From contig NC_056753.1 of NCBI RefSeq assembly GCF_018687715.1, positions 8,145,001-8,209,000 of the forward strand: a stretch of DNA of 64,000 nt, read 5' to 3'. The notes under the pieces are model-generated. The model saw nothing but the letters and a program-made list of their open reading frames with translations, made no database searches and was not told where the DNA came from. Shown here piece by piece: positions 1-64,000 of the stretch. Source of the stretch: Carya illinoinensis (Eukaryota; Streptophyta; Magnoliopsida; Fagales; Juglandaceae). The translations under genes were made by a program, and so were the position numbers. How positions within the stretch are numbered: position 1 is the stretch's first letter; each line of letters opens with the position of its first letter.

Positions 1-417
1 TGACCATCATCTTGTTCTTAAAAACATTCTTGAACAATGTTCTCAAAATTTATTTTTTCCGGGCTTTAACACGTTTATAAGATGTAACAATGAGTTAACA
101 AAAAATAAGATCTTAGAATAAGGTTTAATCCATTTGAAAATAAAAATAAAGATTTTTTTTTTTTATCGGTAAAATAAAAATAAGGAACATCTTATATATA
201 TATATATATATATATTTAAAATAAAAATAAAGATTTAAGAAAAGAGGGAGCGAAGAAGAGTTTCACGCAAGTTGAAAAACCCAGTAAAGAAGATTTGATT
301 TTCTCCATACGAGTTGAGTGGATCTTTGGTTGTATTAAAGCCTTGCATACCATTTGTTATGGTTTCTAAAATTCATGACTCAGTATGCTATGACCGTAAC
401 AATGAATACCATGGAAC

Positions 418-423
<6 letters not shown>
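1..423. other. AT-rich flank without a recognised gene
   Basis: No coding signal is visible. The stretch holds a (TA)n run at about 192-215 and A/T-rich tracts. An open frame that runs into the GA microsatellite is an artefact of the repeat. Confidence 0.6.

Positions 424-496
<73 letters not shown>
424..496. repeat. (GA)n microsatellite, about 36 units
   Basis: An uninterrupted run of GA dinucleotides about 73 bp long. It lies roughly 1 kb downstream of the EMB1703-like stop codon. A run this pure and long is likely to vary in length between individuals. Confidence 0.97.
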
Positions 497-500
<4 letters not shown>

Positions 501-1527
501 TAACAGGCAATAATTGGTCAGCTGGTGCATGGGGATCTTAGACATCTATTTGCTTAGAGTACGAGACAGCAGAAGCAGATAAGTATATGAAGTAATTGGA
601 CTTACAATAGGATAAACTGTCAGGGAACTGAAAAACAATGTTCTTTTTCTTCTACTTCTTTGGCTAATCTAACCTAGAATAGCAGACTTACAGAGAGATC
701 CACATATACCATCTGACTAACATTAAGAAGCAATAATGTGATACAATTTCAGAAAAAACTATAAATAATGCCATTTTCACTTTATGTCATCCCCAATCAT
801 GTGTCAACCACTTAAAATATGCCACATCGAGCATATTTACAGATGACAAAATCTAAGATGAAAGAACTATATTTCTCCAAAACTTAAAGACATTTTCAAA
901 CTTCATGCCTAGCCCTTTCATCCGCATTGGATCCATGAATGGAGCCCGGACAGCAGGATGACGCAGAGCAGTTGTCAAATCACCCCCGGGACAATTTACC
1001 ATGTCTTGCACAACCACAGGCTACAGCTCAGTCTGTCTTTGGATGGAATTAGCACAAAATGCAAATGGAATGGGCAGTTACAGTTCTTCCTGAATAAGAA
1101 AAACAAAATCTTCCAAAAGTATATGCAGCTTGACATCGAGATTTTGCCACCATTAAAATGCATGCAAAAGTTGCAACAATCCCTGTTCGCAGGCTTGGAA
1201 CAGATTGACTGGGGAACTTAGCAGTGGGAAATGCTGGGTTTAAACATCATAGATCTGGCTAAGGTTATGGCTATGGCATTTGTCTGGCACTTGTCAAATG
1301 AAAAGCACGACAATGAAAGGTACAATATTGTTTAGAAAAGCCAAAATTATCGTCAATCTCTTGCATAGCTGTTTTATTCCCCTTTTTGCTTTGTCTGGCT
1401 TAAATGGTACTTTTTCATAAAATCTGAGTGTAGGTGAGGTTGTCCACTCAAGGCTCACTGAATTTGTGCATATATTACCAGCTAAAGAAATTAACCTTTT
1501 GCTGCCCGGGGGAGGCAGGCACCATCC
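497..1527. other. Downstream flank / possible 3' UTR of the EMB1703-like gene
   Basis: This stretch lies immediately 3' of the EMB1703-like stop (that gene is on the minus strand), so the part next to 1527 is probably its 3' UTR. No second gene is recognised. One minus-strand open segment at 853-1020 looks protein-like and is listed as a finding. Confidence 0.4.
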
Positions 1528-4500
1528 TTATTTCTTGCCAGGCTTCTTCAGCATCCGCTTCAGGTTCTTTCTGAAAAAAAAAATAGAGACAAAACGTTAC
1601 AGGTTTTTACCACAAAAATGAAAAGAATTGCTCAGATCTAGAGCAGATTTCAGAGTTTTATGGATTACCATCTCTATGCTGAATTTAAGAACTAGCTTTC
1701 CCAGAGTTCCATACTTACCTCTTTGTGGGTTTGCCAGCAGCACCAAACACGCCCTTCATCAAGGAGCTTATATCCACAGAGCGTTCCTTTGTGATATTAT
1801 CATGGTAAAGTTTGCTTCCAATCTCAGTAATTTGTTCCTCCACTTCTTCTAGTGTTTGGTCCACATCGAGCTGAAGTTCTCCTTTCCTGATGACAGTTAC
1901 ATTAAAGCCATTTCCTTTGGCTTCCCGAAAAGCATCCTAGAGAGTTGAGGAGTGTTAACGAGAGCAAGAAAGAGGGTTCTCACCTCAAAAGAGTTAAGAA
2001 ACTAGGAACCCAAAATTGAAAAATATTTGTTACACTCTACAAAGGAAGAAAAGGGAACTGTAACCTAGAAGTCAACACTAATGCTCAAAAGCCAAAGAGC
2101 ATTGTAGAAAGGACTAAGGGCATGTTTGGATGCTTAAAGTATCTCAGAATTTTGTGAATCGTAGTGAAATGGTTTGAGCAAAGATATTTTATTGGGTTTT
2201 GAGAAAAGAGAGAAAAAGTTAAATAAATATTTTTTAAAATAAGTATTGTATTGGAGTTTGTGAAAATGATTATAGAAAAGTTAAAAAGTTATTTGAATAT
2301 AATATTTGAACATTATTTTTGTTTTGAAGTTTGTAAGAGTTGAATTGATATTTGTGTTTGAGTAATGGTTAGGTAATGATTAGATGATAAGTCTAAAATT
2401 TGAAATAGATAAGTATATTGTATTTGAGTTATGTTTAAGAATGAAGTTATGAGACATTTTGGGAATTGTTGGTGTTATGCCCTAAGCTTAGAATATGCTA
2501 CTTTTACAAGCTAAGAGAAAAGCAGAAACCAAGCATCACATGGTCCACGTCAAAGAAGCCTATAGGGGATGTTTAGTAATATTTTTCATCTCATCTCATC
2601 TCATCTCATCTCATCCTATCTCATTTCCTTCCCAAGTATTACTCAAACACAAACATTTTCAAACTAATCATAACAACTTTCCTAAGCTTTCAAACAAAAT
2701 ACAAAAAACAATTCAACTTTTTCAAATCCCAAAACAAATATAATATTACAAAAATTATATTCTAACAATATTTTAATTAAACTTTTTTTCTCTCATTTTC
2801 TAAAACTCCATAAAACATCATAGCTCAAACCATTTTACTACTATTCACAAACCATTTCACTACCATTCACAGATTTCTCATCTCATCTCATTCCCCAAAC
2901 ATCCCCTAAGACAATGATGACGTACCACAAGCATAAATGAAAAATGTGAGCATGGTCCTCTCAGCTGGACCAGCTGGTTCTCTAATAAAATGCAAGGCCA
3001 TCACCAACAAAGACAATCACATGATTTGAAGAAAAGTTTCGTATTAACTCCTTACTTTAGGACGCTGTGGAACAACAAAGGCATGGCCATTTCCAAGCAT
3101 GTCCATATGAGCCTGAATGATACAGCAGAGATTTTTGCAGTCACCAGCATCCTCAAAGGCAATCACATGATATGGCTTTGGTTCCAATTCAAGATCGGTG
3201 GCCATCTCCAACGAATAGAATCCAACCCTCTGTTCCCCATTATGAACTGTGTACAATTCAATGCACTGCAAAAAAGGAAAATATTCCGTAACTATCTGGA
3301 AAAATTACGAGTACGATAGCAGAGTATAAGAAGGATAATTAAGTAAAAAAATTTAGGAATATGGGTACTGAGACTTTCATTGGTGGACACGAGCAGATTC
3401 AGGTAAAAGAAGCGGATAAGATGAAATGTCTACATACTTACCAACACATGTGGGAGATCCAACCACCACAGGTAATCTTCTTCATTCTCATCTGCATACT
3501 CACGGTATTTGCTCACCACAGCTTGGGGTCCAAACAATTCCATCTCTCTTTTGAGTTTGTTGAGCTTCTTTTCCATGAATTTTTTGTTCTTCTCAGGTAT
3601 GTTGGTCATCATATCAGCTACTTCTTCTATTTCTTTTTCAGTGATCCACCGATCCAAATCCTTCCCCATATCCTTCATAATTGACTTAACTTCTGGGTCT
3701 GTCTCTGCATTATAAGACTCCAAAAACCCACGGGACCACTTCTTTGTATGTTGCCAATATTCCTTCCCTGATTTTGTTCCAGCTTTAACAGAACCATCGC
3801 TGCCTTCAATTATGGTCTTCGAAAATTTTGAAACCCCATCATGAGTTTTTTTGTGTGAATCAAGGGTTGGCAAAGAAGCAACAACATTCTCAGGGGTGGG
3901 TGATTCTATTGATAAGGGAATGGAGTCGTCGTGGTCCTTCTTCAGGGGGTATGAACCAGAGGTGTTTCCAGACAAAAATGCCTTCCGCTGTTCTAGGAAG
4001 TTATTGAGAAACTCAGGATTCTTTTCTACTACAGGGACTTTCCAGCGTGGTATGATTTTTTCGGGAGGATCATACAAACTGATACCATCTATAGAAAGAG
4101 AAAAAGACTATACCATCAGTGCTTGAAAAAACTTCAAATGCTAGGTTGAATATATGAACTTGAACCTAGCCAGTATTTGCTGACTGAATATCTAGAACCA
4201 TTTACCAATCTACTAGATTTATTCACAAGAAATCTATTTCCTTTATGGGTTAGGAGATTTGGTGAGTGTTGTTAAAAGTGCGAGGTGCACTAAGCACAAA
4301 AGCCACCTAGAGACTAGGAGCAAAGTGGAAGGCTGTGCCTGAGCGAGGTAAAGTGCATGTTTTTCTAAAAATGATAAAATACAATAAAAAAAAAAAAAAG
4401 GTTTTAAAAGGACATTATAATAATATATTGTAGCTTATTAACTCTTTTATTAGATATCATGCAACATGACAACTATGTGATCAGCTAATTATATAAAATT

Positions 4501-7442
4501 CAAACATTAAAATTTATATACTTCTCTTGTGGCTTACAAAATATACTCAACCATGACATTTGATATCCATGACCAGAATAAAGTAATAGTTGAATAAAAA
4601 TCCAAACTATATCTGAAAGGCAATGCCCAAAAAAATACAAAAAAATGTTGGAGTATTCTAAAAAATACTCCAATTCAATACAATCCTAGAGTATATAATC
4701 ATCCGGTATATTTTATTGACCCATGTGTTATATATTTATTAGTTTTGGTTCCTAGCTATACAGTCATGTGCTTAAGGACAAAGAAGCATTCTTCTCATTA
4801 AATTGTAATAAATCACACTGTTTGTGCTTCAAGCTCACCACTAAAAGTGTGCTTTTTGAAATGCGCTACTAAAAGCAAAGCCTTTGGGGCTATGCGCTTT
4901 GCACTTACGTGCGCTTTTGACAACATTGATTTGGTGAATGTCAATGTCCTGTTGGTGCTACACAGATTAGTTATATTAGAAACTAACAAAAAACTACCGC
5001 TACCCTTAAAGGAACAAAAGGTGAAAAAAAAAAAAAAAAAACAGAAAAAAGACTTGAGAACAGGTGACTACCTGCTCCATAATCAAGATTTTCAATGTTT
5101 GAATGTAGCCATTCATGCAGTTTTGAAAGCTTTTCATTCTCTTTCTCAACTTTATTTTCAAGACCCCTAAAGAATGCATGTTTATCTTCAGCATCCATCA
5201 AATAAAATGGGTCCCGCCCCGCCAACTCATTTTCACGGACTTGAAAGACAATTTCTCTTAGGCTATCATCTTTCATCCACTCAAGTTCACTATCATCCTC
5301 GTTAAGACCAAGTTGTGAAATTTTGAGATTTTCTAATGATTCGTCAACTTTTTCTCTAGCAACGAGGTAATTATCTTTAAAGCCAACTCCAATCTTCTTA
5401 ACTATGGGCTCAACTTCATGAAAATTTGTTTGTATCCAGTTTTCCATCTTTGCAGATGATCCGGTCTCTGCATTGACGCCATTAACTTCATGATTCAAGG
5501 AAGTTTGGGGTTTCTGAATATCTCCCACTCCAAATCCTGACTCAGAATCGTCATAATCATCGTTACTGGTTGGGAGAGATTCCTTTGGAGAAACTTCACT
5601 AGCATTTGTGGAAGGAATATAATCTGATGTTTGACCTGAAATGGCGGCCACTTCATCATTCGCATCAAATTTTTGGCTTGTATTGCTACCAAATTCTTCA
5701 TCAATAGGAATCCTCAAAACATCTGCACTTTTTTGCACAGTTTTGACTTGGGATTCTACACTAGGCTCTCGGTTGTCTAGTTTTTCAGAAAGATAGTCTC
5801 TAGCTTCTTTCACTGACAATATGACTCTTGGTTTTGTTTTGATAGATCTATATTTAAATGACTCACCATCAGGAGTATCAGAGGATTGGATAAGCTCTCT
5901 TGTGTCTTTTAACTTCAAAGAACTATTGGTATCTTGAATATCATGCATAATGCTTTGCTTATCATCTGAAACCTTTTCGCTTGGAGTAGTAAAAGTTTTC
6001 ATATCTGTATCCTCTACAGAAGTGAGCTTACTGAAAAATTCAGCATCATCAAATTTTGGTTCCTCCAAAGTTGCATTCCTTATAGTTCCATAAATGCCAT
6101 GACTCTGCCCTAAATCTCCATTTGGAAGGTTACTTAAAGAACTGGCAGCCTCTTCACTATGCACATCGACTAGTTCTATCTCACTGGATGGTTCTTTATT
6201 CACAACCTGCTTTACTCTCCCATCTCTATTGGATTGAGAAAGCTCTGGTCCCTCAATTTCTCCAGCATTCCCGGTCATTTGTCTGATCTCCTGAACTTTA
6301 TTATCCAAGTCCATAGAATTGGCTGCCAGATTACCAAAGGAATCACGTGATGACGATGTATCAGTACATGCCTTGGCTTTTGTAATACTATTCATAAGTT
6401 TTTCCTTATCTAGCTTGGGCTTCTCAATGAGCAGAGTGGTCGGTTCTGAAGTTTCTTGAACAATCTCGACGCCAATGATATCTTTCTTTTTTCCTAACTC
6501 AATCTTTCCCCTCGTCATTTCCTTCCCCTTTTCTGTAGAATAAACTTCCTTTCCTCCAAAAGAAAATACCTTCTTCACTGCCCACAACACAACAAATCCA
6601 AACAACACAGTGGTCCCAACTCTCGAGAGCTTAGGGAGCAGCTCAGGCCGAAGAGTAAACCCTGGAGCTGCCTTAACAAAACCAGATTCCACACCTTGAA
6701 CAATGAACTTTGCCACCGAACTATTCCTCGGAATCACACACTTTCCACTCTCCATCTCTCTAGCTAAATTCTCAGCACGCAGAATTTTCAAGTTCGCTTC
6801 CGTTGACTCTTCCAATTCGAGTCGATTAACTCTACTTCTTCTCAATATTTCATCATCGTCAACCGAAACCCACTTGACATTCCCTTCCAAATCTTCAAAA
6901 ACCGTAAAAATAGGACCCGACCCAGTACCCCAATCCTCGATATCTCTCTTATACTGGCCAACCCAATTCTTTAATTTGTTCGACAATACAGATTCACCCA
7001 AACGTTTTGATTTGATTTCTTCCCGTCCACCATATTCGACTCTATGAAAAACACCACCATGATTAAATTCACTCTCTTCCGCACCAACACTATTCGAATT
7101 ATCTGATAAGCTACAATTGTCATCGAAACTAAGATTAGCATTTTGAAAATCAGAGCTGGGATTGTGGAGCACCTGTTGATTCTCAACAAGCTTCTTCCTT
7201 AGCGAGTTCCGGCGACTCGCGGGTCGACCAAAATGTGCAAGAATCCGAATCCGTAAACTCCGGTTGTTTCGTGATGGTAAAAATATTCTAAATGAGGGGT
7301 TGCTGAAGAATTTGGAACTGGGTATGTTGTACCTAAATGAGGGCCTCTTGCTCCAAGTGTTGGTGGGAAATTTGTGAGAGAAACTTGAAGTCCCAAAGAG
7401 AACAAGAGGGGTAATTGGGTTCGGAAGGGTACGAACCTCCAT
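1528..7442 (-). CDS. EMB1703: EMB1703-like chloroplast protein, 5 exons
   Basis: Five exons join in frame: 7442-5072, 4088-3442, 3265-3056, 1936-1719 and 1570-1528. All introns are GT/AG, with phases 1, 0, 0 and 2, giving about 1162 residues; I recall the Arabidopsis protein as about 1120. The N-terminus is rich in Ser, Arg and Asn with almost no acidic residues, as in a chloroplast transit peptide, followed by the family-typical FGRPxSRRNSLRKKL-like stretch. A hydrophobic segment lies near residues 274-290. A long acidic, low-complexity middle follows, then a conserved C-terminal half from about residue 790 (YDPPEKIIPRWK) and a Lys-rich tail. The family is named from Arabidopsis embryo-lethal mutants; its biochemical role is not settled. 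I identified it from memory of the family, not by alignment. The ATG at 7442 is the first in the frame. Introns 1 and 3 carry transposon insertions. Confidence 0.85.
2118..2482. mobile_element. PIF/Harbinger-type MITE in EMB1703 intron 3
   Basis: The element starts GGGCATGTTTGG and ends ATGCCC. It is flanked on both sides by TAA (2115-2117 and 2483-2485), the 3-bp TWA target typical of PIF/Harbinger. Its interior, including a GTAGTGAAATGGTTTGAGC-like block, matches the reverse complement of the element 82 bp downstream. No coding capacity. Confidence 0.8.
2565..2906. mobile_element. Second MITE of the same family, opposite orientation
   Basis: Ends are GGGGATGTTT and its inverted copy AAACATCCCC. 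The left subterminal region has about five CATCT/TCATC units, and the right has a shorter run. The interior shares the block around AAACCATTTCACTA with the neighbouring MITE in reverse complement. The flanks are ATA and TAA, so the target duplication is imperfect. It lies within intron 3 of the EMB1703-like gene. Confidence 0.7.
4266..4927. mobile_element. Non-autonomous DNA transposon in EMB1703 intron 1
   Basis: Termini are inverted (TGTTGTTAAAAG on the left, CTTTTGACAACA on the right) and the element is flanked by the direct repeat GATTTGGTGA at 4256-4265 and 4928-4937. Subterminal regions are rich in GCGC/TGCAC motifs in inverted arrangement. A 9-10 bp target duplication fits Mutator-like elements best. 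No open frame is seen inside, so it would need a transposase from elsewhere. Confidence 0.7.
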
Positions 7443-7670
7443 GGATAAAGACAGGTTACAGAGTCGGGGAGTGAATCATTAACAAGAGCAGAGGAAGGAT
7501 GTGTCTTCGGATTTTGAAGAGGTTTTGCAGACAGCGTTCTGTTTAAACAGAGCGAGTACTAGGAGCCGATGATAAAATCGAGAAACGACGTCGTCGATTT
7601 GCTCGTAATTTGCCATCCCAATTGTATACGTTCAATCTCCGATTAAAAAAAAGGAAAAACAAACCAGTGA
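7443..7670 (-). promoter_or_regulatory. 5' flank of the EMB1703-like gene
   Basis: Presumed 5' UTR and core promoter of the minus-strand gene that starts at 7442. An ACGT-centred palindrome (CGACGTCG, about 7587-7594) is the only motif I can point to. No clear TATA box is seen. The upstream limit is set by the poly-T edge of a repeat at about 7671. Confidence 0.35.
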
Positions 7671-8740
7671 TATTTTTTTTTGAAATGGTGAATTCATTCA
7701 TTAAGTCGAAATTATAAATGTGACTTATCAATACAGGAAAAATCAGACTATAAGCCAATCTACACATATGCTCTGGAGTATCCTCGCACACAAAATAACA
7801 AACATTGTCTTAATTTCTATAACTCTCCAAAGAGAGAGAGCGCACTCTGAATAAACAGAATGACAAGGCCCTTTCATCCCCCTAAATAGGCAGAATATGG
7901 GACAATACTGCTATTGACACTAAGTCCAAAAGCCTATTACTACCAATTACTAATAAAACTACATAATACTACACTAAAAAATAATAACAAAACAACCGAA
8001 ACATAAACACAAGCACCGGCATAAGCTCGATGGCATACCCTCTGCAGGCATCGGCATCACGAGCTCAGGAACGGCACGAGTACCCAGTTCACATACAGAC
8101 CACAAAACCTCCACCAGAGGTCGGCCGTACGTCCACCGGCCATAACAACGTCTGCCACTCTCGATTAGCACTAGCCCCAGATTGTGACCGATCAAAACAC
8201 TCCTCACCCCGCTCGGTTAAAATAAAGATCAAGAATAGCACCAATATCAACAGAACGGAGGGACGGAATACAAAAACAAAGGCTGTGGTGCAAGTGTAGT
8301 TGGAGGAGAGTCGACGGTCGGTCTATGCTTTCCTGGAGTCTGAGATCCCAGAAAAACCAAGTTTTGAATCGGTCGGTGGCGGGTGGCGGCCACGTTCTGG
8401 AGCGGTCCAAGACTTTGTCCCGCGAGTGAGGGCTACGCACCACTTCGTTTGGCGCCGCGTTTGGTAGACTTGAAGATCGGCAGCTGGCCAACATCTTGGC
8501 AGGGCGTGTGTTGGCGGACGTCGGTTAGAAAGACCCAGTCGGCACTTCTCCCTTATTTACCTGAAAACATAACTACAAACAAAAAAAAAAAAAAATGAAA
8601 AGAAACACAAAATGCAAAAAAAAAATAAATGAGAAGGGGAGGGGGAAGGGAAGAGAAGGGAAGAGGGGAGGGGAGCCAAAGCTCCCACCCCCCGTCAAGG
8701 CTCTGTGGATTTAGGGTTAGGGTTTGTGTTGCCTAGATGA
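7671..8740 (-). repeat. Unclassified dispersed repeat, possibly a retroposon 3' tail
   Basis: On the minus strand this stretch ends in an A-run next to an AATGAATGAATTCACC-like sequence, which resembles the 3' end of a plant LINE or SINE. The rest is GC-richer, with short overlapping open frames on both strands that match no family I know. It ends near a TTAGGGTTAGGG string and G-rich repeats at 8630-8730. Confidence 0.35.
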
Positions 8741-10030
8741 CTAATACAAAAGGGTGGATAAATTGGGTTGTATTTAAAAATTAACAATTATAAATCAAAT
8801 ATAAAATATAAAATATAAACAAAATACGAAACAACAATAAATATAAAGAGTAAGGGTAAGAGAGAAGCAAACTCAGTATGTTAACGAGGTTCGGCTCCAC
8901 TGCCTATGTCCTCACCTTAAGCTACCAATTGAGGATCCCCAAATTCATAATTCAACTTCTTTCAGGTGGAGATAGAAACCTATTAAACTTTTGAACGACA
9001 CCGCTACAAAGGATCCGTGTAGAACATCCTCTACACTTGCAATCACCTTACACGTGGTGATTTAATGATTCCCTGTGTAGAACACTTTCTACACGCACAA
9101 GGGTTATACACACCCTTTTACTGATACAAGAGTTGATAGTGGGTAGGTTATCAGAAAACACTCCTCAATGAGTGAAATAAGAACAATATGACGCAAACTA
9201 TATCTCTCTCAAAATGAACAAGGATTAAGGCTCAATGTTTAGAGAATAGATAATAAAAACTTTGAATGAATGTTGTATGCTCTTGGTGTTTTGTGAATGT
9301 GAAGCTCTTAAATGATATATTTATAGGCATATGAGACTTCATATTTAAATTTAAAAAGATTCACATGTCAAAGACAACATCATTCACTTTTCAAAATTTT
9401 CAAACCTAATATTTTTACTTTTTGCATATGACAAAAGGAGCATACTTTACTTTTCAAAATTTTCAAACAAAATCATCTACCTTTTGCATAAGTTAAAAAA
9501 AGCATAAATCACTTTTGAAAATATTCAAATAAAGCATGCACATGTGAAAGATGATAATCAATCATCTTTAATATTTTCAAAATTTTCAAACAAAAACATC
9601 TATTTTTTGCATTAGTCAAGAAAAGAATCAATCACTTTTGAAAATATTCAAACAAAGCATGCACATGTGAAATATGACAATCAATCATTTTTAATATTTT
9701 CAAAGTTCAAATCTTTAATCATGTCATGCACATGTGAAAGATGACAATCAATCATCTTTCAAAATTTTCAAAATATTCATACACATGTGGAAAATGTATT
9801 TTAATGCTTTATGATAAAATATTAATTTTGAACCTTAATCTTAAATTTTGAATTTTTAAGAGATTTACAACATTACTTTATGACTTTAATGTGAACTTGT
9901 TCCCTTCTTGTTCATGCTTAGTTTTTTTATGTACTTGACTCCATTGTGTAGACGACTTGAGCTTGAAACTCCTTTATTATTTGAATTCATTTGTTATCAT
10001 CAAAATTCATATGTAAATATATAATTACAC
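8741..10030. repeat. Probable LTR fragment or other dispersed repeat
   Basis: The stretch AACGAGGTTCGGCTCCAC followed by a 'tatgtcctcacc' context (about 8883-8915) is a hallmark of a widespread plant repeat I associate with Copia LTRs. A run of short repeated blocks (CACATGTGAAAGATGACAATC-like, about 9540-9790) follows. No coding capacity is seen and no element boundaries could be fixed. Confidence 0.35.
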
Positions 10031-10146
10031 AAAACTTAAAACTTTAGATTCAACAGTTTGTTTAGAGAGAAGGGAGAGAGTCTAGAGAGAGGCCGTAAGA
10101 GAGAATCTATTCTAAAGTTCACAAACAAGTGATATTGATCTTTGTA

Positions 10147-12658
10147 AATGTTTTTTTTTTCTCTTCTTCTGTTTTTTTTTGGAAGAAAAACTACATTCTC
10201 ATTCATAACTAATGCATTATACTGTTTTTTCATAATCAATACAATGCATGATTGCTTCTGGACCATCTTCCATCCAAACTAACTCATGTTGGGAAGTTAA
10301 TGCCAACTTTGCCAACATATCATATGTGCCGCTTTTCTCTTCTATTTTAACATGTTGAATTCTCATCATACCACTATTATTAAATAAGTTCCTTATGTCT
10401 GCTATAATCTGCCCATTACATGAATAGTCTTCATCTTTACTCTGAACAGCCTTAACGACAGCCAAGGCATCACCTTCAAATATAGTATTTGAAACTCCTA
10501 TCTCAATGCAAAATTAAGCAGCTCACTCTAAAACAACAATCTCAGCCTGTAAAGGATCCTTTACAAAGTTTTTTGGCATGCACACCGAACTAATCAACTC
10601 CCATTTCCAATTCCTAACCACAATACCTCCTCCTATCTTCAAATTTAACCCACCAATGGAAGCATCCCAGTTCACTTTATACTAGTTCATCTCAGGCTTC
10701 ATCCATCTAACCGTACTTGTTATGACCCTTGATTCACCGAATAAGCTTTGTGACTTCCAAGACACCTGTGCCAACTGAAAATCTTCCTTTTTCTTCATTA
10801 GCTTTTTGCAAAATAGATCTGGGATCCTCAAATTTGGCTTAAAAAACAAACCTATTTCTTCTTAGCCAAAGCCTCCTCAAAACACAAACTATTTGTCAAG
10901 TTGATCCTTCTGCACTGTTGCTACCAAGTCTTCCCAAATACTAAAGAAGCCACGATCCTCACAACTCCACTTCTGTAGATAGCTTGTTGACTCTACCCAA
11001 ACATTTTGAGCTGCTGCACAAGATCATAATACATGGCTGCTAGTTCCTTCGAACTGTTTACAGATAGGACACAAACCCTCAGCAGTAACCCTTTTGATAA
11101 ACAAATTTCTCTGTTGGCAAAATTTCCTCCACAGCTTTCCATAAGAACAATTTCACTACATTAGGAACACTCAACTCCCATATTTTCTTCCAAACAACTG
11201 AAGCATTACTACTATTAGATGATTCCCCTTGCTAGACCTTCTCAACTGAAAAGTTAAGTAATAAGTTGATTTCACTATGAACAGCCCAGATTTATTTGGA
11301 CCCCAAACCATCATATCTTTTGTTCCTTTTGTACCCAGAGATAGGTCTTTTACTACAACTGCTTCTTCATCATTCAGCAATTCATTAATAACATTATCCT
11401 TCTAACAACCCCTTTCATCAATGAGTTCTTTAACAAAAGCTTCTTTGTGAAAAACTTTTACTGGAGACTGAACCATGTGAGTCGATGGAGTAGGAGCCAT
11501 TTATCTCCCAAAATTTTAATTTTTTCCCCATTTCCCACCCGCCATCTCATGCCTTCTCTAACAAAAAAACCAGAACTCCATATATTCCTCCAAATCTAAG
11601 AAAGACAACTACCAACCTTGGACTGCAATATACCACCATCTTTGAAATATTTTTCTCTCAGAATCCTTGCAACTAAAGAGCTTGGTTGTGTTAACAATCT
11701 ATGGAATTGTTTAGACAACATCGCTTGATTAAACATATCAATATCTCTAAACCACCAACCCTCCACTACTTTTTGAATTGCCAATCTTACTCCCAGCTTT
11801 CCATTGAATTTTCCTATCCTTCTCCATATGTCCCCTCCAGAACCTTGCTATCATACTAGATAACTCCTTACACAATTGTTTTGGTAATTGGAACACACAT
11901 AGCATAAGTTGGTATAGACTGAGTAACTACTTTTATAAGGATCTCTTTCCCTGCCTGAGTTAAGAACTGATTTTTCCAACTATTCATTCTCTTCCAAACC
12001 CTCTCCTTAATCCATTTAAAAGCTTGATATTTCAACCTGCCAACCATAGAAGGTAACCCCAAATACTTTTTAGCATCACCACACTCTCTTGCACCAATAC
12101 AACTAAGTAACATACCTTGAACATACCCCTTTGTATTAGAACTAAAATAAACTGTGGTTTTTTGCATTTTAAGTTTCTGTCCAGAAGCCATTTCATACGT
12201 GTGCAGAACTTGAGCCACAGCTCTCCATGCTGAATATTTGACTTGCAGAAAGCTATACAATCATCTGCTAAAAGCAGATGATTAATGCTTGCTCCACCTC
12301 TACACATAACAACTCCCTTAACTGTGCCTTCCACCTCAGCAGTGTGTAACATTAAACCCAAACCCTCTACAGATAAAAGAAAGAGGTAAGGGGAAAGAGG
12401 GCCCCCTTGCCTCAATCCACTTGTTGGTGTCAACACATTGCTAGGCTGACCATTCAACAAGACTGAGTACTGAAGAGTAGTAATGCACTTCATAATCAAA
12501 TCAATCCAACGCCTTCTAAATCCAAGCTTCTCCATAACTGCCCTCATGTATGCCTATTCAACTCTATCATATGCCTTAGAAATATCCAGCTTCAAAGTCA
12601 TACTCCTTTCTCTACCCTTCTGTCTGTATCTCATTAAATATAAAGATTCGTAGGCTAT
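10147..12658 (-). pseudogene. L1-type LINE ORF2, 3' half (RT, zf-RVT, RNase H), decayed
   Basis: Minus-strand fragments encode the second half of a plant non-LTR retrotransposon ORF2. The reverse-transcriptase palm carries GLRQGGPLSPYLFLL and an LADD catalytic box (usually FADD) at about 12550-11870. A post-RT region follows (KKYLGLPSMVGRLK), then a zf-RVT linker at about 11400-10800 and an RNase H-like end at about 10465-10217. A-runs on the minus strand at about 10180-10147 mark the poly(A) tail. Frameshifts and stops break it into short frames. Its 5' half lies at 20267-21890; the reading frame stops exactly at the 9-bp duplication that bounds the Mutator-like element. It is inactive. Confidence 0.88.
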
Positions 12659-12667
12659 TATTATATT
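12659..12667. repeat. Left 9-bp target-site duplication of the MULE
   Basis: TATTATATT here is repeated exactly at 20258-20266, on the other side of the element. Nine base pairs is the standard Mutator-superfamily target duplication. Confidence 0.92.
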
Positions 12668-12780
12668 GGAAAAGCCTATATGCAACCGGGGTATATCCCC
12701 GGTGCGGCCTCGGGTCCTACGTGGCGTCATAATGTAAACGACGCCATTTACATTATGACTGAATTTGGCTCGACCCTTGC
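12668..12780. repeat. Left terminal inverted repeat region of the MULE
   Basis: Contains the near-palindrome CCGGGGTATATCCCCGG (about 12686-12702) and a 13-bp inverted pair GTCATAATGTAAA (12726-12738) and TTTACATTATGAC (12747-12759). The first 40 or so bases pair with the right end. Confidence 0.8.
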
Positions 12781-14114
12781 TTCCCCCCCTAGACTTGTTT
12801 TACGCTTCTCTCTCGTCCCCCCTCTCATCTCTCTCTTCCCTCTCAATGCCCCATGAACCCTAACCCTAACCCTCTCGGCTCCCTCTCAGCTCCCTCTCAT
12901 CTCTCCTTTCTCATCATCCCTCTCATCCGAAGCTAGCTTTGAGGAACCCTAACCCAGAGAACCCATTTGAAGGCGACACGAACCCTAACCCAAAGCCGTG
13001 AAGCCACTCGGCCTCCCTCTCCCCGTCGTCCTCCCAGAGAGCCGCGAACCCACTCGTCTTCCCAGAAAACCCACTCAGTCTTCTCCCCGTGCCCTCCCCC
13101 AAACCTCCATCCTATCGTTTTCACCCACTTGAGGCCGCGACGGGACACGAACTCGAAAAAAAGGAATCTTCTTCGGAGAACCCAGGTTTTATTTATTTAT
13201 TTTGTTGATTTTAGTTTTATGAATGAAACTAAAAATTGTGATTTTGATTATGATTTTTAAAGTGTTAATTAGTTGAGTAGTTGATTTTGGATCATCGGCC
13301 ATTTAGTTTATTCCCATATTTTGAAATTTAGAATTTTTCTTTATGAATGCAAGTTGTGATTATGATTATGATTTGCCATTATAACACCAAATTAGATGGG
13401 ATTCATCACTCATTATTGGACATATCGTCTCAGCTTCTCTGAGTTAGGATTAAGACGTGTATTTATTTTATTTCTTTTAAGGATTAAGATGTGTGACTTT
13501 ATTTGTTTAAGTGTATATAGTTGAGAAGCTTAGCCTGTTCTTTCTCAAGTAATCTAATCATCAACCCAAGTTGATGGGGGAAAGGCAAATGAGAGTAGCC
13601 ATCTAACAGGACTTCACACATCAAAAACAAAAATAATAATAATAAATGGCATGAAATTCTAGATTCACGTTTCGTGATCAAGAGTTGGATTATGGAGACT
13701 CAATTTGAAAAATACTCCTTATAAATTATTGATTTTCTTCCAAAATAAGTTGAGAGAACTTCCTCTATTTTAATGTGTAAATTTATCGAATATTCTTTGA
13801 GAATATTCCAAATGTGTAACATTTTAATAGTCTAGTTTGTAAAATTAATTGTCTTTTGAATACAGGATTCATCAAAAGGGATGAAAGGCCCTTAGTTGAT
13901 TTTGGTGATTTTAGTTGAATTGTTGAGAAACTTTGTTAGGAATTCTTAGCTTCCATAAAGCATGTCAAAGAGCTTATATTCTGCTTGCATTTGTGCTTTT
14001 ATTTGGGCTTCTGATTTGTCTCTCTCTAAAGAATTGATATGCACTTTTAACCATATACTTGACATTCTTTTCCTGGGTCCATATCCACTTATCTAGCATT
14101 TTTCATAATCTCTT

Positions 14115-14161
<47 letters not shown>

Positions 14162-14532
14162 CAAAATGTCAGCTGCTATAATATATACTACACAAATTAA
14201 CCTTAGTTAATTAAAATTGTAGGCATATGATCATCTTTTAATTATAAGTACGTAGTACTTATAAGCTAGATTGATCAGAAGCAGCATGCATGCATGGTGC
14301 ATGGGCCACATGATGGCCTAATTGCTAGCTAGCTAATTCCTCGAATCTTGGAGGCCGGCTAGCACCTCTAAAAAATTTCTGTCTATTGCTTGATAAAATG
14401 TGTTGATTAAGAGCTCAAGGTTCCACAATATTTTACCAACTATAGACATTTGTCAAAAGTTGCTATGTTCATTAATAACAGCATCATTATTCAACTGTTA
14501 TTCAATTTTTTTTTATAGGAGTTCATCTTAGA
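12781..14532. other. Left interior of the MULE, no recognised gene
   Basis: A pyrimidine-rich, GC-richer stretch (12780-13180) contains short CCCTAA repeats, then AT-rich DNA with an (AT)n run at 14119-14158. It could hold the promoter and 5' exon(s) of the GRF gene. A polypyrimidine run ending in an AG (about 14505-14520) just before its ATG looks like a splice acceptor. Confidence 0.45.
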
Positions 14533-15114
14533 ATGTCAAAATCATCTTCATCAATATCTTCATCATCTTTTCCCAAACGTACTTTGGGAAAAGAATTGTG
14601 CTTCTGCGAGCTGGAAGCCACATTGAAATGGTCAACTGCTACAAAAAATCCTAGACGGCCTTTCTTAGGGTGTTCAAAGTATAATACGCAGGTAACTACA
14701 TGTGGTCGTTGCCTAAAACATTTTTTGTATCTAATGATTAATATACTGTACAGTTCAAAGATGTCTAATATATGCATTAAATGAAATGAGCAGGGCTTAC
14801 CATACTGTAAGTTTTTTAAGTGGTTGGATGGTAATGAAGTGACTGAGTTACAATATAGAGAAAGGATTGATGAATTGTTAAAGAAAGAGAGAGATGTCGA
14901 GAAGCTACTTGAGCTGCTTGGAAAGAGGGAGATTGAGCTCCGTAAGATAGTGGAGCGCCTCGAGAGGGTGCTGTCCAATAAAAGAGACGAGGTTATGCAA
15001 AAGGAGTTGGTGCTTAACGTACAAGAAGCTAAAAGAAGGCGTTTATGCACGCTATTTTGGATTTATTGTTGTGTAGTATTTGTACATGCATTTTACCTAG
15101 TTTTATATAAGTAA
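14533..15114 (+). CDS. GRF-type zinc-finger protein with coiled coil and C-terminal membrane segment, carried by the MULE
   Basis: Two exons, 14533-14691 and 14794-15114, joined by a GT/AG phase-0 intron, give 159 residues. A Ser-rich N-terminus is followed by a zf-GRF domain spanning the splice junction: CFC, then NPRRPFLGC, then YCKFFKWLD, which supplies the family's zinc ligands and its F-F-x-W-x-D end. Residues about 65-125 are a charged Glu/Lys/Leu heptad-like region predicted to be a coiled coil. The last 30 residues contain a hydrophobic segment (LFWIYCCVVFVHAFYLVL) that looks like a membrane anchor. Such small plant GRF proteins are often annotated in or near MULEs; their function is unknown to me. 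The frame is intact, unlike the transposase opposite it. Extra 5' exons are possible. Confidence 0.78.
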
Positions 15115-16379
15115 TTTGGGATTGTTGTTAGTAGTTATGTGTTTAGCTATTTTGGGAATTATTTTGGTGTTTATGCAAAGTGGAATTGTGGAAGTTGTTG
15201 ATCAATGTGTTAAATATGTGACCGGTTGCACTTTATGTACTGTTTTATATGTATGGATGTGAAAGATAGGTTGATGGAACTTTTTTAAGAATTTTTTGGT
15301 GATTCTGGAATTCTTTGGTACTATATATGGATGTGAAAGACATGCTATAAATAAAATGCATGTTATCCAGGATGATATATATGGAATTTTGAATATATAT
15401 ATGGATGTCTCCAGAATGCTATATGAATTGCCTTTATCCAAGTTGATATATATTGAATTTTTACGGCAGTTGGATGTCAACTAGTCCATTTTGTGGTATT
15501 ATGCAGATTAGGCTAATAATGACAGCCTCAATTGGGAATTCTTATTGACAAAATGTATCATCAATTCATCAGAAATGTGGGATGCTGTCACCAGTCACTA
15601 AGTAACAACACATCAATTCCAATGCATATATAACTGGAGTGAGCCGAGTGGCTAGTATCAGTTTAACAAAAGTGATACAACTGGTTGCACTTAGTAATTC
15701 TCCACCAGGGGACCCAGGTTATCCAGGACAATAATTATTTTTTTTCCACTCCATTCCAGGTTCATTCCTGCTGGTTGTCCAATAAATATCTACACAAAGT
15801 GCACAAACACATGTAGTTGAAGTCACGGAAATCAAGCTATAAACTCCTGCCAAGTGCCTCAAATACATTTAATAATAATCATCATCTTATCCAAGTGCAC
15901 AATCCAAGTGGAACCAATTTGACAAATACACAAAATCCATCCAAGTGCTTCAAATACACAAAAAAAAACCTAGCATCTTATCAGGAACTTCTACAAAGTG
16001 CACTCTAATCATTAAATCAAACACAACAAAGTGCACTCCATCATTAAATCAAATACACAAAAAATATTCATTCTCAAATCCAAGTGCACAAGAAAGTCCC
16101 TAAATCTCTCATTACACATATATTTCATCCTAGGAATACATTCAATAAATGACCCTTGTGGTATTTAAACAAAATCAACCATCAAAAGCACTTCCGTCAC
16201 ATCATTGCAAAGGTTGTGATCTGTCCAACCCAAAGTGCACCAATTGTGATTTTTCGAACCCAATTTCCATCTATAAATAATAACCCAAAATATTAATTGA
16301 TACCACATAAAAATTTGTATTAAACTCGGAGAAAAAGTTTGATACCACTTACACTTTCTTGACTCTGGATAGCTATTTC
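15115..16379. other. MULE interior between the two convergent genes
   Basis: A non-coding spacer between the 3' ends of the GRF gene and the transposase gene. It contains a degenerate repeat of 'AAGTGCACNAATCCAAGTGCA'-like blocks at about 15790-16110. I see no RNA gene. Confidence 0.5.
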
Positions 16380-19300
16380 TCAAGACTGGGCTCCAGTAAT
16401 GTCGATAGCCACGCTTTCTCTTTCGGGAATAGCCTGCTGGAAATGAAAGGTAAGTTATACAGCCATATATTGTAACAAAGTTTAATAAAATTAAACTTAT
16501 TACTATACCTGCATGTGTCCAACATTAGAGACATCCATATCAGAAGGGCCAAATAAATTCCTGCATACTTCCGTCATAGGTGTATCTCCTTTATCCACGA
16601 CCTGGGTATCTCCTCTATCCCACTAAGAATTAATTAACAAACAAATATACATTAAATCTCTCAATCAGTAATATCATATAAATAAAATGCGGATATTAAA
16701 ATATCTGCACCTCTTTACGCTTCCCCTTTGTTGGTGCTTTCTTCGTCTTTGCTTTAGCTTTCCGCATGTCTATCTCCATCCTGGATGCTCTCCTTAAAGA
16801 GGGAGGTCTGCCTTTACCTCGTACAACACGTGGACTACGTACTTCCCCAGAAGCACCGACTATAGTGTCATTCGCCGTACAATCAATATTGGAACCAATT
16901 TGAGTCATCGATGGGCCTTCTTGATTAGCACGATACAACTCAATCATTGCATATAACTTATTTCTTGCATCCTCAGTATTCTCTCTCGAACCCGATGCAT
17001 AAGTAATCATCTGATAACAGATATTTAAAAGACTGGTATATATATTCGAATCTGCGTGTTGTTCCCCTGCATCGTAGCTACTATGGATTAATGTGTATCG
17101 CATTCTAATATCCTTCCTCCATCGATCTAAAATATACATTTCAGGCAAAAATTTAATATCATTGCACCTGAATACGGTCAAAATGTGACGACACAATATC
17201 CCCCTCATCTCAAATAATCCACATGAGCACTTTGCAACTGCGTCTTCCTCACTAAAGTCTACAAAATGTTTAACCAACTTAGTGAACTCTTCCAAACAAA
17301 CTTCATCCTCAACCATATATGTCTTTATTGCACCAACAGAATTATGTAACTTTCGATTCAAGTCAATGATACCATTGACTTGATGTTGAACTTCTTTGAA
17401 CTTAGCTATCGTGTACAACTCTTGGAACCTCTTCTCAATTGGAGATCTAGATATACAGGGGATTGTCACATTAAATGATTGGAAGTCCGCGAGATTTTCA
17501 TTCTCAATCTTTTTCTTCAATGCATTATCAAATTGGTCTACAAACTCCTTTAAGTTTGTCCTAGAATGTACATAACCGTCAAAGAATGCATTCATGCTCT
17601 CACTTCGCTGCGTTGTACTCATTCCAACCCAAAAACAGTTTTTCAAAAATGCCGGTACCCAATGCTCACGCTCAACGTATAGGCTCTGCAACCATGCATT
17701 ATCTCCCAAGTTGTAAGTGGTAAGCAACTGATCCCAACATTTCTCAAACTCATAAACACATTGGGTGTCATATACACATTTCATCAATGCACTCTTCATC
17801 CCAGTTTTGTACGAACCATATGAGCCAAGCTTCTCAGGAATTTTCTTCAGTATATGCCAAAGACAAAATCTATGTCGGGTATTTGGGAAGACAATTGCGA
17901 TTGCATTTTTCATCACTTTATCTTGATCAGTGATAATAGCTTTCAGAGCATTACCATCCATGCATTGCAACCATGTCTCGAATAACCACACAAATGTCTC
18001 GGTATCCTCACTAGAAATCAAGCCTGCTCCCAACAGAATTGACTGCCCATGGTGGTTTACACCAACAAATGGTGCAAAGGCATACCATATCGATTCGTTA
18101 GGTACGTGGTGTCGAATGTGACCATATCGCCAAAATACTGGTATGTTGCTCTACTACGGGGGTCTGCCTAGAAGACGTTCTTTAACCTCCCATCATCATC
18201 TATATCCATCATATAAAAAAATCCAGAATTTTTGTATTGCATCCGTAAAAAATACTGTCGGAGCGCTCTAGCACCACCCGCGCCAAGTCACAGATGTCTT
18301 GCCTTATCAATATAATTACGACAATCCTTTTCCAAGAATGTGAGATTCTCAAATCCACCCGCACCAACAACGAGAGATCCGTAACTCTTATTCGCTCGGA
18401 TGTCAGCCAAGTCATTTGTATCTAGGACCCTTTTTACGGCATCACTAACTTCTCTATTACATCGAAAGAAGCGAGATTTCTTTAGACTTAGGCCATGGTT
18501 ATGGATATTATGTACTGTCGTCAACCGAAGCACTCCATCTTGCCTTAAGGCATTAATCTTTGCCTTACATTCTGTCTTTCCTGTCAGACGTGGGTTGGCG
18601 ACATTCAGCGTCCTATTCCGGGCCTTCCCACCACGGGCACAAAAAAGAGTGACGTATCTAACATAGTCATCTTCTTCCCTCTCAGTCCGTTTTATCATCA
18701 CCCCAAACTCAAATTTTTTACCATATTCCTTATAATAACTTAATAGCTCTTCAAGGGAATTAAACTCCATTCCCGAATTTGGCTCATCAATCGTATCATC
18801 ATCAACCACTTGGACATTCTGAGATTTCTCGGCACTGCCATTATTCGAGTCATCAACTATAGGAGATCCACATGGCGCTTCAGATTCCCCACCATCAGTA
18901 GTATTATCCAGCCCTGAACCAACTATTTTGCTCGTGGCAGAGCTTGTATTGCTGATATGACTCGGAGGTTCCATGATATGTTAAAATGAGTAACCAGCAT
19001 TCTGCAAAAAATTATAAAAGGTCATCAATTAAACTACTGCAATTAAGCCACCTGATTCTTTTAATAGTTGCAACAAAGCCAACTTATGGCTAATAAATTA
19101 GGATAAGTTATCACTACCTGTATGTTGATTGGATATTGGTTATCAGCCGGATATGGTAGAAAAGTTGGTGACCACGTAGGCACTGGTCCAAAGTAACCAG
19201 ACATATAATTTGGAATGTTTTGACTAGTTGATGGTATGGCCTAACATGTTATTAGATAAAGTTCAAAATGTATTTTGCAAAACAAAATATCAACAGTACA

Positions 19301-19400
19301 AATGTTAAATATTTCTCCAATTATATAACATTCATACCTTAGATGGGGGATTTGAGCTATTGGATGTCTGCATAGTTGGTTGTTCTTTCTCGTTTCCCAT
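16380..19400 (-). pseudogene. FAR1/FHY3-like MULE transposase, broken
   Basis: Inferred exons on the minus strand: 19400-19338, 19240-19118, 19001-16711, 16622-16509 and about 16436-16380, all with GT/AG borders and phase 0, coding for about 880 residues if unbroken. Visible domains, in order: a FAR1 DNA-binding domain (EFNSLEELLSYYKEYGKKF onward, with conserved Cys and an HNIHNHGLS end); the MULE DDE domain (VTFDTTYLTNRYGMP, then TDQDKVMKNAI and HRFCLWHILKK); and a SWIM zinc finger (CSCGLFEMRGILCRHIL). Four lesions are seen: in-frame stops at 18981-18983, 18288-18290 and 18168-18170, and a one-base loss near 18078. Each stop is one transition away from the expected codon. Outside these the protein reads cleanly, so decay is recent relative to the LTR elements nearby. 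Confidence 0.88.
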
Positions 19401-20145
19401 GCTGGGAAAATATAATAGAACTGTCAACAATTAAGTACTTCCAATAAATCTACAATCGTAAATACTTTCTAATTCCATTTAATCGTATGACCACATAGTA
19501 TTAATTGCAACCTCAAGTCTCTTACCACATGAATTTATATTCATCAACTGGTGCCAGATTGTATCTTCATTAACTGGTGCCACATTTATATATTAACAAC
19601 AGATTGTGCATGCTAATAAACATAGAAACCATTTATAATCAACTATTGTTAATGAAGAAATAATGAAATAAACAATCAAATAATTGTTAAAAAAAAAACA
19701 ATCAAATATTTTTATTCTGTACACATTTCACGCTCTTTGTACTTGTAAAAAAAAAAAAACACATTTCATGCTTTGTTTTGTCAAATGAATTCTAAGCAAT
19801 AGAGAAAAAAATAAATAAATAAATGTCTGGAAAACAAACAAAGAACGACAACGACAGAGCAAAAACCCAGATCAAACTGTTCTAATCTTTACCCACAAAT
19901 GCAGATGAAAGAAAATGTAGATGAAAGAATAAGCTGCCTACCCAGTTAAAGCTCGTCGGTTCCGGTCTCTGGTTCCGATTTGGGCTCTTGCGCAGGTTTC
20001 GTCGCTTGGCTTCTTCTGTTTTGTCGTTGGGGTTCTTCTCTTTTCCACGCTTAGGGCAGCTCAAAGCAGTTGCAAAAATGTGAAATGCAGCTCGTCGGCG
20101 AGGTGGGAGGACTAGAAGACGGGAATGGCGCTATAGTTCAAATCA
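19401..20145. other. Right interior of the MULE (transposase 5' side)
   Basis: Upstream of the first transposase exon: AT-rich DNA, then a GC-richer tract (about 19900-20140), presumably holding the transposase promoter and leader. A stretch of about 14 C residues sits at about 20158-20172, just before the inverted repeat. Confidence 0.45.
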
Positions 20146-20257
20146 CGTGAAATGCTCCCCCCCCCCCCCCCCGAAATCCCGCATTACCCCTTTTTTTTTT
20201 AATTAATTACCGAGATGCCGCGGCGGGGTTACTCCCCGGGGGTATATAGCAGAACTG
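20146..20257. repeat. Right terminal inverted repeat region of the MULE
   Basis: Reverse-complement partner of the left end, with a GGGG/CCCC hairpin (about 20226-20241) at the position corresponding to the left palindrome. It is followed immediately by TATTATATT at 20258-20266. Confidence 0.8.
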
Positions 20258-20266
20258 TATTATATT
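20258..20266. repeat. Right 9-bp target-site duplication of the MULE
   Basis: An exact copy of 12659-12667. Confidence 0.92.
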
Positions 20267-21890
20267 ATCCGTAATGAGTTTCCCTAGTATAAATGCACTT
20301 TAATTATAGGAGATAATATCTGGTAAAACAATCTTCAATCTATTTGCAAGAATTTTAGCAATAAATTTATACAACACATTGCATAAACTTTTTGGTATAA
20401 AATCAGTCACTCCATTGGGACACTCCACCTTAGGAATTAAAAGAATATGGGTAAAATTTACATTTTCATCAAAACAACCTTCATTAAGAAATTTGAGTAC
20501 TGCAGAAGCGGTATCCTCACCAACTATACTCCAGTAATCTTGGTAGAAGCAAACCCCAAAACCATCAGGTTCTGGGGATTTTAGAGGCCCCATTTGAAAT
20601 AAAGCCTCATCCACTTCCTCTCTAGTGAATTCTCGTTATAACTGGTCATTCATTTCCACTAAAACCTTGCACTGAATATGCTCCAGACCTCTATCTCCAT
20701 TTCTTCTTTGGAAGGGGAAATTGAACAGTAAACATTCCTATAATGATCTTTAAATGACTTCTAAATATCTTGCTGATTATTTCTTACCACTGACATAGAA
20801 TCCTTCACTCGTGTAATCTGTATTCTCTTCTTTCTTTATGTAGCATAGATGTGAAATAACTTTGTATTTCTATCTCCTAATTTGTACCAATTAGTCTTAG
20901 CTCTTTGCCTCCACCTTATATCATCTTGTTCCAACAGAAAACCCACCTCTTTTTGTAACATTTTCACCATCTATATATTATGGGGCCCCTCAGACTCTTG
21001 CATTTTCTTTAAAATTTCAGACTTTTCCTTAACCAGTTTTTCCCCACCTGGACATCTATTCTTGCTCCAGTTTTATAAATTTCTGCTTCACTGATGTAAA
21101 ACATCTTGTAATCTTCCCATCGGATTGATACTCTTAAGACTTCAACACCTCCTCCACTACCTTCCCACAATCCTCATCTTTACTCCAACATGCTTCAAAT
21201 TTAAAAGCCTTCCTATATCTACTTCCCATATTACTCCCATGTTGAATTGACACTAGCAAAGGTTTATGATACGAACTTCTTGCTACCAAACATTCAACCT
21301 CAACATGATTATGCAAGTTTTTCCAAGGTAGATTAGCCATGGCTCTGTCTAACCTCTCCTTAGTATAATTGTCATCCACATGTCTATTACTCCATGTAAA
21401 GGAATCTTCTCTATAGCCTAAATAAAAAAGCCCATTATCTTCCACAGCAGACCTGAAAGCATTCATCTGACTTTTTGATCTACTTCGCCCTCCTCTCTTT
21501 TCTTACTGCTATAGGATCTCGTTAAAATCATCCATTACACACCATGGAGAATCACCTGGACTAATCTTCGACAGTAATTCCCAAGACATTGATCTATTAC
21601 CAACATTTGAATAGCCATAGAACCCAGTCACGAGCCATCTTGAATGATGACCCTGAACAGCAACCCATCCACTAATATGTCTTAAATAGAAATTAAACAA
21701 ACTAAATTCTACCTCATGCCGCTATAACACAGCTAATCCACCACTTCTACCCGCTAGACCCACCGTAAGACACCCCTAAAACCCTAACTTCCTTAACAGT
21801 CTCTACTCTACATTTAGTAGTTAGTGTTTCCATCAGAAACACTATTTTGGGTGACTTTTGCTTCATAATTCACGACCACGCTTATTAACG
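20267..21890 (-). pseudogene. L1-type LINE ORF2, 5' half (endonuclease and start of RT), decayed
   Basis: Minus-strand frames encode the AP-endonuclease domain (about 21850-21130; recognisable pieces are WLVTGFYGYSN, DSPWCVMDDFNEIL and FTWSNRHVDDNYTKERLDR). The region leading into reverse transcriptase follows (about 20620-20270; KSPEPDGFGVCFYQDYW, then FTHILLIPKVECPNGVTDF and SLCNVLYKFIAKILANRLK). Stops and frameshifts separate the pieces. The frame continues in 10147-12658 after the MULE. No ORF1 is found further upstream, so the element is probably 5'-truncated near 21.9 kb. Confidence 0.87.
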
Positions 21891-23628
21891 TGATATGTTA
21901 GCAAAAATCTTCTTATTTTAATTTTTTTTAATTATAAATTTAAGATAATCTATGGCATTTCAATGAGCTGAAAATCCATTTCAATGAGCTAAAAATCCAA
22001 AATCAAAAGTTCAAGCACATGTGACCTATTCACGAAGAGAGCAAATACCACGAGGTTCTAGCTAGGGGTAAAAGAGTTGAGTTCGAGGGAGTGGTCAAGT
22101 CTCGTACATTTAGTTTTTATTTGAATACGAGTTGGTTTCCATTTTTTTTGTTTTGTTTTGGAGTTGGATTTTATGTTGACAAACAGTTTGTTTGACATTA
22201 TATTACAAGCTGCTTTATTTAGATAAAACAGATTATTTATATTACATCTGATAACTTTATCTAAAAATTTTTACAAGTAAATTTTGGCTTTTTGCTAATA
22301 TATTACAACAATTAGATTAATAAGAATTCAAGTAACATGTTCTCAGGAGTAAGAACATAATATGCTTCAATCTTTTTAAATTTTCTTATTATAAATATAG
22401 AGATAATACTACATAAAATAATAAATACGAAGAGTTATTCGAATTATATGAGTTGAGCCAAACTTTGTATAAGTTATTATATTGTTTAATAATCAATCAC
22501 AATTGTGCATTTAAGAACAGCTCATCTAATAAACGAATCAAGCCAAACTTGAATTTGATAAGTTGAACTCGAACGGCTTCTCAAGTATTATTATTTATGT
22601 ACAGCTCTATGAGATGGTATTGAATTACAAAACAAATATGCTCAAGATGCACAGGCAGGTTATGGTGGGAGGTGAGGGCCCCATGCACCCGATAGGATGG
22701 CCAGAAAAATCTGGGAGAAGGTGCAACGTCAACAGGGACATAACTAGAAATTCTTGTCCAAGTTGGAGGTGAAATGGAATTGATGCATCCCATTTCGAGT
22801 CTAAAAATAGAAGAGCAGGGAATAAATAAAATTACCTGCCTTTCTGGGTAAAAGTATTTTTATGTTTTCTGATGAAATTGGTCTCTATTTTTAACTAACT
22901 TTTTAAAACGTAAACAAAACCCGAATTTCCTTAAAGAGACCCTTCTCATCCGAGGCAAAAGCTTAAGCCTTAACAAGGAGATGCAAGAACCGGTGTGCAC
23001 ATGGGTGAAAAGGAAAGATACACAATATGGTGTGTAAGTGACAAAACTATAAGGTCTTCCAGAGAGATGTCAAAGGAAGAGTGGAGAGGAACTGTTTCCC
23101 CTCTCAATTCTCAATTTTTTTCATGAAATTTTGCTACATATAAATAAAATAGCGTACTAATACTAATTTCTTCATATTCAAAATTTAAATTAATACTATT
23201 TTCAATAAAATTTACTTTTTGACCAATCATATTAGATTGATGCACATATTAATGTGCAATTGTGCCTGTAATTAGATTTTTCCTTTCCCATGATACTAAC
23301 AAAGAACTCACGACTCGTGAGCGTAAGATTCCTATACAAACCTTTAAAATAGTTAAAATGGAAAAATAATTATACATATAATACAAAATGGCCAATGTGT
23401 TGCCCACAACATCATTCTGTACCACTCCTCAAACCTGATAGTCCGAAAAGACCAGCGATTTAGTAAAACTACGCGACACGCCTCGGTCTCATGCAATCAG
23501 TTGTGAGAGAGACCAACTCCCAAAGTCTCCTTTAATACACCTGAATCTGCTGGTATGTAACCACCATGTGCATCAATGTAATTCTTATACATCTCAAAAA
23601 TAGCCCAAACGCATAGCATAAGTTTCCA
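21891..23628. other. Intergenic DNA and UVSSA 3' flank
   Basis: AT-rich, no gene recognised. About 23400-23628 is probably the 3' UTR of the UVSSA-like gene. A dispersed repeat copy sits at about 23130-23271. Confidence 0.5.
23130..23271 (+). repeat. Copy 1 of a roughly 140-bp dispersed MITE-like repeat
   Basis: Shares the core AAATTTAAATTAATACTATT, then AATAAAATTTACTTTTTGACC and the ATCATATTAGATTGATG context, with copies at 46187-46321 (same strand) and 47625-47770 (opposite strand). It is A/T-rich and non-coding. Confidence 0.65.
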
Positions 23629-26600
23629 TTACCATTGATTTGGAAAGGCTTCTCGGTAATTTGCATCTTCACCTGATGTAAGCTCTCTTACTGTTGCATC
23701 CTTCACTCTCGTATTCAAAAGCCTCTCAGCTAACCTATCTTTCGATGTAACTTTCTTACGCAGCATGGACGACAGTGTTTCCTTTTTGTTTCTGGCTGAG
23801 GATGTCTCACTGTTAGTCACCTCCATATCTTGTCCAATAGCTTCAGATCTTGACGTTGATGCCAATGCAGCATCCCTTAGAACAGCTGCGTTGTGCTCCC
23901 TGATTTTGGCAAGCTTTGCGCGCTTCATTGACTCTTTATCAATTTCTCTCTTCTTTGTTACCTCTTTCTCTCTCTCACGAACATTCTTCACAGCTTGTTT
24001 TGCTAACTGCTCAACTAAATCAATCCTTGAATCAAGAATTATCTCATCTTTTAAAGAGTTCTGATTGAGTGGTTTTCCCTCATCATCTCGGGGTACAATA
24101 GGTCCATGAAACGGGCAAACTCTCAAATCTTTTCTCTGACAAACTCCCCCTTTCCTCAAAGGAGCACGGCATGGTTGAATTTCCATCGGCTCCTCTTTGT
24201 AAAGAGTTGCATGAACATTTAATTCTGCAATTTTCTCAGCTGGAATAACTGCATTATAGTCCACCCTCCCCCAGTGACTCTCAAGCTCCAATCCCCGCTG
24301 GTTAGCCAAAACCTCCCTGCTTGAACCCCAGTTATCCAAGAAAGAGCCCCACTTCATCACTGGAGCTTCAGCCATAAGCTTACCCTTCAAAGGGTTTGAA
24401 TCGGTTTCGTCATCTTCACGATTGAGCATTTCATTGTCATTACAATCTCTGTTACTGCTTTCAGGAGTTCTATTTTTCAACTCACTAGATGTTGACGCCA
24501 TGGAAATATCTTCATTTTGCTTATCAGGCACAGCAGACTTCCCATTCTCAAGTGATCCAATCTTACCCTCCTCCCAGAAATCTTCATCTTCTTCATCATG
24601 ATTTGCAGTCGTCACAAGAGCACAACCTGACTCTTCACACTTCTTCTTCACCGATATGAGATTATTTCGGATGTCGATTAACTCCTTCAAAACAGAATCT
24701 CTGAACCTGTTGTCTGCTACTTCAACCCTTACAAGAACGGAAATCCATTCTTGGACTGAAACCAAATGCTTTGTCGCTAAAAGCTTGTATAGCTCCCTTA
24801 ATGCATCAAAAACCACTTTATTTTCACTGTTTTCACGAACCTTTCCCCCTTCTTTTAAAGTATTGAGACGTATTTGCAGCAGTTCAGATGAACGAAACTC
24901 CACAAAATCTTCATCGTCCAAAGGACCTGGTGGCATGAATTCCTCTTTTGTACAGACAATGTCTAAACACTCCCCAATCTCATCTATCGTTAACTTTATT
25001 TCTTCCTTTATTGATGAGAAATTCTCCTTCAACATTTCAAATTTGTTTAGTAAGATCTCTTTTGACCTCCTTTCCCTTTCACTTCTCTCCTGCTGAATCC
25101 GTGCTGCATGTGCCTGTAGATTAGGAAATTGAAACTTGAGGGTGTTTTTAAGGTAGTCAAATCCTAATCTGAGCTGCCTGTAATGAACCCCAAAGGAAGT
25201 GTTCCACTTCTCCAAGAATTCGATTGCCTTCGACCGCAAAACAGATGCCACGGCTGGTGGAGCAGGAAGAGGCAGATTTCTTCTGAACCCAACACTCAAA
25301 CTCAGTAACTGATCCAAATTCTCAACAAGGACGGTTCTGAAAAGCTTCGACCGCATGAAGAGTTCATCAATTATGAGAAGCGTGAGGTACCTTACCTGCA
25401 ACAAATTGAGTGAAGATCAAATCTTTTGTCTACCAAAGCCTACTCTCACAGAAGCAATATTTATGAACATTTTAAGGGCGGCAAACTCAAAGAAATAATA
25501 AAGAAACAAATAACTGCCAGCCCAAAACAATCATAGAACTAAATTGTTCCAGAAAATGAGAAAAGCGAAGGTTGGGTGGGTGAATACTTGATTATTTCTG
25601 CCACGAATGAAAAATACCCATACCCCTAATTATAGCGTGATCAAGGGCACCTCAAGTAAATCATACCTCAGAAGAAAAGACTTGACTCTTCAACCAATCT
25701 ACCTAAATGAAAAAAGTTGTTTAATCTACCTAAAATTAAGATAAAATCTTAAGGCTAATATCTTCTGTACGTTCTGTGTACAATGCTGAAAAAATTTTGA
25801 GGTCTCAAGTTCATAACCATATGACCAGTAGTCTTAGAACAGATGTCACCCACCGGGTGAGCCTAATATTAAAAATCACTCTAAAGGAAAGGAGGATACA
25901 CGTCTTTATCTTAAGGCTAATATCTTCTGTCAGTTCTGTGTACAATGCTGCAAGAATTTTACGGTCTCAAGTTCATAACCATATCACCAGAAGTCTTAGA
26001 ACGGCAACCTACCAAACAGTTTTCATATAGCAAAAAAGTCACAGTAGTTAAGTACAAAACCGATCGAGGCTCCACATCTTCTTACTTCATTGCCTGCTAT
26101 GTGTGACGATAAATCTGAGCATTCTCCATGTCCTTTCCAACTTTCTCCTGATTTTCAATCTGTCTCTCACTTTAGCGTTTCTAAGCTCTCACAATATTTA
26201 TTGCTCCCCTTATATTTTATGATGATCGTATGGGACAACAAGTGATACCACAGAATTTCTATCCCCGGTACACAAACAAATATGAGTGTCTCAATGCTCA
26301 GCAAAAATTGCATCTAAAATCTACAAATCAACTGACAGAAACCATAAAGAATGCTTCTTGGCGGGGGAAATATGGAGCAAAATAATAAGTAGATAATTAC
26401 AATCCATTACGTTTTAAAAATCAACCAAGAGAATTAACATAAATTTATACGACTCCACTTTATTTTCTTCCCTCTAGTGTAGCCGCTGAAAGGAAAATTA
26501 AAGTCTTGTGGAGTTTCTCTATGTTGCCGAAAATTATTGAGAATATGAGTCAAAATGGACGAAATAGTAAAAATGGAACAAAAAATAAGCATACCAACAA

Positions 26601-27109
26601 GCAGATACCAGGCTGTGTTGACTTGAAGGATTAATGACAATTTTCTCAACCCAGTCTTCTCAGCAACAAAATATAAAGGTTAGAAAGCAAACCGAAACAC
26701 AATTCGATGCAAATTCTTGTTCTGCGAATTCAAGTTCCAAACCGAATCTAATTCATATATAAAGCATATTATCGCCAAAAAAAAGAAAAGAATAAAACCC
26801 TGAAAACATATCCACTGGAAATCATTGCTAGATAAGAAGGAACACATAAAAGAAATAACTTTCAATAAAAACAATGAACCGAATAAATTAAACAATGAGT
26901 CAGAAAAAAATAAGGACCTGAGAGTGATCGCGCTTCATGAGGGCCATAAGGGTACGGGCAGCGAGTCGGAGCTCGGAATCCGAATATCGAACGACCGATT
27001 TGATAGCCTTGAGGAGTCGGGGGTCAACCTCCGGAGCCGTGGAGTTCGTCGCCTTCTCTATCAAAACCCTAACCTTCCCTTCGTCTTCTCTCTTCTCCAT
27101 TGCTGCCAT
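23629..27109 (-). CDS. UVSSA: UV-stimulated scaffold protein A (UVSSA) homologue
   Basis: Two exons, 27109-26918 and 25395-23629, with a GT/AG phase-0 intron of 1522 bp, give 652 residues. The N-terminal ENTH/VHS-like helical domain runs from about residue 15 to 165 across the intron (VDPRLLKAIKSVVRYSD, then VRYLTLLIIDELFMRS). A coiled-coil/charged section (QQERSERERRSKEI) and an acidic patch with aromatic residues near residues 329-340 (EEDEDFWEEG) follow. The C-terminal DUF2043 zinc-binding region (PCRAPLRKGGVCQ, then VCPFHGPIVPRDDEGKP) is at about 474-505. In animals UVSSA binds stalled RNA polymerase II and brings in TFIIH for transcription-coupled repair; the plant protein has the same architecture. 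The start is the first ATG in frame (27107-27109), with a second ATG three codons on. It is a nuclear protein with no signal peptide. Confidence 0.92.
25747..26003. repeat. Direct duplication (two units of about 93 bp) in the UVSSA intron
   Basis: Copies at about 25747-25840 and 25910-26003 share CTTAAGGCTAATATCTTCTG, TTCTGTGTACAATGCTG and CAAGTTCATAACCATAT with a handful of differences. They are separated by about 70 bp of unrelated sequence. Confidence 0.85.
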
Positions 27110-27300
27110 TAATCCCAACCAGTCTGAAATAGGAAGGATGGATCATGGAATTCTCAATTTGATTTGAAAATCCCTAATTTATAATATGTAGGGACGTAGA
27201 GCCGAAAAGGCCCAAGTATGGCGGTTTGACAGAATGGGCCCAGAAAAGCAGAGATGGGCCTTTCCAAGCCAACCCAATCCGATATCGAGAATATTTTGTA
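27110..27300 (-). promoter_or_regulatory. UVSSA promoter with three site II (TGGGCC) motifs
   Basis: GGCCCA at 27209-27214, TGGGCCCA at 27235-27242 and TGGGCC at 27255-27260 lie 100-155 bp upstream of the start codon. Clusters of this TCP-binding site II element are typical of plant housekeeping and cell-cycle gene promoters. No TATA box stands out. Confidence 0.55.
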
Positions 27301-27439
27301 CCCGAAGAGCCTCTGCGGGGGAGTGGGACGCATATCGCCGTATTCAGTCCACAATTTTTGCAAAGGTAGTAATTTGGGAACAGTTTCTAAACTATTTTCC
27401 GCTCACAAATTGTATCTTTACAAATAAATCATCCCAGTT

Positions 27440-28080
27440 ATCATATGGAGGGGATAAAACCCTCCGGCCTAGTGGGCCGAGCTCAATGGGAAATAAGAGG
27501 CTCATCCCAAATCCAAGAGGTCCATTCAACCCAGCCAAGAGACCTACGAGTTGGTAAAAGTGGTGATTGAAGAAAAACTCGTGAGGGAAAATGAAGAAGT
27601 ATTGACAGAGTTGACAAGAGCTGACACACATAGACCTGATATCTCAGGCATTATGAGCTGCGGCTGTTGGAAGGTGTGCGGGAGAAGCAACCGCCACCCA
27701 TGTCCTAGGGGGGAAAAATTAGGCGTCGTCAGCATTGGCTGAGAGGTCACTGACATATCAGTCAGAGACCAACGCCGCATTAATTATTATTATTTTATAC
27801 GCCATGTCGCATTAAATGCTTCAGGCAGCCAGAGCATGAAAGTGATGGGACTACCTCCTGACAACAAGTGCAAATTGCTCTCCCCACACCTCGTATAAAA
27901 GCTGACCACAAGGCACATTCAGACTTACGCAAAAATTCTATTGGCAATACCATTAAAGAAAACTGACTTAGGCATCGAAGGGTCTCTAGACCACCTCGAG
28001 CATCCTTTGAATTTGTGTTTGTGCAGGAGAGGGAGCCAACCCCCGGTTGTCTGTGGAGACCTAGCTGAGCATGCGAAACA
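27440..28080 (+). mobile_element. Ty3/Gypsy LTR remnant
   Basis: The segment has a TATAAAAG box near 27894 and, downstream, CTGACTTAGGCATCGAAGG-like sequence, a common feature of the transcribed part of Gypsy LTRs. It is followed directly by an integrase tail instead of a primer-binding site, so an internal deletion has joined LTR to pol end. Exact ends are not resolved. Confidence 0.5.
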
Positions 28081-28526
28081 CATCCAAAATAGTGAAGACC
28101 CATACAAGAGAGACCCCCTTCACCCTTACCTACAACCATGGGGCTATCTTGCCTGTGGAAATAGGGATGCCCACATATCGTGTTCAACACTTCGATCAAA
28201 AAGCCAACGACACAAAGGTAGAAGGAGAACTTGACCTTTTGGAAGAAAGAAGGTTGGAGGCAGAGATAAAGACAGTGGCCCATAGGAGGAAGGTGGAGCA
28301 TAGCTTCAATCGGCGAGTTCAACCTTGGCCCTTTAAAGTAAGGGATCTGGTACTTAGGCAGACCGGGGTGATGACTCAGGCTGAAGGAAAGCTTGGTCCA
28401 CGATGGGAAGGGCCCTATGTAGTCACGATCAGTGGTCGCCCAGGATCCTACTGATTCAAGGATGCGCAAGGAAAGGAACTACTACACCCTTGGAACGCAG
28501 AGCATATACGAAAGTTTTTTAGTTGA
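28081..28526 (+). pseudogene. Ty3/Gypsy pol, integrase C-terminal fragment
   Basis: The frame reads TPFTLTYNHGAILPVEIGMP, a long charged helix with LDLLEERRLEAEIKTVAHRR, then FKVRDLVLR and GKLGPRWEGPYVV, the usual C-terminal integrase end. An in-frame TGA at 28452-28454 interrupts it just before the last block (HPWNAEHIRKFFS), which ends at 28526. Only the last part of pol is present; no reverse transcriptase is found nearby. Confidence 0.85.
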
Positions 28527-29512
28527 AAACGAAAGAGATTGTAAAATGATGTACTGAATCAAGTGAAATATTAATGAAGCCTTTTGTTTTCTCATTTGTC
28601 TCAATTCTTTCTATTTGGTCTTACATTTTTCAAAAAAAGGACAAGCCGACGAGAAGACTAGGGCAGTCAAGTATTGTGTCTCCAGTCTACGAGGGCAGAT
28701 GAGAAGAACCACAGGACAACATCTTTTGATGGGCCCCAAGGCGGACCAAGTCTTAAGAATCAATTACAAGATTAAGAACCACGAAGATCAAGAGAGCAAT
28801 GCAAGAATTGGTGCAATCCAATTGGGATCAAGCTAACAAGAGCCCAACACTCATGACGGGCTTGAAAGAAGGAGAACCAGTTTTGCTCCACTTGATCTAA
28901 GCTATGGAAGACACGACTTGGGCTATTATTATGGAAGGCCATGGATTTATTTATTTCATTAAAAGAGCTTAATTTATTAGTCAAATGAATTAATCAAGAA
29001 TAATTGGGCTTCGGGGATGTCTAGCCCACACGTCTTATTTCTAATAAACTAGGGTTTTGGGGAATGTCTTGTATTTTGGTCAAGGGTTTATTTGGAAAGT
29101 TATAATTTTATGTCTCACTAGGGTTTCAGAAGTTACTGTAGCGCGGCGTATGACACTGTTCACGCTACAGTACCCGAGGTATTGTTTACTTAGGGTTTTT
29201 AGGGATTGTCTATTTAAACCACTTGTAATCTCATTTGAGAGGCAGACTATATGGAATTGTCATTGAGAGTTGAGTTATCTCCTCTTGTTCTTCTTGAACT
29301 TCTGAACTTATCAAAGGTAAATCAAAACCCTTGTGGCGTTCTTCTTTTGTAATCTAGGTTCTTGAGACGGGTTCTTCAATGGGTCTAGATTTTGATATAA
29401 TCTAGGTTCTTTGAACGAGTTCTCATCGGGTCTAGATTCTCCATGCATATACCTGAGTTTGGCTTTCTTGGGGTTGTTTTTCCAGTATTGTTGTTGGGTC
29501 TCAAAGCAAGTC
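28527..29512 (+). mobile_element. LTR-retroelement remnant (post-pol and LTR-like)
   Basis: Non-coding sequence after the Gypsy pol end, followed by an LTR-like part with CTATTTAAACC (about 29211) and the leader-like TTCTTGAACTTCTGAAC (about 29291). This host sequence was later hit by the solo LTR at 29513; it continues at 32974 after one copy of the AAGTC duplication. Confidence 0.5.
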
Positions 29513-30172
29513 TGTGACGCCCCCAAATTCCGTATGGGATCGGACGGACATTTGAAGCGTCGAGACATGCAACACAAGGTTACTTGCCCCCGTTCATGAC
29601 ATATAAGATACAATGTTCCTAACATGCATCTAACATTATGTAATATTCGCAGCGGATAATTTTTTTCTTTAGCAATACTATGCACCAAATTGAAAATATC
29701 CCAAATGCTTAAAACATACTTCATACATAAAGACCCATTGAATAGATCACAACACTAGTCCAAAATGGTTATGATCCAAAAAGTAATAGAGATGCAACTC
29801 CATTGTACAAGTAGTAATTTACGTTAACTACTATATTAACATTGACGTCGCACCGTCGCTTAGTCAACTGTGTCTAGTTGATCAGCTCTTGATTCTCCTT
29901 CAAGTCCTGTAACAAGATCTACCATTCAGGGGGAATGGTAGTTGGGACTACCAAAGTGAAATTTGATTACAAATCTCAGTAAGTTAACAAAAAACTTCCA
30001 CACAAGCAAATGATGCATGGATGACAGTAAAAGCATAAATGCATAATCAAATTCATAAGTAATTAAAGCATAGCTTGGCGTACAACATAACATAATTGAC
30101 ATAACTTAAATTGAAACATGAACTGAACTTGACTTGACATGAACTTGATCTGAAACTTGACTTAACATGAAA

Positions 30173-30600
30173 AATACATACTCCACAGTTGTTGTGGTCC
30201 CATGTATTCTACGTGTAAATACATACTTCACAGTTGTTGTGGCCCCATGTATTCTACACAAACTTGACTTAACATGAAAAATACATACTCCACAATTGTT
30301 GTGGCTCCATGTATTCTACGTGTAAATACATACTCCACAGTTGTTGTGGCCCCATGTATTCTACGGAAACTTGACTTAACATGAAAAATACATACTCTAC
30401 AGTTGTTGTGGCCCCATGTATTCTACGTGTAAATACATACTCCACAGTTGTTGTGGCCCCATGTATTCTACGGAAACTTATTCTTTAATTGGTTAAATAC
30501 ATACTCCACAGTTGTTGTGGCCTCGTGTATTCTACATGTCACAATTGCTGTGTCTCACGTAGTGTATGCGTCACAATTGCTGTGACCCCATACATAAGTA
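30173..30600. repeat. Higher-order tandem repeat with hairpin units
   Basis: About seven units, each built on CATACTCCACAGTTGTTGTG followed by GCCCCATGTATTCTAC, alternate between about 45 bp and about 61 bp. The longer ones add AACTTGACTTAACATGAA, making a dimer of about 106 bp. Each unit contains the inverted repeat CCACA...TGTGG. The array decays at its right end into shorter CACAATTGCTGTG units. Confidence 0.9.
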
Positions 30601-32449
30601 ATCAAGATAAAACGTGACTGGAATACGAAATGATTGAAGCCCTGACGTAACATAACGTGACTTGAACATAACTTGAAATACATGACCAACTTGAGATAGA
30701 AACATTTCGTAACATGGCATAACATATAATAGACAATATATTTAACATGATATACTTGCAATGTACAGTAATACATGACAGAATATATTATGTAACAGAT
30801 AAAAATTTATGACAGAATAAATTCTGTATAATAGACAATTACGTGATAACTTGGCATGGCATGACATATATGATAACATACATACATACACTGTAGTTCC
30901 TTTACTTAGCACACATACACAGTAGACTGCTAGTAAGTTAAAAGCTAACTTACCTCGATCTCCGCGTTTCTTATAAAACTTCAAGTGCGATCACGAGGAA
31001 CTATAATTAGTGATTCTAAAAGTTAGAACTAAATCACTAATAATTTGAAATATGGAAAATACTAACTTAAAGAGTAAAATTTTCATTTCACTCTCTACAT
31101 GTGGGAAAATGACCGTTTTACCCATAATTTAAGGATTTTTCATACTAACTCCAAAAGCTTCCATAATTTACATTATTCATGTAAATTTTGTCCTAAACTT
31201 AAATATCAATTCAGAAAAATTTAAAACAAAACACAACTATGAAAAACACACTATGGCCGAAACCTCCATAGGCCATTTCCCTTGATTTTTGTTGCAATTC
31301 CTTCCAACTTCAAAACTCATGCTTAAACCAAAATTTTGCAACAAACATCTTCCAATCCTAAGTTCAAAACCATACTTAAAACATCCATTTAGAAAAACTA
31401 ATAATCAACACCAAACTTTTTTTGTAAAAAGATCCAAGTACTTGAATCACAAGTTTTGACCTTAAATCAAAACATCTCCAAGAATTTCAAAAAATCAAAT
31501 CTTACTTCTAACATATTCATAATATCATCCTAACATCAACCATGCTTTAAATCATCAAACTAAAGTCACCAAAATCACAAAATAACATTTGGAGTTTTTA
31601 GTTTTACACTTAGTCCAAAAACAGAAACTTTTTCCTCAACTAGTTTTGATAAATCTCTTGATCTATGACTTATAAATATATGATCTTCAAACCAAACCAT
31701 CACATGGTTTAAAAAGATGTCCTAAAATATATATAAGCTTCTAATTCAAGATCACATGGTTAGAAATTAACCAAAACATAAATTTAGCCAAGAATATCCA
31801 CACTTTGACTTATCTGAATATCTCTTTGCATAAAATTTCATATCTTTGAAACTAACATCAAATATCTTCAAAATAATAATATAACATGTATATAAGATGC
31901 TTAGGATCTTCCAATAAAATTATCAAAGTCATTAGAATATGTTTAGACCACCAAAGAGTTAAACTTTCTCAAAACAGAAACTGTTTTTCTTCTTCCAGTT
32001 TCTAAGTTTCTAAATCTAAGAAAATTTTTCATCAAAACCTTTAATCATGCAAAAATCCTCAACCAATAGTCATATATACATGTTAACAATACTCTATAAA
32101 ATTTTCGGACCAATATCTATCCATTAGCTTGGTCAAAAACTACAAACTATAACATATTCTCCAGTTTATCTCTCAGAATGACCTTTCTATAGTTTATATA
32201 ATATGTGACTGACCAAATGACCTTCAAATGGGACAAATAAAATATTCATGTAAACTAGACTAAAAAAAGAATAACTTATATGAAGGAGACTTTATGATAA
32301 AACACTTACAAAAACTTCGAAATGGGCATGCAAAAGAACTCCTAAAAGCTATCCGAGAGAGTGTGTTTGATATTCTTTTAATGAAAAGTATAAATGAAAA
32401 TAATTTCGTGGGGAGAGGTGGCTGGAGATACTTATAGATGAGATATGGA

Positions 32450-32692
32450 AGAGATGAGACTGGAGTGAGAGTTAAGTGTAGGACTCTTTTATCTGAAGTG
32501 AGAGTTAAGTGTAGGACTCTCTTACCCGGAGTGAGAGTGGAGTGTAGGACTCTCTTACCTAATAATATCTACAAAAATCAATTCAAGATATTTTTACCCA
32601 ATAATATCCATGAAATTAGTTTAAAATATTTTTATCTAATAATATCCACAAAATTAGTTTAAGATATTTTTATCCAATAATATCTACAGTTT
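32450..32692. repeat. Two short tandem arrays near the end of the solo LTR
   Basis: First, three units of about 36-37 bp carrying GTGAGAGTTAAGTGTAGGAC (32450-32560). Next to it, three units of about 42 bp carrying TAATAATATC and AGATATTTTTA blocks (32564-32692). Confidence 0.85.
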
Positions 32693-32973
32693 TGAACAGA
32701 CGTTTTGTCCGAAAATATGAAAAAATGTTATTGCGCCATAAGACCTTAAATAACCCTCTGAGTCTAATGGCACAAACCATAATACATTTTGACACTTCTA
32801 ACTATCTTCAATAATAAAAAATACACTTCTGATACTATAGTAAATAATAACACTAATTATGTAGTTAGACAAAAACCTATACGATTAATGGATTCGTGAA
32901 AACTTATGGGGTCTTCACGAAGTTCCTAAAGTTAATAGAAATTTTACAATTAAATTTCTAGCGGGTTGTTACA

Positions 32974-33151
32974 AAGTCTATTGGGTTTCACATCATCTTT
33001 ACTAGCTAATGCTGGGTATACATACTCGTGCCATAAATGCTACCAGTGGGTCTCCTTCGAGAACGAGCCTTTGGAGTTAACTAGCCTTCAAACTCCACAA
33101 CTGCCATGCAGAGGATACTTTCGAGAACGAGTCAATGGGCTTGGCAACTAA
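32974..33151. mobile_element. Continuation of the older LTR-element remnant
   Basis: Short stretch between the solo LTR and the Athila-type element. It carries on the sequence interrupted at 29512 (GGGTCT before, TATTGGGTTTCAC after). Confidence 0.5.
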
Positions 33152-34962
33152 TGAAGTGTTAGAAATGCATAATTAAATTGCTTTAGTGAGAGATTTATTA
33201 CATCAAATAACGGCTGAACACTTAATTATGCATCAAATTTTAATAGTTAATGGAAAATTTATTGATGATAATATTTTACATATCAAAGTCTCATATTTGC
33301 CATTGAAATAATTAAACTATAATATCATGTTTATATGTTGTAGGGCATTTATGGAAGGAAAGAAAGAGTGGGGCGGCAGTTTTATATGCATGTGGGACCT
33401 ATGAGGAAATAGAAGAATTGATTATGGGTTTGGTGGAAACCAATCTATAATGGGAACCAATCAGGAAAAAAGAACAAACATGGGCAACACGAACGTGGCC
33501 TCACGGAAACAACAACAACAACGTTCCTCAGCTCGTACCACAGCATCAACTCATGCACAACAGCTAGTCTCGCAAGAATAGAGCACATGCCACTGAACTA
33601 GGACGATTCAAGCGGAAAGGAATACACTGGGACTTTTTTTTCATTGATCAAGCGGGACCCCAAAACGCAGGGGATCATGCACGGACAAAAAAGAGGGGAT
33701 TTTGATTTTATTCATTTTTTTTTCTTGTTTTATTTGTTGGAGTGGAGGCCGAGGAAGCTCTCTGGAGCTCTCTCGTTTTTAGATTTTTCTTTCTAGTTTT
33801 TAGTTTTAGTTTTGGTTGGAGAACAGAGGGCCGGAAGTCTTTACTTTTGTTTTTACATTTCGGTTAGGAGGGACGGACGAAACTCTCTCTCTCGTTTTTA
33901 GTTTATTTATTTTTTCGTTTTCTCACCTTTATTTCTTAGTTGTTTCCAGATTAGTTTCATTCGGCTATTTTTTTTTTTTTTTGGATTGATTGTTCTTACT
34001 TTGCTAGGTTGTTGGAAAACAAGAGGCTCTGGCTCGATTTTTTTCTTCTTTTCTGGTTCTTGTAGACTTTATCTTTTTGGCTTTATTGTTGCTTCTATTT
34101 TTGATTTCGGGCGGCTTGTTTTATTTATTCGACTGCATTTATTTTCATACAACAATTTGAAATGTTAGGCTTCATCATTTTTGAGCGTTTTACTAATTTA
34201 GAAATAATAGGCTAGATTTTGGGCTTGGGATTCAATGAGTAACCTATGACTGTTTTGGGGTGGATTTTCTTCAATGGTATGTGATTTCAATGATTAACTT
34301 GTTGGATGATATTTCAGTTTACATCTAGAAATGATTGAAGTTCTTTGTGGTTGGTTTAGATTAGTTGTAGATGTAAAGAGACAATTGATACTTGAACAAG
34401 TAACAAGACTTTGATGGCTTTCTTTCATTATTTTACAATTGCTATATAATCTGTCAAGTAGTTTTATTAGGCTAAGAATTGTAGTTCATTGCTATATTAT
34501 CCGACCATGACTTTTAGAAATGTGAGCATGGTTGAGAGAAGATGAAAAGAGAAGTAAATACATCGCCAAATCAATGGGTGAAAATTGTATCCCAAGTGTT
34601 TGTTTTATTATTTCTTACAAGTTTAATTCATTTGCTACACACTTGCTCTAAAACCTCTTAGTTTTGGTAAATTTAGAATCATAGATTTACCTTTATTTTC
34701 AGTTTAATTCATGCTTGAACTTCCGAAACAGCCACTAATCATACTCTTAATTCAGTCCACATTTCCTTAGTAAATAGTCCCCATTTCAGTTCAAGACTTT
34801 CTTCTTTTCGAAATTTCTTGTCACCATAAATGTTAATATTTTATCTTGTGATTATAAAAGGTTTGTTTAATTCCCATTGTCCCTGTGAATTCGATCTTGG
34901 AATTTATCCTTGTATTACTTTGATAGCTTCTACGCTTGGAAGACGAAATTATAAGCTAATCA
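33152..34962 (+). repeat. 5' LTR of the Athila-type element
   Basis: Starts TGAAGTGTTAGAAATGC and ends near GCTAATCA, a few bases before the primer-binding site. Matches the 3' LTR in the first kilobase and in the last 55 bases. It contains about 80 bp (around 33595-33680) that the 3' LTR lacks. Confidence 0.85.
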
Positions 34963-34968
34963 AGTTTT

Positions 34969-34986
34969 TGGCGCCGTTGTTGGGGA
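34969..34986 (+). other. Primer-binding site, tRNA-Asp type
   Basis: TGGCGCCGTTGTTGGGGA matches the reverse complement of the plant tRNA-Asp 3' end at 16 of 18 positions, as I recall that tRNA. It lies a few bases after the 5' LTR, the expected spacing. Confidence 0.85.
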
Positions 34987-35235
34987 TAACTGGTGTTTCT
35001 CAGAGCATTCTCCTTTCCCTAAGAGGACGTTTGTGGGGTTGTGAAGAGGGTGACATCTGATTTTTTTTTTTTGCCCTTTTTTCTATTTATTTTTCATTGT
35101 CTTTGATTTCCTGCCTTTGTTTGTATGACTAGTTGGACTAGAGACCACACATCTCGACTGTTTAGGACATAATCGTTGACATCTTTTAACTCTGCATCAC
35201 ATTCTCTTGAATCATCATTTTACATTAATAGCATC

Positions 35236-36825
35236 ATGGCTGAAAATGAACATCATGATAGGGATGTGGGAAATCCGAATAGAACACTTAGAGGATATTT
35301 GCATCCTGTTAGTACCACCACTCCATCATGCATCATTACACCTTTGAATGCTCATAATTTCAATTTTAAACCTGGAATGATACTGTTATTGCCTCATTAT
35401 CATGGGATGGATTATGAAAATCCCTATTTGCACCTCAAGGAATTTGAGGAAATATACTCCACATTTTTGGATCAAAATTGTACTAAGGAGATTGTTAGAT
35501 TGAAATTGTTTCCTTTTTCTCTTAAGGACAACGTAAAAACATGGTTGAATGTATTGAGGCCAAGATCCATTGGAACATGGCAAGAAATGCAAGCTAGCTG
35601 AATTTTTGAAAAAGTTTTTCCCAACGCATCGAACCAATACTTTGAAAAGACAAATCATGAATTTTTCTCAAAAAGAAAATGAAACTTTTTATCAAAGTTG
35701 GGAAAGGTTCAAAGATCTTTTAAGTGCTTGTCCACACCATGGTTACGAGAATTGGCGCATCATTAGCTTTTTTTTTTTTTTTTTTTTATTTTTTTTATGA
35801 AGCTTTGGTACCTAAGATGCGACAATTTGTCGAAACTATGTGTAATGGAGAATTCTTTGATAAGGAGCCGGAAGAAGCATTTGCATATTTTGATTACTTG
35901 GCTGAAAGCGCTCAATCATGGGATACTTCTTGTGTTTATGATAGAGTTGAACCATTGAGGACCGTGAGTGGGGGATTTTAAATGAGGAGGATGATTTAAA
36001 AGCCAAATTTGCCTTATTGTCAAAAAAATTAGAGGCGATTGAGTTGAAGAAAGTGCATGAAATTCAGGGCATTCTAAAACAAGGAAAATGTAACATCTGT
36101 GAGGATATTAGTTATGTAACATCTAAATGCCCTACTATTCTAGCTTTTAAAGAAGTTTTGTGTGATGCTTCTCATCCTGTTAACATGATTTCTGAGCTTT
36201 TTCTTGCACCATATTCTAACACTTATAATACAGGTTGGAGAAATCATCCTAATTTTAACTGGAGAAATGATCATCTCACAAATTTAGCACATCCGGGAGC
36301 TGGTACACCTCAATATTCAGTTCATACCCAACAAAATGCACTAATTCCAGCCCCTAGAAAACCCATGGATGACCCATTTCAACAAATGACTTCTACTCTT
36401 CAACAGTTCATGCAAAGTCAAACCACCATAAATAACTAAACTTCTCAAGCCATCAATGACATAAGGAATAATTTGACCAAGCTGAACACAATCTTGAGTG
36501 CACAAGAGAAAGGAAAATTCTCATCTCAACCCCAACCAAATCCTCAAGTCCAAATTGCTGTCATAGAGTCTTCATCTTCTTCAAAAGCAAATGTCAGGAC
36601 TTGCAAGGCAGTAATAACTCTCCGTAGTGGCAAAGAAGTTGATACATTGGGTAATGAAGCTAGCAAGAAAGGTGAAAGTTCCATTTCTACTGCACAAGGT
36701 AAAAATTCTGATGTTGATGTTTTTTTGGAACCAAAGGTAACTCCTCCGGCACCCTTTCCTCAAAGATTGGTTCCTTTACATAAAGATAAACATTATGCTG
36801 AGATTTTAGACAGTTTTAGATAAGT
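35236..36825 (+). pseudogene. Retrotransposon gag, broken
   Basis: Starts at the ATG at 35236. Gag-type features are the HGMDYENPYLHLKEFEE block, LKLFPFSLKDNVKTWL and ETFYQSWERFKDLLSACPHHG. Breaks: a frameshift near 35598, an expanded T-run at 35769-35800, a stop at 35979-35981, and a stop at 36437-36439. A zinc-knuckle-like CNICEDISYVTSKCP remains at about 36088-36132. The frame continues to 36823, where another stop separates it from protease. Confidence 0.85.
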
Positions 36826-39800
36826 GCGCATTACCATTCCTCTTCTTGATGTCATTGAGCAAATTCCCACATATGCCAATTTTTTAAAGATTTGTGTACG
36901 GTTAAAAGAAGACTTAATGTGAAAAAGAAGGCATTTCTCACGGAACAAGTCAGCGCCATTATTCAATCCAATACTTATCCTAAGTATAAAGATCCAGGTT
37001 CTCCAACAATAGCTTGTGTTATAGGAAGCTCCAAAATAGGCCAAGCACTACTAGACTTAGGTTCTAGTGTCAATTTGCTTCCTTATAACACGTATGAACG
37101 ACTTGGTTTAGGAGAGTTGAAACCAACTTCTATTATCTTGCCATTGGCCAACCGTTCAATTAAAAAGCCTAGAGGAGTGGTAGAAGATGTGTTGGTGCAA
37201 GTGGATAAATTTTATTATCCCGTTGATTTTGTGGTATTAGATGTTCAATTAACTTCTCACTTTATTTTTCAGGCATCTGTCATTTTAGGGAGACCATTTT
37301 TGGCTACTTTCAACGCTTTGATAAATTGTCAAAGTGGCATCCTTAAATTGACTTTTGGAAATATGACATTGGAGTTAAATGTGTTTAACACTTGTAGACA
37401 ACCACAAGATTTGAAAGAACTTCAGGAAGTGAATTTTTTGGAATCCTTACTTACTGAAGAATGTTTTTTATTAGAGCAAGAGAGTCAAATGGAACATGTT
37501 TTACTTGGAATCTTAGAAAATAGTGCGCTGTTGGATACTAATGCAGTAAATTCTGGTGCAGGTAGCAAAGTTGACTCATTGTGGTGACTCAAATTCAAAG
37601 ATCTGCCACTTCAAACCATAAACCAGCAACTATCGGATGAAGTTCCTCTATCTCCGGTTTTGAAACCACTACCTGAATCGTTGAAATATGTTTTTCTTGG
37701 GCCAACTAACACTTTTCCATGTATTATCTCATTTTCTTTGTCAGTTGAGTAAGAGGAGCAACGCTGACGGGTCCTTAAGCAACATAAAGGAGCACTTGGA
37801 TGGTCGATTGCCGACATTAAAGGAATCAGCCCCACCATTTGCACACATTGAATTTCTTAGAGGAAAATTCATCATCAACTCAAGAGATATAAATGAGGTT
37901 GAATCCTACGATGAAGGAGGTGGTTAAAAATGAAGTTTTGAAGCTCTTGGATGTAAGTATCATCTATCCCATCTTGGATAGTCAATGGGTAAGTCCTACT
38001 CAAGTAGTTCCTAAGAAATTTGGGATTACAATTGTGAAAAATGAAAAAGATGAGTTAATCCCAACTAGGACCATCACAGGATGGCGCATGTGCATTGATT
38101 TTAGGAAACTAAATGCTGTCACAAGAAAGGACTATTTTCCATTACCATTTTTAGACCAAACTTTGGAAAGAGTTGCGGGTCATAGTTTTTATTGTTTTCT
38201 TGATGGTTTTTCGGGATATTATCAAATTAAAATAACCCCTGAAGATCAAGAAAAAACTATTTTTACTTGCCCGTTTGGAACTTTTGCATTTAGGAAAAAT
38301 GCCCTTTGGACTTTGTAATGCACCTACGACATTTCAGCGATGCATGTTAAATATTTTTAGTGACATGGTTGAGCATATCTTGGAGGTGTTTATGGATGAT
38401 TTTTTAGTCTATGGTGATTCATTTGATGCATGCCTTACTAACCTCACTGCCGTTTTGGCTCAATGTGAAGAGAAAAATCTGCTTATAAATTGGAAAAAAT
38501 GCCATTTTATGGTGCGACAATGTATTGTTCTTGGTCACATCATTTCAGCCCGAGGCATTGAAGTTGACAAATTTAAAATTGATCTAATATCGATGTTACC
38601 CATTCCAAAATCAGTCAAAGATATTAAATCAGTTTTGGGACATGCCGAGTTTTATAGGCGTTTCATAAAAATTTTTAGCTCCATATCGAGACCTTTGTGT
38701 GAGTTGTTAGCTAAGGATTGCGTTTTTAATTGGACTGATGCATGTCAAGTTGCTTTTGAGCAACTCAAATCTATGCTTGTCACTGCACCTATAATTCAAC
38801 CACCTGACTGGTCATTGCCATTTGAGATCATGTGTGACGCCAGTGACCTTGCCATAGGTGCTGTCTTTGGTCAGCGGAGAGGTAAGTTTCCATTTGTGAT
38901 TTATTATGCAAGCAAAACACATGATGCAGCTCAGAAAAATTACTCCACCACTGAAAAGGAGTTACTAGCAATTGTTTTTGTTTTGGATAAATGTAGAGTT
39001 TACGTTTTAGGCTCTCCAATTGTTATATTCACTGACTATGCAGCTCTTAAATATTTGCTCACAAAGAAAGATGCCAAACGTCGACTAATTAGATGGATTT
39101 TGTTGTTGCAGGAATTTAATATCATCATCAAGGATAAGAAGGGAGTGAAAAATGTGGTTGCCGACCACTTATCTCGACTCATTGTTGAAAATTCTGAACT
39201 TTCCACTCTCATTTCAGATTCCTTTCCGGATGAACAACTTTTAGCTGTTGATTCTTTGCTTTGGTTTACTGATATTGTGAATTTCTTGGTGACAGGACAC
39301 ACCCCACCACATTGGAGCCCTTAAGACATCAAAAAGTTTAAATTGGAGGCCAGATTTTTCTTTTATGATGACCCCTATTTATTCAAATATTGTTTTGATC
39401 AAATTTTGAGGAGGTGTGTGCCTAATTGTGACATTCCACACATATTAAATTTTTGTCATGCTAGTGTGTGTGGAGGCCACTTTTCAGCTAGAAAAATAGT
39501 GGCTAAAATCTTGCAATGTGGTTATTATTGGCCCTACATGTTCAAGGATACTTACAATTTTTATAAAGCATGTGAACCATGCCAAAAGTTAGGAGGAATG
39601 ACCCGTAGAAACATGATGCCCTTACAACTCATTTTAGCATTATAAATTTTTGATAGTTGGGGGGTTGATTTTATGGATAATTTTTCATCTTCTTTTGGTT
39701 ATCTTTACATTCTTGTTGCTGTGGACTATATTTCTAAATAGGTCGAGGCAATACCGTGTAGGACCAATAACCATCGAGTGGTGTTAAAATTTTTGAAAGA

Positions 39801-40562
39801 CAACATTTTCACTCGGTTTGGGATACCAAGGATTTTAATTAGTGATGGAGGTTCCCACTTTTGCAATAGATCATTTTGCGGTATTAATGAAAAAATATGG
39901 GATTCATCACAAAATTTCAACTCCTTATCATCTTTAAACCAATGGCCAAGCTGAGTTGGCCAATTGTGAAATCAAAGTCATTCTTGAAAAAATAGTCAAC
40001 CCAAATAGGAAAGATTGGTTTTTGAGGCTTTCGGACACTTTATGGGCTTATAGGATAGCTTTTAAAACTGTCCTAAGCATGTCTCCCTATCGTTTGGTTT
40101 ACGGTAAAGCATGTCATCTCCCTATTGAGCTAAAACACAAGGCTTATTGGGCTATCAAGTACTTTAACTTTTTTATTAACAATTCTGGTGTTTTAAGAAA
40201 ATTGGAGCTGAATGAATTAGAAGAGTTGAGGCACGATGCTTATGATAATGCCAAACTTTACAAGGAGAGAACTAAGGCTTTCCATGATAAGCACATTTTG
40301 AGAAAGAGTTTTCTCTCCAATCAAAAGGTTCTCCTCTACAACTGTAGACTCTATGTGTTTGCCAGTAAATTTCGATCCAAATGGATTGATCCTTATATTG
40401 TATAGAGAGTGTTTCCTCATGGGGCTGTTGACATCCTCAATCCACACATTGGTAATATCTTTAAGGTTAATGGACAGTGATTCAAACATTTCCTTGAACA
40501 TTTTTCACCAGAGGATACCACAATCCATCTATTGGACCCTGACCTTCCAACCGAGCCTTGAT
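36826..40562 (+). pseudogene. Ty3-type pol (protease, RT, RNase H, integrase), broken
   Basis: Protease at 36892-37587 has LLDLGSSVNLLP as the active-site block. Reverse transcriptase starts about 37893 (WRMCIDFRKLNAVT, then FLDGFSGYYQI) and runs, after a one-base shift in an A-run near 38298, into MPFGLCNAPTTF and the catalytic FMDDF. RNase H follows (YYASKTHDAAQKNYSTTEKE, then IFTDYAALKYLL). Integrase starts about 39400 with an H/C zinc finger (CHASVCGGHF, then CEPCQKLGG), continues into a catalytic core with two in-frame stops (39643-39645 and 39739-39741) and a shift near 39870, and ends with [19 protein letters not shown] and the typical [12 protein letters not shown] tail. No part is likely to be active. 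Confidence 0.88.
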
Positions 40563-41542
40563 GTTTGACTTGTTTGTCATTTTATTTCATTTCTTTCTTG
40601 AATTTTTCTGTTTTACTTTTTAGTTTATGCATGTGTGTTTTCTCTCTTCTATTTTTCATTGTTCTCTTCTTGTCATATGTTTCTTTTCTGACCAGGTAAC
40701 CCTTCATTCCCTTCATTATCACTTTATTATTCTTTTGAAATTGTTTTTATCATTGAGGACAAAGCTCATTTTAAGTTGGGGGGGTGGAGAATTTTATTTT
40801 TCTTTCACATGCTAGGTGTGTCTTTTGTTGTGTGTCCCTCCTCAAGTTTGATGGAGTTTGATGTTCACTTTTATGAAACTTCTTGGCTAAATTTTATAAA
40901 TTACTATGTTCAAACTTTTATGCTTGGGAAAGGAGTGTTGGAATTCTGGGTTGCGGTAACCCCAAATGGTTCGGATTTTAGTTCAACATAGAAGTTTATA
41001 TTTTATATTCAATTACTTGAGAAAGGGAAATGCATGAAGTAGCTGATTGCTATTTTTGACTGTACACAAATTGAATACCTTGGTTGCCTTTCTATTTCAA
41101 TAAGTCTAGCTTAATATTGCAACGAACAAGAACTCTAATGAACCATTTCTCTCTCTCTCAAAAAAAAAAAAAAAAAAAGGAGGGGAAAGCGAAAAGAAGC
41201 AGAGATTACAATGGTTTTGAATTAGAGTAAGATTACTTGTGATTCTTCTTGATAAGCTGCTACTATTGGTAAAGATATAACGAAATGTTAGTCAACCTTG
41301 GTAATCTTGCCACACACTTGCTGCACTTAGTGAGCTACAATTTTCTACACATTTTTCCTACTTGAGTGTTGAATATGCCATGAGTTTTTACAAAAGCTTT
41401 AATCTGATCTGTCTTGGTTTCAATACCCATTTCAACAATAATCTCTAGTCTATAGCATAGACTTCAGTTATGTTGGATGAAAGCTAGGAATTTTTCTTTC
41501 ACTCTTTTTGCTAGAGACTAGCAAAGAGCTAGTTGGGGGGTG
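40563..41542 (+). other. Post-pol region and polypurine tract of the Athila-type element
   Basis: Non-coding. It carries one internal purine run, AAGTTGGGGGGGTGGAG at about 40771-40787, and the polypurine tract proper, AGTTGGGGGGTG at about 41531-41542, directly before the 3' LTR. An A-run sits at 41160-41178. Confidence 0.7.
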
Positions 41543-42887
41543 TGATGAAGTATTAGAAATGCATAATTAAGTTGTTTTAGTGAGTGATTTATTACATCAA
41601 AAAAGGGTTGAACACTTAATTATGCATCAAATTTTAATACTCAATGAAAAATTTATTGATGCTAATATTTTGCACATCAAAGTCTCATATTTGCCCTTGA
41701 AATAATTAAACTATAATATCATGTTTATATATTGTAGGGCATTTATGGAAGGAAAGAAAGAGTGGGGCGGCAAGTTTATATGCATGTGGGACTTGTGAGG
41801 AAATAGAAGAACTGATTATGAGTTTGGTGGAAACCAATCTATAATGGGAACCAATAAGGAGAAAAGAACAAAAATGGGCAGTACGAACGTGGCCTCATGA
41901 AAACAACAACAATAGCGTTCCTCAGCTCGTACCATAGCACCAACTCACGCACAACAGCTGGTCTCGCAAGAACAAAGCACATGCCATTGGCCTCGGACAA
42001 AAAAGAGGGGATTTTGATTTTATTCATTTTTTTTCTTATTTTATATGCTGGAGTGGAGGCGGCGGAAGCTCTCTGGAGCTCTCTCTTTTTTAGATTTTTC
42101 TTTCTAGTTTTTAGTTTTAGTTTTGGTTGGAGAACAGAAGGGCGGAAGTCTTTACTTTTGTTTTTACGTTTCGGTTAGGAGGGACAGACAGAACTTTCTC
42201 TGTCTCGTTTTTAGTTTATTTACTTTTTCATTTTCCCAGCTTTATTTCTTAGTGTTTTCAGATTAGTTTCATTTGGCTATTGTTTTTTTTTTTCTGATTG
42301 ATTGTTCTTACTTTACTAAGTTGTTGGAAAACAAGAGGCGCTGGCTCGATTTGTTTCTTCTTTTCTGGTTCTTGCAGACTTTATCTTTTTGGCTTTATTG
42401 TTGCTTCTCTTTTTGATTTCGGGCAACTTGTTTTATTTATTTTTTTGCATTTATTTTCATACAACAATCTGAAATGTTAGGATTCATTATTTTTGAACGT
42501 TTTTCTAATTTAGATATGATATGCTAGATTTTGGACTTACGATTCAATGAGTAACCTATGACTGTTTTGGGCTTAGGCTCCCTGACCACTTTGTGTGGGT
42601 TGCCACACACAAACTTCAACACTAACAATAAATATTATACGTTAATAACGACTTACATTGGAAGGGAAAAATCTCACTAACACCATCGAAAACAAAAACG
42701 TTGAATGAATATACACTTTTCGACAATGACAAGCGAGTCCAATCTTACGAATCGCTCGATCTCCATTAGACCAAAAAGGTTGGTCCAGTTTTTTGGTTGC
42801 CTTGCTGGCTGCCATTTTTCATAACAAGTTACCTTTGTATTACTTTGACAGTTTCTACACTTGGAAGACGAAATTATAAGCTGATCA
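41543..42887 (+). repeat. 3' LTR of the Athila-type element, interrupted
   Basis: Matches the 5' LTR from TGATGAAGTATTAG to about 42570 (ATGACTGTTTTGG). The next 700 or so bases expected from the 5' LTR are missing, replaced by 42571-42831, a copy of the downstream flank. The last 55 bases of the LTR then appear at 42832-42887. Confidence 0.82.
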
Positions 42888-43353
42888 GCAACCTTTCTAA
42901 GGTGGATCCAAGGGGTCGATAGGCTCCCTGACCACTTTGTGTGGGTTACCACACATAAACTTCAACACTGACAATAAATATTATACGTTACACTGGTTGC
43001 CTTGGAATTTATCCTTGTATTACTTTGACAGTTTCTACACTTGGAAGACGAAATTATAAGCTGATCAGTAACCTTTCTAAGGTGGATCCAATGGGTCGAT
43101 AGGCTCCTTGACCACTTTGTGTGGGTTACCACACACAAACTTCAACACTGACAATAAATATTATACGTTAATAACGACTCACATTGGAAGGGAAAAATCT
43201 CACTAACACCATCGAAAACAAAAACGTTGAATGAATATACACTTTTCGACAATGACAAGCGAATCCAATCTTACGAATCGCTCGATCTCCATTAGACCAA
43301 AAAGGCTGGTCTAGTTTTTTGGTTGCCTTGCTGGCTACCATTTTTCATAACAA
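42571..43353. repeat. Local duplication mosaic at the Athila 3' end
   Basis: A flank-derived unit (GGCTCCCTGACCACTTTGTG through CATAACAAGTTA) occurs three times: 42575-42831, 42888-42990 (internally deleted) and 43068-43353. The LTR tail (TTGTATTACTTTGACAG through GCTGATCA) occurs twice between them, at 42832-42887 and 43001-43067. Confidence 0.88.
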
Positions 43354-44410
43354 GTTAACAGACGGAAAAAGTTAGAGACTGCCCAACCTTCCAGGTGCTC
43401 GAGTAGGAGGGCAAGTCACTTGATTGCCCGACAACCCTCTTGTGCATTTTACTCGGTCAAGTATACCTCTTACCACACAGAGCTCCGCTCTTGCCACATA
43501 CCCGATCAAGTTCATCTCCCACTACGTCTGAGCTCTGCGCTAGCATCTTACGAGGTCGAGTACACCTTCCGCCTAACTACATGCCCAAAAATATTTGTCG
43601 CTTAACGTAAGTCAAATGGATAACCATGAATCCGCTCCTAGAGTTTGCTTATCTACGGAATTTAAAGGATAATTTTGATTGCATATTTTATATTTAAACA
43701 TTCTCAAGGTCCTCTTTGGAACAGATGGCCTTAAGAATCGAGGGCAACTGGAAGAGATTAAATATACACGGCCTAAAGTCTGTCTGCTAAGTCTAACCCA
43801 ATGGAAGAGGTCACATCACTAAAAGACAAAAGAAGAGAAATGGAAGGGGAAACAAGAAGGGGACAAGGGAAGGGAAGGTGGATATGGAAAGGAAAAGAAG
43901 AAAATAGAAAGGAAAAGAAGATGTCAGACATGCAAGGGAAAGCGGCAAATTCTCAATATTAGGGGAACGCAAAAAGAGGAGGCATATAAAAGGAAGCAAA
44001 CAGACGATTTCAGGGATAGTTCGACCACTTTTTCAACTTCCTCAACCTTTTGACAAGAGCTCCAACGATAAGAAATTCTCCAGTAAATATATTCGAGATC
44101 TCCACTGTACATTAAGAAAAGAGAGGCTATGAGAGATTGTAAATAAGTATATTATAGTGGATTCTCTCTCCCTAAAATCCCTCGTGGATGTAAACAATAT
44201 GTCGAATTACGTAAATCTATGTGTCAATCTTTTTTACATTCTCAGTATTTATTTTTCATTCACTGCCATAGACGTACACACAGCCGCACTGGACCATGCC
44301 GGGGGCTCCAGACTATACCGATCGAGACTCAGATCGTCATAGTGGGTTGCCAGGATTGGGAATGACTCTTTCTCTCATTCTACACTGTTATGCGATTTTT
44401 GGTATTAACA
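43354..44410. mobile_element. LTR-type remnant
   Basis: Non-coding, with a CATATAAAAG box at about 43983 and leader-like sequence downstream, ending near the GGTATTAACAGTG string at about 44401-44413. It resembles a Gypsy LTR but no partner LTR or internal region was found. Confidence 0.4.
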
Positions 44411-46186
44411 GTGTATAAATTTTAAGCAATTTTTTTGTTTTTTGCAAAAAAGTAGTTTCCAACTAATATATATATATTACTTTATTTATCTATTTATTTA
44501 TTTATTTATTTATTATAATGGAATCAATTCGATAAGATAGATTTATGTATGAAAAATGATATCTGCAGTAATTAAATGTGCCAGTGCCATCCATTTATTT
44601 TGAAAAAGTGAGTCAATGTGTGACTTACATGAAAAAAATGAATTTTTTAATGGTGGATTCCAAGCTTACATAATCAATAACTGTATCTAGTATTACATAT
44701 CATCACTTTTGTGTACTCTCTGAGCACTCTATTGATGTAATTGGATGAAATTTATTTTTTAATACATAACCAATTACATAAATAACCAATCACATAAGTG
44801 AAGTGTGTAAAAAAATATATAAAAGTAACTGTACATAAAAGTTTTGTTTCTTAAATGGCAAATACTAGAAAGTTCATGTATTGATAAATAAAAAGATGTC
44901 TATATCTCTTTTAACATATAAAACATGATTTCGTAAACGTAGTAAATAGAATTTAATACAATGAGACTCACATTTATCTCTCTCTGAATTATAGACACTG
45001 TATAAATTTGAAAACTTTAGAATATTTCAATCGTTATAAAGGCGTACATAAAATAGTAACAACCATACATTTTGCTGGCTGCATGCCGGATGAGATTGAT
45101 GATCATGGTCATATAAAAGATTAAAATTTTATCACAAAAGGATTGTTTTCTTTTTAAATTTCTTGTGAATCCGATGCATCAGTGTGTTGGATTTTTCTCC
45201 AATGTACATAGAATCTATGGAATAGATTATGGTGCTCTTCGCATCATGTGGACCATATAATAAGTTTCAATTCGGTGGGAATGAACATATACCAAGAGGG
45301 TGCAGTTTGATCGTGCTACATTCATTGAGGGTACTGCAGTTCGAATAATTCTTTCGAGAAGGTTATTTGGTATTTTATTTTTATATATTTAAATATTTTT
45401 TTTAAAAAAAAGGTTCATAATATTTTAAAAATATTTTTTAATTATTAAATAAAAAAATTGTAAATCAAGAAAATGTCTACCCTTTCTACAGGCTAAAGGC
45501 CACTGAGTACTTGAGTTGTAGAAGACAGTATTTCATGTGCATGGAACCAGTAGTACTGCTGCATTGGGCATTGTTAAATGTCGTCGGTGCCCGCTTTGCT
45601 TGACTGACTTGCTTCCTGTTTGTATTTTTATGGGATTTTCTATATTTTTATATAAAATATTTTACTACACTTGTAAAAAATAAATAAAACAAATAAACTC
45701 CACACTATTTAATCATATTGAGTTTCGCGTCCATGCATTAACAATTAGTAGTGTAAATTCTACGTATCTTTCCTATCTGCTTTCAAATTGTAAAAAATAT
45801 TTGAAATAGAAATCTTTATATACTTTTATCTCAAAATTGTAAATAATAAAAATGAATTTGGTTCTCTTAAAATTCCTATTAAAATTCTAGTCTAGAATGA
45901 GAGAGATAGACGCATATGTTTGCAAATATCTTCAGACTTATTTTATATATTTATCTTTCGATTTTTGATTTGATTGTTCAAAATATTTATATTATATTAA
46001 AAAATATGATCTAACCAATCATATAAATAGTTAAAATGTATAAAAAATACGTAAAAGTAAATATATATAGAATTTTTACTGTCTCCCACAATCTAAAACT
46101 TAAACAAAATTTTTAAAAGGTTCAATCTTAGAAAATAAAAGATAGACGAGTTTGTTTTCAATGACCTAAGTCTAAAAAAAAAGAGT

Positions 46187-46321
46187 TTTGTTATATACAA
46201 GTACAGTCGCATATTAATCTGTGTATTAATACTAATTCATTCATATTTAAAATTTAAATTAATATTATTTTTAATAAAATTTATTTTTCGACCAATCACA
46301 TTATATTAATATATAATTTTA
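46187..46321 (+). repeat. Copy 2 of the dispersed MITE-like repeat
   Basis: Same strand and same core as the copy at 23130-23271 (AAAATTTAAATTAATATTAT and a GACCAATCACATTATATTAA context). Confidence 0.65.
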
Positions 46322-46523
46322 TTTTTCTAAAACAGAAACAAGAAAAAAGAAAAAGCATTTGGATTGTTTTCAACGATATTTTAACTTTTAAAGTGCGAAC
46401 TTCGAAGAGAATTTATAATTTATCATGGTTTAGAAAATCTAGACGCACCCAAAAGGTCAGAAGAATGATGTTGGTTCTTGTGAGGAGATCGGGACTCGGT
46501 CGGTTGGTAAGATTATTTTGACT

Positions 46524-46815
46524 AAAGGTATGTTTGTAAATGCAACTATTTTAAGATATTTTAAATATAAAATATTTTTAATTTAATTTAATTTTTAATT
46601 TTTTATCTAATAATTACCTAATCATTATAATTTTTTAAACTTTTAAATAAAAAATAATAATAATACATCGTTTTTCAACATTTAAAATAAAAATAATTTT
46701 TAATAATTTTTAATTTTATAATATTTTTATTCAATTTTTTTCTTTTATTTCTTAAAACTTAATAAAATATTTTAAGTTAAACTATTTTACTACTATTAAT
46801 AGATATTCTGAGATA
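46524..46815. repeat. Degenerate MITE of the gagatgaga family (tentative)
   Basis: A/T-rich block beginning GGTATGTTTGTAAATGC and ending with TTTTACTACTATTAATAGAT and a TGAGAT string. This resembles the ends of the MITEs in EMB1703 intron 3. Confidence 0.4.
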
Positions 46816-47020
46816 TTTAATATACACACAGGCTCTAAATTATTATATAAAAAATTCTATTTATAGTCTCCACTTAGAGATTATATGTGCATATCCTTTA
46901 TTAAAAGTAATTCAATTAATTTTTCATTTCTTAAATTTAATAATAAGAAGAAAAAGAAAAAGAAAAAGAATAGGAAAAGAATCGGATTAATTCTTATTTT
47001 TCTCTGTATGCATCTTCTCT

Positions 47021-47258
47021 TTATAAAAAGAATACTGCTAGGGTGTAGCCCAGCACTGACCACTGGGATACCCCTTAAAACAAAATTTATTTTTTTAATT
47101 TTTTAATTTATATTTTTTTATCATGTTTAAATACTTAAAAAATAATAAAAATATCAATATATTAATAGTTATTTTTTAATTAATAAATAAAAAATAAATT
47201 TAAAAAATTAAATATATGACAAAAATGAAAGAATAAAGTAGCATTATTCTTATAAAAT
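47021..47258. mobile_element. MITE of about 238 bp with 20-bp inverted ends
   Basis: Left end TTATAAAAAGAATACTGCTA. Right end TAGCATTATTCTTATAAAAT is its imperfect reverse complement. The interior is A/T-rich and has no coding capacity. Confidence 0.6.
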
Positions 47259-47624
47259 ATACTTTAATTATAACATTGAAAGAACATACAAAAGTCTCAA
47301 TTTACAAGCATGGCTCTACAGTAAAACAACTTTAGGAAAAGAATCCTACCATCTTTGATATCATTCGTATCCTTACAAGATCTAGCCAAACTTTGGGCAA
47401 CCACATTTGCATCTCATCCCATATTAGAGAGCTCCACTTCTGTAAATTCAATACATAAATTCTTAAAAATATTTTTAGATACAGTCATATATATATTTCA
47501 CACTCTCTTTTCAAAAAAATAGGGCTATCATTATAAAAATAGATTATTAATTTTTTCAAGTAGGTAAAAAAAAGTATAAAAAAAATCTACTTTTTTCATG
47601 TATGTATAATCTAGTTACAAGTGT

Positions 47625-47770
47625 AACTGCCTATTAATATATACATCAATCTAATGTGATTAGTTTAAAAGTAGATTTTATTAAAAACAGTGCTAATTTA
47701 AATTTTAAATATAAATGAATCAGTATTAATATGTAGATTAATACGCTATTTTACTTGTACATAGTAGTAC
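47625..47770 (-). repeat. Copy 3 of the dispersed MITE-like repeat, inverted
   Basis: Reverse complement of the family seen at 23130 and 46187. Ends near GTTACAAGTGTAAC and TTACTTGTAC suggest short inverted termini. Confidence 0.65.
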
Positions 47771-48060
47771 TAAAAAAAAATATACACAAAACTTACATAT
47801 CTTAAAACCACACGTGACCACATTTATCGATTTGGGGCTACTCTGCTGCCCCACCCTTACCGCTTGGGCTTATCGCTCAGTGTAAATTTTTTTTTCAATT
47901 TTTTTCATAATTTTTTAATCACTTTCTTAATTATTAAGAAAAAAACAAATACACCAATACATTTAAAATTCATTTCTTAATCACTGAATAAAAAAAAAAT
48001 TATTTTTTTCCTTAGTGGTACACTTGAGCGGTACCGCCCGGAGAGAGGTTCTTGGGAAAA

Positions 48061-48675
48061 CATATTCGATTTTGGATATTTCTGATTGTTGACATGAATC
48101 GTTTGCGAATCACTTTCGATGATACTCATAAATTAGAATGCTCCTGTGAAAAGTAAGCTGAAGCCTTTCGAATTGCCAGAGCTTCCACGTACATTTTCTA
48201 CTTCCAGTTACCCATAATATCGTGGTTTACAAGTTGCCATATATCAAAACTCTTAACCATTTTCATTGTCCCCTTCACATTAGACTTGACAAATTTGTAA
48301 AGTTTTGATTGAGAATGAAAGAGAACATGAAGGAACAAATCTGTAGAGATGATCACAGGAATCGATGTAATCCATATAAGCATGCAGAAAGTCTTGTATT
48401 GTGACACGAAACCGCTCTCACCGAAGTAGAAAACATGGGGAGAGAAATAACTACACAACATAACTTCTTTTCGGCATACCAAATATAAATTGCGAAAGTA
48501 GATAGTTTTATTAATTTTTTTAATAAATTAACATTATCCCAAATATAAATTGTAGATAGTTTTATTAATTTTTTTAATAAATTAACGTAATTTAATGTGA
48601 TAGATTAAATTTTAATTTTATAATTTGACTTATTTAAATAATTTATTTTTTCCTGAAATTACAAGGCTCTTCCAA
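48061..48675. other. Aspartyl-protease 3' flank
   Basis: The AT-rich part next to the stop codon is probably 3' UTR. A weak minus-strand similarity to a LINE RNase H (ESDSQ at about 48095-48110) is too short to call. A roughly 50-bp direct repeat (AAATATAAATTG...GTAGATAGTTTTATTAAT) lies at 48481-48590. Confidence 0.4.
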
Positions 48676-50115
48676 TCATTCGCACCCACGCGGAGCAAAT
48701 CCGACCCGTGAACCTGCCAAATCATAGACGACGCGGAATCCTTGCTGCTGGATATTTCCTACGATCGACAAACCGCTCGTGGTACCTGCAAACGCGAAGC
48801 AAAATCTCCCATCGGTATCCACCGGAATCAGATAATTAGTCGCCGGCAACGACATGTCAGCGCCTCGAAAATGCAACACTACCGTTGGTACCTTCACCTC
48901 TGCCTTCCCGGACAAGTCATAACAAGTGTCGAACAACGAGAATTCCGGTGCCCGCTTCAGTTTGGATGTTCCGGCCCGGAACGCGTTTCTCAAGGCTATG
49001 TATGCAGGTCTGGTTAATCGGGTTACGGACGTGCCCGAGTCAATGATGACACCGCCGTTCCCAATCGGGTCCAGTTTGGACAACGAAGCTGTGATGCCGG
49101 CGACGTGCACTCCCCCCACGCTGATCCCGAGGAGTTCGACGTAGTAGAAAGTGTCGAGATTGGGGTTCACTAGCAAAGGAGTGAACTGGGCGGTCCGAGA
49201 AACCGCTGCGTCGCCAAACACGATCGAGGACGGTCTGGACGAGGCGGAGCGGTCCACCAAACAGTACGAGAACTTCCGATTAAACTGTCGACCGGTCTGC
49301 AAGGGAAACGATAACTTCCCCCGACCGAGGCCCAACAATCCAGCAGCACCGACGAACAGGCCCTCGTTATCGTGGCCACAGCCGAGCGCCACGCGTTCTA
49401 CTTTTTTGCCACGGAACGTCAGCGTTTCTGTGGAGAACTCGCCCAGTGTGAAGGATCCATCGCCGTAGGAAACTTGATAGAGACACCTGTTGCGTGAGTT
49501 GCAGCCCTGAGAGTCGAGCTTCCGGCACAAGGGGGAGCCACAGGATATGCCGACAAAGGATCTGGACTTGGTGGGGTCGAAGACAGGGTCGACCTGGGAG
49601 TAGCATTTCCTACACGGAGCGCACTGGATCCAGACTACATCGCTCCCGGTGTCCAGCACCATGTACACGTACTTTGGAGGAGTGCCCACACCGATGCGCG
49701 TGAAGTACTCCCCGCTGCCGTGGGCGAGGCCGGATATGATGGAGCTGCTGAACCCGCCGACAGTGCCGCCAGCACGACTCCCGTTTCCAACAGCTACGAG
49801 TGAGGTTAGGGCCTTGACTCTGAGAGCGTCGCGTTGGAGCCTGAGGTGGAAGAGTTGCTCAGGAGTTTTGTCGAGGGACAAGGAGTCTAAATGGCGTAAT
49901 TGGAGGGTGGTGGTGGAGGCGGCATCTGGGTCGTGCACGGAGGAGTCGGGAAGCAGGGAATCTGATTCAGGCAATGAGAGGGTGTGTGCGTTGGAAGAAA
50001 GTGGGTTGAGGACAAGGTTTTGGAACTGAAGTGGGGCCGAGGAAGAGGTTGAGAGAAAGAAGAAGAGAATGGTGAGGGTAAGAAGGAAAGTATTTGTCTT
50101 TGGGATGGGTTCCAT
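48676..50115 (-). CDS. A1-family aspartyl protease, secreted or vacuolar
   Basis: An intronless frame gives 479 residues from the ATG at 50115. An N-terminal hydrophobic signal peptide (NTFLLTLTILFFFLSTSSSA) is followed by a propeptide with the plant-typical LQLRHLDSLSLDKTPEQLF. The first catalytic block, LDTGSDVVWIQC, has Asp at about residue 155; the second, IIDSGTSVTR, has Asp at about 359. Between them are the nepenthesin-like Cys-rich insert (CAPCRKCYSQVDPVFDPTKS) and YGDGSF in the flap. The closing block is SIVGNIQQQGFRVVYD with GFAPRGC. This is the plant atypical (CDR1/nepenthesin-like) group, closest in memory to Arabidopsis At3g61820/At1g01300. It should cleave proteins in acidic compartments or the wall; the substrate is unknown. 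An in-frame ATG 20 codons upstream (50175) exists, but a TATA-like box at about 50193-50206 leaves no room for a leader before it. Confidence 0.94.
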   Translation of the reverse strand: MEPIPKTNTFLLTLTILFFFLSTSSSAPLQFQNLVLNPLSSNAHTLSLPESDSLLPDSSVHDPDAASTTTLQLRHLDSLSLDKTPEQLFHLRLQRDALRVKALTSLVAVGNGSRAGGTVGGFSSSIISGLAHGSGEYFTRIGVGTPPKYVYMVLDTGSDVVWIQCAPCRKCYSQVDPVFDPTKSRSFVGISCGSPLCRKLDSQGCNSRNRCLYQVSYGDGSFTLGEFSTETLTFRGKKVERVALGCGHDNEGLFVGAAGLLGLGRGKLSFPLQTGRQFNRKFSYCLVDRSASSRPSSIVFGDAAVSRTAQFTPLLVNPNLDTFYYVELLGISVGGVHVAGITASLSKLDPIGNGGVIIDSGTSVTRLTRPAYIALRNAFRAGTSKLKRAPEFSLFDTCYDLSGKAEVKVPTVVLHFRGADMSLPATNYLIPVDTDGRFCFAFAGTTSGLSIVGNIQQQGFRVVYDLAGSRVGFAPRGCE

Positions 50116-50189
50116 TTTGAAGATACAGGCGAAGAGGAGGGAGGGAGTCTTGCGAGTGAGACTGAGTGCATGCATGGGGGCGAGAGAGG

Positions 50190-50210
50190 GTGCTTTAAAT
50201 AAATAATATT
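50190..50210 (-). promoter_or_regulatory. TATA-like box of the aspartyl protease gene
   Basis: On the minus strand ATTATTTATTTAAAGC lies about 80-90 bp upstream of the ATG at 50115, and only about 20 bp upstream of the ATG at 50175. It therefore supports the downstream start. Confidence 0.5.
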
Positions 50211-50392
50211 GGAGAGAGAGTGGTCGGTGTCGGTGTCCAGTTATTAGAATGTAATTTTTATTAAATTTTTTTTCCGTTTTCTTATTTAGTAATACTATAA
50301 ATAATTGTGAAGTGTATAAATATTACATAATCGTTTTGAAAAAGAATGAAGTTCACGATTAAAAAGTTAGTTTTTTCTTTTATACTACAAGA

Positions 50393-50660
50393 AATCAGGG
50401 GTTTTGCAGCAATTTTTTTTTGTTGAAAATATAATCGCTGCAATAACATATTAAAAGCAGCGATTTCAGTACGCTGCAAGCCTTTAAAACAGTAATTTTA
50501 ATTTTTATTTATTTGCAGCGATTGTTTACTTATTACAACGAAACGTAATGCTGCAAAAGATAATTACTGTGCACTTATGAAAATTGCAGCGCCTGTTTGT
50601 GCTATTACAGCGATTTTCGCCGTCGGAGTTTAAATTTAGGTTTTAGCAGCGCTGTATTCT
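50393..50660. repeat. Left subterminal repeat array of the CACTA-like element
   Basis: Repeated TGCAGCRATT-type motifs in both orientations at spacing of about 20-40 bp. Confidence 0.8.
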
Positions 50661-50998
50661 TCGCTACTACAGATATTGCCGCGCCCAACACAGTTGAACT
50701 TTTAATTTCCCCCCCTCCCCCCAACTTTTTTTCCCCCAATGTTTGCTCACTCCGATTCTCATCTGCACAACCTTTTGCAGTTCGATAATTTCCCACCAAC
50801 AATCTCGCAGCTCAATCCACCCCAACGAAAATAGACCTTATCGCGTTCTCGAGTGGCTTGATCTCCTCCACCTCTAGCCACTCGAGCGTTTCTCCCATTC
50901 GGGTTCTCTCCCATTCGCGTTTTTGGTTCACCAAAATCAAACTTATGCCGAGCTCCCAATCGTAAACCCTAATGTGCAAACGGCCTTCCACTTGATTC

Positions 50999-51130
50999 TT
51001 AAGCATTGTCTCCGTTTGGGAAGCTGAAGGACTACGTTTCCACCTTCGCTGGAATAGACGATTCCTTGCCTCCATTTCTAGTCCGAAGTTATCAGTCCTC
51101 TGTTTTCAAGAATGATCATACGAGGCTCCA
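50999..51130 (+). pseudogene. Captured exon of an unidentified gene
   Basis: A plus-strand open segment reads ALSPFGKLKDYVSTFAGIDD followed by SLPPFLVRSYQSSVF and KNDHTRLQ, then meets a plausible GT donor (CTCCAG|GTATAT at about 51130). It looks like a first coding exon or part of one. I do not recognise the family. It lies in the same orientation as the PP2C and PheRS fragments within the CACTA-like element. Confidence 0.45.
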
Positions 51131-51997
51131 GGTATATCTCCTATTGCCACTGATTTTTTCAATACCCCTTTACGAGTAGGTTGCATTACAAAAGTTGTTG
51201 TTTTTTGATGTACACTTGTGGGTCTTTTGGTTGATGTGAAACTGATGTGCCATACGTTTGTTTGAGTTAAACTTTTGTGTATCTGCCTTGTGTTTGGATT
51301 GCTCAATCAATTGTGTGTATTAGATAATCTGAGTATCAATTGTGTGTATCTGCCTTGTTGATGATCAATCACTAAGTTCCTTCAATACATTGAAATGTGT
51401 GGGGATTTGTACTATGATGCATGCCTGCTTACATGTGTAAAGTTAATTAAGAACCATACTTTTCTTGGCCATTTTATATTATTCTGCACATGTTCGAAAT
51501 ATCAAGGCAAAAATTGATACTATGAGTATATTATTATTAGCTTCTACCCTTTTTATTGTTTTAGCATCAACATTGGAGGGTAACAAATATCAACATTGTC
51601 TTTCTTCAGCTTGACCTTAATTCTTGCTGGTTCCAATATGTCATTCTCTGTGTCATCCATTAATGAAGCATGTGAAACCTTCTTTTCCTAATTGATAATC
51701 TTTTTAACTTTTGGGACTACAAAACTCCTCATCACTGATGAAGTCAATAATGCAGCTTTATTGATATTTGTTAACTCAACATTGTCTTTCAATTTATTTA
51801 TTGAACAAGACCCCATAAGACTCTTATGTACTTAGATGTTTGGCAAGAATTCAGTTCTATTTCTAATTGTATTCCTTGTTGGGAAACTATCTGATTCAAA
51901 GTCTGAACCCCTTCTAACGTTTTTATCCAATCTATATCTCATCTTGGTGTGGTAACTTCCAAAATTGTACTCATGTAAATCCAATTGCTTTTCAGGC

Positions 51998-52108
51998 AAG
52001 GTGGTTGCAAAGTTCTGTGCCAAGTATCTTCACCAACAGGTGATCAACATTGTTTTATATGCTTTCCAATGGAGACATAGGAACTTCTGTTAAGAAAGCT
52101 TTTTTCAG
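51998..52108 (+). pseudogene. Captured protein phosphatase 2C fragment (two exon pieces)
   Basis: After a TTTTCAG acceptor, the frame reads KVVAKFCAKYLHQQ and ends at a GTGATC donor (about 52046). A second piece (about 52068-52108) reads NGDIGTSVKKAFFR and ends at AG|GT. In plant PP2Cs these blocks are adjacent, shortly after the metal-binding DGHGG motif, which is itself missing here. No other PP2C part (catalytic core, C-terminal metal ligands) is present, so the fragment cannot encode a phosphatase. Confidence 0.8.
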
Positions 52109-52388
52109 GTTTCATAATTATATTCTTGAGAATTCAATTCTTTTTCATCACTTTCTAATAATCAGGATGTTGTTTCAAAAGGCCACTGTTTTCCATTCAT
52201 AGTAATCATACCCAAATATATATATATATATATACCCAAATATATATATATATATATATATATATTTATCATATATAGTATCAAAACTTCTTCCAATTTA
52301 TGTTCATTTTTCTGTATGTTTCTTGTTCAAAGAGTGTTTTTCTGAACTCCTTTTTTTATTAGAACAAAAGATCCATTGAATCACTCAT

Positions 52389-52440
52389 ATGATCTTACTC
52401 CAATCACCCTCAACATGTGGGATGATTGGAGTAAGATCAT
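52389..52440. repeat. Perfect 18-bp inverted repeat (hairpin)
   Basis: ATGATCTTACTCCAATCA at 52389-52406 pairs perfectly with 52423-52440, with a loop of 16 bases. It lies within the CACTA-like element. Confidence 0.9.
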
Positions 52441-52879
52441 TCTATCATGTTTTATCCCTATGACAATAGCTATTGATACAGTGTAGAAGTTCTGCACTGA
52501 GCTATGTCCATATTCTAATTAAATGTAATGATTTGGAGATGTTTGGAAGTTGTAATGCAGAGTTTTTTTTGGATCTCAGCTGTTGAATATGATCACATCT
52601 ATTGCTGAATGTATTGGGCATTTGATACCAGTGACTGCTGTAATCTTGGTTGATTGGTTTTGATGATTGTCCTGCTCTAGATGTATCCTAAGGATGCAGA
52701 AATAGTGGATAGTGAAGTAGAGAGTATGTCCTGACTTTTTTTTTCCTATTCTTTGATCTTATGGCATGCATTTAACTGATCAAGATGCAATCTTTTATTG
52801 GTTATATTAATAGTTTTACTGATCAGGATGCAATCTTTTTTTCTGGCCTTGAGAAGAACAGGGAGGATGCAATATTAGA

Positions 52880-54029
52880 ACTCACCAGTGTTCCCTGTGA
52901 TATATGACTACAAAAGGTATGAATCTTTAATGTTTATGAAATTATAAATATTCTTGTCTCTTTTACCTGCTAATCATTTAGTTATTGTTATTTATTTACC
53001 CTTCTATCAATTTACTCTATTTTGTGTCAAGTTATTGGAGCTTTATTTGCTTGGAAGATGTTGAGTTCATATTGTTCCTTTTACTGAGAGTACTGGCAAG
53101 TATTATGCAATTGTTTTTATTGAATGCTCATAGAACAAGAAAATCACGCAGCCTCTGTTAATGCTCTTACCATTGTCTGCCAACCAGTCTTTCCTTGCCA
53201 ATGATATATATCCAACTTATAGGAATGTTTGAATGCATGATTTTTATAAAATTTCTGAAAAATCTTCTAGGTTTTTGGAGGATTTTATGAAAGTGGTGAG
53301 ACCCATGAAAAACATGTTTTGATTGAGAAAGTTTTTGAGATTTTTTTTTTTAAGTGGTGGGGTCCATTTAAAATATGTTTGGGAAGATAATTTTTGTGAC
53401 TTTTTTTTTTGTTTTTTTGAGTTTTGATTTTTTTTTGCCATGGAAGTAAGACGTTTTTCTTATGAAATTTATTTTTGGGATTGTATTTTGGTGTCAAGAA
53501 GTTTGGATTGAGGGAAAAAAGTCTCAGAGAATTTTCAAAACTCTCTATTTCCAAATATATTTGATTTCTGCTTGCTGTTTAGTGTTTCATTTCTTTCTTT
53601 TTTCTTCCCCTGAAAATTCTATTCTTAATGCAAAATTTTATTCTTGATGCAGAATTGTTTTGTCTTTACCCCCAATTATCAATGGTGCACATTCAGCAAT
53701 CACTCTTAAGACGAAGAATGTGTTCATTGAATGCACTGCTACTGATTTGACAAAAGCAAAGATAGTTTTAAACACAGTGGTAATCAAGAAGTTCCCAGTT
53801 GTTTCAGATTGTAATTCTGATTTATAGCTGATGATTGAAAGGTTTTTATCTGTTCTCTTAGGTGACGACCTTCTCAGAATATTGTGAAAGAAAGTTTGAA
53901 ATTGAGCCAGTTGAGGTGATATATTCTGATGGGAAGTCGGTTGTTTATCCTGATTTATCTTTCTACAATATGGAAGTTCCTCTATCTTATATTACTGGTG
54001 CAATTGGGGTCCCCTTGGAGGCTGACGAG
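52880..54029 (+). pseudogene. Captured phenylalanyl-tRNA synthetase beta-subunit fragment (three exon pieces)
   Basis: Three pieces in the correct order and spliceable: about 52880-52917 (PVFPVIYDYKR, ending AG|GTATGA), 53653-53779 ([18 protein letters not shown], then [20 protein letters not shown], ending at a GT donor) and 53862-54029 (VTTFSEYCERKFEIEPVEVI, then YPDLSFYNMEVPLSYI, ending GAG|GTATTT). They correspond to the internal B-domain region of the eukaryotic cytosolic beta subunit. The first piece has lost a few bases at its start. The N-terminal and catalytic-like modules are absent, so no functional synthetase subunit is encoded. Introns are kept, which shows capture from genomic DNA and not from mRNA. 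Confidence 0.85.
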
Positions 54030-54579
54030 GTATTTCAATTTCTTCATATTATATTTCTATTTCAGGATTCATAAAAGCTTAAAATGCATCATTATAGTGG
54101 TTTCTGTGGGGGTAATTTGTGTCTTTGGGCACAGATTCATACCTTTTGAATGTGGTTGAATACAAGCTTTCCAAATATTTGATGTTTATTGCTTACACGT
54201 TGAAATATATTTAGACAGTTGTTGATATTGCAACTGGCTGCAGTGACCTTGAAGCTATATTCCACTCACCAATGCCAAGAGCATAGCTATTACTGCCTAC
54301 CATCTTTTCTTGAATATGGGAGCAATTACTTTTAGTTGAAAGTGATGAAGTGCACTTAGGATCGACTTGAAGTTTCTGCTTGCCTATGTACTGAACATAT
54401 TTCTACTTGTTGTATATCAATTATGTACTGAACATATTTCTACTTGTTGTATACTGAATGTACTTTGTAGAACATTTTCTATGTACCCTTTGTATTATTA
54501 AGTAAAGGGAATTAAATCCTAGCTGATCTACGAACTTTGCTTCTAATACAAGTGAAAAAAATTACTGAAACTGATCAAA

Positions 54580-54815
54580 TGCAGCGCCATGGCAATCACA
54601 TGGGGTGGCCTTTTGCAGCGTGAAATGAGTGACTTTGCAGCGGTTAAAAAACGCTGCAACTGAGATCTTTTGCGGCGTTTTTTTAATAACGTTGCTATTG
54701 ATCAAAAATATCACTTTTATACTGTCGAACATGCAAGGAGGGTAATAACGCTGCAATTGATTAATTGCAGCGTTTTTTGAATGTATTTGCAACGATTTTA
54801 AGCGCTGCAAAAGGT
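54580..54815. repeat. Right subterminal repeat array of the CACTA-like element
   Basis: About eight GCAGCG/CGCTGC motifs in both orientations, mirroring the left end. Confidence 0.8.
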
Positions 54816-54831
54816 CTAATTTCTTGTAGTA

Positions 54832-55890
54832 ATTACATGAGTCTCATATTAATTCACTTTTTTTAAAAAAATTACATTGTGCTTACATAACTACGATTAC
54901 AAATATCATATATATTTCTTATTAATTTAAGTAAAATGCTAAATGCAATCGGCTTTTGCAGTCTTCATGCAAATTGTGGGACGTGGCCTAACACGTAGTA
55001 TTAATAAAACGACGAGCATATAATCATTTTTGTAAATAAATTCTTTTACGTACAAGCATTTTATTCTTCATTTTACGAGCTAATTTTTTCTTTTGTGTCT
55101 CCCTTCCCCTGTTTTTCTCCCTCCAACCTCCCACTCTCCTTCCCTTCTCCCGTCAAGTAGAAAATCCTAAGTCCCAAATAGGAAAACCCTCCCTTTAGTA
55201 GGAAAATCTTAAAGACCCAAGATAGCAAATAAAACCTCTAATAAATTGAGCTTGAAATTTTACTACACTTGAGCGGAGGGTTTCACTAATTCCTTAAAAT
55301 GAAACCAAATGCAAACAAATGAAACAAAATTCTCTTCTTTTCTTTTCTCAATGACCAAACAGAGTTAAGATCCAAAATGCAACATTGTCAATCTTTTCTC
55401 ACAACCATAGTCTTATTGTAAACTTGCCAACATGTAGGACTAGCAAAATAGGCAAATATAATCCATGTATGACCGTGCGTACAAATGTACAGATGAAATA
55501 AAACATATACAACTCATAAATGGTTGAAGATCCGAAAAAAGAAAGAGTACTATAACGTCTGGGGAATTTAGGTGTGGGGAGTGGGGAGCTGCAGACTGAG
55601 TTGAAGCTGGATTCACAAAATAATACAAAGCAACCAGCTGAGATAATGTTGAATTCACCAAGTAAGGCAGAGGAGAGACAGAGCGAGAGAGAATGGAGGA
55701 AAGTTGGGAGATGGGAACTTTTTTATTTTTTTCAATTTTCTTAGTTAAAGGTGATCATTCTTTCAATTATTTTTTTAAAAATTAAAGATGATGTGACCCA
55801 GGGCCACTCTAGATTGCACAACAACTGCATCCGACGCTTTTCCGTAGAAATCCGTAGAAAAGCTATTAATTTAATGCAGATAAGAGGATG
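54832..55890. other. Intergenic, no gene recognised
   Basis: AT-rich with pyrimidine-rich patches. Short open frames show no family resemblance. Confidence 0.55.
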
Positions 55891-56158
55891 TAGCTACCGT
55901 CTAATCTTGCTTGGACTTGGGAAATGCTCTGCATGCTGTAGCCTTGCAGTCTCCTTTCATTTATATAGACCAAGTGTACAACATATATTATAGAGAGTAT
56001 AAATGGACAGAATCAAAGTTATACAAAAATACAAACAAGGATCATTGCATGACATGCTGCACAAATCACGAGTTAAGCTTCCATACATAGACAAGTTATC
56101 TGTTGGACATAATCTAGTCTTGTGAGGATTGATTGTCTTTTATCAAAGAATCCTTAAT
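55890..56158 (-). mobile_element. Probable 3' LTR part of a Copia element
   Basis: On the minus strand, a purine-rich AGTTTGAAGGGGAATATT precedes ATTAAGGATTCTTTG, a common Copia LTR start. A TATATAAATG box lies at about 55963-55972. The far end is not resolved. Confidence 0.5.
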
Positions 56159-56900
56159 ATTCCCCTTCAAACTTAATGTGGATGGAAGGACGTTGAGTTT
56201 GCTACGCAGAAAGGAAAACTGAGTGGCAACTAGAGGTTTGGTAAGACCATCGGCAATTTGATCTTTGCTGGATATGAATTGGACCTCCAGAGATTTTTGA
56301 TGAACTTTTTCCTCGACAAAGTGGTAGTCAATTTCAACATATTTAATCCGAGCATGAAAGACTGGGTTGGCTGTGAGGTAGGTAGCTCCAATGTTGTCAC
56401 ACCAAATGATTGGTCATGTGGAGAGAAAATAACCAAGTTCACGAAGCAAAGATTGAAGCCACAGAGACTTTGCAGTTGCATGGGCCACTGTGCGATACTT
56501 GGCCTTGGTGCTAGAGCGAGCAATCGTAGGTTGCTTGTTGGGGCTCCATGAAATGAGATTCAGACCAAAATAAATATAATATCCAGAGGTGGATTTCTTG
56601 TTATTGGGACACCTTGCCCATTCGGCGTCGGAGTAGATGGAGAGTTGAGTGGAGGTGTTGGGTCGAATGAGAAGTCCAGAATCAATGGAGAACTTGAGGT
56701 ACATGAGGATCCGTTTGACAGCAAACCAGTGTTCATCAGTGGGTTTGTGCATGAACTGGCAAACCTTATTGACAGAAAAAGAAATGTCTGGACGTGTTAA
56801 AGAAAGAAACTGAAGGGCTCCAACTATGTTGCTATAGAGTGATGGGTCTTCGAAGGGGGCAACAAAGACTTATCCGATTCAGTTGTGCTTGGAAGACTAA
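56159..56900 (-). pseudogene. Ty1/Copia pol, RNase H end
   Basis: A minus-strand frame reads HWFAVKRILMYLKFSIDSGL, then IYSDAEWARCPNNKKSTSGY, then SWSPNKQPTIARSSTKAKYR, the classical Copia RNase H. Downstream the frame shifts into degraded matches to the conserved CDN...A...HARTKHIE end. Everything upstream of RNase H (gag, protease, integrase, RT) is absent from this locus. Confidence 0.87.
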
Positions 56901-56939
56901 GTTGTGCAACCAAATCATTCTCATCAAGTATTGAGATTG

Positions 56940-57400
56940 GGGATTGAATTATGTAATTGATAGGTCTTGGGATCCATTTATTTTTCCATATACTATAATA
57001 CTTTTAACATTCCCTACTCTCCAGCACAGACCTTCAAGCAATAAATGTCTGGCTAGAAAAATGCTTTTCTTTGCATAAGAAGCATGTTTAGGCAACATTG
57101 CCTCAAATAGTAAAGAATTAGGAAAATACATAGCTTTAAGAATCCCAGTAGACATAGATGAAGGTTATTGTAACATTCTCCATAGTTGTTTTGCCAACAT
57201 AACTATATTAAAATACTCTATATCCTTGAAACCCTTCATTTGTCAGACTGATACGTTAGTATTAGCTTTTTTCTCAAAAAAAATTAAAATTTCATTAGAA
57301 TCACCCATTACAATCTAAGGCGAAGAAATCCCTCTGCTTAAGGATCTATGTATGTCCCAAACTCTTCAATCTTTTGTCTGTGATATGGATCTAGGCTTTT
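56940..57400 (-). pseudogene. LINE ORF2 remnant
   Basis: Minus-strand piece with YFPNSLLFEAMLPKHASYAK followed by SIFLARHLLLEGLCWRVGN matches the region between RT and zf-RVT in plant L1 elements. Weak endonuclease-like MGDSNEI lies next to it, so the remnant is rearranged as well as decayed. Confidence 0.65.
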
Positions 57401-58640
57401 TCTATCTAATTTGATTTGTTATAGGGGAACTTTAGTAAATTTGGATGTGGCATGGGCATTTGAGCCTAACTCGGGTCGCTTGTAGGGGCACATTGGTTGG
57501 ATCATTATCTGTAGCAAGTTTCTTTTAGTCCAACATGGGATCTTTAGAGGGTCATTTTGACCCAAGTGATCCGTAGAGGGACATTTCAGTTGGATCAAAA
57601 TGTAACAATGTCTTGATGTCCTACGGGGTAGGGTCTAAACTCATTCTTTCATTATAAATAGATAATAATTTTTTAATACCAATTAAGTAATCAACCCTGC
57701 AAATATATATAGAATCCAACCTTTTGATTGTAAGTCAACAATTCATCAATCACGGACAGGTGATTTATTTTAGAGTGCAAGTTGAAGAAAGAAAAATACA
57801 AAACCAAAAAAGAAGAAAAAAAAAAAAAAAAAACTTGATAGTACATGTTTTCTCGTGTGCACTAAACTATATATCATTGACTTATGGTAATTTAGGTCTC
57901 TCATTTTTTAATGAGGCAACAAACATATTGACATCCTGAAAACACGTACCCCTTTGTTCACTTTGAAAGCATGAAAATCCCCATGCATCTAAGAAAGTCA
58001 TTGATTGACGAAAGTTTTTGATGTTCTGGATTCCCAACCACAGCTCCTCAATCTATCCAACGGACGACTCCAAATGTCGACTCCTCGACTGTGTTTAAGG
58101 AACATGGGGTTCAAAGCTTTTGCAGTGGCTTTTTGTATACACATTATTAATTCTTTCTATACACATTGTGTTGTCTATATATACAGTGGCTTTTTGTTCG
58201 GTGTGTTCCGCATGCTCTCCTCTTGCATCCTTAATTTTATTTTAATGCTTCTATTATTACAATAATAATAATAATAATAATAAAAGAGTTAATGGAAATC
58301 GTACTCTTTCCTTACATTAATAATGTTGCTGTTTCCTCGTGACTCTTGTCTACCCTTCATCTGCTTTGATTCCTATCTTTTAAATTTTTAATCAACCACC
58401 TTCTTCTTCTTTATTATGTACTTCTTTCTTTCGAAAATGGCTGTTGACATTATTGTGTTCTTTTACATTCTCGCCACATTGGGCAAGTGAACTTATGAGC
58501 TTTTAATGTGGTAATGCGGTCTCTCATTAATGGTGCCATCTTGGAAACTATCAATAAATTTGATAAACAAATATCTGTGCCAAATTCTGATTATTAAAAT
58601 TAATGAAAAATAATTTTGATAGTCAAATCTTAATAAGGAT
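57401..58640. other. Intergenic, no gene recognised
   Basis: An (AAT)n microsatellite lies at about 58258-58283 and an A-run at about 57816-57834. Short open frames have no family resemblance. Confidence 0.55.
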
Positions 58641-58850
58641 GCGCGCTACGTCTGATGAGTGATGAGATGAGATGGTTTTAAATGAAAGTTAAAAATTTAA
58701 TAAAATATTATTAGAATATTATTTTTTAATATTATTATTATTTTGAAATTTATTAAGTTGCTTATTATATTATATGTAAAAATTTTAAAAAATTATAATA
58801 ATAAGATGAGATGAGATAAAATACTTTTTGAATCTAAACGAGTTCTAAAT
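58641..58850. repeat. MITE-like repeat with GAGATGAGAT ends
   Basis: Left GATGAGATGAGATGG and right AAGATGAGATGAGATAAAA flank an A/T-rich interior. The ends resemble those of the MITEs at 2118 and 2565. Confidence 0.5.
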
Positions 58851-59990
58851 GTGTAAAATGTAGATATAGCAAGAATGACTCCAAGAAGAATAACGAAGAA
58901 AATTACTATTGTAAACTGGACATTTATAGGGCCATAATCTCGAATAAAGATTATGCATAAAAGATCACTAAATGAAAAATGTTTAATCTATTCTGTTATT
59001 AGGATGAGAAAGACTATTTATTGCGAGTTAATTAATGCTCACGGGATTAACTTTTGTCTCAGACCGAATTCACGAGTGATCATTTTGTGGACCAGATTTA
59101 CACAATGTTTGGTCGCTTTTGAAGGCTTTGCTCGGAAGTCAATGGCACGCACCGGAAACTCCCGTGCAAATTTGATGACAATAGCTTAGTCAAACGAAAT
59201 ACATTGTACGTGAGATAATTCTTTATACTGTGAGATATGTGAAATAATTCTTGGGCTACGAGAAAACAGTTTATTTGACTAATTCTTTGTAAGTCAAATA
59301 ATCTCATTTTGGTTAAATTTCTTTATTATATTATGAAATATATAAGATTATGAGAAATTATAAAATCACTTATTATAGTATATTTTACCCCTAAACAATC
59401 TATGAACATATATATTATATTGAACCACATAAATTTTTATATTTTTTTTTATTTGTATTTTTTTATTTATTATTTATTTCATAAATGAATATAAAGAATA
59501 CCGTATCAACGCTCGAATTATCATGCAAAATTAAAGTATTAACAGTTAACACTGAGATCAATTTCTTATTTTTTGCATTGAAAATGAAAGTAGGATGATT
59601 TCTCGACTCACAGGATTGTCTCCAGCGAGCCAGATAAAATTCCTCTCATAATTAACGTTTTGCAACTTTGCTTGTAATTTTTATGGAAAATGCTGTGATG
59701 TCCTCTCTCGTGTCCCTTCAAAGTGACAGTTGGTCATAAAATTTTTTTTATTTAATGATTAAGAAAGTAATTTTAAGTGTATTGATATTTTTTTTATATT
59801 TTTTAAAAATATTTAAATATATTAAAAAAATCTAAAAAGATAAAAAAAAAAAGAAAAAGACCATGCGATCTAAATGAGAGGTGGATTCTGGACGGCAGAG
59901 TAGCACCGCTCATTTTTTTTTTTTATTTCATTAATACTTTTGTTGCAAAAAGAAAGAAAAGAACAGGAGAGTGTGCAAGATAAGATGTCC
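58851..59990. other. Intergenic, no gene recognised
   Basis: AT-rich with degenerate repeat blocks (59700-59900). No coding signal. Confidence 0.55.
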
Positions 59991-61500
59991 ACTGTGCTTG
60001 CAGGCCGCGCATGATATCACCCAAAAATAAAATAAAAAAATAAAAAGGGCACTATGTGCATGCACTACGCGCTTGGCACATGCACCGCATATGTGAAACA
60101 CCCACCTTGCATGATTTGCACGGTGGGTGTGATGGGTGCACCGCACCGTACATCCATGAAACTGGCAGAGGCAGGATGGTTTCCTGTCGTTCATCTTAGG
60201 CGGTTGGGTCCCCATCCAACCACTCCACTGGACGGCCTGTCTTAGTCAATAGAGGCTCCTCCTGTCGGTTCCTCGTCGCCTAAAGCCTGGAAACGAGTTG
60301 GACAGACATGCTGACCAACCTTGAGCTAATAGAGCCACTTTTAGTCGCCAGATGAATGACTAGTGCTTTCTATCTTTGTCAAGATGGTCCCTGGCCAAGG
60401 AAGCGGACCCCGCCGTCTACCCTTTTCTAGCCCTTAATCATTGAGCTTGGAAATGCACCTCTTGGGATGACCATGAACTGTTGAAGTGACCAGTAGCCAC
60501 CACCTGACGCCAGTGAAGGTGGTCCTCGATCACGAAAGTTCTTGTGCTGGAATCCTAGCCGCCAGACATCCCAATAGTAAATGGAAGAGCCATGTCAAGA
60601 CATCCATGAGCTGGCAGACCACCAACAGTTGCCACCTGAGCAGCCGTCGTGTTCTGCCACTGATGAGGAATTCGGCACACCTTCTGCAAAAAGCACTAGC
60701 GAACGTGTATTGTGTCTATGCCCCATGGTAGGCACACTACAGGAGCTGGAAGCTGGTAGGTAAACCACCTGTCAGCGGTATTCTCGTAGGTGACTACACG
60801 GCAGCGCAGTCACCCACGGGCATGCCATGAGAAGCCGAAAAGACCAACGTCAATCATTCTTGCTATTGGCAGGCTTCCATAGAGGCGAGGAACATCACCA
60901 AAAGGTAGGGCATGTTACTGTCCTTGCCACCCTCGTGGTGAGCAACGGCCTCACCTAAGGGAATATCGCCCTTTGCAGTCAACGACATCCCCACCGCTGC
61001 ACATATAGCAGGCAACACCCCACTGTAGTTTCTGTCACCCGCACATCGACACTCAACCACCATAGAGCTCCTCACCACCTCCACTACCTCCAACAACACC
61101 CCTCCGCCGCTGCAAGTCCCCTCTAGCTTTGAAGCTCGCCCAGCCATCGAATCAGAGATAGAGATTGCAGTATGTAGTTCCTGCCGCCAATGGGCTTCCA
61201 CAAAGATGAGAAACAGTGTGCAAGCTGTTCACTTCCCACACCCACTGCTCCTTGCCACCCTTGTGGTGGGCAATGATCTAGCCAAGTAGTTCAGTGCACA
61301 TGGCGGACAAACACTCCAAGGCGGGCAACTGATTGTGGTTAGAAAAGATGGACTGGCGAGCAACCGATCGTGCATGGCAAGAAAAAAAGACAAAAAAGGA
61401 GAAAAAGAGAAAAAAAATGTGAAAAGAATACTTAAGGCCGAACAACTTTATTACGCAAAAATGGGTCAGCAACAAACAATCTCGGTCAAAAGAAACGACT
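59991..61500. other. GC-richer stretch of unknown origin
   Basis: Base composition differs sharply from both flanks. Open frames up to about 112 codons occur on both strands but none resembles a known family. A partly duplicated block (TCCTTGCCACCCT.GTGGTG) occurs at 60919-60945 and 61249-61272. It is possibly a decayed repeat. Confidence 0.4.
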
Positions 61501-61849
61501 AATCGCTCTGATTTGTCTCCCTTGAACTTGATATTTTAATTTCATTTACACTGACGAATTTAGTTTTTGAAAGTTTTGTAATCTCCTTCTTTGTGATGAG
61601 TTTTTTAGAAAATAATTTTAAGAAAAATGATAGGAATTACCGTTTGTTTAAAAATTTTTTCCTTCCATACCAGGATACGAAAGATTTCATGTTTATAAAA
61701 TAAAATAATTCTTAATTTAAAGACAGTTATAGCGGTAAATATTAAATTCTAAAATTAAAAGTCTTTCGTATAAAACATTATGCTTAGGCTTCAGTGCTCT
61801 TCTTCTTGGGCCGTGTCCGTTCTAACTCGTACCGTTTGTCTTGTCTCTA
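61501..61849. other. Undefined left edge of the right-end Gypsy LTR
   Basis: AT-rich, no gene. It may belong to the LTR that fills the right end of the window. Confidence 0.4.
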
Positions 61850-63844
61850 GGAGGGAACACGTAAAATTAAAATAAGTAGAAGACTCATAAACATTACTTT
61901 ATATAGTTAAAATATCACATAACATAGGTTTTTCATTCATGCATTCATCACTCCATACATACTTATACTTAAGACATTCGTTCAATTAGAACATTTCGAG
62001 GCGGGATTTTTCCTGAAAAAAGATTTCCTTTCTTTAAACATTTCCCCATGCCTCGTGCTTTTACTTCTTAAAGAGTCTAAGTATACATGTATTCTTTCTT
62101 AATATGCATACATGATTTCTTATCACTTTTATTGGCCGTAGCATATTATTATGCCCCGTGTGCAACGGTTAGCAGTTTTTTAGACCTTGATTCCACCCAT
62201 GGCCGCGGGATTAGGAATCCATTCTATCAGGGTGTAGCATTGTGTGCACTACCAGTATTACTTACTGGGTATTGCAATCTGCCCATTCATTTGGTACCCT
62301 TTCATTCATATGGTCGTTACGTATTTTCATACATTGAACTTTCATTTCATCTCTTTCCTTTCTTTACAATCAAAAACATTTTTATCATCTTTTTTAGTTC
62401 GATGCATATGCATTTCTTTTAAAAAAAGACATTTTATGTCATATACGTACAAGGAAAGATGTTAATTATTTAAGAAAGCGTGTATAAAATCTCATGATCT
62501 AAAACTTAACGTGCATTCATTATATTATAATCTTACAAACAATTATAATCAATAGGATGCTTAACAGGGGCTACCATTAAACACTCGAACTTATGCTTTA
62601 CCCACTTAATACCTTTTAAAAGCAAGATATAAAATTACAAAACCCAAGCAAAACCTCTAAACCGAACCGCTAGCATCCTAAAAACAAATTACTAACCAAC
62701 CTCAACACAAGACATATGGTACCAACATATATAAATTAAAATCACTTTAATCATCACCTATGGTTAAACCAAGTTTAATAGCAACATAGCATTTTTGAAA
62801 TATTGAAAAATACATAGCAAAACTACTTCAACATATTCGGTTTGGGCCAAAATAGAGCATATATATTTATTTGCAACATAGGAATTTAACTACACCAAAA
62901 CATAAGCTAAAACAACTTAGTTGACTTCCAAAATTATATTAAAACAAATGAGTCAAATTAAGATTTTTACCTTAAACTCTTAGCCCCTTTCAAAACACAA
63001 GTGGAGGACCAAATGGTGGTATAGCTAGGTAGATAATGAATGAAATGATGGCATTGTGTTAAACCCCAAAATTGAAACATCATAGGTAAGAAAAATGGTG
63101 AAACTCGAAACCCACATGTAAATCATACTAGGGAATAAATCATAAGTCTATTACCTTCAAGATTTCACCCTTTGGAAATGAAATCAAGCTTTGGTTCCAA
63201 GCTTTAAGTCAAAACCGAAAATGGGTATGGAGTGAGTGTTCTTGTACGGCTTGAAGAGGATGAGGGAAAAATGGTTTTTCATCTTCCCTTGCTATGGAGT
63301 CACAAAGCTTGAAGAAGATGAGAGAAGCTTGTTTTCTTGAAGATGAGAGGAGAGGAGAAGAAGAGAGGAAGGTGTGCATTGGCTATGGCTTCCTTGGAGA
63401 GAAAGATGAAGTTTTCTCTTTCTTTCTTGAGTGAGACCGACGGGTATGGGGGACTTAGGTGATTTGCTTTTGTTTTTTCCCTTTTTGTTGCCTTAGCGGT
63501 AGACTTGTAGAAGGGGCAAGGACTTTTTGATCTTTATTCCCTTCTTCCATCACATGGAAGCAAATGGATAGTGGAGATCCATCCACCTCAAAGATACTTT
63601 TTCACCTACCATTCTAATGGTAGAGAATAATTAGGCAATTTCTTGAATAAGTAAACTTAGAGAGCTTAAGGGAAATATTGTAAATTCTTAAAATCATACC
63701 CTTGATTTATTTTAATAAATCACATTTTAAAATAAAGCATACTCATCTTAAAATAAAATAATAAAAATCTTTATCTTAAAATATTTAATTTAAAGAATTA
63801 ATAAAATGATGTAAGGACCGACGTAGTAGGAGTCGAGTATTACA
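61850..63844 (-). repeat. Ty3/Gypsy 3' LTR (minus orientation)
   Basis: On the minus strand the LTR begins TGTAATACTCGACTCC at 63844, directly after a polypurine tract (AAGGGGGGAGAG, about 63845-63857) and the pol stop. It runs leftward for about 2 kb. The left limit is not fixed because no second LTR is in the window. Confidence 0.7.
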
Positions 63845-63889
63845 ACTCTCCCCCCTTAAAATAATCTCATCATCAAGATTGAACATACC

Positions 63890-64000
63890 TCAACGAAAAA
63901 TGGTGGAATACTTTTCCCTTATACCGTCCTCATGCTCCCATGTCGCCTCTTGTTCAATGTAGTGGTTCCACAGCACTTTGACCAGCGGAAATTGTTTTTC
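63890..64000 (-). CDS. Ty3/Gypsy pol C-terminus (partial, runs off the window)
   Basis: The last 36 codons of a pol frame on the minus strand read FPLVKVLWNHYIEQEATWEH and end KYSTIFR before a TGA at 63890-63892. The VKVLWxxxxxxEATWE pattern is the usual end of chromodomain-type Gypsy polyproteins. The rest lies beyond the right edge. No lesion is seen in the visible part. Confidence 0.85.
   Translation of the reverse strand, partial: EKQFPLVKVLWNHYIEQEATWEHEDGIREKYSTIFR

Follow-up and report, generated by a model that had tools for sequence, protein, structure and literature searches.

Within a 64,000-nucleotide stretch of the Carya illinoinensis genome (NC_056753.1, positions 8,145,001 to 8,209,000; hereafter the window), an aspartyl protease gene lies 207 bp, counted from its first ATG, from the start of a mobile element that carries exons of unrelated genes (Table 1). 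We are highly confident that the interval 50383-54831 is a non-autonomous (Pack-type) CACTA (En/Spm) transposon, which holds fragments of PP2C60 and PheRS-beta together with conserved 5' and 3' modules of its family and is present in two full copies. The element has entered a repeat that is termed MITE-like here by its form and not by its own ends.

Table 1. Features of the element and its surroundings, in window coordinates
Feature	Position	Strand	Basis or remark
Aspartyl protease gene, neighbour	48676..50175	-	499 aa, uninterrupted frame; TAXi_N, TAXi_C and Asp domains
MITE-like repeat entered by the element, left half	50288..50382	.	empty-site comparison
Target site duplication TTA, left	50380..50382	.	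empty site, 6/6 fetched repeat copies
Non-autonomous CACTA element	50383..54831	+	4,449 bp; inverted ends and second full copy
Left terminal inverted repeat	50383..50410	+	28-nt arm comparison
Left subterminal array, GCAGCG/CGCTGC	50383..50702	.	6 exact
Family 5' module	50384..51339	+	15 further near-full copies at 74-98%; 12 including window copy aligned
Captured PP2C60 segment (intron, exon, intron)	51787..52230	+	89% to PP2C60 gene at C8:690214
PP2C60 exon	51996..52108	+	frame broken
Captured PheRS-beta segment	52877..54135	+	part of one exon, two exons, introns; donor C15
PheRS-beta exon	53653..53779	+	frame open
PheRS-beta exon	53862..54029	+	frame open
8-nt filler, right PheRS junction	54136..54143	+	junction comparison
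Family 3' module	54144..54830	+	occurs in pieces in many elements, 88-97%
Right subterminal array, GCAGCG/CGCTGC	54572..54831	.	7 exact
Right terminal inverted repeat	54804..54831	-	28-nt arm comparison
Target site duplication TTA, right	54833..54835	.	after one extra A at 54832
MITE-like repeat entered by the element, right half	54833..54909	.	empty-site comparison

A first-pass annotation, made from the letters alone, had described a CACTA-like element with both termini and subterminal GCAGCG arrays, and this description is borne out. The motif ACTACAAGAAAT occurs exactly and in inverted orientation at 50384-50395 (plus) and 54819-54830 (minus), with no third site in the 64-kb window at one mismatch or fewer. 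This count is weak by itself, as at least two matches arise in 22 of 100 shuffles when one mismatch is permitted; the terminal-repeat call is based instead on the exactness and placement of the sites, on the 86% identity of the 28-nt arms, and on a genome-wide family in which the end pattern has 201 matches in 674 Mb, against none for a reversed control. GCAGCG/CGCTGC is found 22 times in the window, with 13 occurrences in the outer 320 and 260 bp of the element, none in its 3.9-kb middle and nine in the remaining 59.5 kb; in 2,000 dinucleotide shuffles the two ends (580 bp) never reached 13, the maximum being five. The element thus has the subterminal arrays of a short repeated motif that characterize CACTA transposons, the right array being about 400 bp shorter than that of a sister copy on C2. 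As in Pack-TYPE elements, there is no transposase gene of its own among the frames of the whole element, the longest of which has 117 codons and runs antisense to PheRS. Rfam gave no match over 48000-58500, and no further copy of the element occurs within the 64-kb window, where outside similarities are short or AT-rich.

The annotation had also expected other copies to share the ends TACTACAAGAAAT, and here the result was divided. The ends of most other family copies read CACTACAAGAAAT; in ten end pairs, picked by eye among the 100 listed of the 201 places (further possible pairs exist), the outer base was C or G in 19 of 20 cases and the next 12 bases were common, which gives the family CACTA-type ends. 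In the window copy those 12 bases are exact and the outermost base is T at both ends, a condition found in no other copy, L022 having T at its left end only. Because the next 12 bases are common, we read the outer mismatch as decay of the ends and hence not as a refutation of a CACTA element. Exact 3-bp target duplications flank 19 of 21 other copies examined; the count includes as misses L028, whose right end is decayed, and the pair C4:36750198/36758373, and omits L011, L012, L017, L018, L019 and L024, which have one end or none in the stretch examined. For the window copy, the empty target site in all six fetched copies of the MITE-like repeat indicates a TTA duplication that is preceded on the right by a single additional base, and this base, 54832, is in no match listed other than the window itself (40 of 470 candidates scored). 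The unusual outer bases would thus be explained by end decay, and the off-by-one duplication by the empty site. A mariner-like reading (ends CTACAAGAAAT, TA duplication), formed from the window alone, was dropped once the family ends and duplications were known.

The second full copy, at C2:26590200-26595039, differs from the window copy by 42 substitutions per 4,414 aligned sites, has no flank similarity to it and is bordered by its own exact ATA target duplication. The element therefore moves together with its cargo, as Pack-TYPE elements do, and stands complete at two unrelated sites. That the locus might instead be a set of decayed pseudogenes or an assembly artefact is suggested by the imperfect outer bases and target duplication of the window copy, but is scarcely credible given that the mosaic recurs in a second copy with a target duplication of its own, that five more elements carry the same PheRS piece, and that the empty site exists.

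Both captured genes that the first-pass annotation had named, with introns and splice sites kept, are found as full genes elsewhere in the genome, and the donor search that it had proposed led to two other contigs, C15 for PheRS-beta and C8 for PP2C60; the host fragments of this element thus have identifiable donors, another Pack-TYPE feature. The AG before and the GT after the PP2C exon and both PheRS-beta exons are intact. The PheRS-beta segment matches C15:32001434-32002712, inside the gene, at 98.8% over 1,259 sites when gaps are disregarded, and at 97.3% when they are counted. This locus was recovered exon by exon with a full-length protein and is the closest gene-like locus (38 of 38 candidates scored); in comparison with Juglans regia PheRS-beta, the two captured exons and the end of the preceding exon differ at 2 of 100 residues. 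Seven elements, including the window copy, carry the PheRS piece. At positions 2646 and 3376 of the element, all seven have the same bases, which are unlike those of the donor and of a related PheRS gene, and the six others share with the window copy the sequence left of the breakpoint, which together argue for one PheRS capture. The 3' module lacks the insert in three sister stretches; one of these, the C6 element, additionally contains a match (91%) to positions 2407-2498, to the left of the breakpoint. This match and the 3' module are about 0.85 kb apart, so that the C6 element brackets the capture site from both sides.

The PP2C60 segment is 89% identical to the C8 gene over 453 sites, and this locus too was recovered exon by exon with a full-length protein, as the closest gene-like locus (33 of 33 candidates scored); since identity is just 89%, the actual source may have been a copy that is now lost or was not assembled. 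The exon was identified by protein search and genome loci, Pfam and PDB giving no match, and its frame is lost through a diverged patch that is also in the sister copy. It is present at six element-like loci, including the window copy, of which the window copy and L009 have both ends, L011, L017 and L018 have one, and L019 has none and is counted by common modules only. As introns are kept in the captured pieces, capture proceeded through DNA and not through spliced RNA. From the lower identity of PP2C60, we infer that PP2C was probably captured first and PheRS later.

The third, unknown gene of the annotated three-gene assembly did not withstand analysis, whereas the PP2C and PheRS-beta parts are upheld by full genes, sister copies, target duplications and the empty site. 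The supposed capture at 51003-51131 belongs to the family 5' module: it recurs along with the element ends, and in 7 of the 12 aligned copies the frame is interrupted. It yielded no Pfam family, no protein relatives in the range of about 210-670 aa, and none among the 120 listed of 263 matches to a mixed query. A frame at about 54200-54269, which resembled an exon, falls in the family 3' module and has no relative among the matches listed in a protein search. In all 12 aligned copies the segment 51003-51131 ends in AG|GTAT, which resembles a splice donor, and sister elements carry a piece of SPT16, whose frame was matched by a PDB search over 43 residues and by no Pfam family. It is conceivable, though quite improbable, that the family acts as an exon trap, in which a conserved 5' leader containing a splice donor, together with the conserved 3' module, would bracket repair-copied pieces that are transcribed and spliced at once; were this so, the element lineage would sample new exon combinations (PP2C, then PheRS, and SPT16 in sister elements).

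How the host pieces entered can be weighed at the PheRS junctions. The sequence at 54133-54148 is the reverse complement of 52911-52926, 16 nt at a PheRS exon/intron border, and is completed by the 8-nt filler, which suggests capture by template-switching repair. The filler evidence comes from one junction. Each gene piece would have entered when a break or gap within an element, probably from excision, was mended by template switching to an unrelated gene and copying from it, and the transposase of an autonomous relative would then have mobilised the assembled product; we regard capture by such repair-copying as moderately likely. Alternatively, two neighbouring CACTA elements may have fused, enclosing the gene pieces and moving jointly, as in the local-hopping model. 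Passages of PMC8903248 propose element fusion for Pack-TYPE elements in general, and 5' ends have been exchanged within the family: five of the six other PheRS carriers differ from the window copy there, with two types of end, which fits fusion or recombination. This alternative appears rather unlikely, however, because the two PheRS breakpoints fall within the gene, one in mid-exon and the other in mid-intron, and neither adjoins an element end, and because the filler was copied from within the captured piece, a signature of repair. Moreover, the 9.5-kb donor stretch contains no exact element end; its one end-like site has a mismatch, is without adjacent GCAGCG, and is separated from the left breakpoint by about 550 bp.

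Capture of genes by CACTA elements is already known and its mechanism is still argued. Here, a single genome holds a near-identical donor, a sister element that brackets the PheRS junction with different sequence in between, the product of the capture along with its deletion derivatives, and the target site in its empty state, such that the order of capture can be read and repair-copying weighed against element fusion. The element joins a known kind, with Tgm-Express1, Tpn1 and Pack-CACTA (Catoni 2019, as cited in part of PMC13317346), and is unusually traceable. According to passages of PMC5105172, the Tpn1 family of Ipomoea nil likewise comprises non-autonomous CACTA elements with 28-bp inverted ends, subterminal repeats, 3-bp duplications (mismatched in 14 of 339 copies) and captured host gene pieces replacing the interior; it differs in genus and cargo, and is reported to yield chimeric RNAs and to have relatives that bear a transposase. 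Soybean Tgm-Express1, as described in portions of PMC1947982, is a CACTA element of 5.7 kb that carries fragments of five unrelated genes with their introns. The Pack-TYPE and Pack-CACTA elements treated in parts of PMC8903248 similarly hold gene fragments between DNA transposon ends, with element fusion possible, whereas the right PheRS junction here points to template-switching repair. For rice and maize, that paper puts CACTA duplications at 5 nt, compared with 3 nt here and in the corresponding passages of PMC8195511 and PMC5105172. A literature search returned no paper pairing CACTA with TACTACAAGAAA. Annotators should be warned that PheRS and PP2C exons at such sites are not genes.

The annotation had raised the prospect of chimeric transcripts or siRNAs, and the element might be kept because it yields spliced chimeric RNA or siRNAs acting on PheRS, PP2C60 or the protease. 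The intact splice sites of the captured exons, the conserved AG|GTAT of the 5' module, and the chimeric RNAs of Tgm-Express1 and Tpn1 (passages of PMC1947982 and PMC5105172) are consistent with this, as is the lower divergence from the donor of PheRS exons than of introns in four of five elements compared (in C9, 1/299 versus 8/518), a difference that might reflect nothing more than constraint on the donor gene. We nevertheless consider it very improbable, since the PP2C exon has lost its frame, just part of PheRS is present, and in the window copy itself exons (4/335) and introns (11/924) are equally diverged. The protease lies left of the element on the minus strand while the captured exons run rightward on the plus strand, facing away from it, so that chimeric transcripts with the protease are less likely and fusion of the captured exons with it is judged unlikely. 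Tgm-Express1, by contrast, is intronic and is spliced into the RNA of its host gene. Comparable in position are RsMYB1-CACTA of radish (ends CACTACAAGAAAA), 154 bp before a gene, and LsC1 of lettuce, a non-autonomous 3.9-kb element with 28-nt ends and a 3-nt duplication that lies in a 5' UTR; for both, portions of the respective reports (PMC7210773, PMC8195511) describe an effect on the neighbouring gene.

The first-pass annotation had described a CACTA element holding assembled pieces of PP2C, PheRS beta and an unknown gene; its core interpretation, a CACTA element with captured PP2C and PheRS pieces, was confirmed, and the third of the three claimed captures fell away. The termini and subterminal GCAGCG arrays that it reported are both present. 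An inverted pair of ACTACAAGAAAT constitutes the only two exact occurrences in the 64-kb window, although the count by itself is weak proof, since at least two matches with one mismatch allowed were reached in 22 of 100 shuffles. The terminal arms pair over 28 nt (86%), and 13 of the 22 GCAGCG/CGCTGC motifs of the window lie within the element's outer 580 bp, a number not attained in 2,000 shufflings of these ends, with none in its 3.9-kb middle. Gene-capturing CACTA elements are already a known kind, and the worth of this one lies in the completeness of its trace.

The flanks read TTA/TACTAC...GTAGTA/A/TTA and are parts of a MITE-like dispersed repeat, ~170 bp long. When joined with a single TTA, they align in one piece over the insertion point with six of six retrieved copies of that repeat (76-80%), with small gaps confined to the T run adjoining that point, and base 54832 is absent from every flank match listed other than the window itself (40 of 470 candidates scored). 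The target duplication is thus TTA, plus one extra base at the right end. A second full copy has the same mosaic, with 42 substitutions in 4,414 sites and a right array ~400 bp longer than that of the window copy; its flanks share no similarity with those of the window copy and carry their own ATA duplication, indicating that the assembled unit has moved. In the 674-Mb assembly (17 contigs; window G000:C2:8145001-8209000), the element found at least 87 matches (40 of 675 candidates scored), and the search for other copies with the same end pattern returned 201 occurrences of ACTACAAGAAATNNGNNNNTTTGCAGCG (105 + 96), versus 0 for the reversed control. The outer base is C in 19 of the 20 ends of ten pairs chosen among 100 listed places of those 201, and most other copies start with C; T is the first base of the window copy and of L022, a derivative of ~580 bp. 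Exact 3-bp duplications flank 19 of 21 other copies, comprising 10 of 11 with both ends in the retrieved stretch (L028 being the exception) and 9 of 10 pattern pairs.

The supposed unknown gene lies inside the 957-bp 5' module of the family, of which 16 near-full copies, including the window's, are listed together with an element end. Of 12 aligned copies, 5 have its frame open and 7 have it interrupted, and the AG/GTAT at its end is kept in all 12; these alignments favour a leader exon carrying a splice donor over a captured gene. Two sister elements, L011 and L012, whose right ends lie beyond the stretches examined, contain an antisense frame that in L011 matches SPT16 over 43 residues (PDB 5ce6, E 1.5e-10) and, judged by eye, is the same in L012; this frame had no match in Pfam. 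Given the SPT16 fragment, the family has probably captured genes besides PP2C and PheRS.

Coordinates of features (window positions unless a contig, C, is named)
Feature	Position	Strand	Remark
CACTA element	50383-54831
5' module	50384-51339
Former unknown gene	51003-51131		within 5' module
PP2C60 piece	51787-52230
PheRS-beta piece	52877-54135
3' module	54144-54830
Second full copy	C2:26590200-26595039
L011	C12:24919500-24929400		antisense SPT16 (FACT subunit) fragment
L012	C15:7383000-7392500		antisense SPT16 (FACT subunit) fragment
UVSSA-like gene	23629-25404	-	UVSSA_N + DUF2043 domains
MULE transposase frame with SWIM finger, reverse-transcriptase frames	16696-18033, 12032-12547, 35176-40405

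Searching the genome for donor loci recovered full genes for both remaining captures. The PP2C piece matches the PP2C60 gene at C8:690214, located exon by exon using a Carya PP2C60, at 89.0% over 453 sites; other gene-like PP2C matches are farther (C7, 78%; C1, 74%; 33 of 33 candidates scored). Among the same 33 candidates, all scored, the exon occurs in six element-like loci, window copy counted: both ends were seen in two and one end in three, and L019, with neither, was assigned through shared modules. They fall into two branches: L017-L019 (mutual identity 97.8-98.4%), and L009 with L011 and the window copy. The exon frame is broken in the window copy and L009 by a diverged patch, net +4 bases. 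A hairpin at 52389-52440 (21-nt arms, 95% complementary) is found in L011 too. Among P0121-P0125, Salix predicted proteins with repeated PP2C60 pieces mixed with an MI-domain gene, and an odd Tanacetum prediction with duplicated PP2C60 pieces inside, look chimeric, as if PP2C60 exons were shuffled in other plants as well.

The PheRS piece matches the middle of the PheRS-beta gene on C15, from which it differs at 15 of 1,259 sites when gaps are ignored (identity 97.3% with gaps): 11/924 in introns and 4/335 in exons. Another PheRS gene, on C4 (72-83%), and a PheRS-like locus on C16 (75-85%) are farther; among PheRS proteins, the one of highest identity comes from Juglans regia (99%), which suggests that the genome is that of a walnut or a close relative. 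With 38 of 38 candidates scored, the piece is present in seven elements. At element positions 2646 and 3376 these seven have bases in common that are unlike the donor's, whereas the C4 gene has the same bases as the donor there, and the six other carriers have sequence left of the breakpoint in common, which indicates a single PheRS capture. Introns of the window copy diverge from the donor by 0.012, ~3% of the 0.389 that separates the C15 gene from the C4 gene. Because the PheRS piece is far closer to its donor than the PP2C piece, PP2C was probably captured first and PheRS later, as judged by divergence from the closest present genes. Exons are closer to the donor than introns in four of five elements compared, the window copy being equal; constraint on the donor alone could suffice for this. 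The captured intron includes a dispersed repeat (53270-53560) with many genome matches at 67-87%.

At the left PheRS junction, AGAACTCACC is preceded by ATATT in the element and AATTG in the donor. At the right junction the intron runs to GCACAGA, with TTCATACC between that end and the 3' module. Across this junction, positions 54133-54148 (16 nt) match 52911-52926, the PheRS exon/intron border, exactly in reverse complement, with microhomology of 3 and 5 nt. One- and two-letter words aside, the element has further exact inverted matches of 16 nt only within one local hairpin. Short filler copied from within the captured piece, with microhomology, is a trace of template-switching repair. More likely than not, template switching during repair copied the PheRS piece into the element, leaving the filler. 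Passages of PMC3260210 suggest repair errors after excision as a capture route. Three sister stretches (L041-L043) have the 3' module without the insert found at the right junction. One of these, an element on C6, also has sequence from left of the breakpoint (C6:25601133-25601223, matching element positions 2407-2498 at 91%) ~0.85 kb from its 3' module; this element therefore flanks the capture site on both sides, with different sequence in the interval. Capture through fusion of elements, a model outlined in PMC8903248, is a less likely alternative, which a different 5' end in five of the six other PheRS carriers would fit. The frame-breaking patch of the PP2C exon (52040-52072) is similar to the ATCAACATTGTCTT repeats that lie at 51589 and 51775, and is perhaps a second templated patch.

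The neighbouring gene encodes an aspartyl protease of 499 aa with the expected domains, and its first ATG lies 207 bp left of the element on the strand opposite to the captured exons. These exons thus read away from the protease, and their sense fusion with it is unlikely. Changes of expression are reported for CACTA insertions close to the start of a gene, one at -154 bp (PMC7210773) and another in a 5' UTR (PMC8195511). Right of the element, a ~920-bp repeat (54930-55850) has matches, some partial, on C3, C4, C5, C13 and C15 (76-91%). Further retroelement fragments were noted by eye among the tabulated MULE and reverse-transcriptase stretches.
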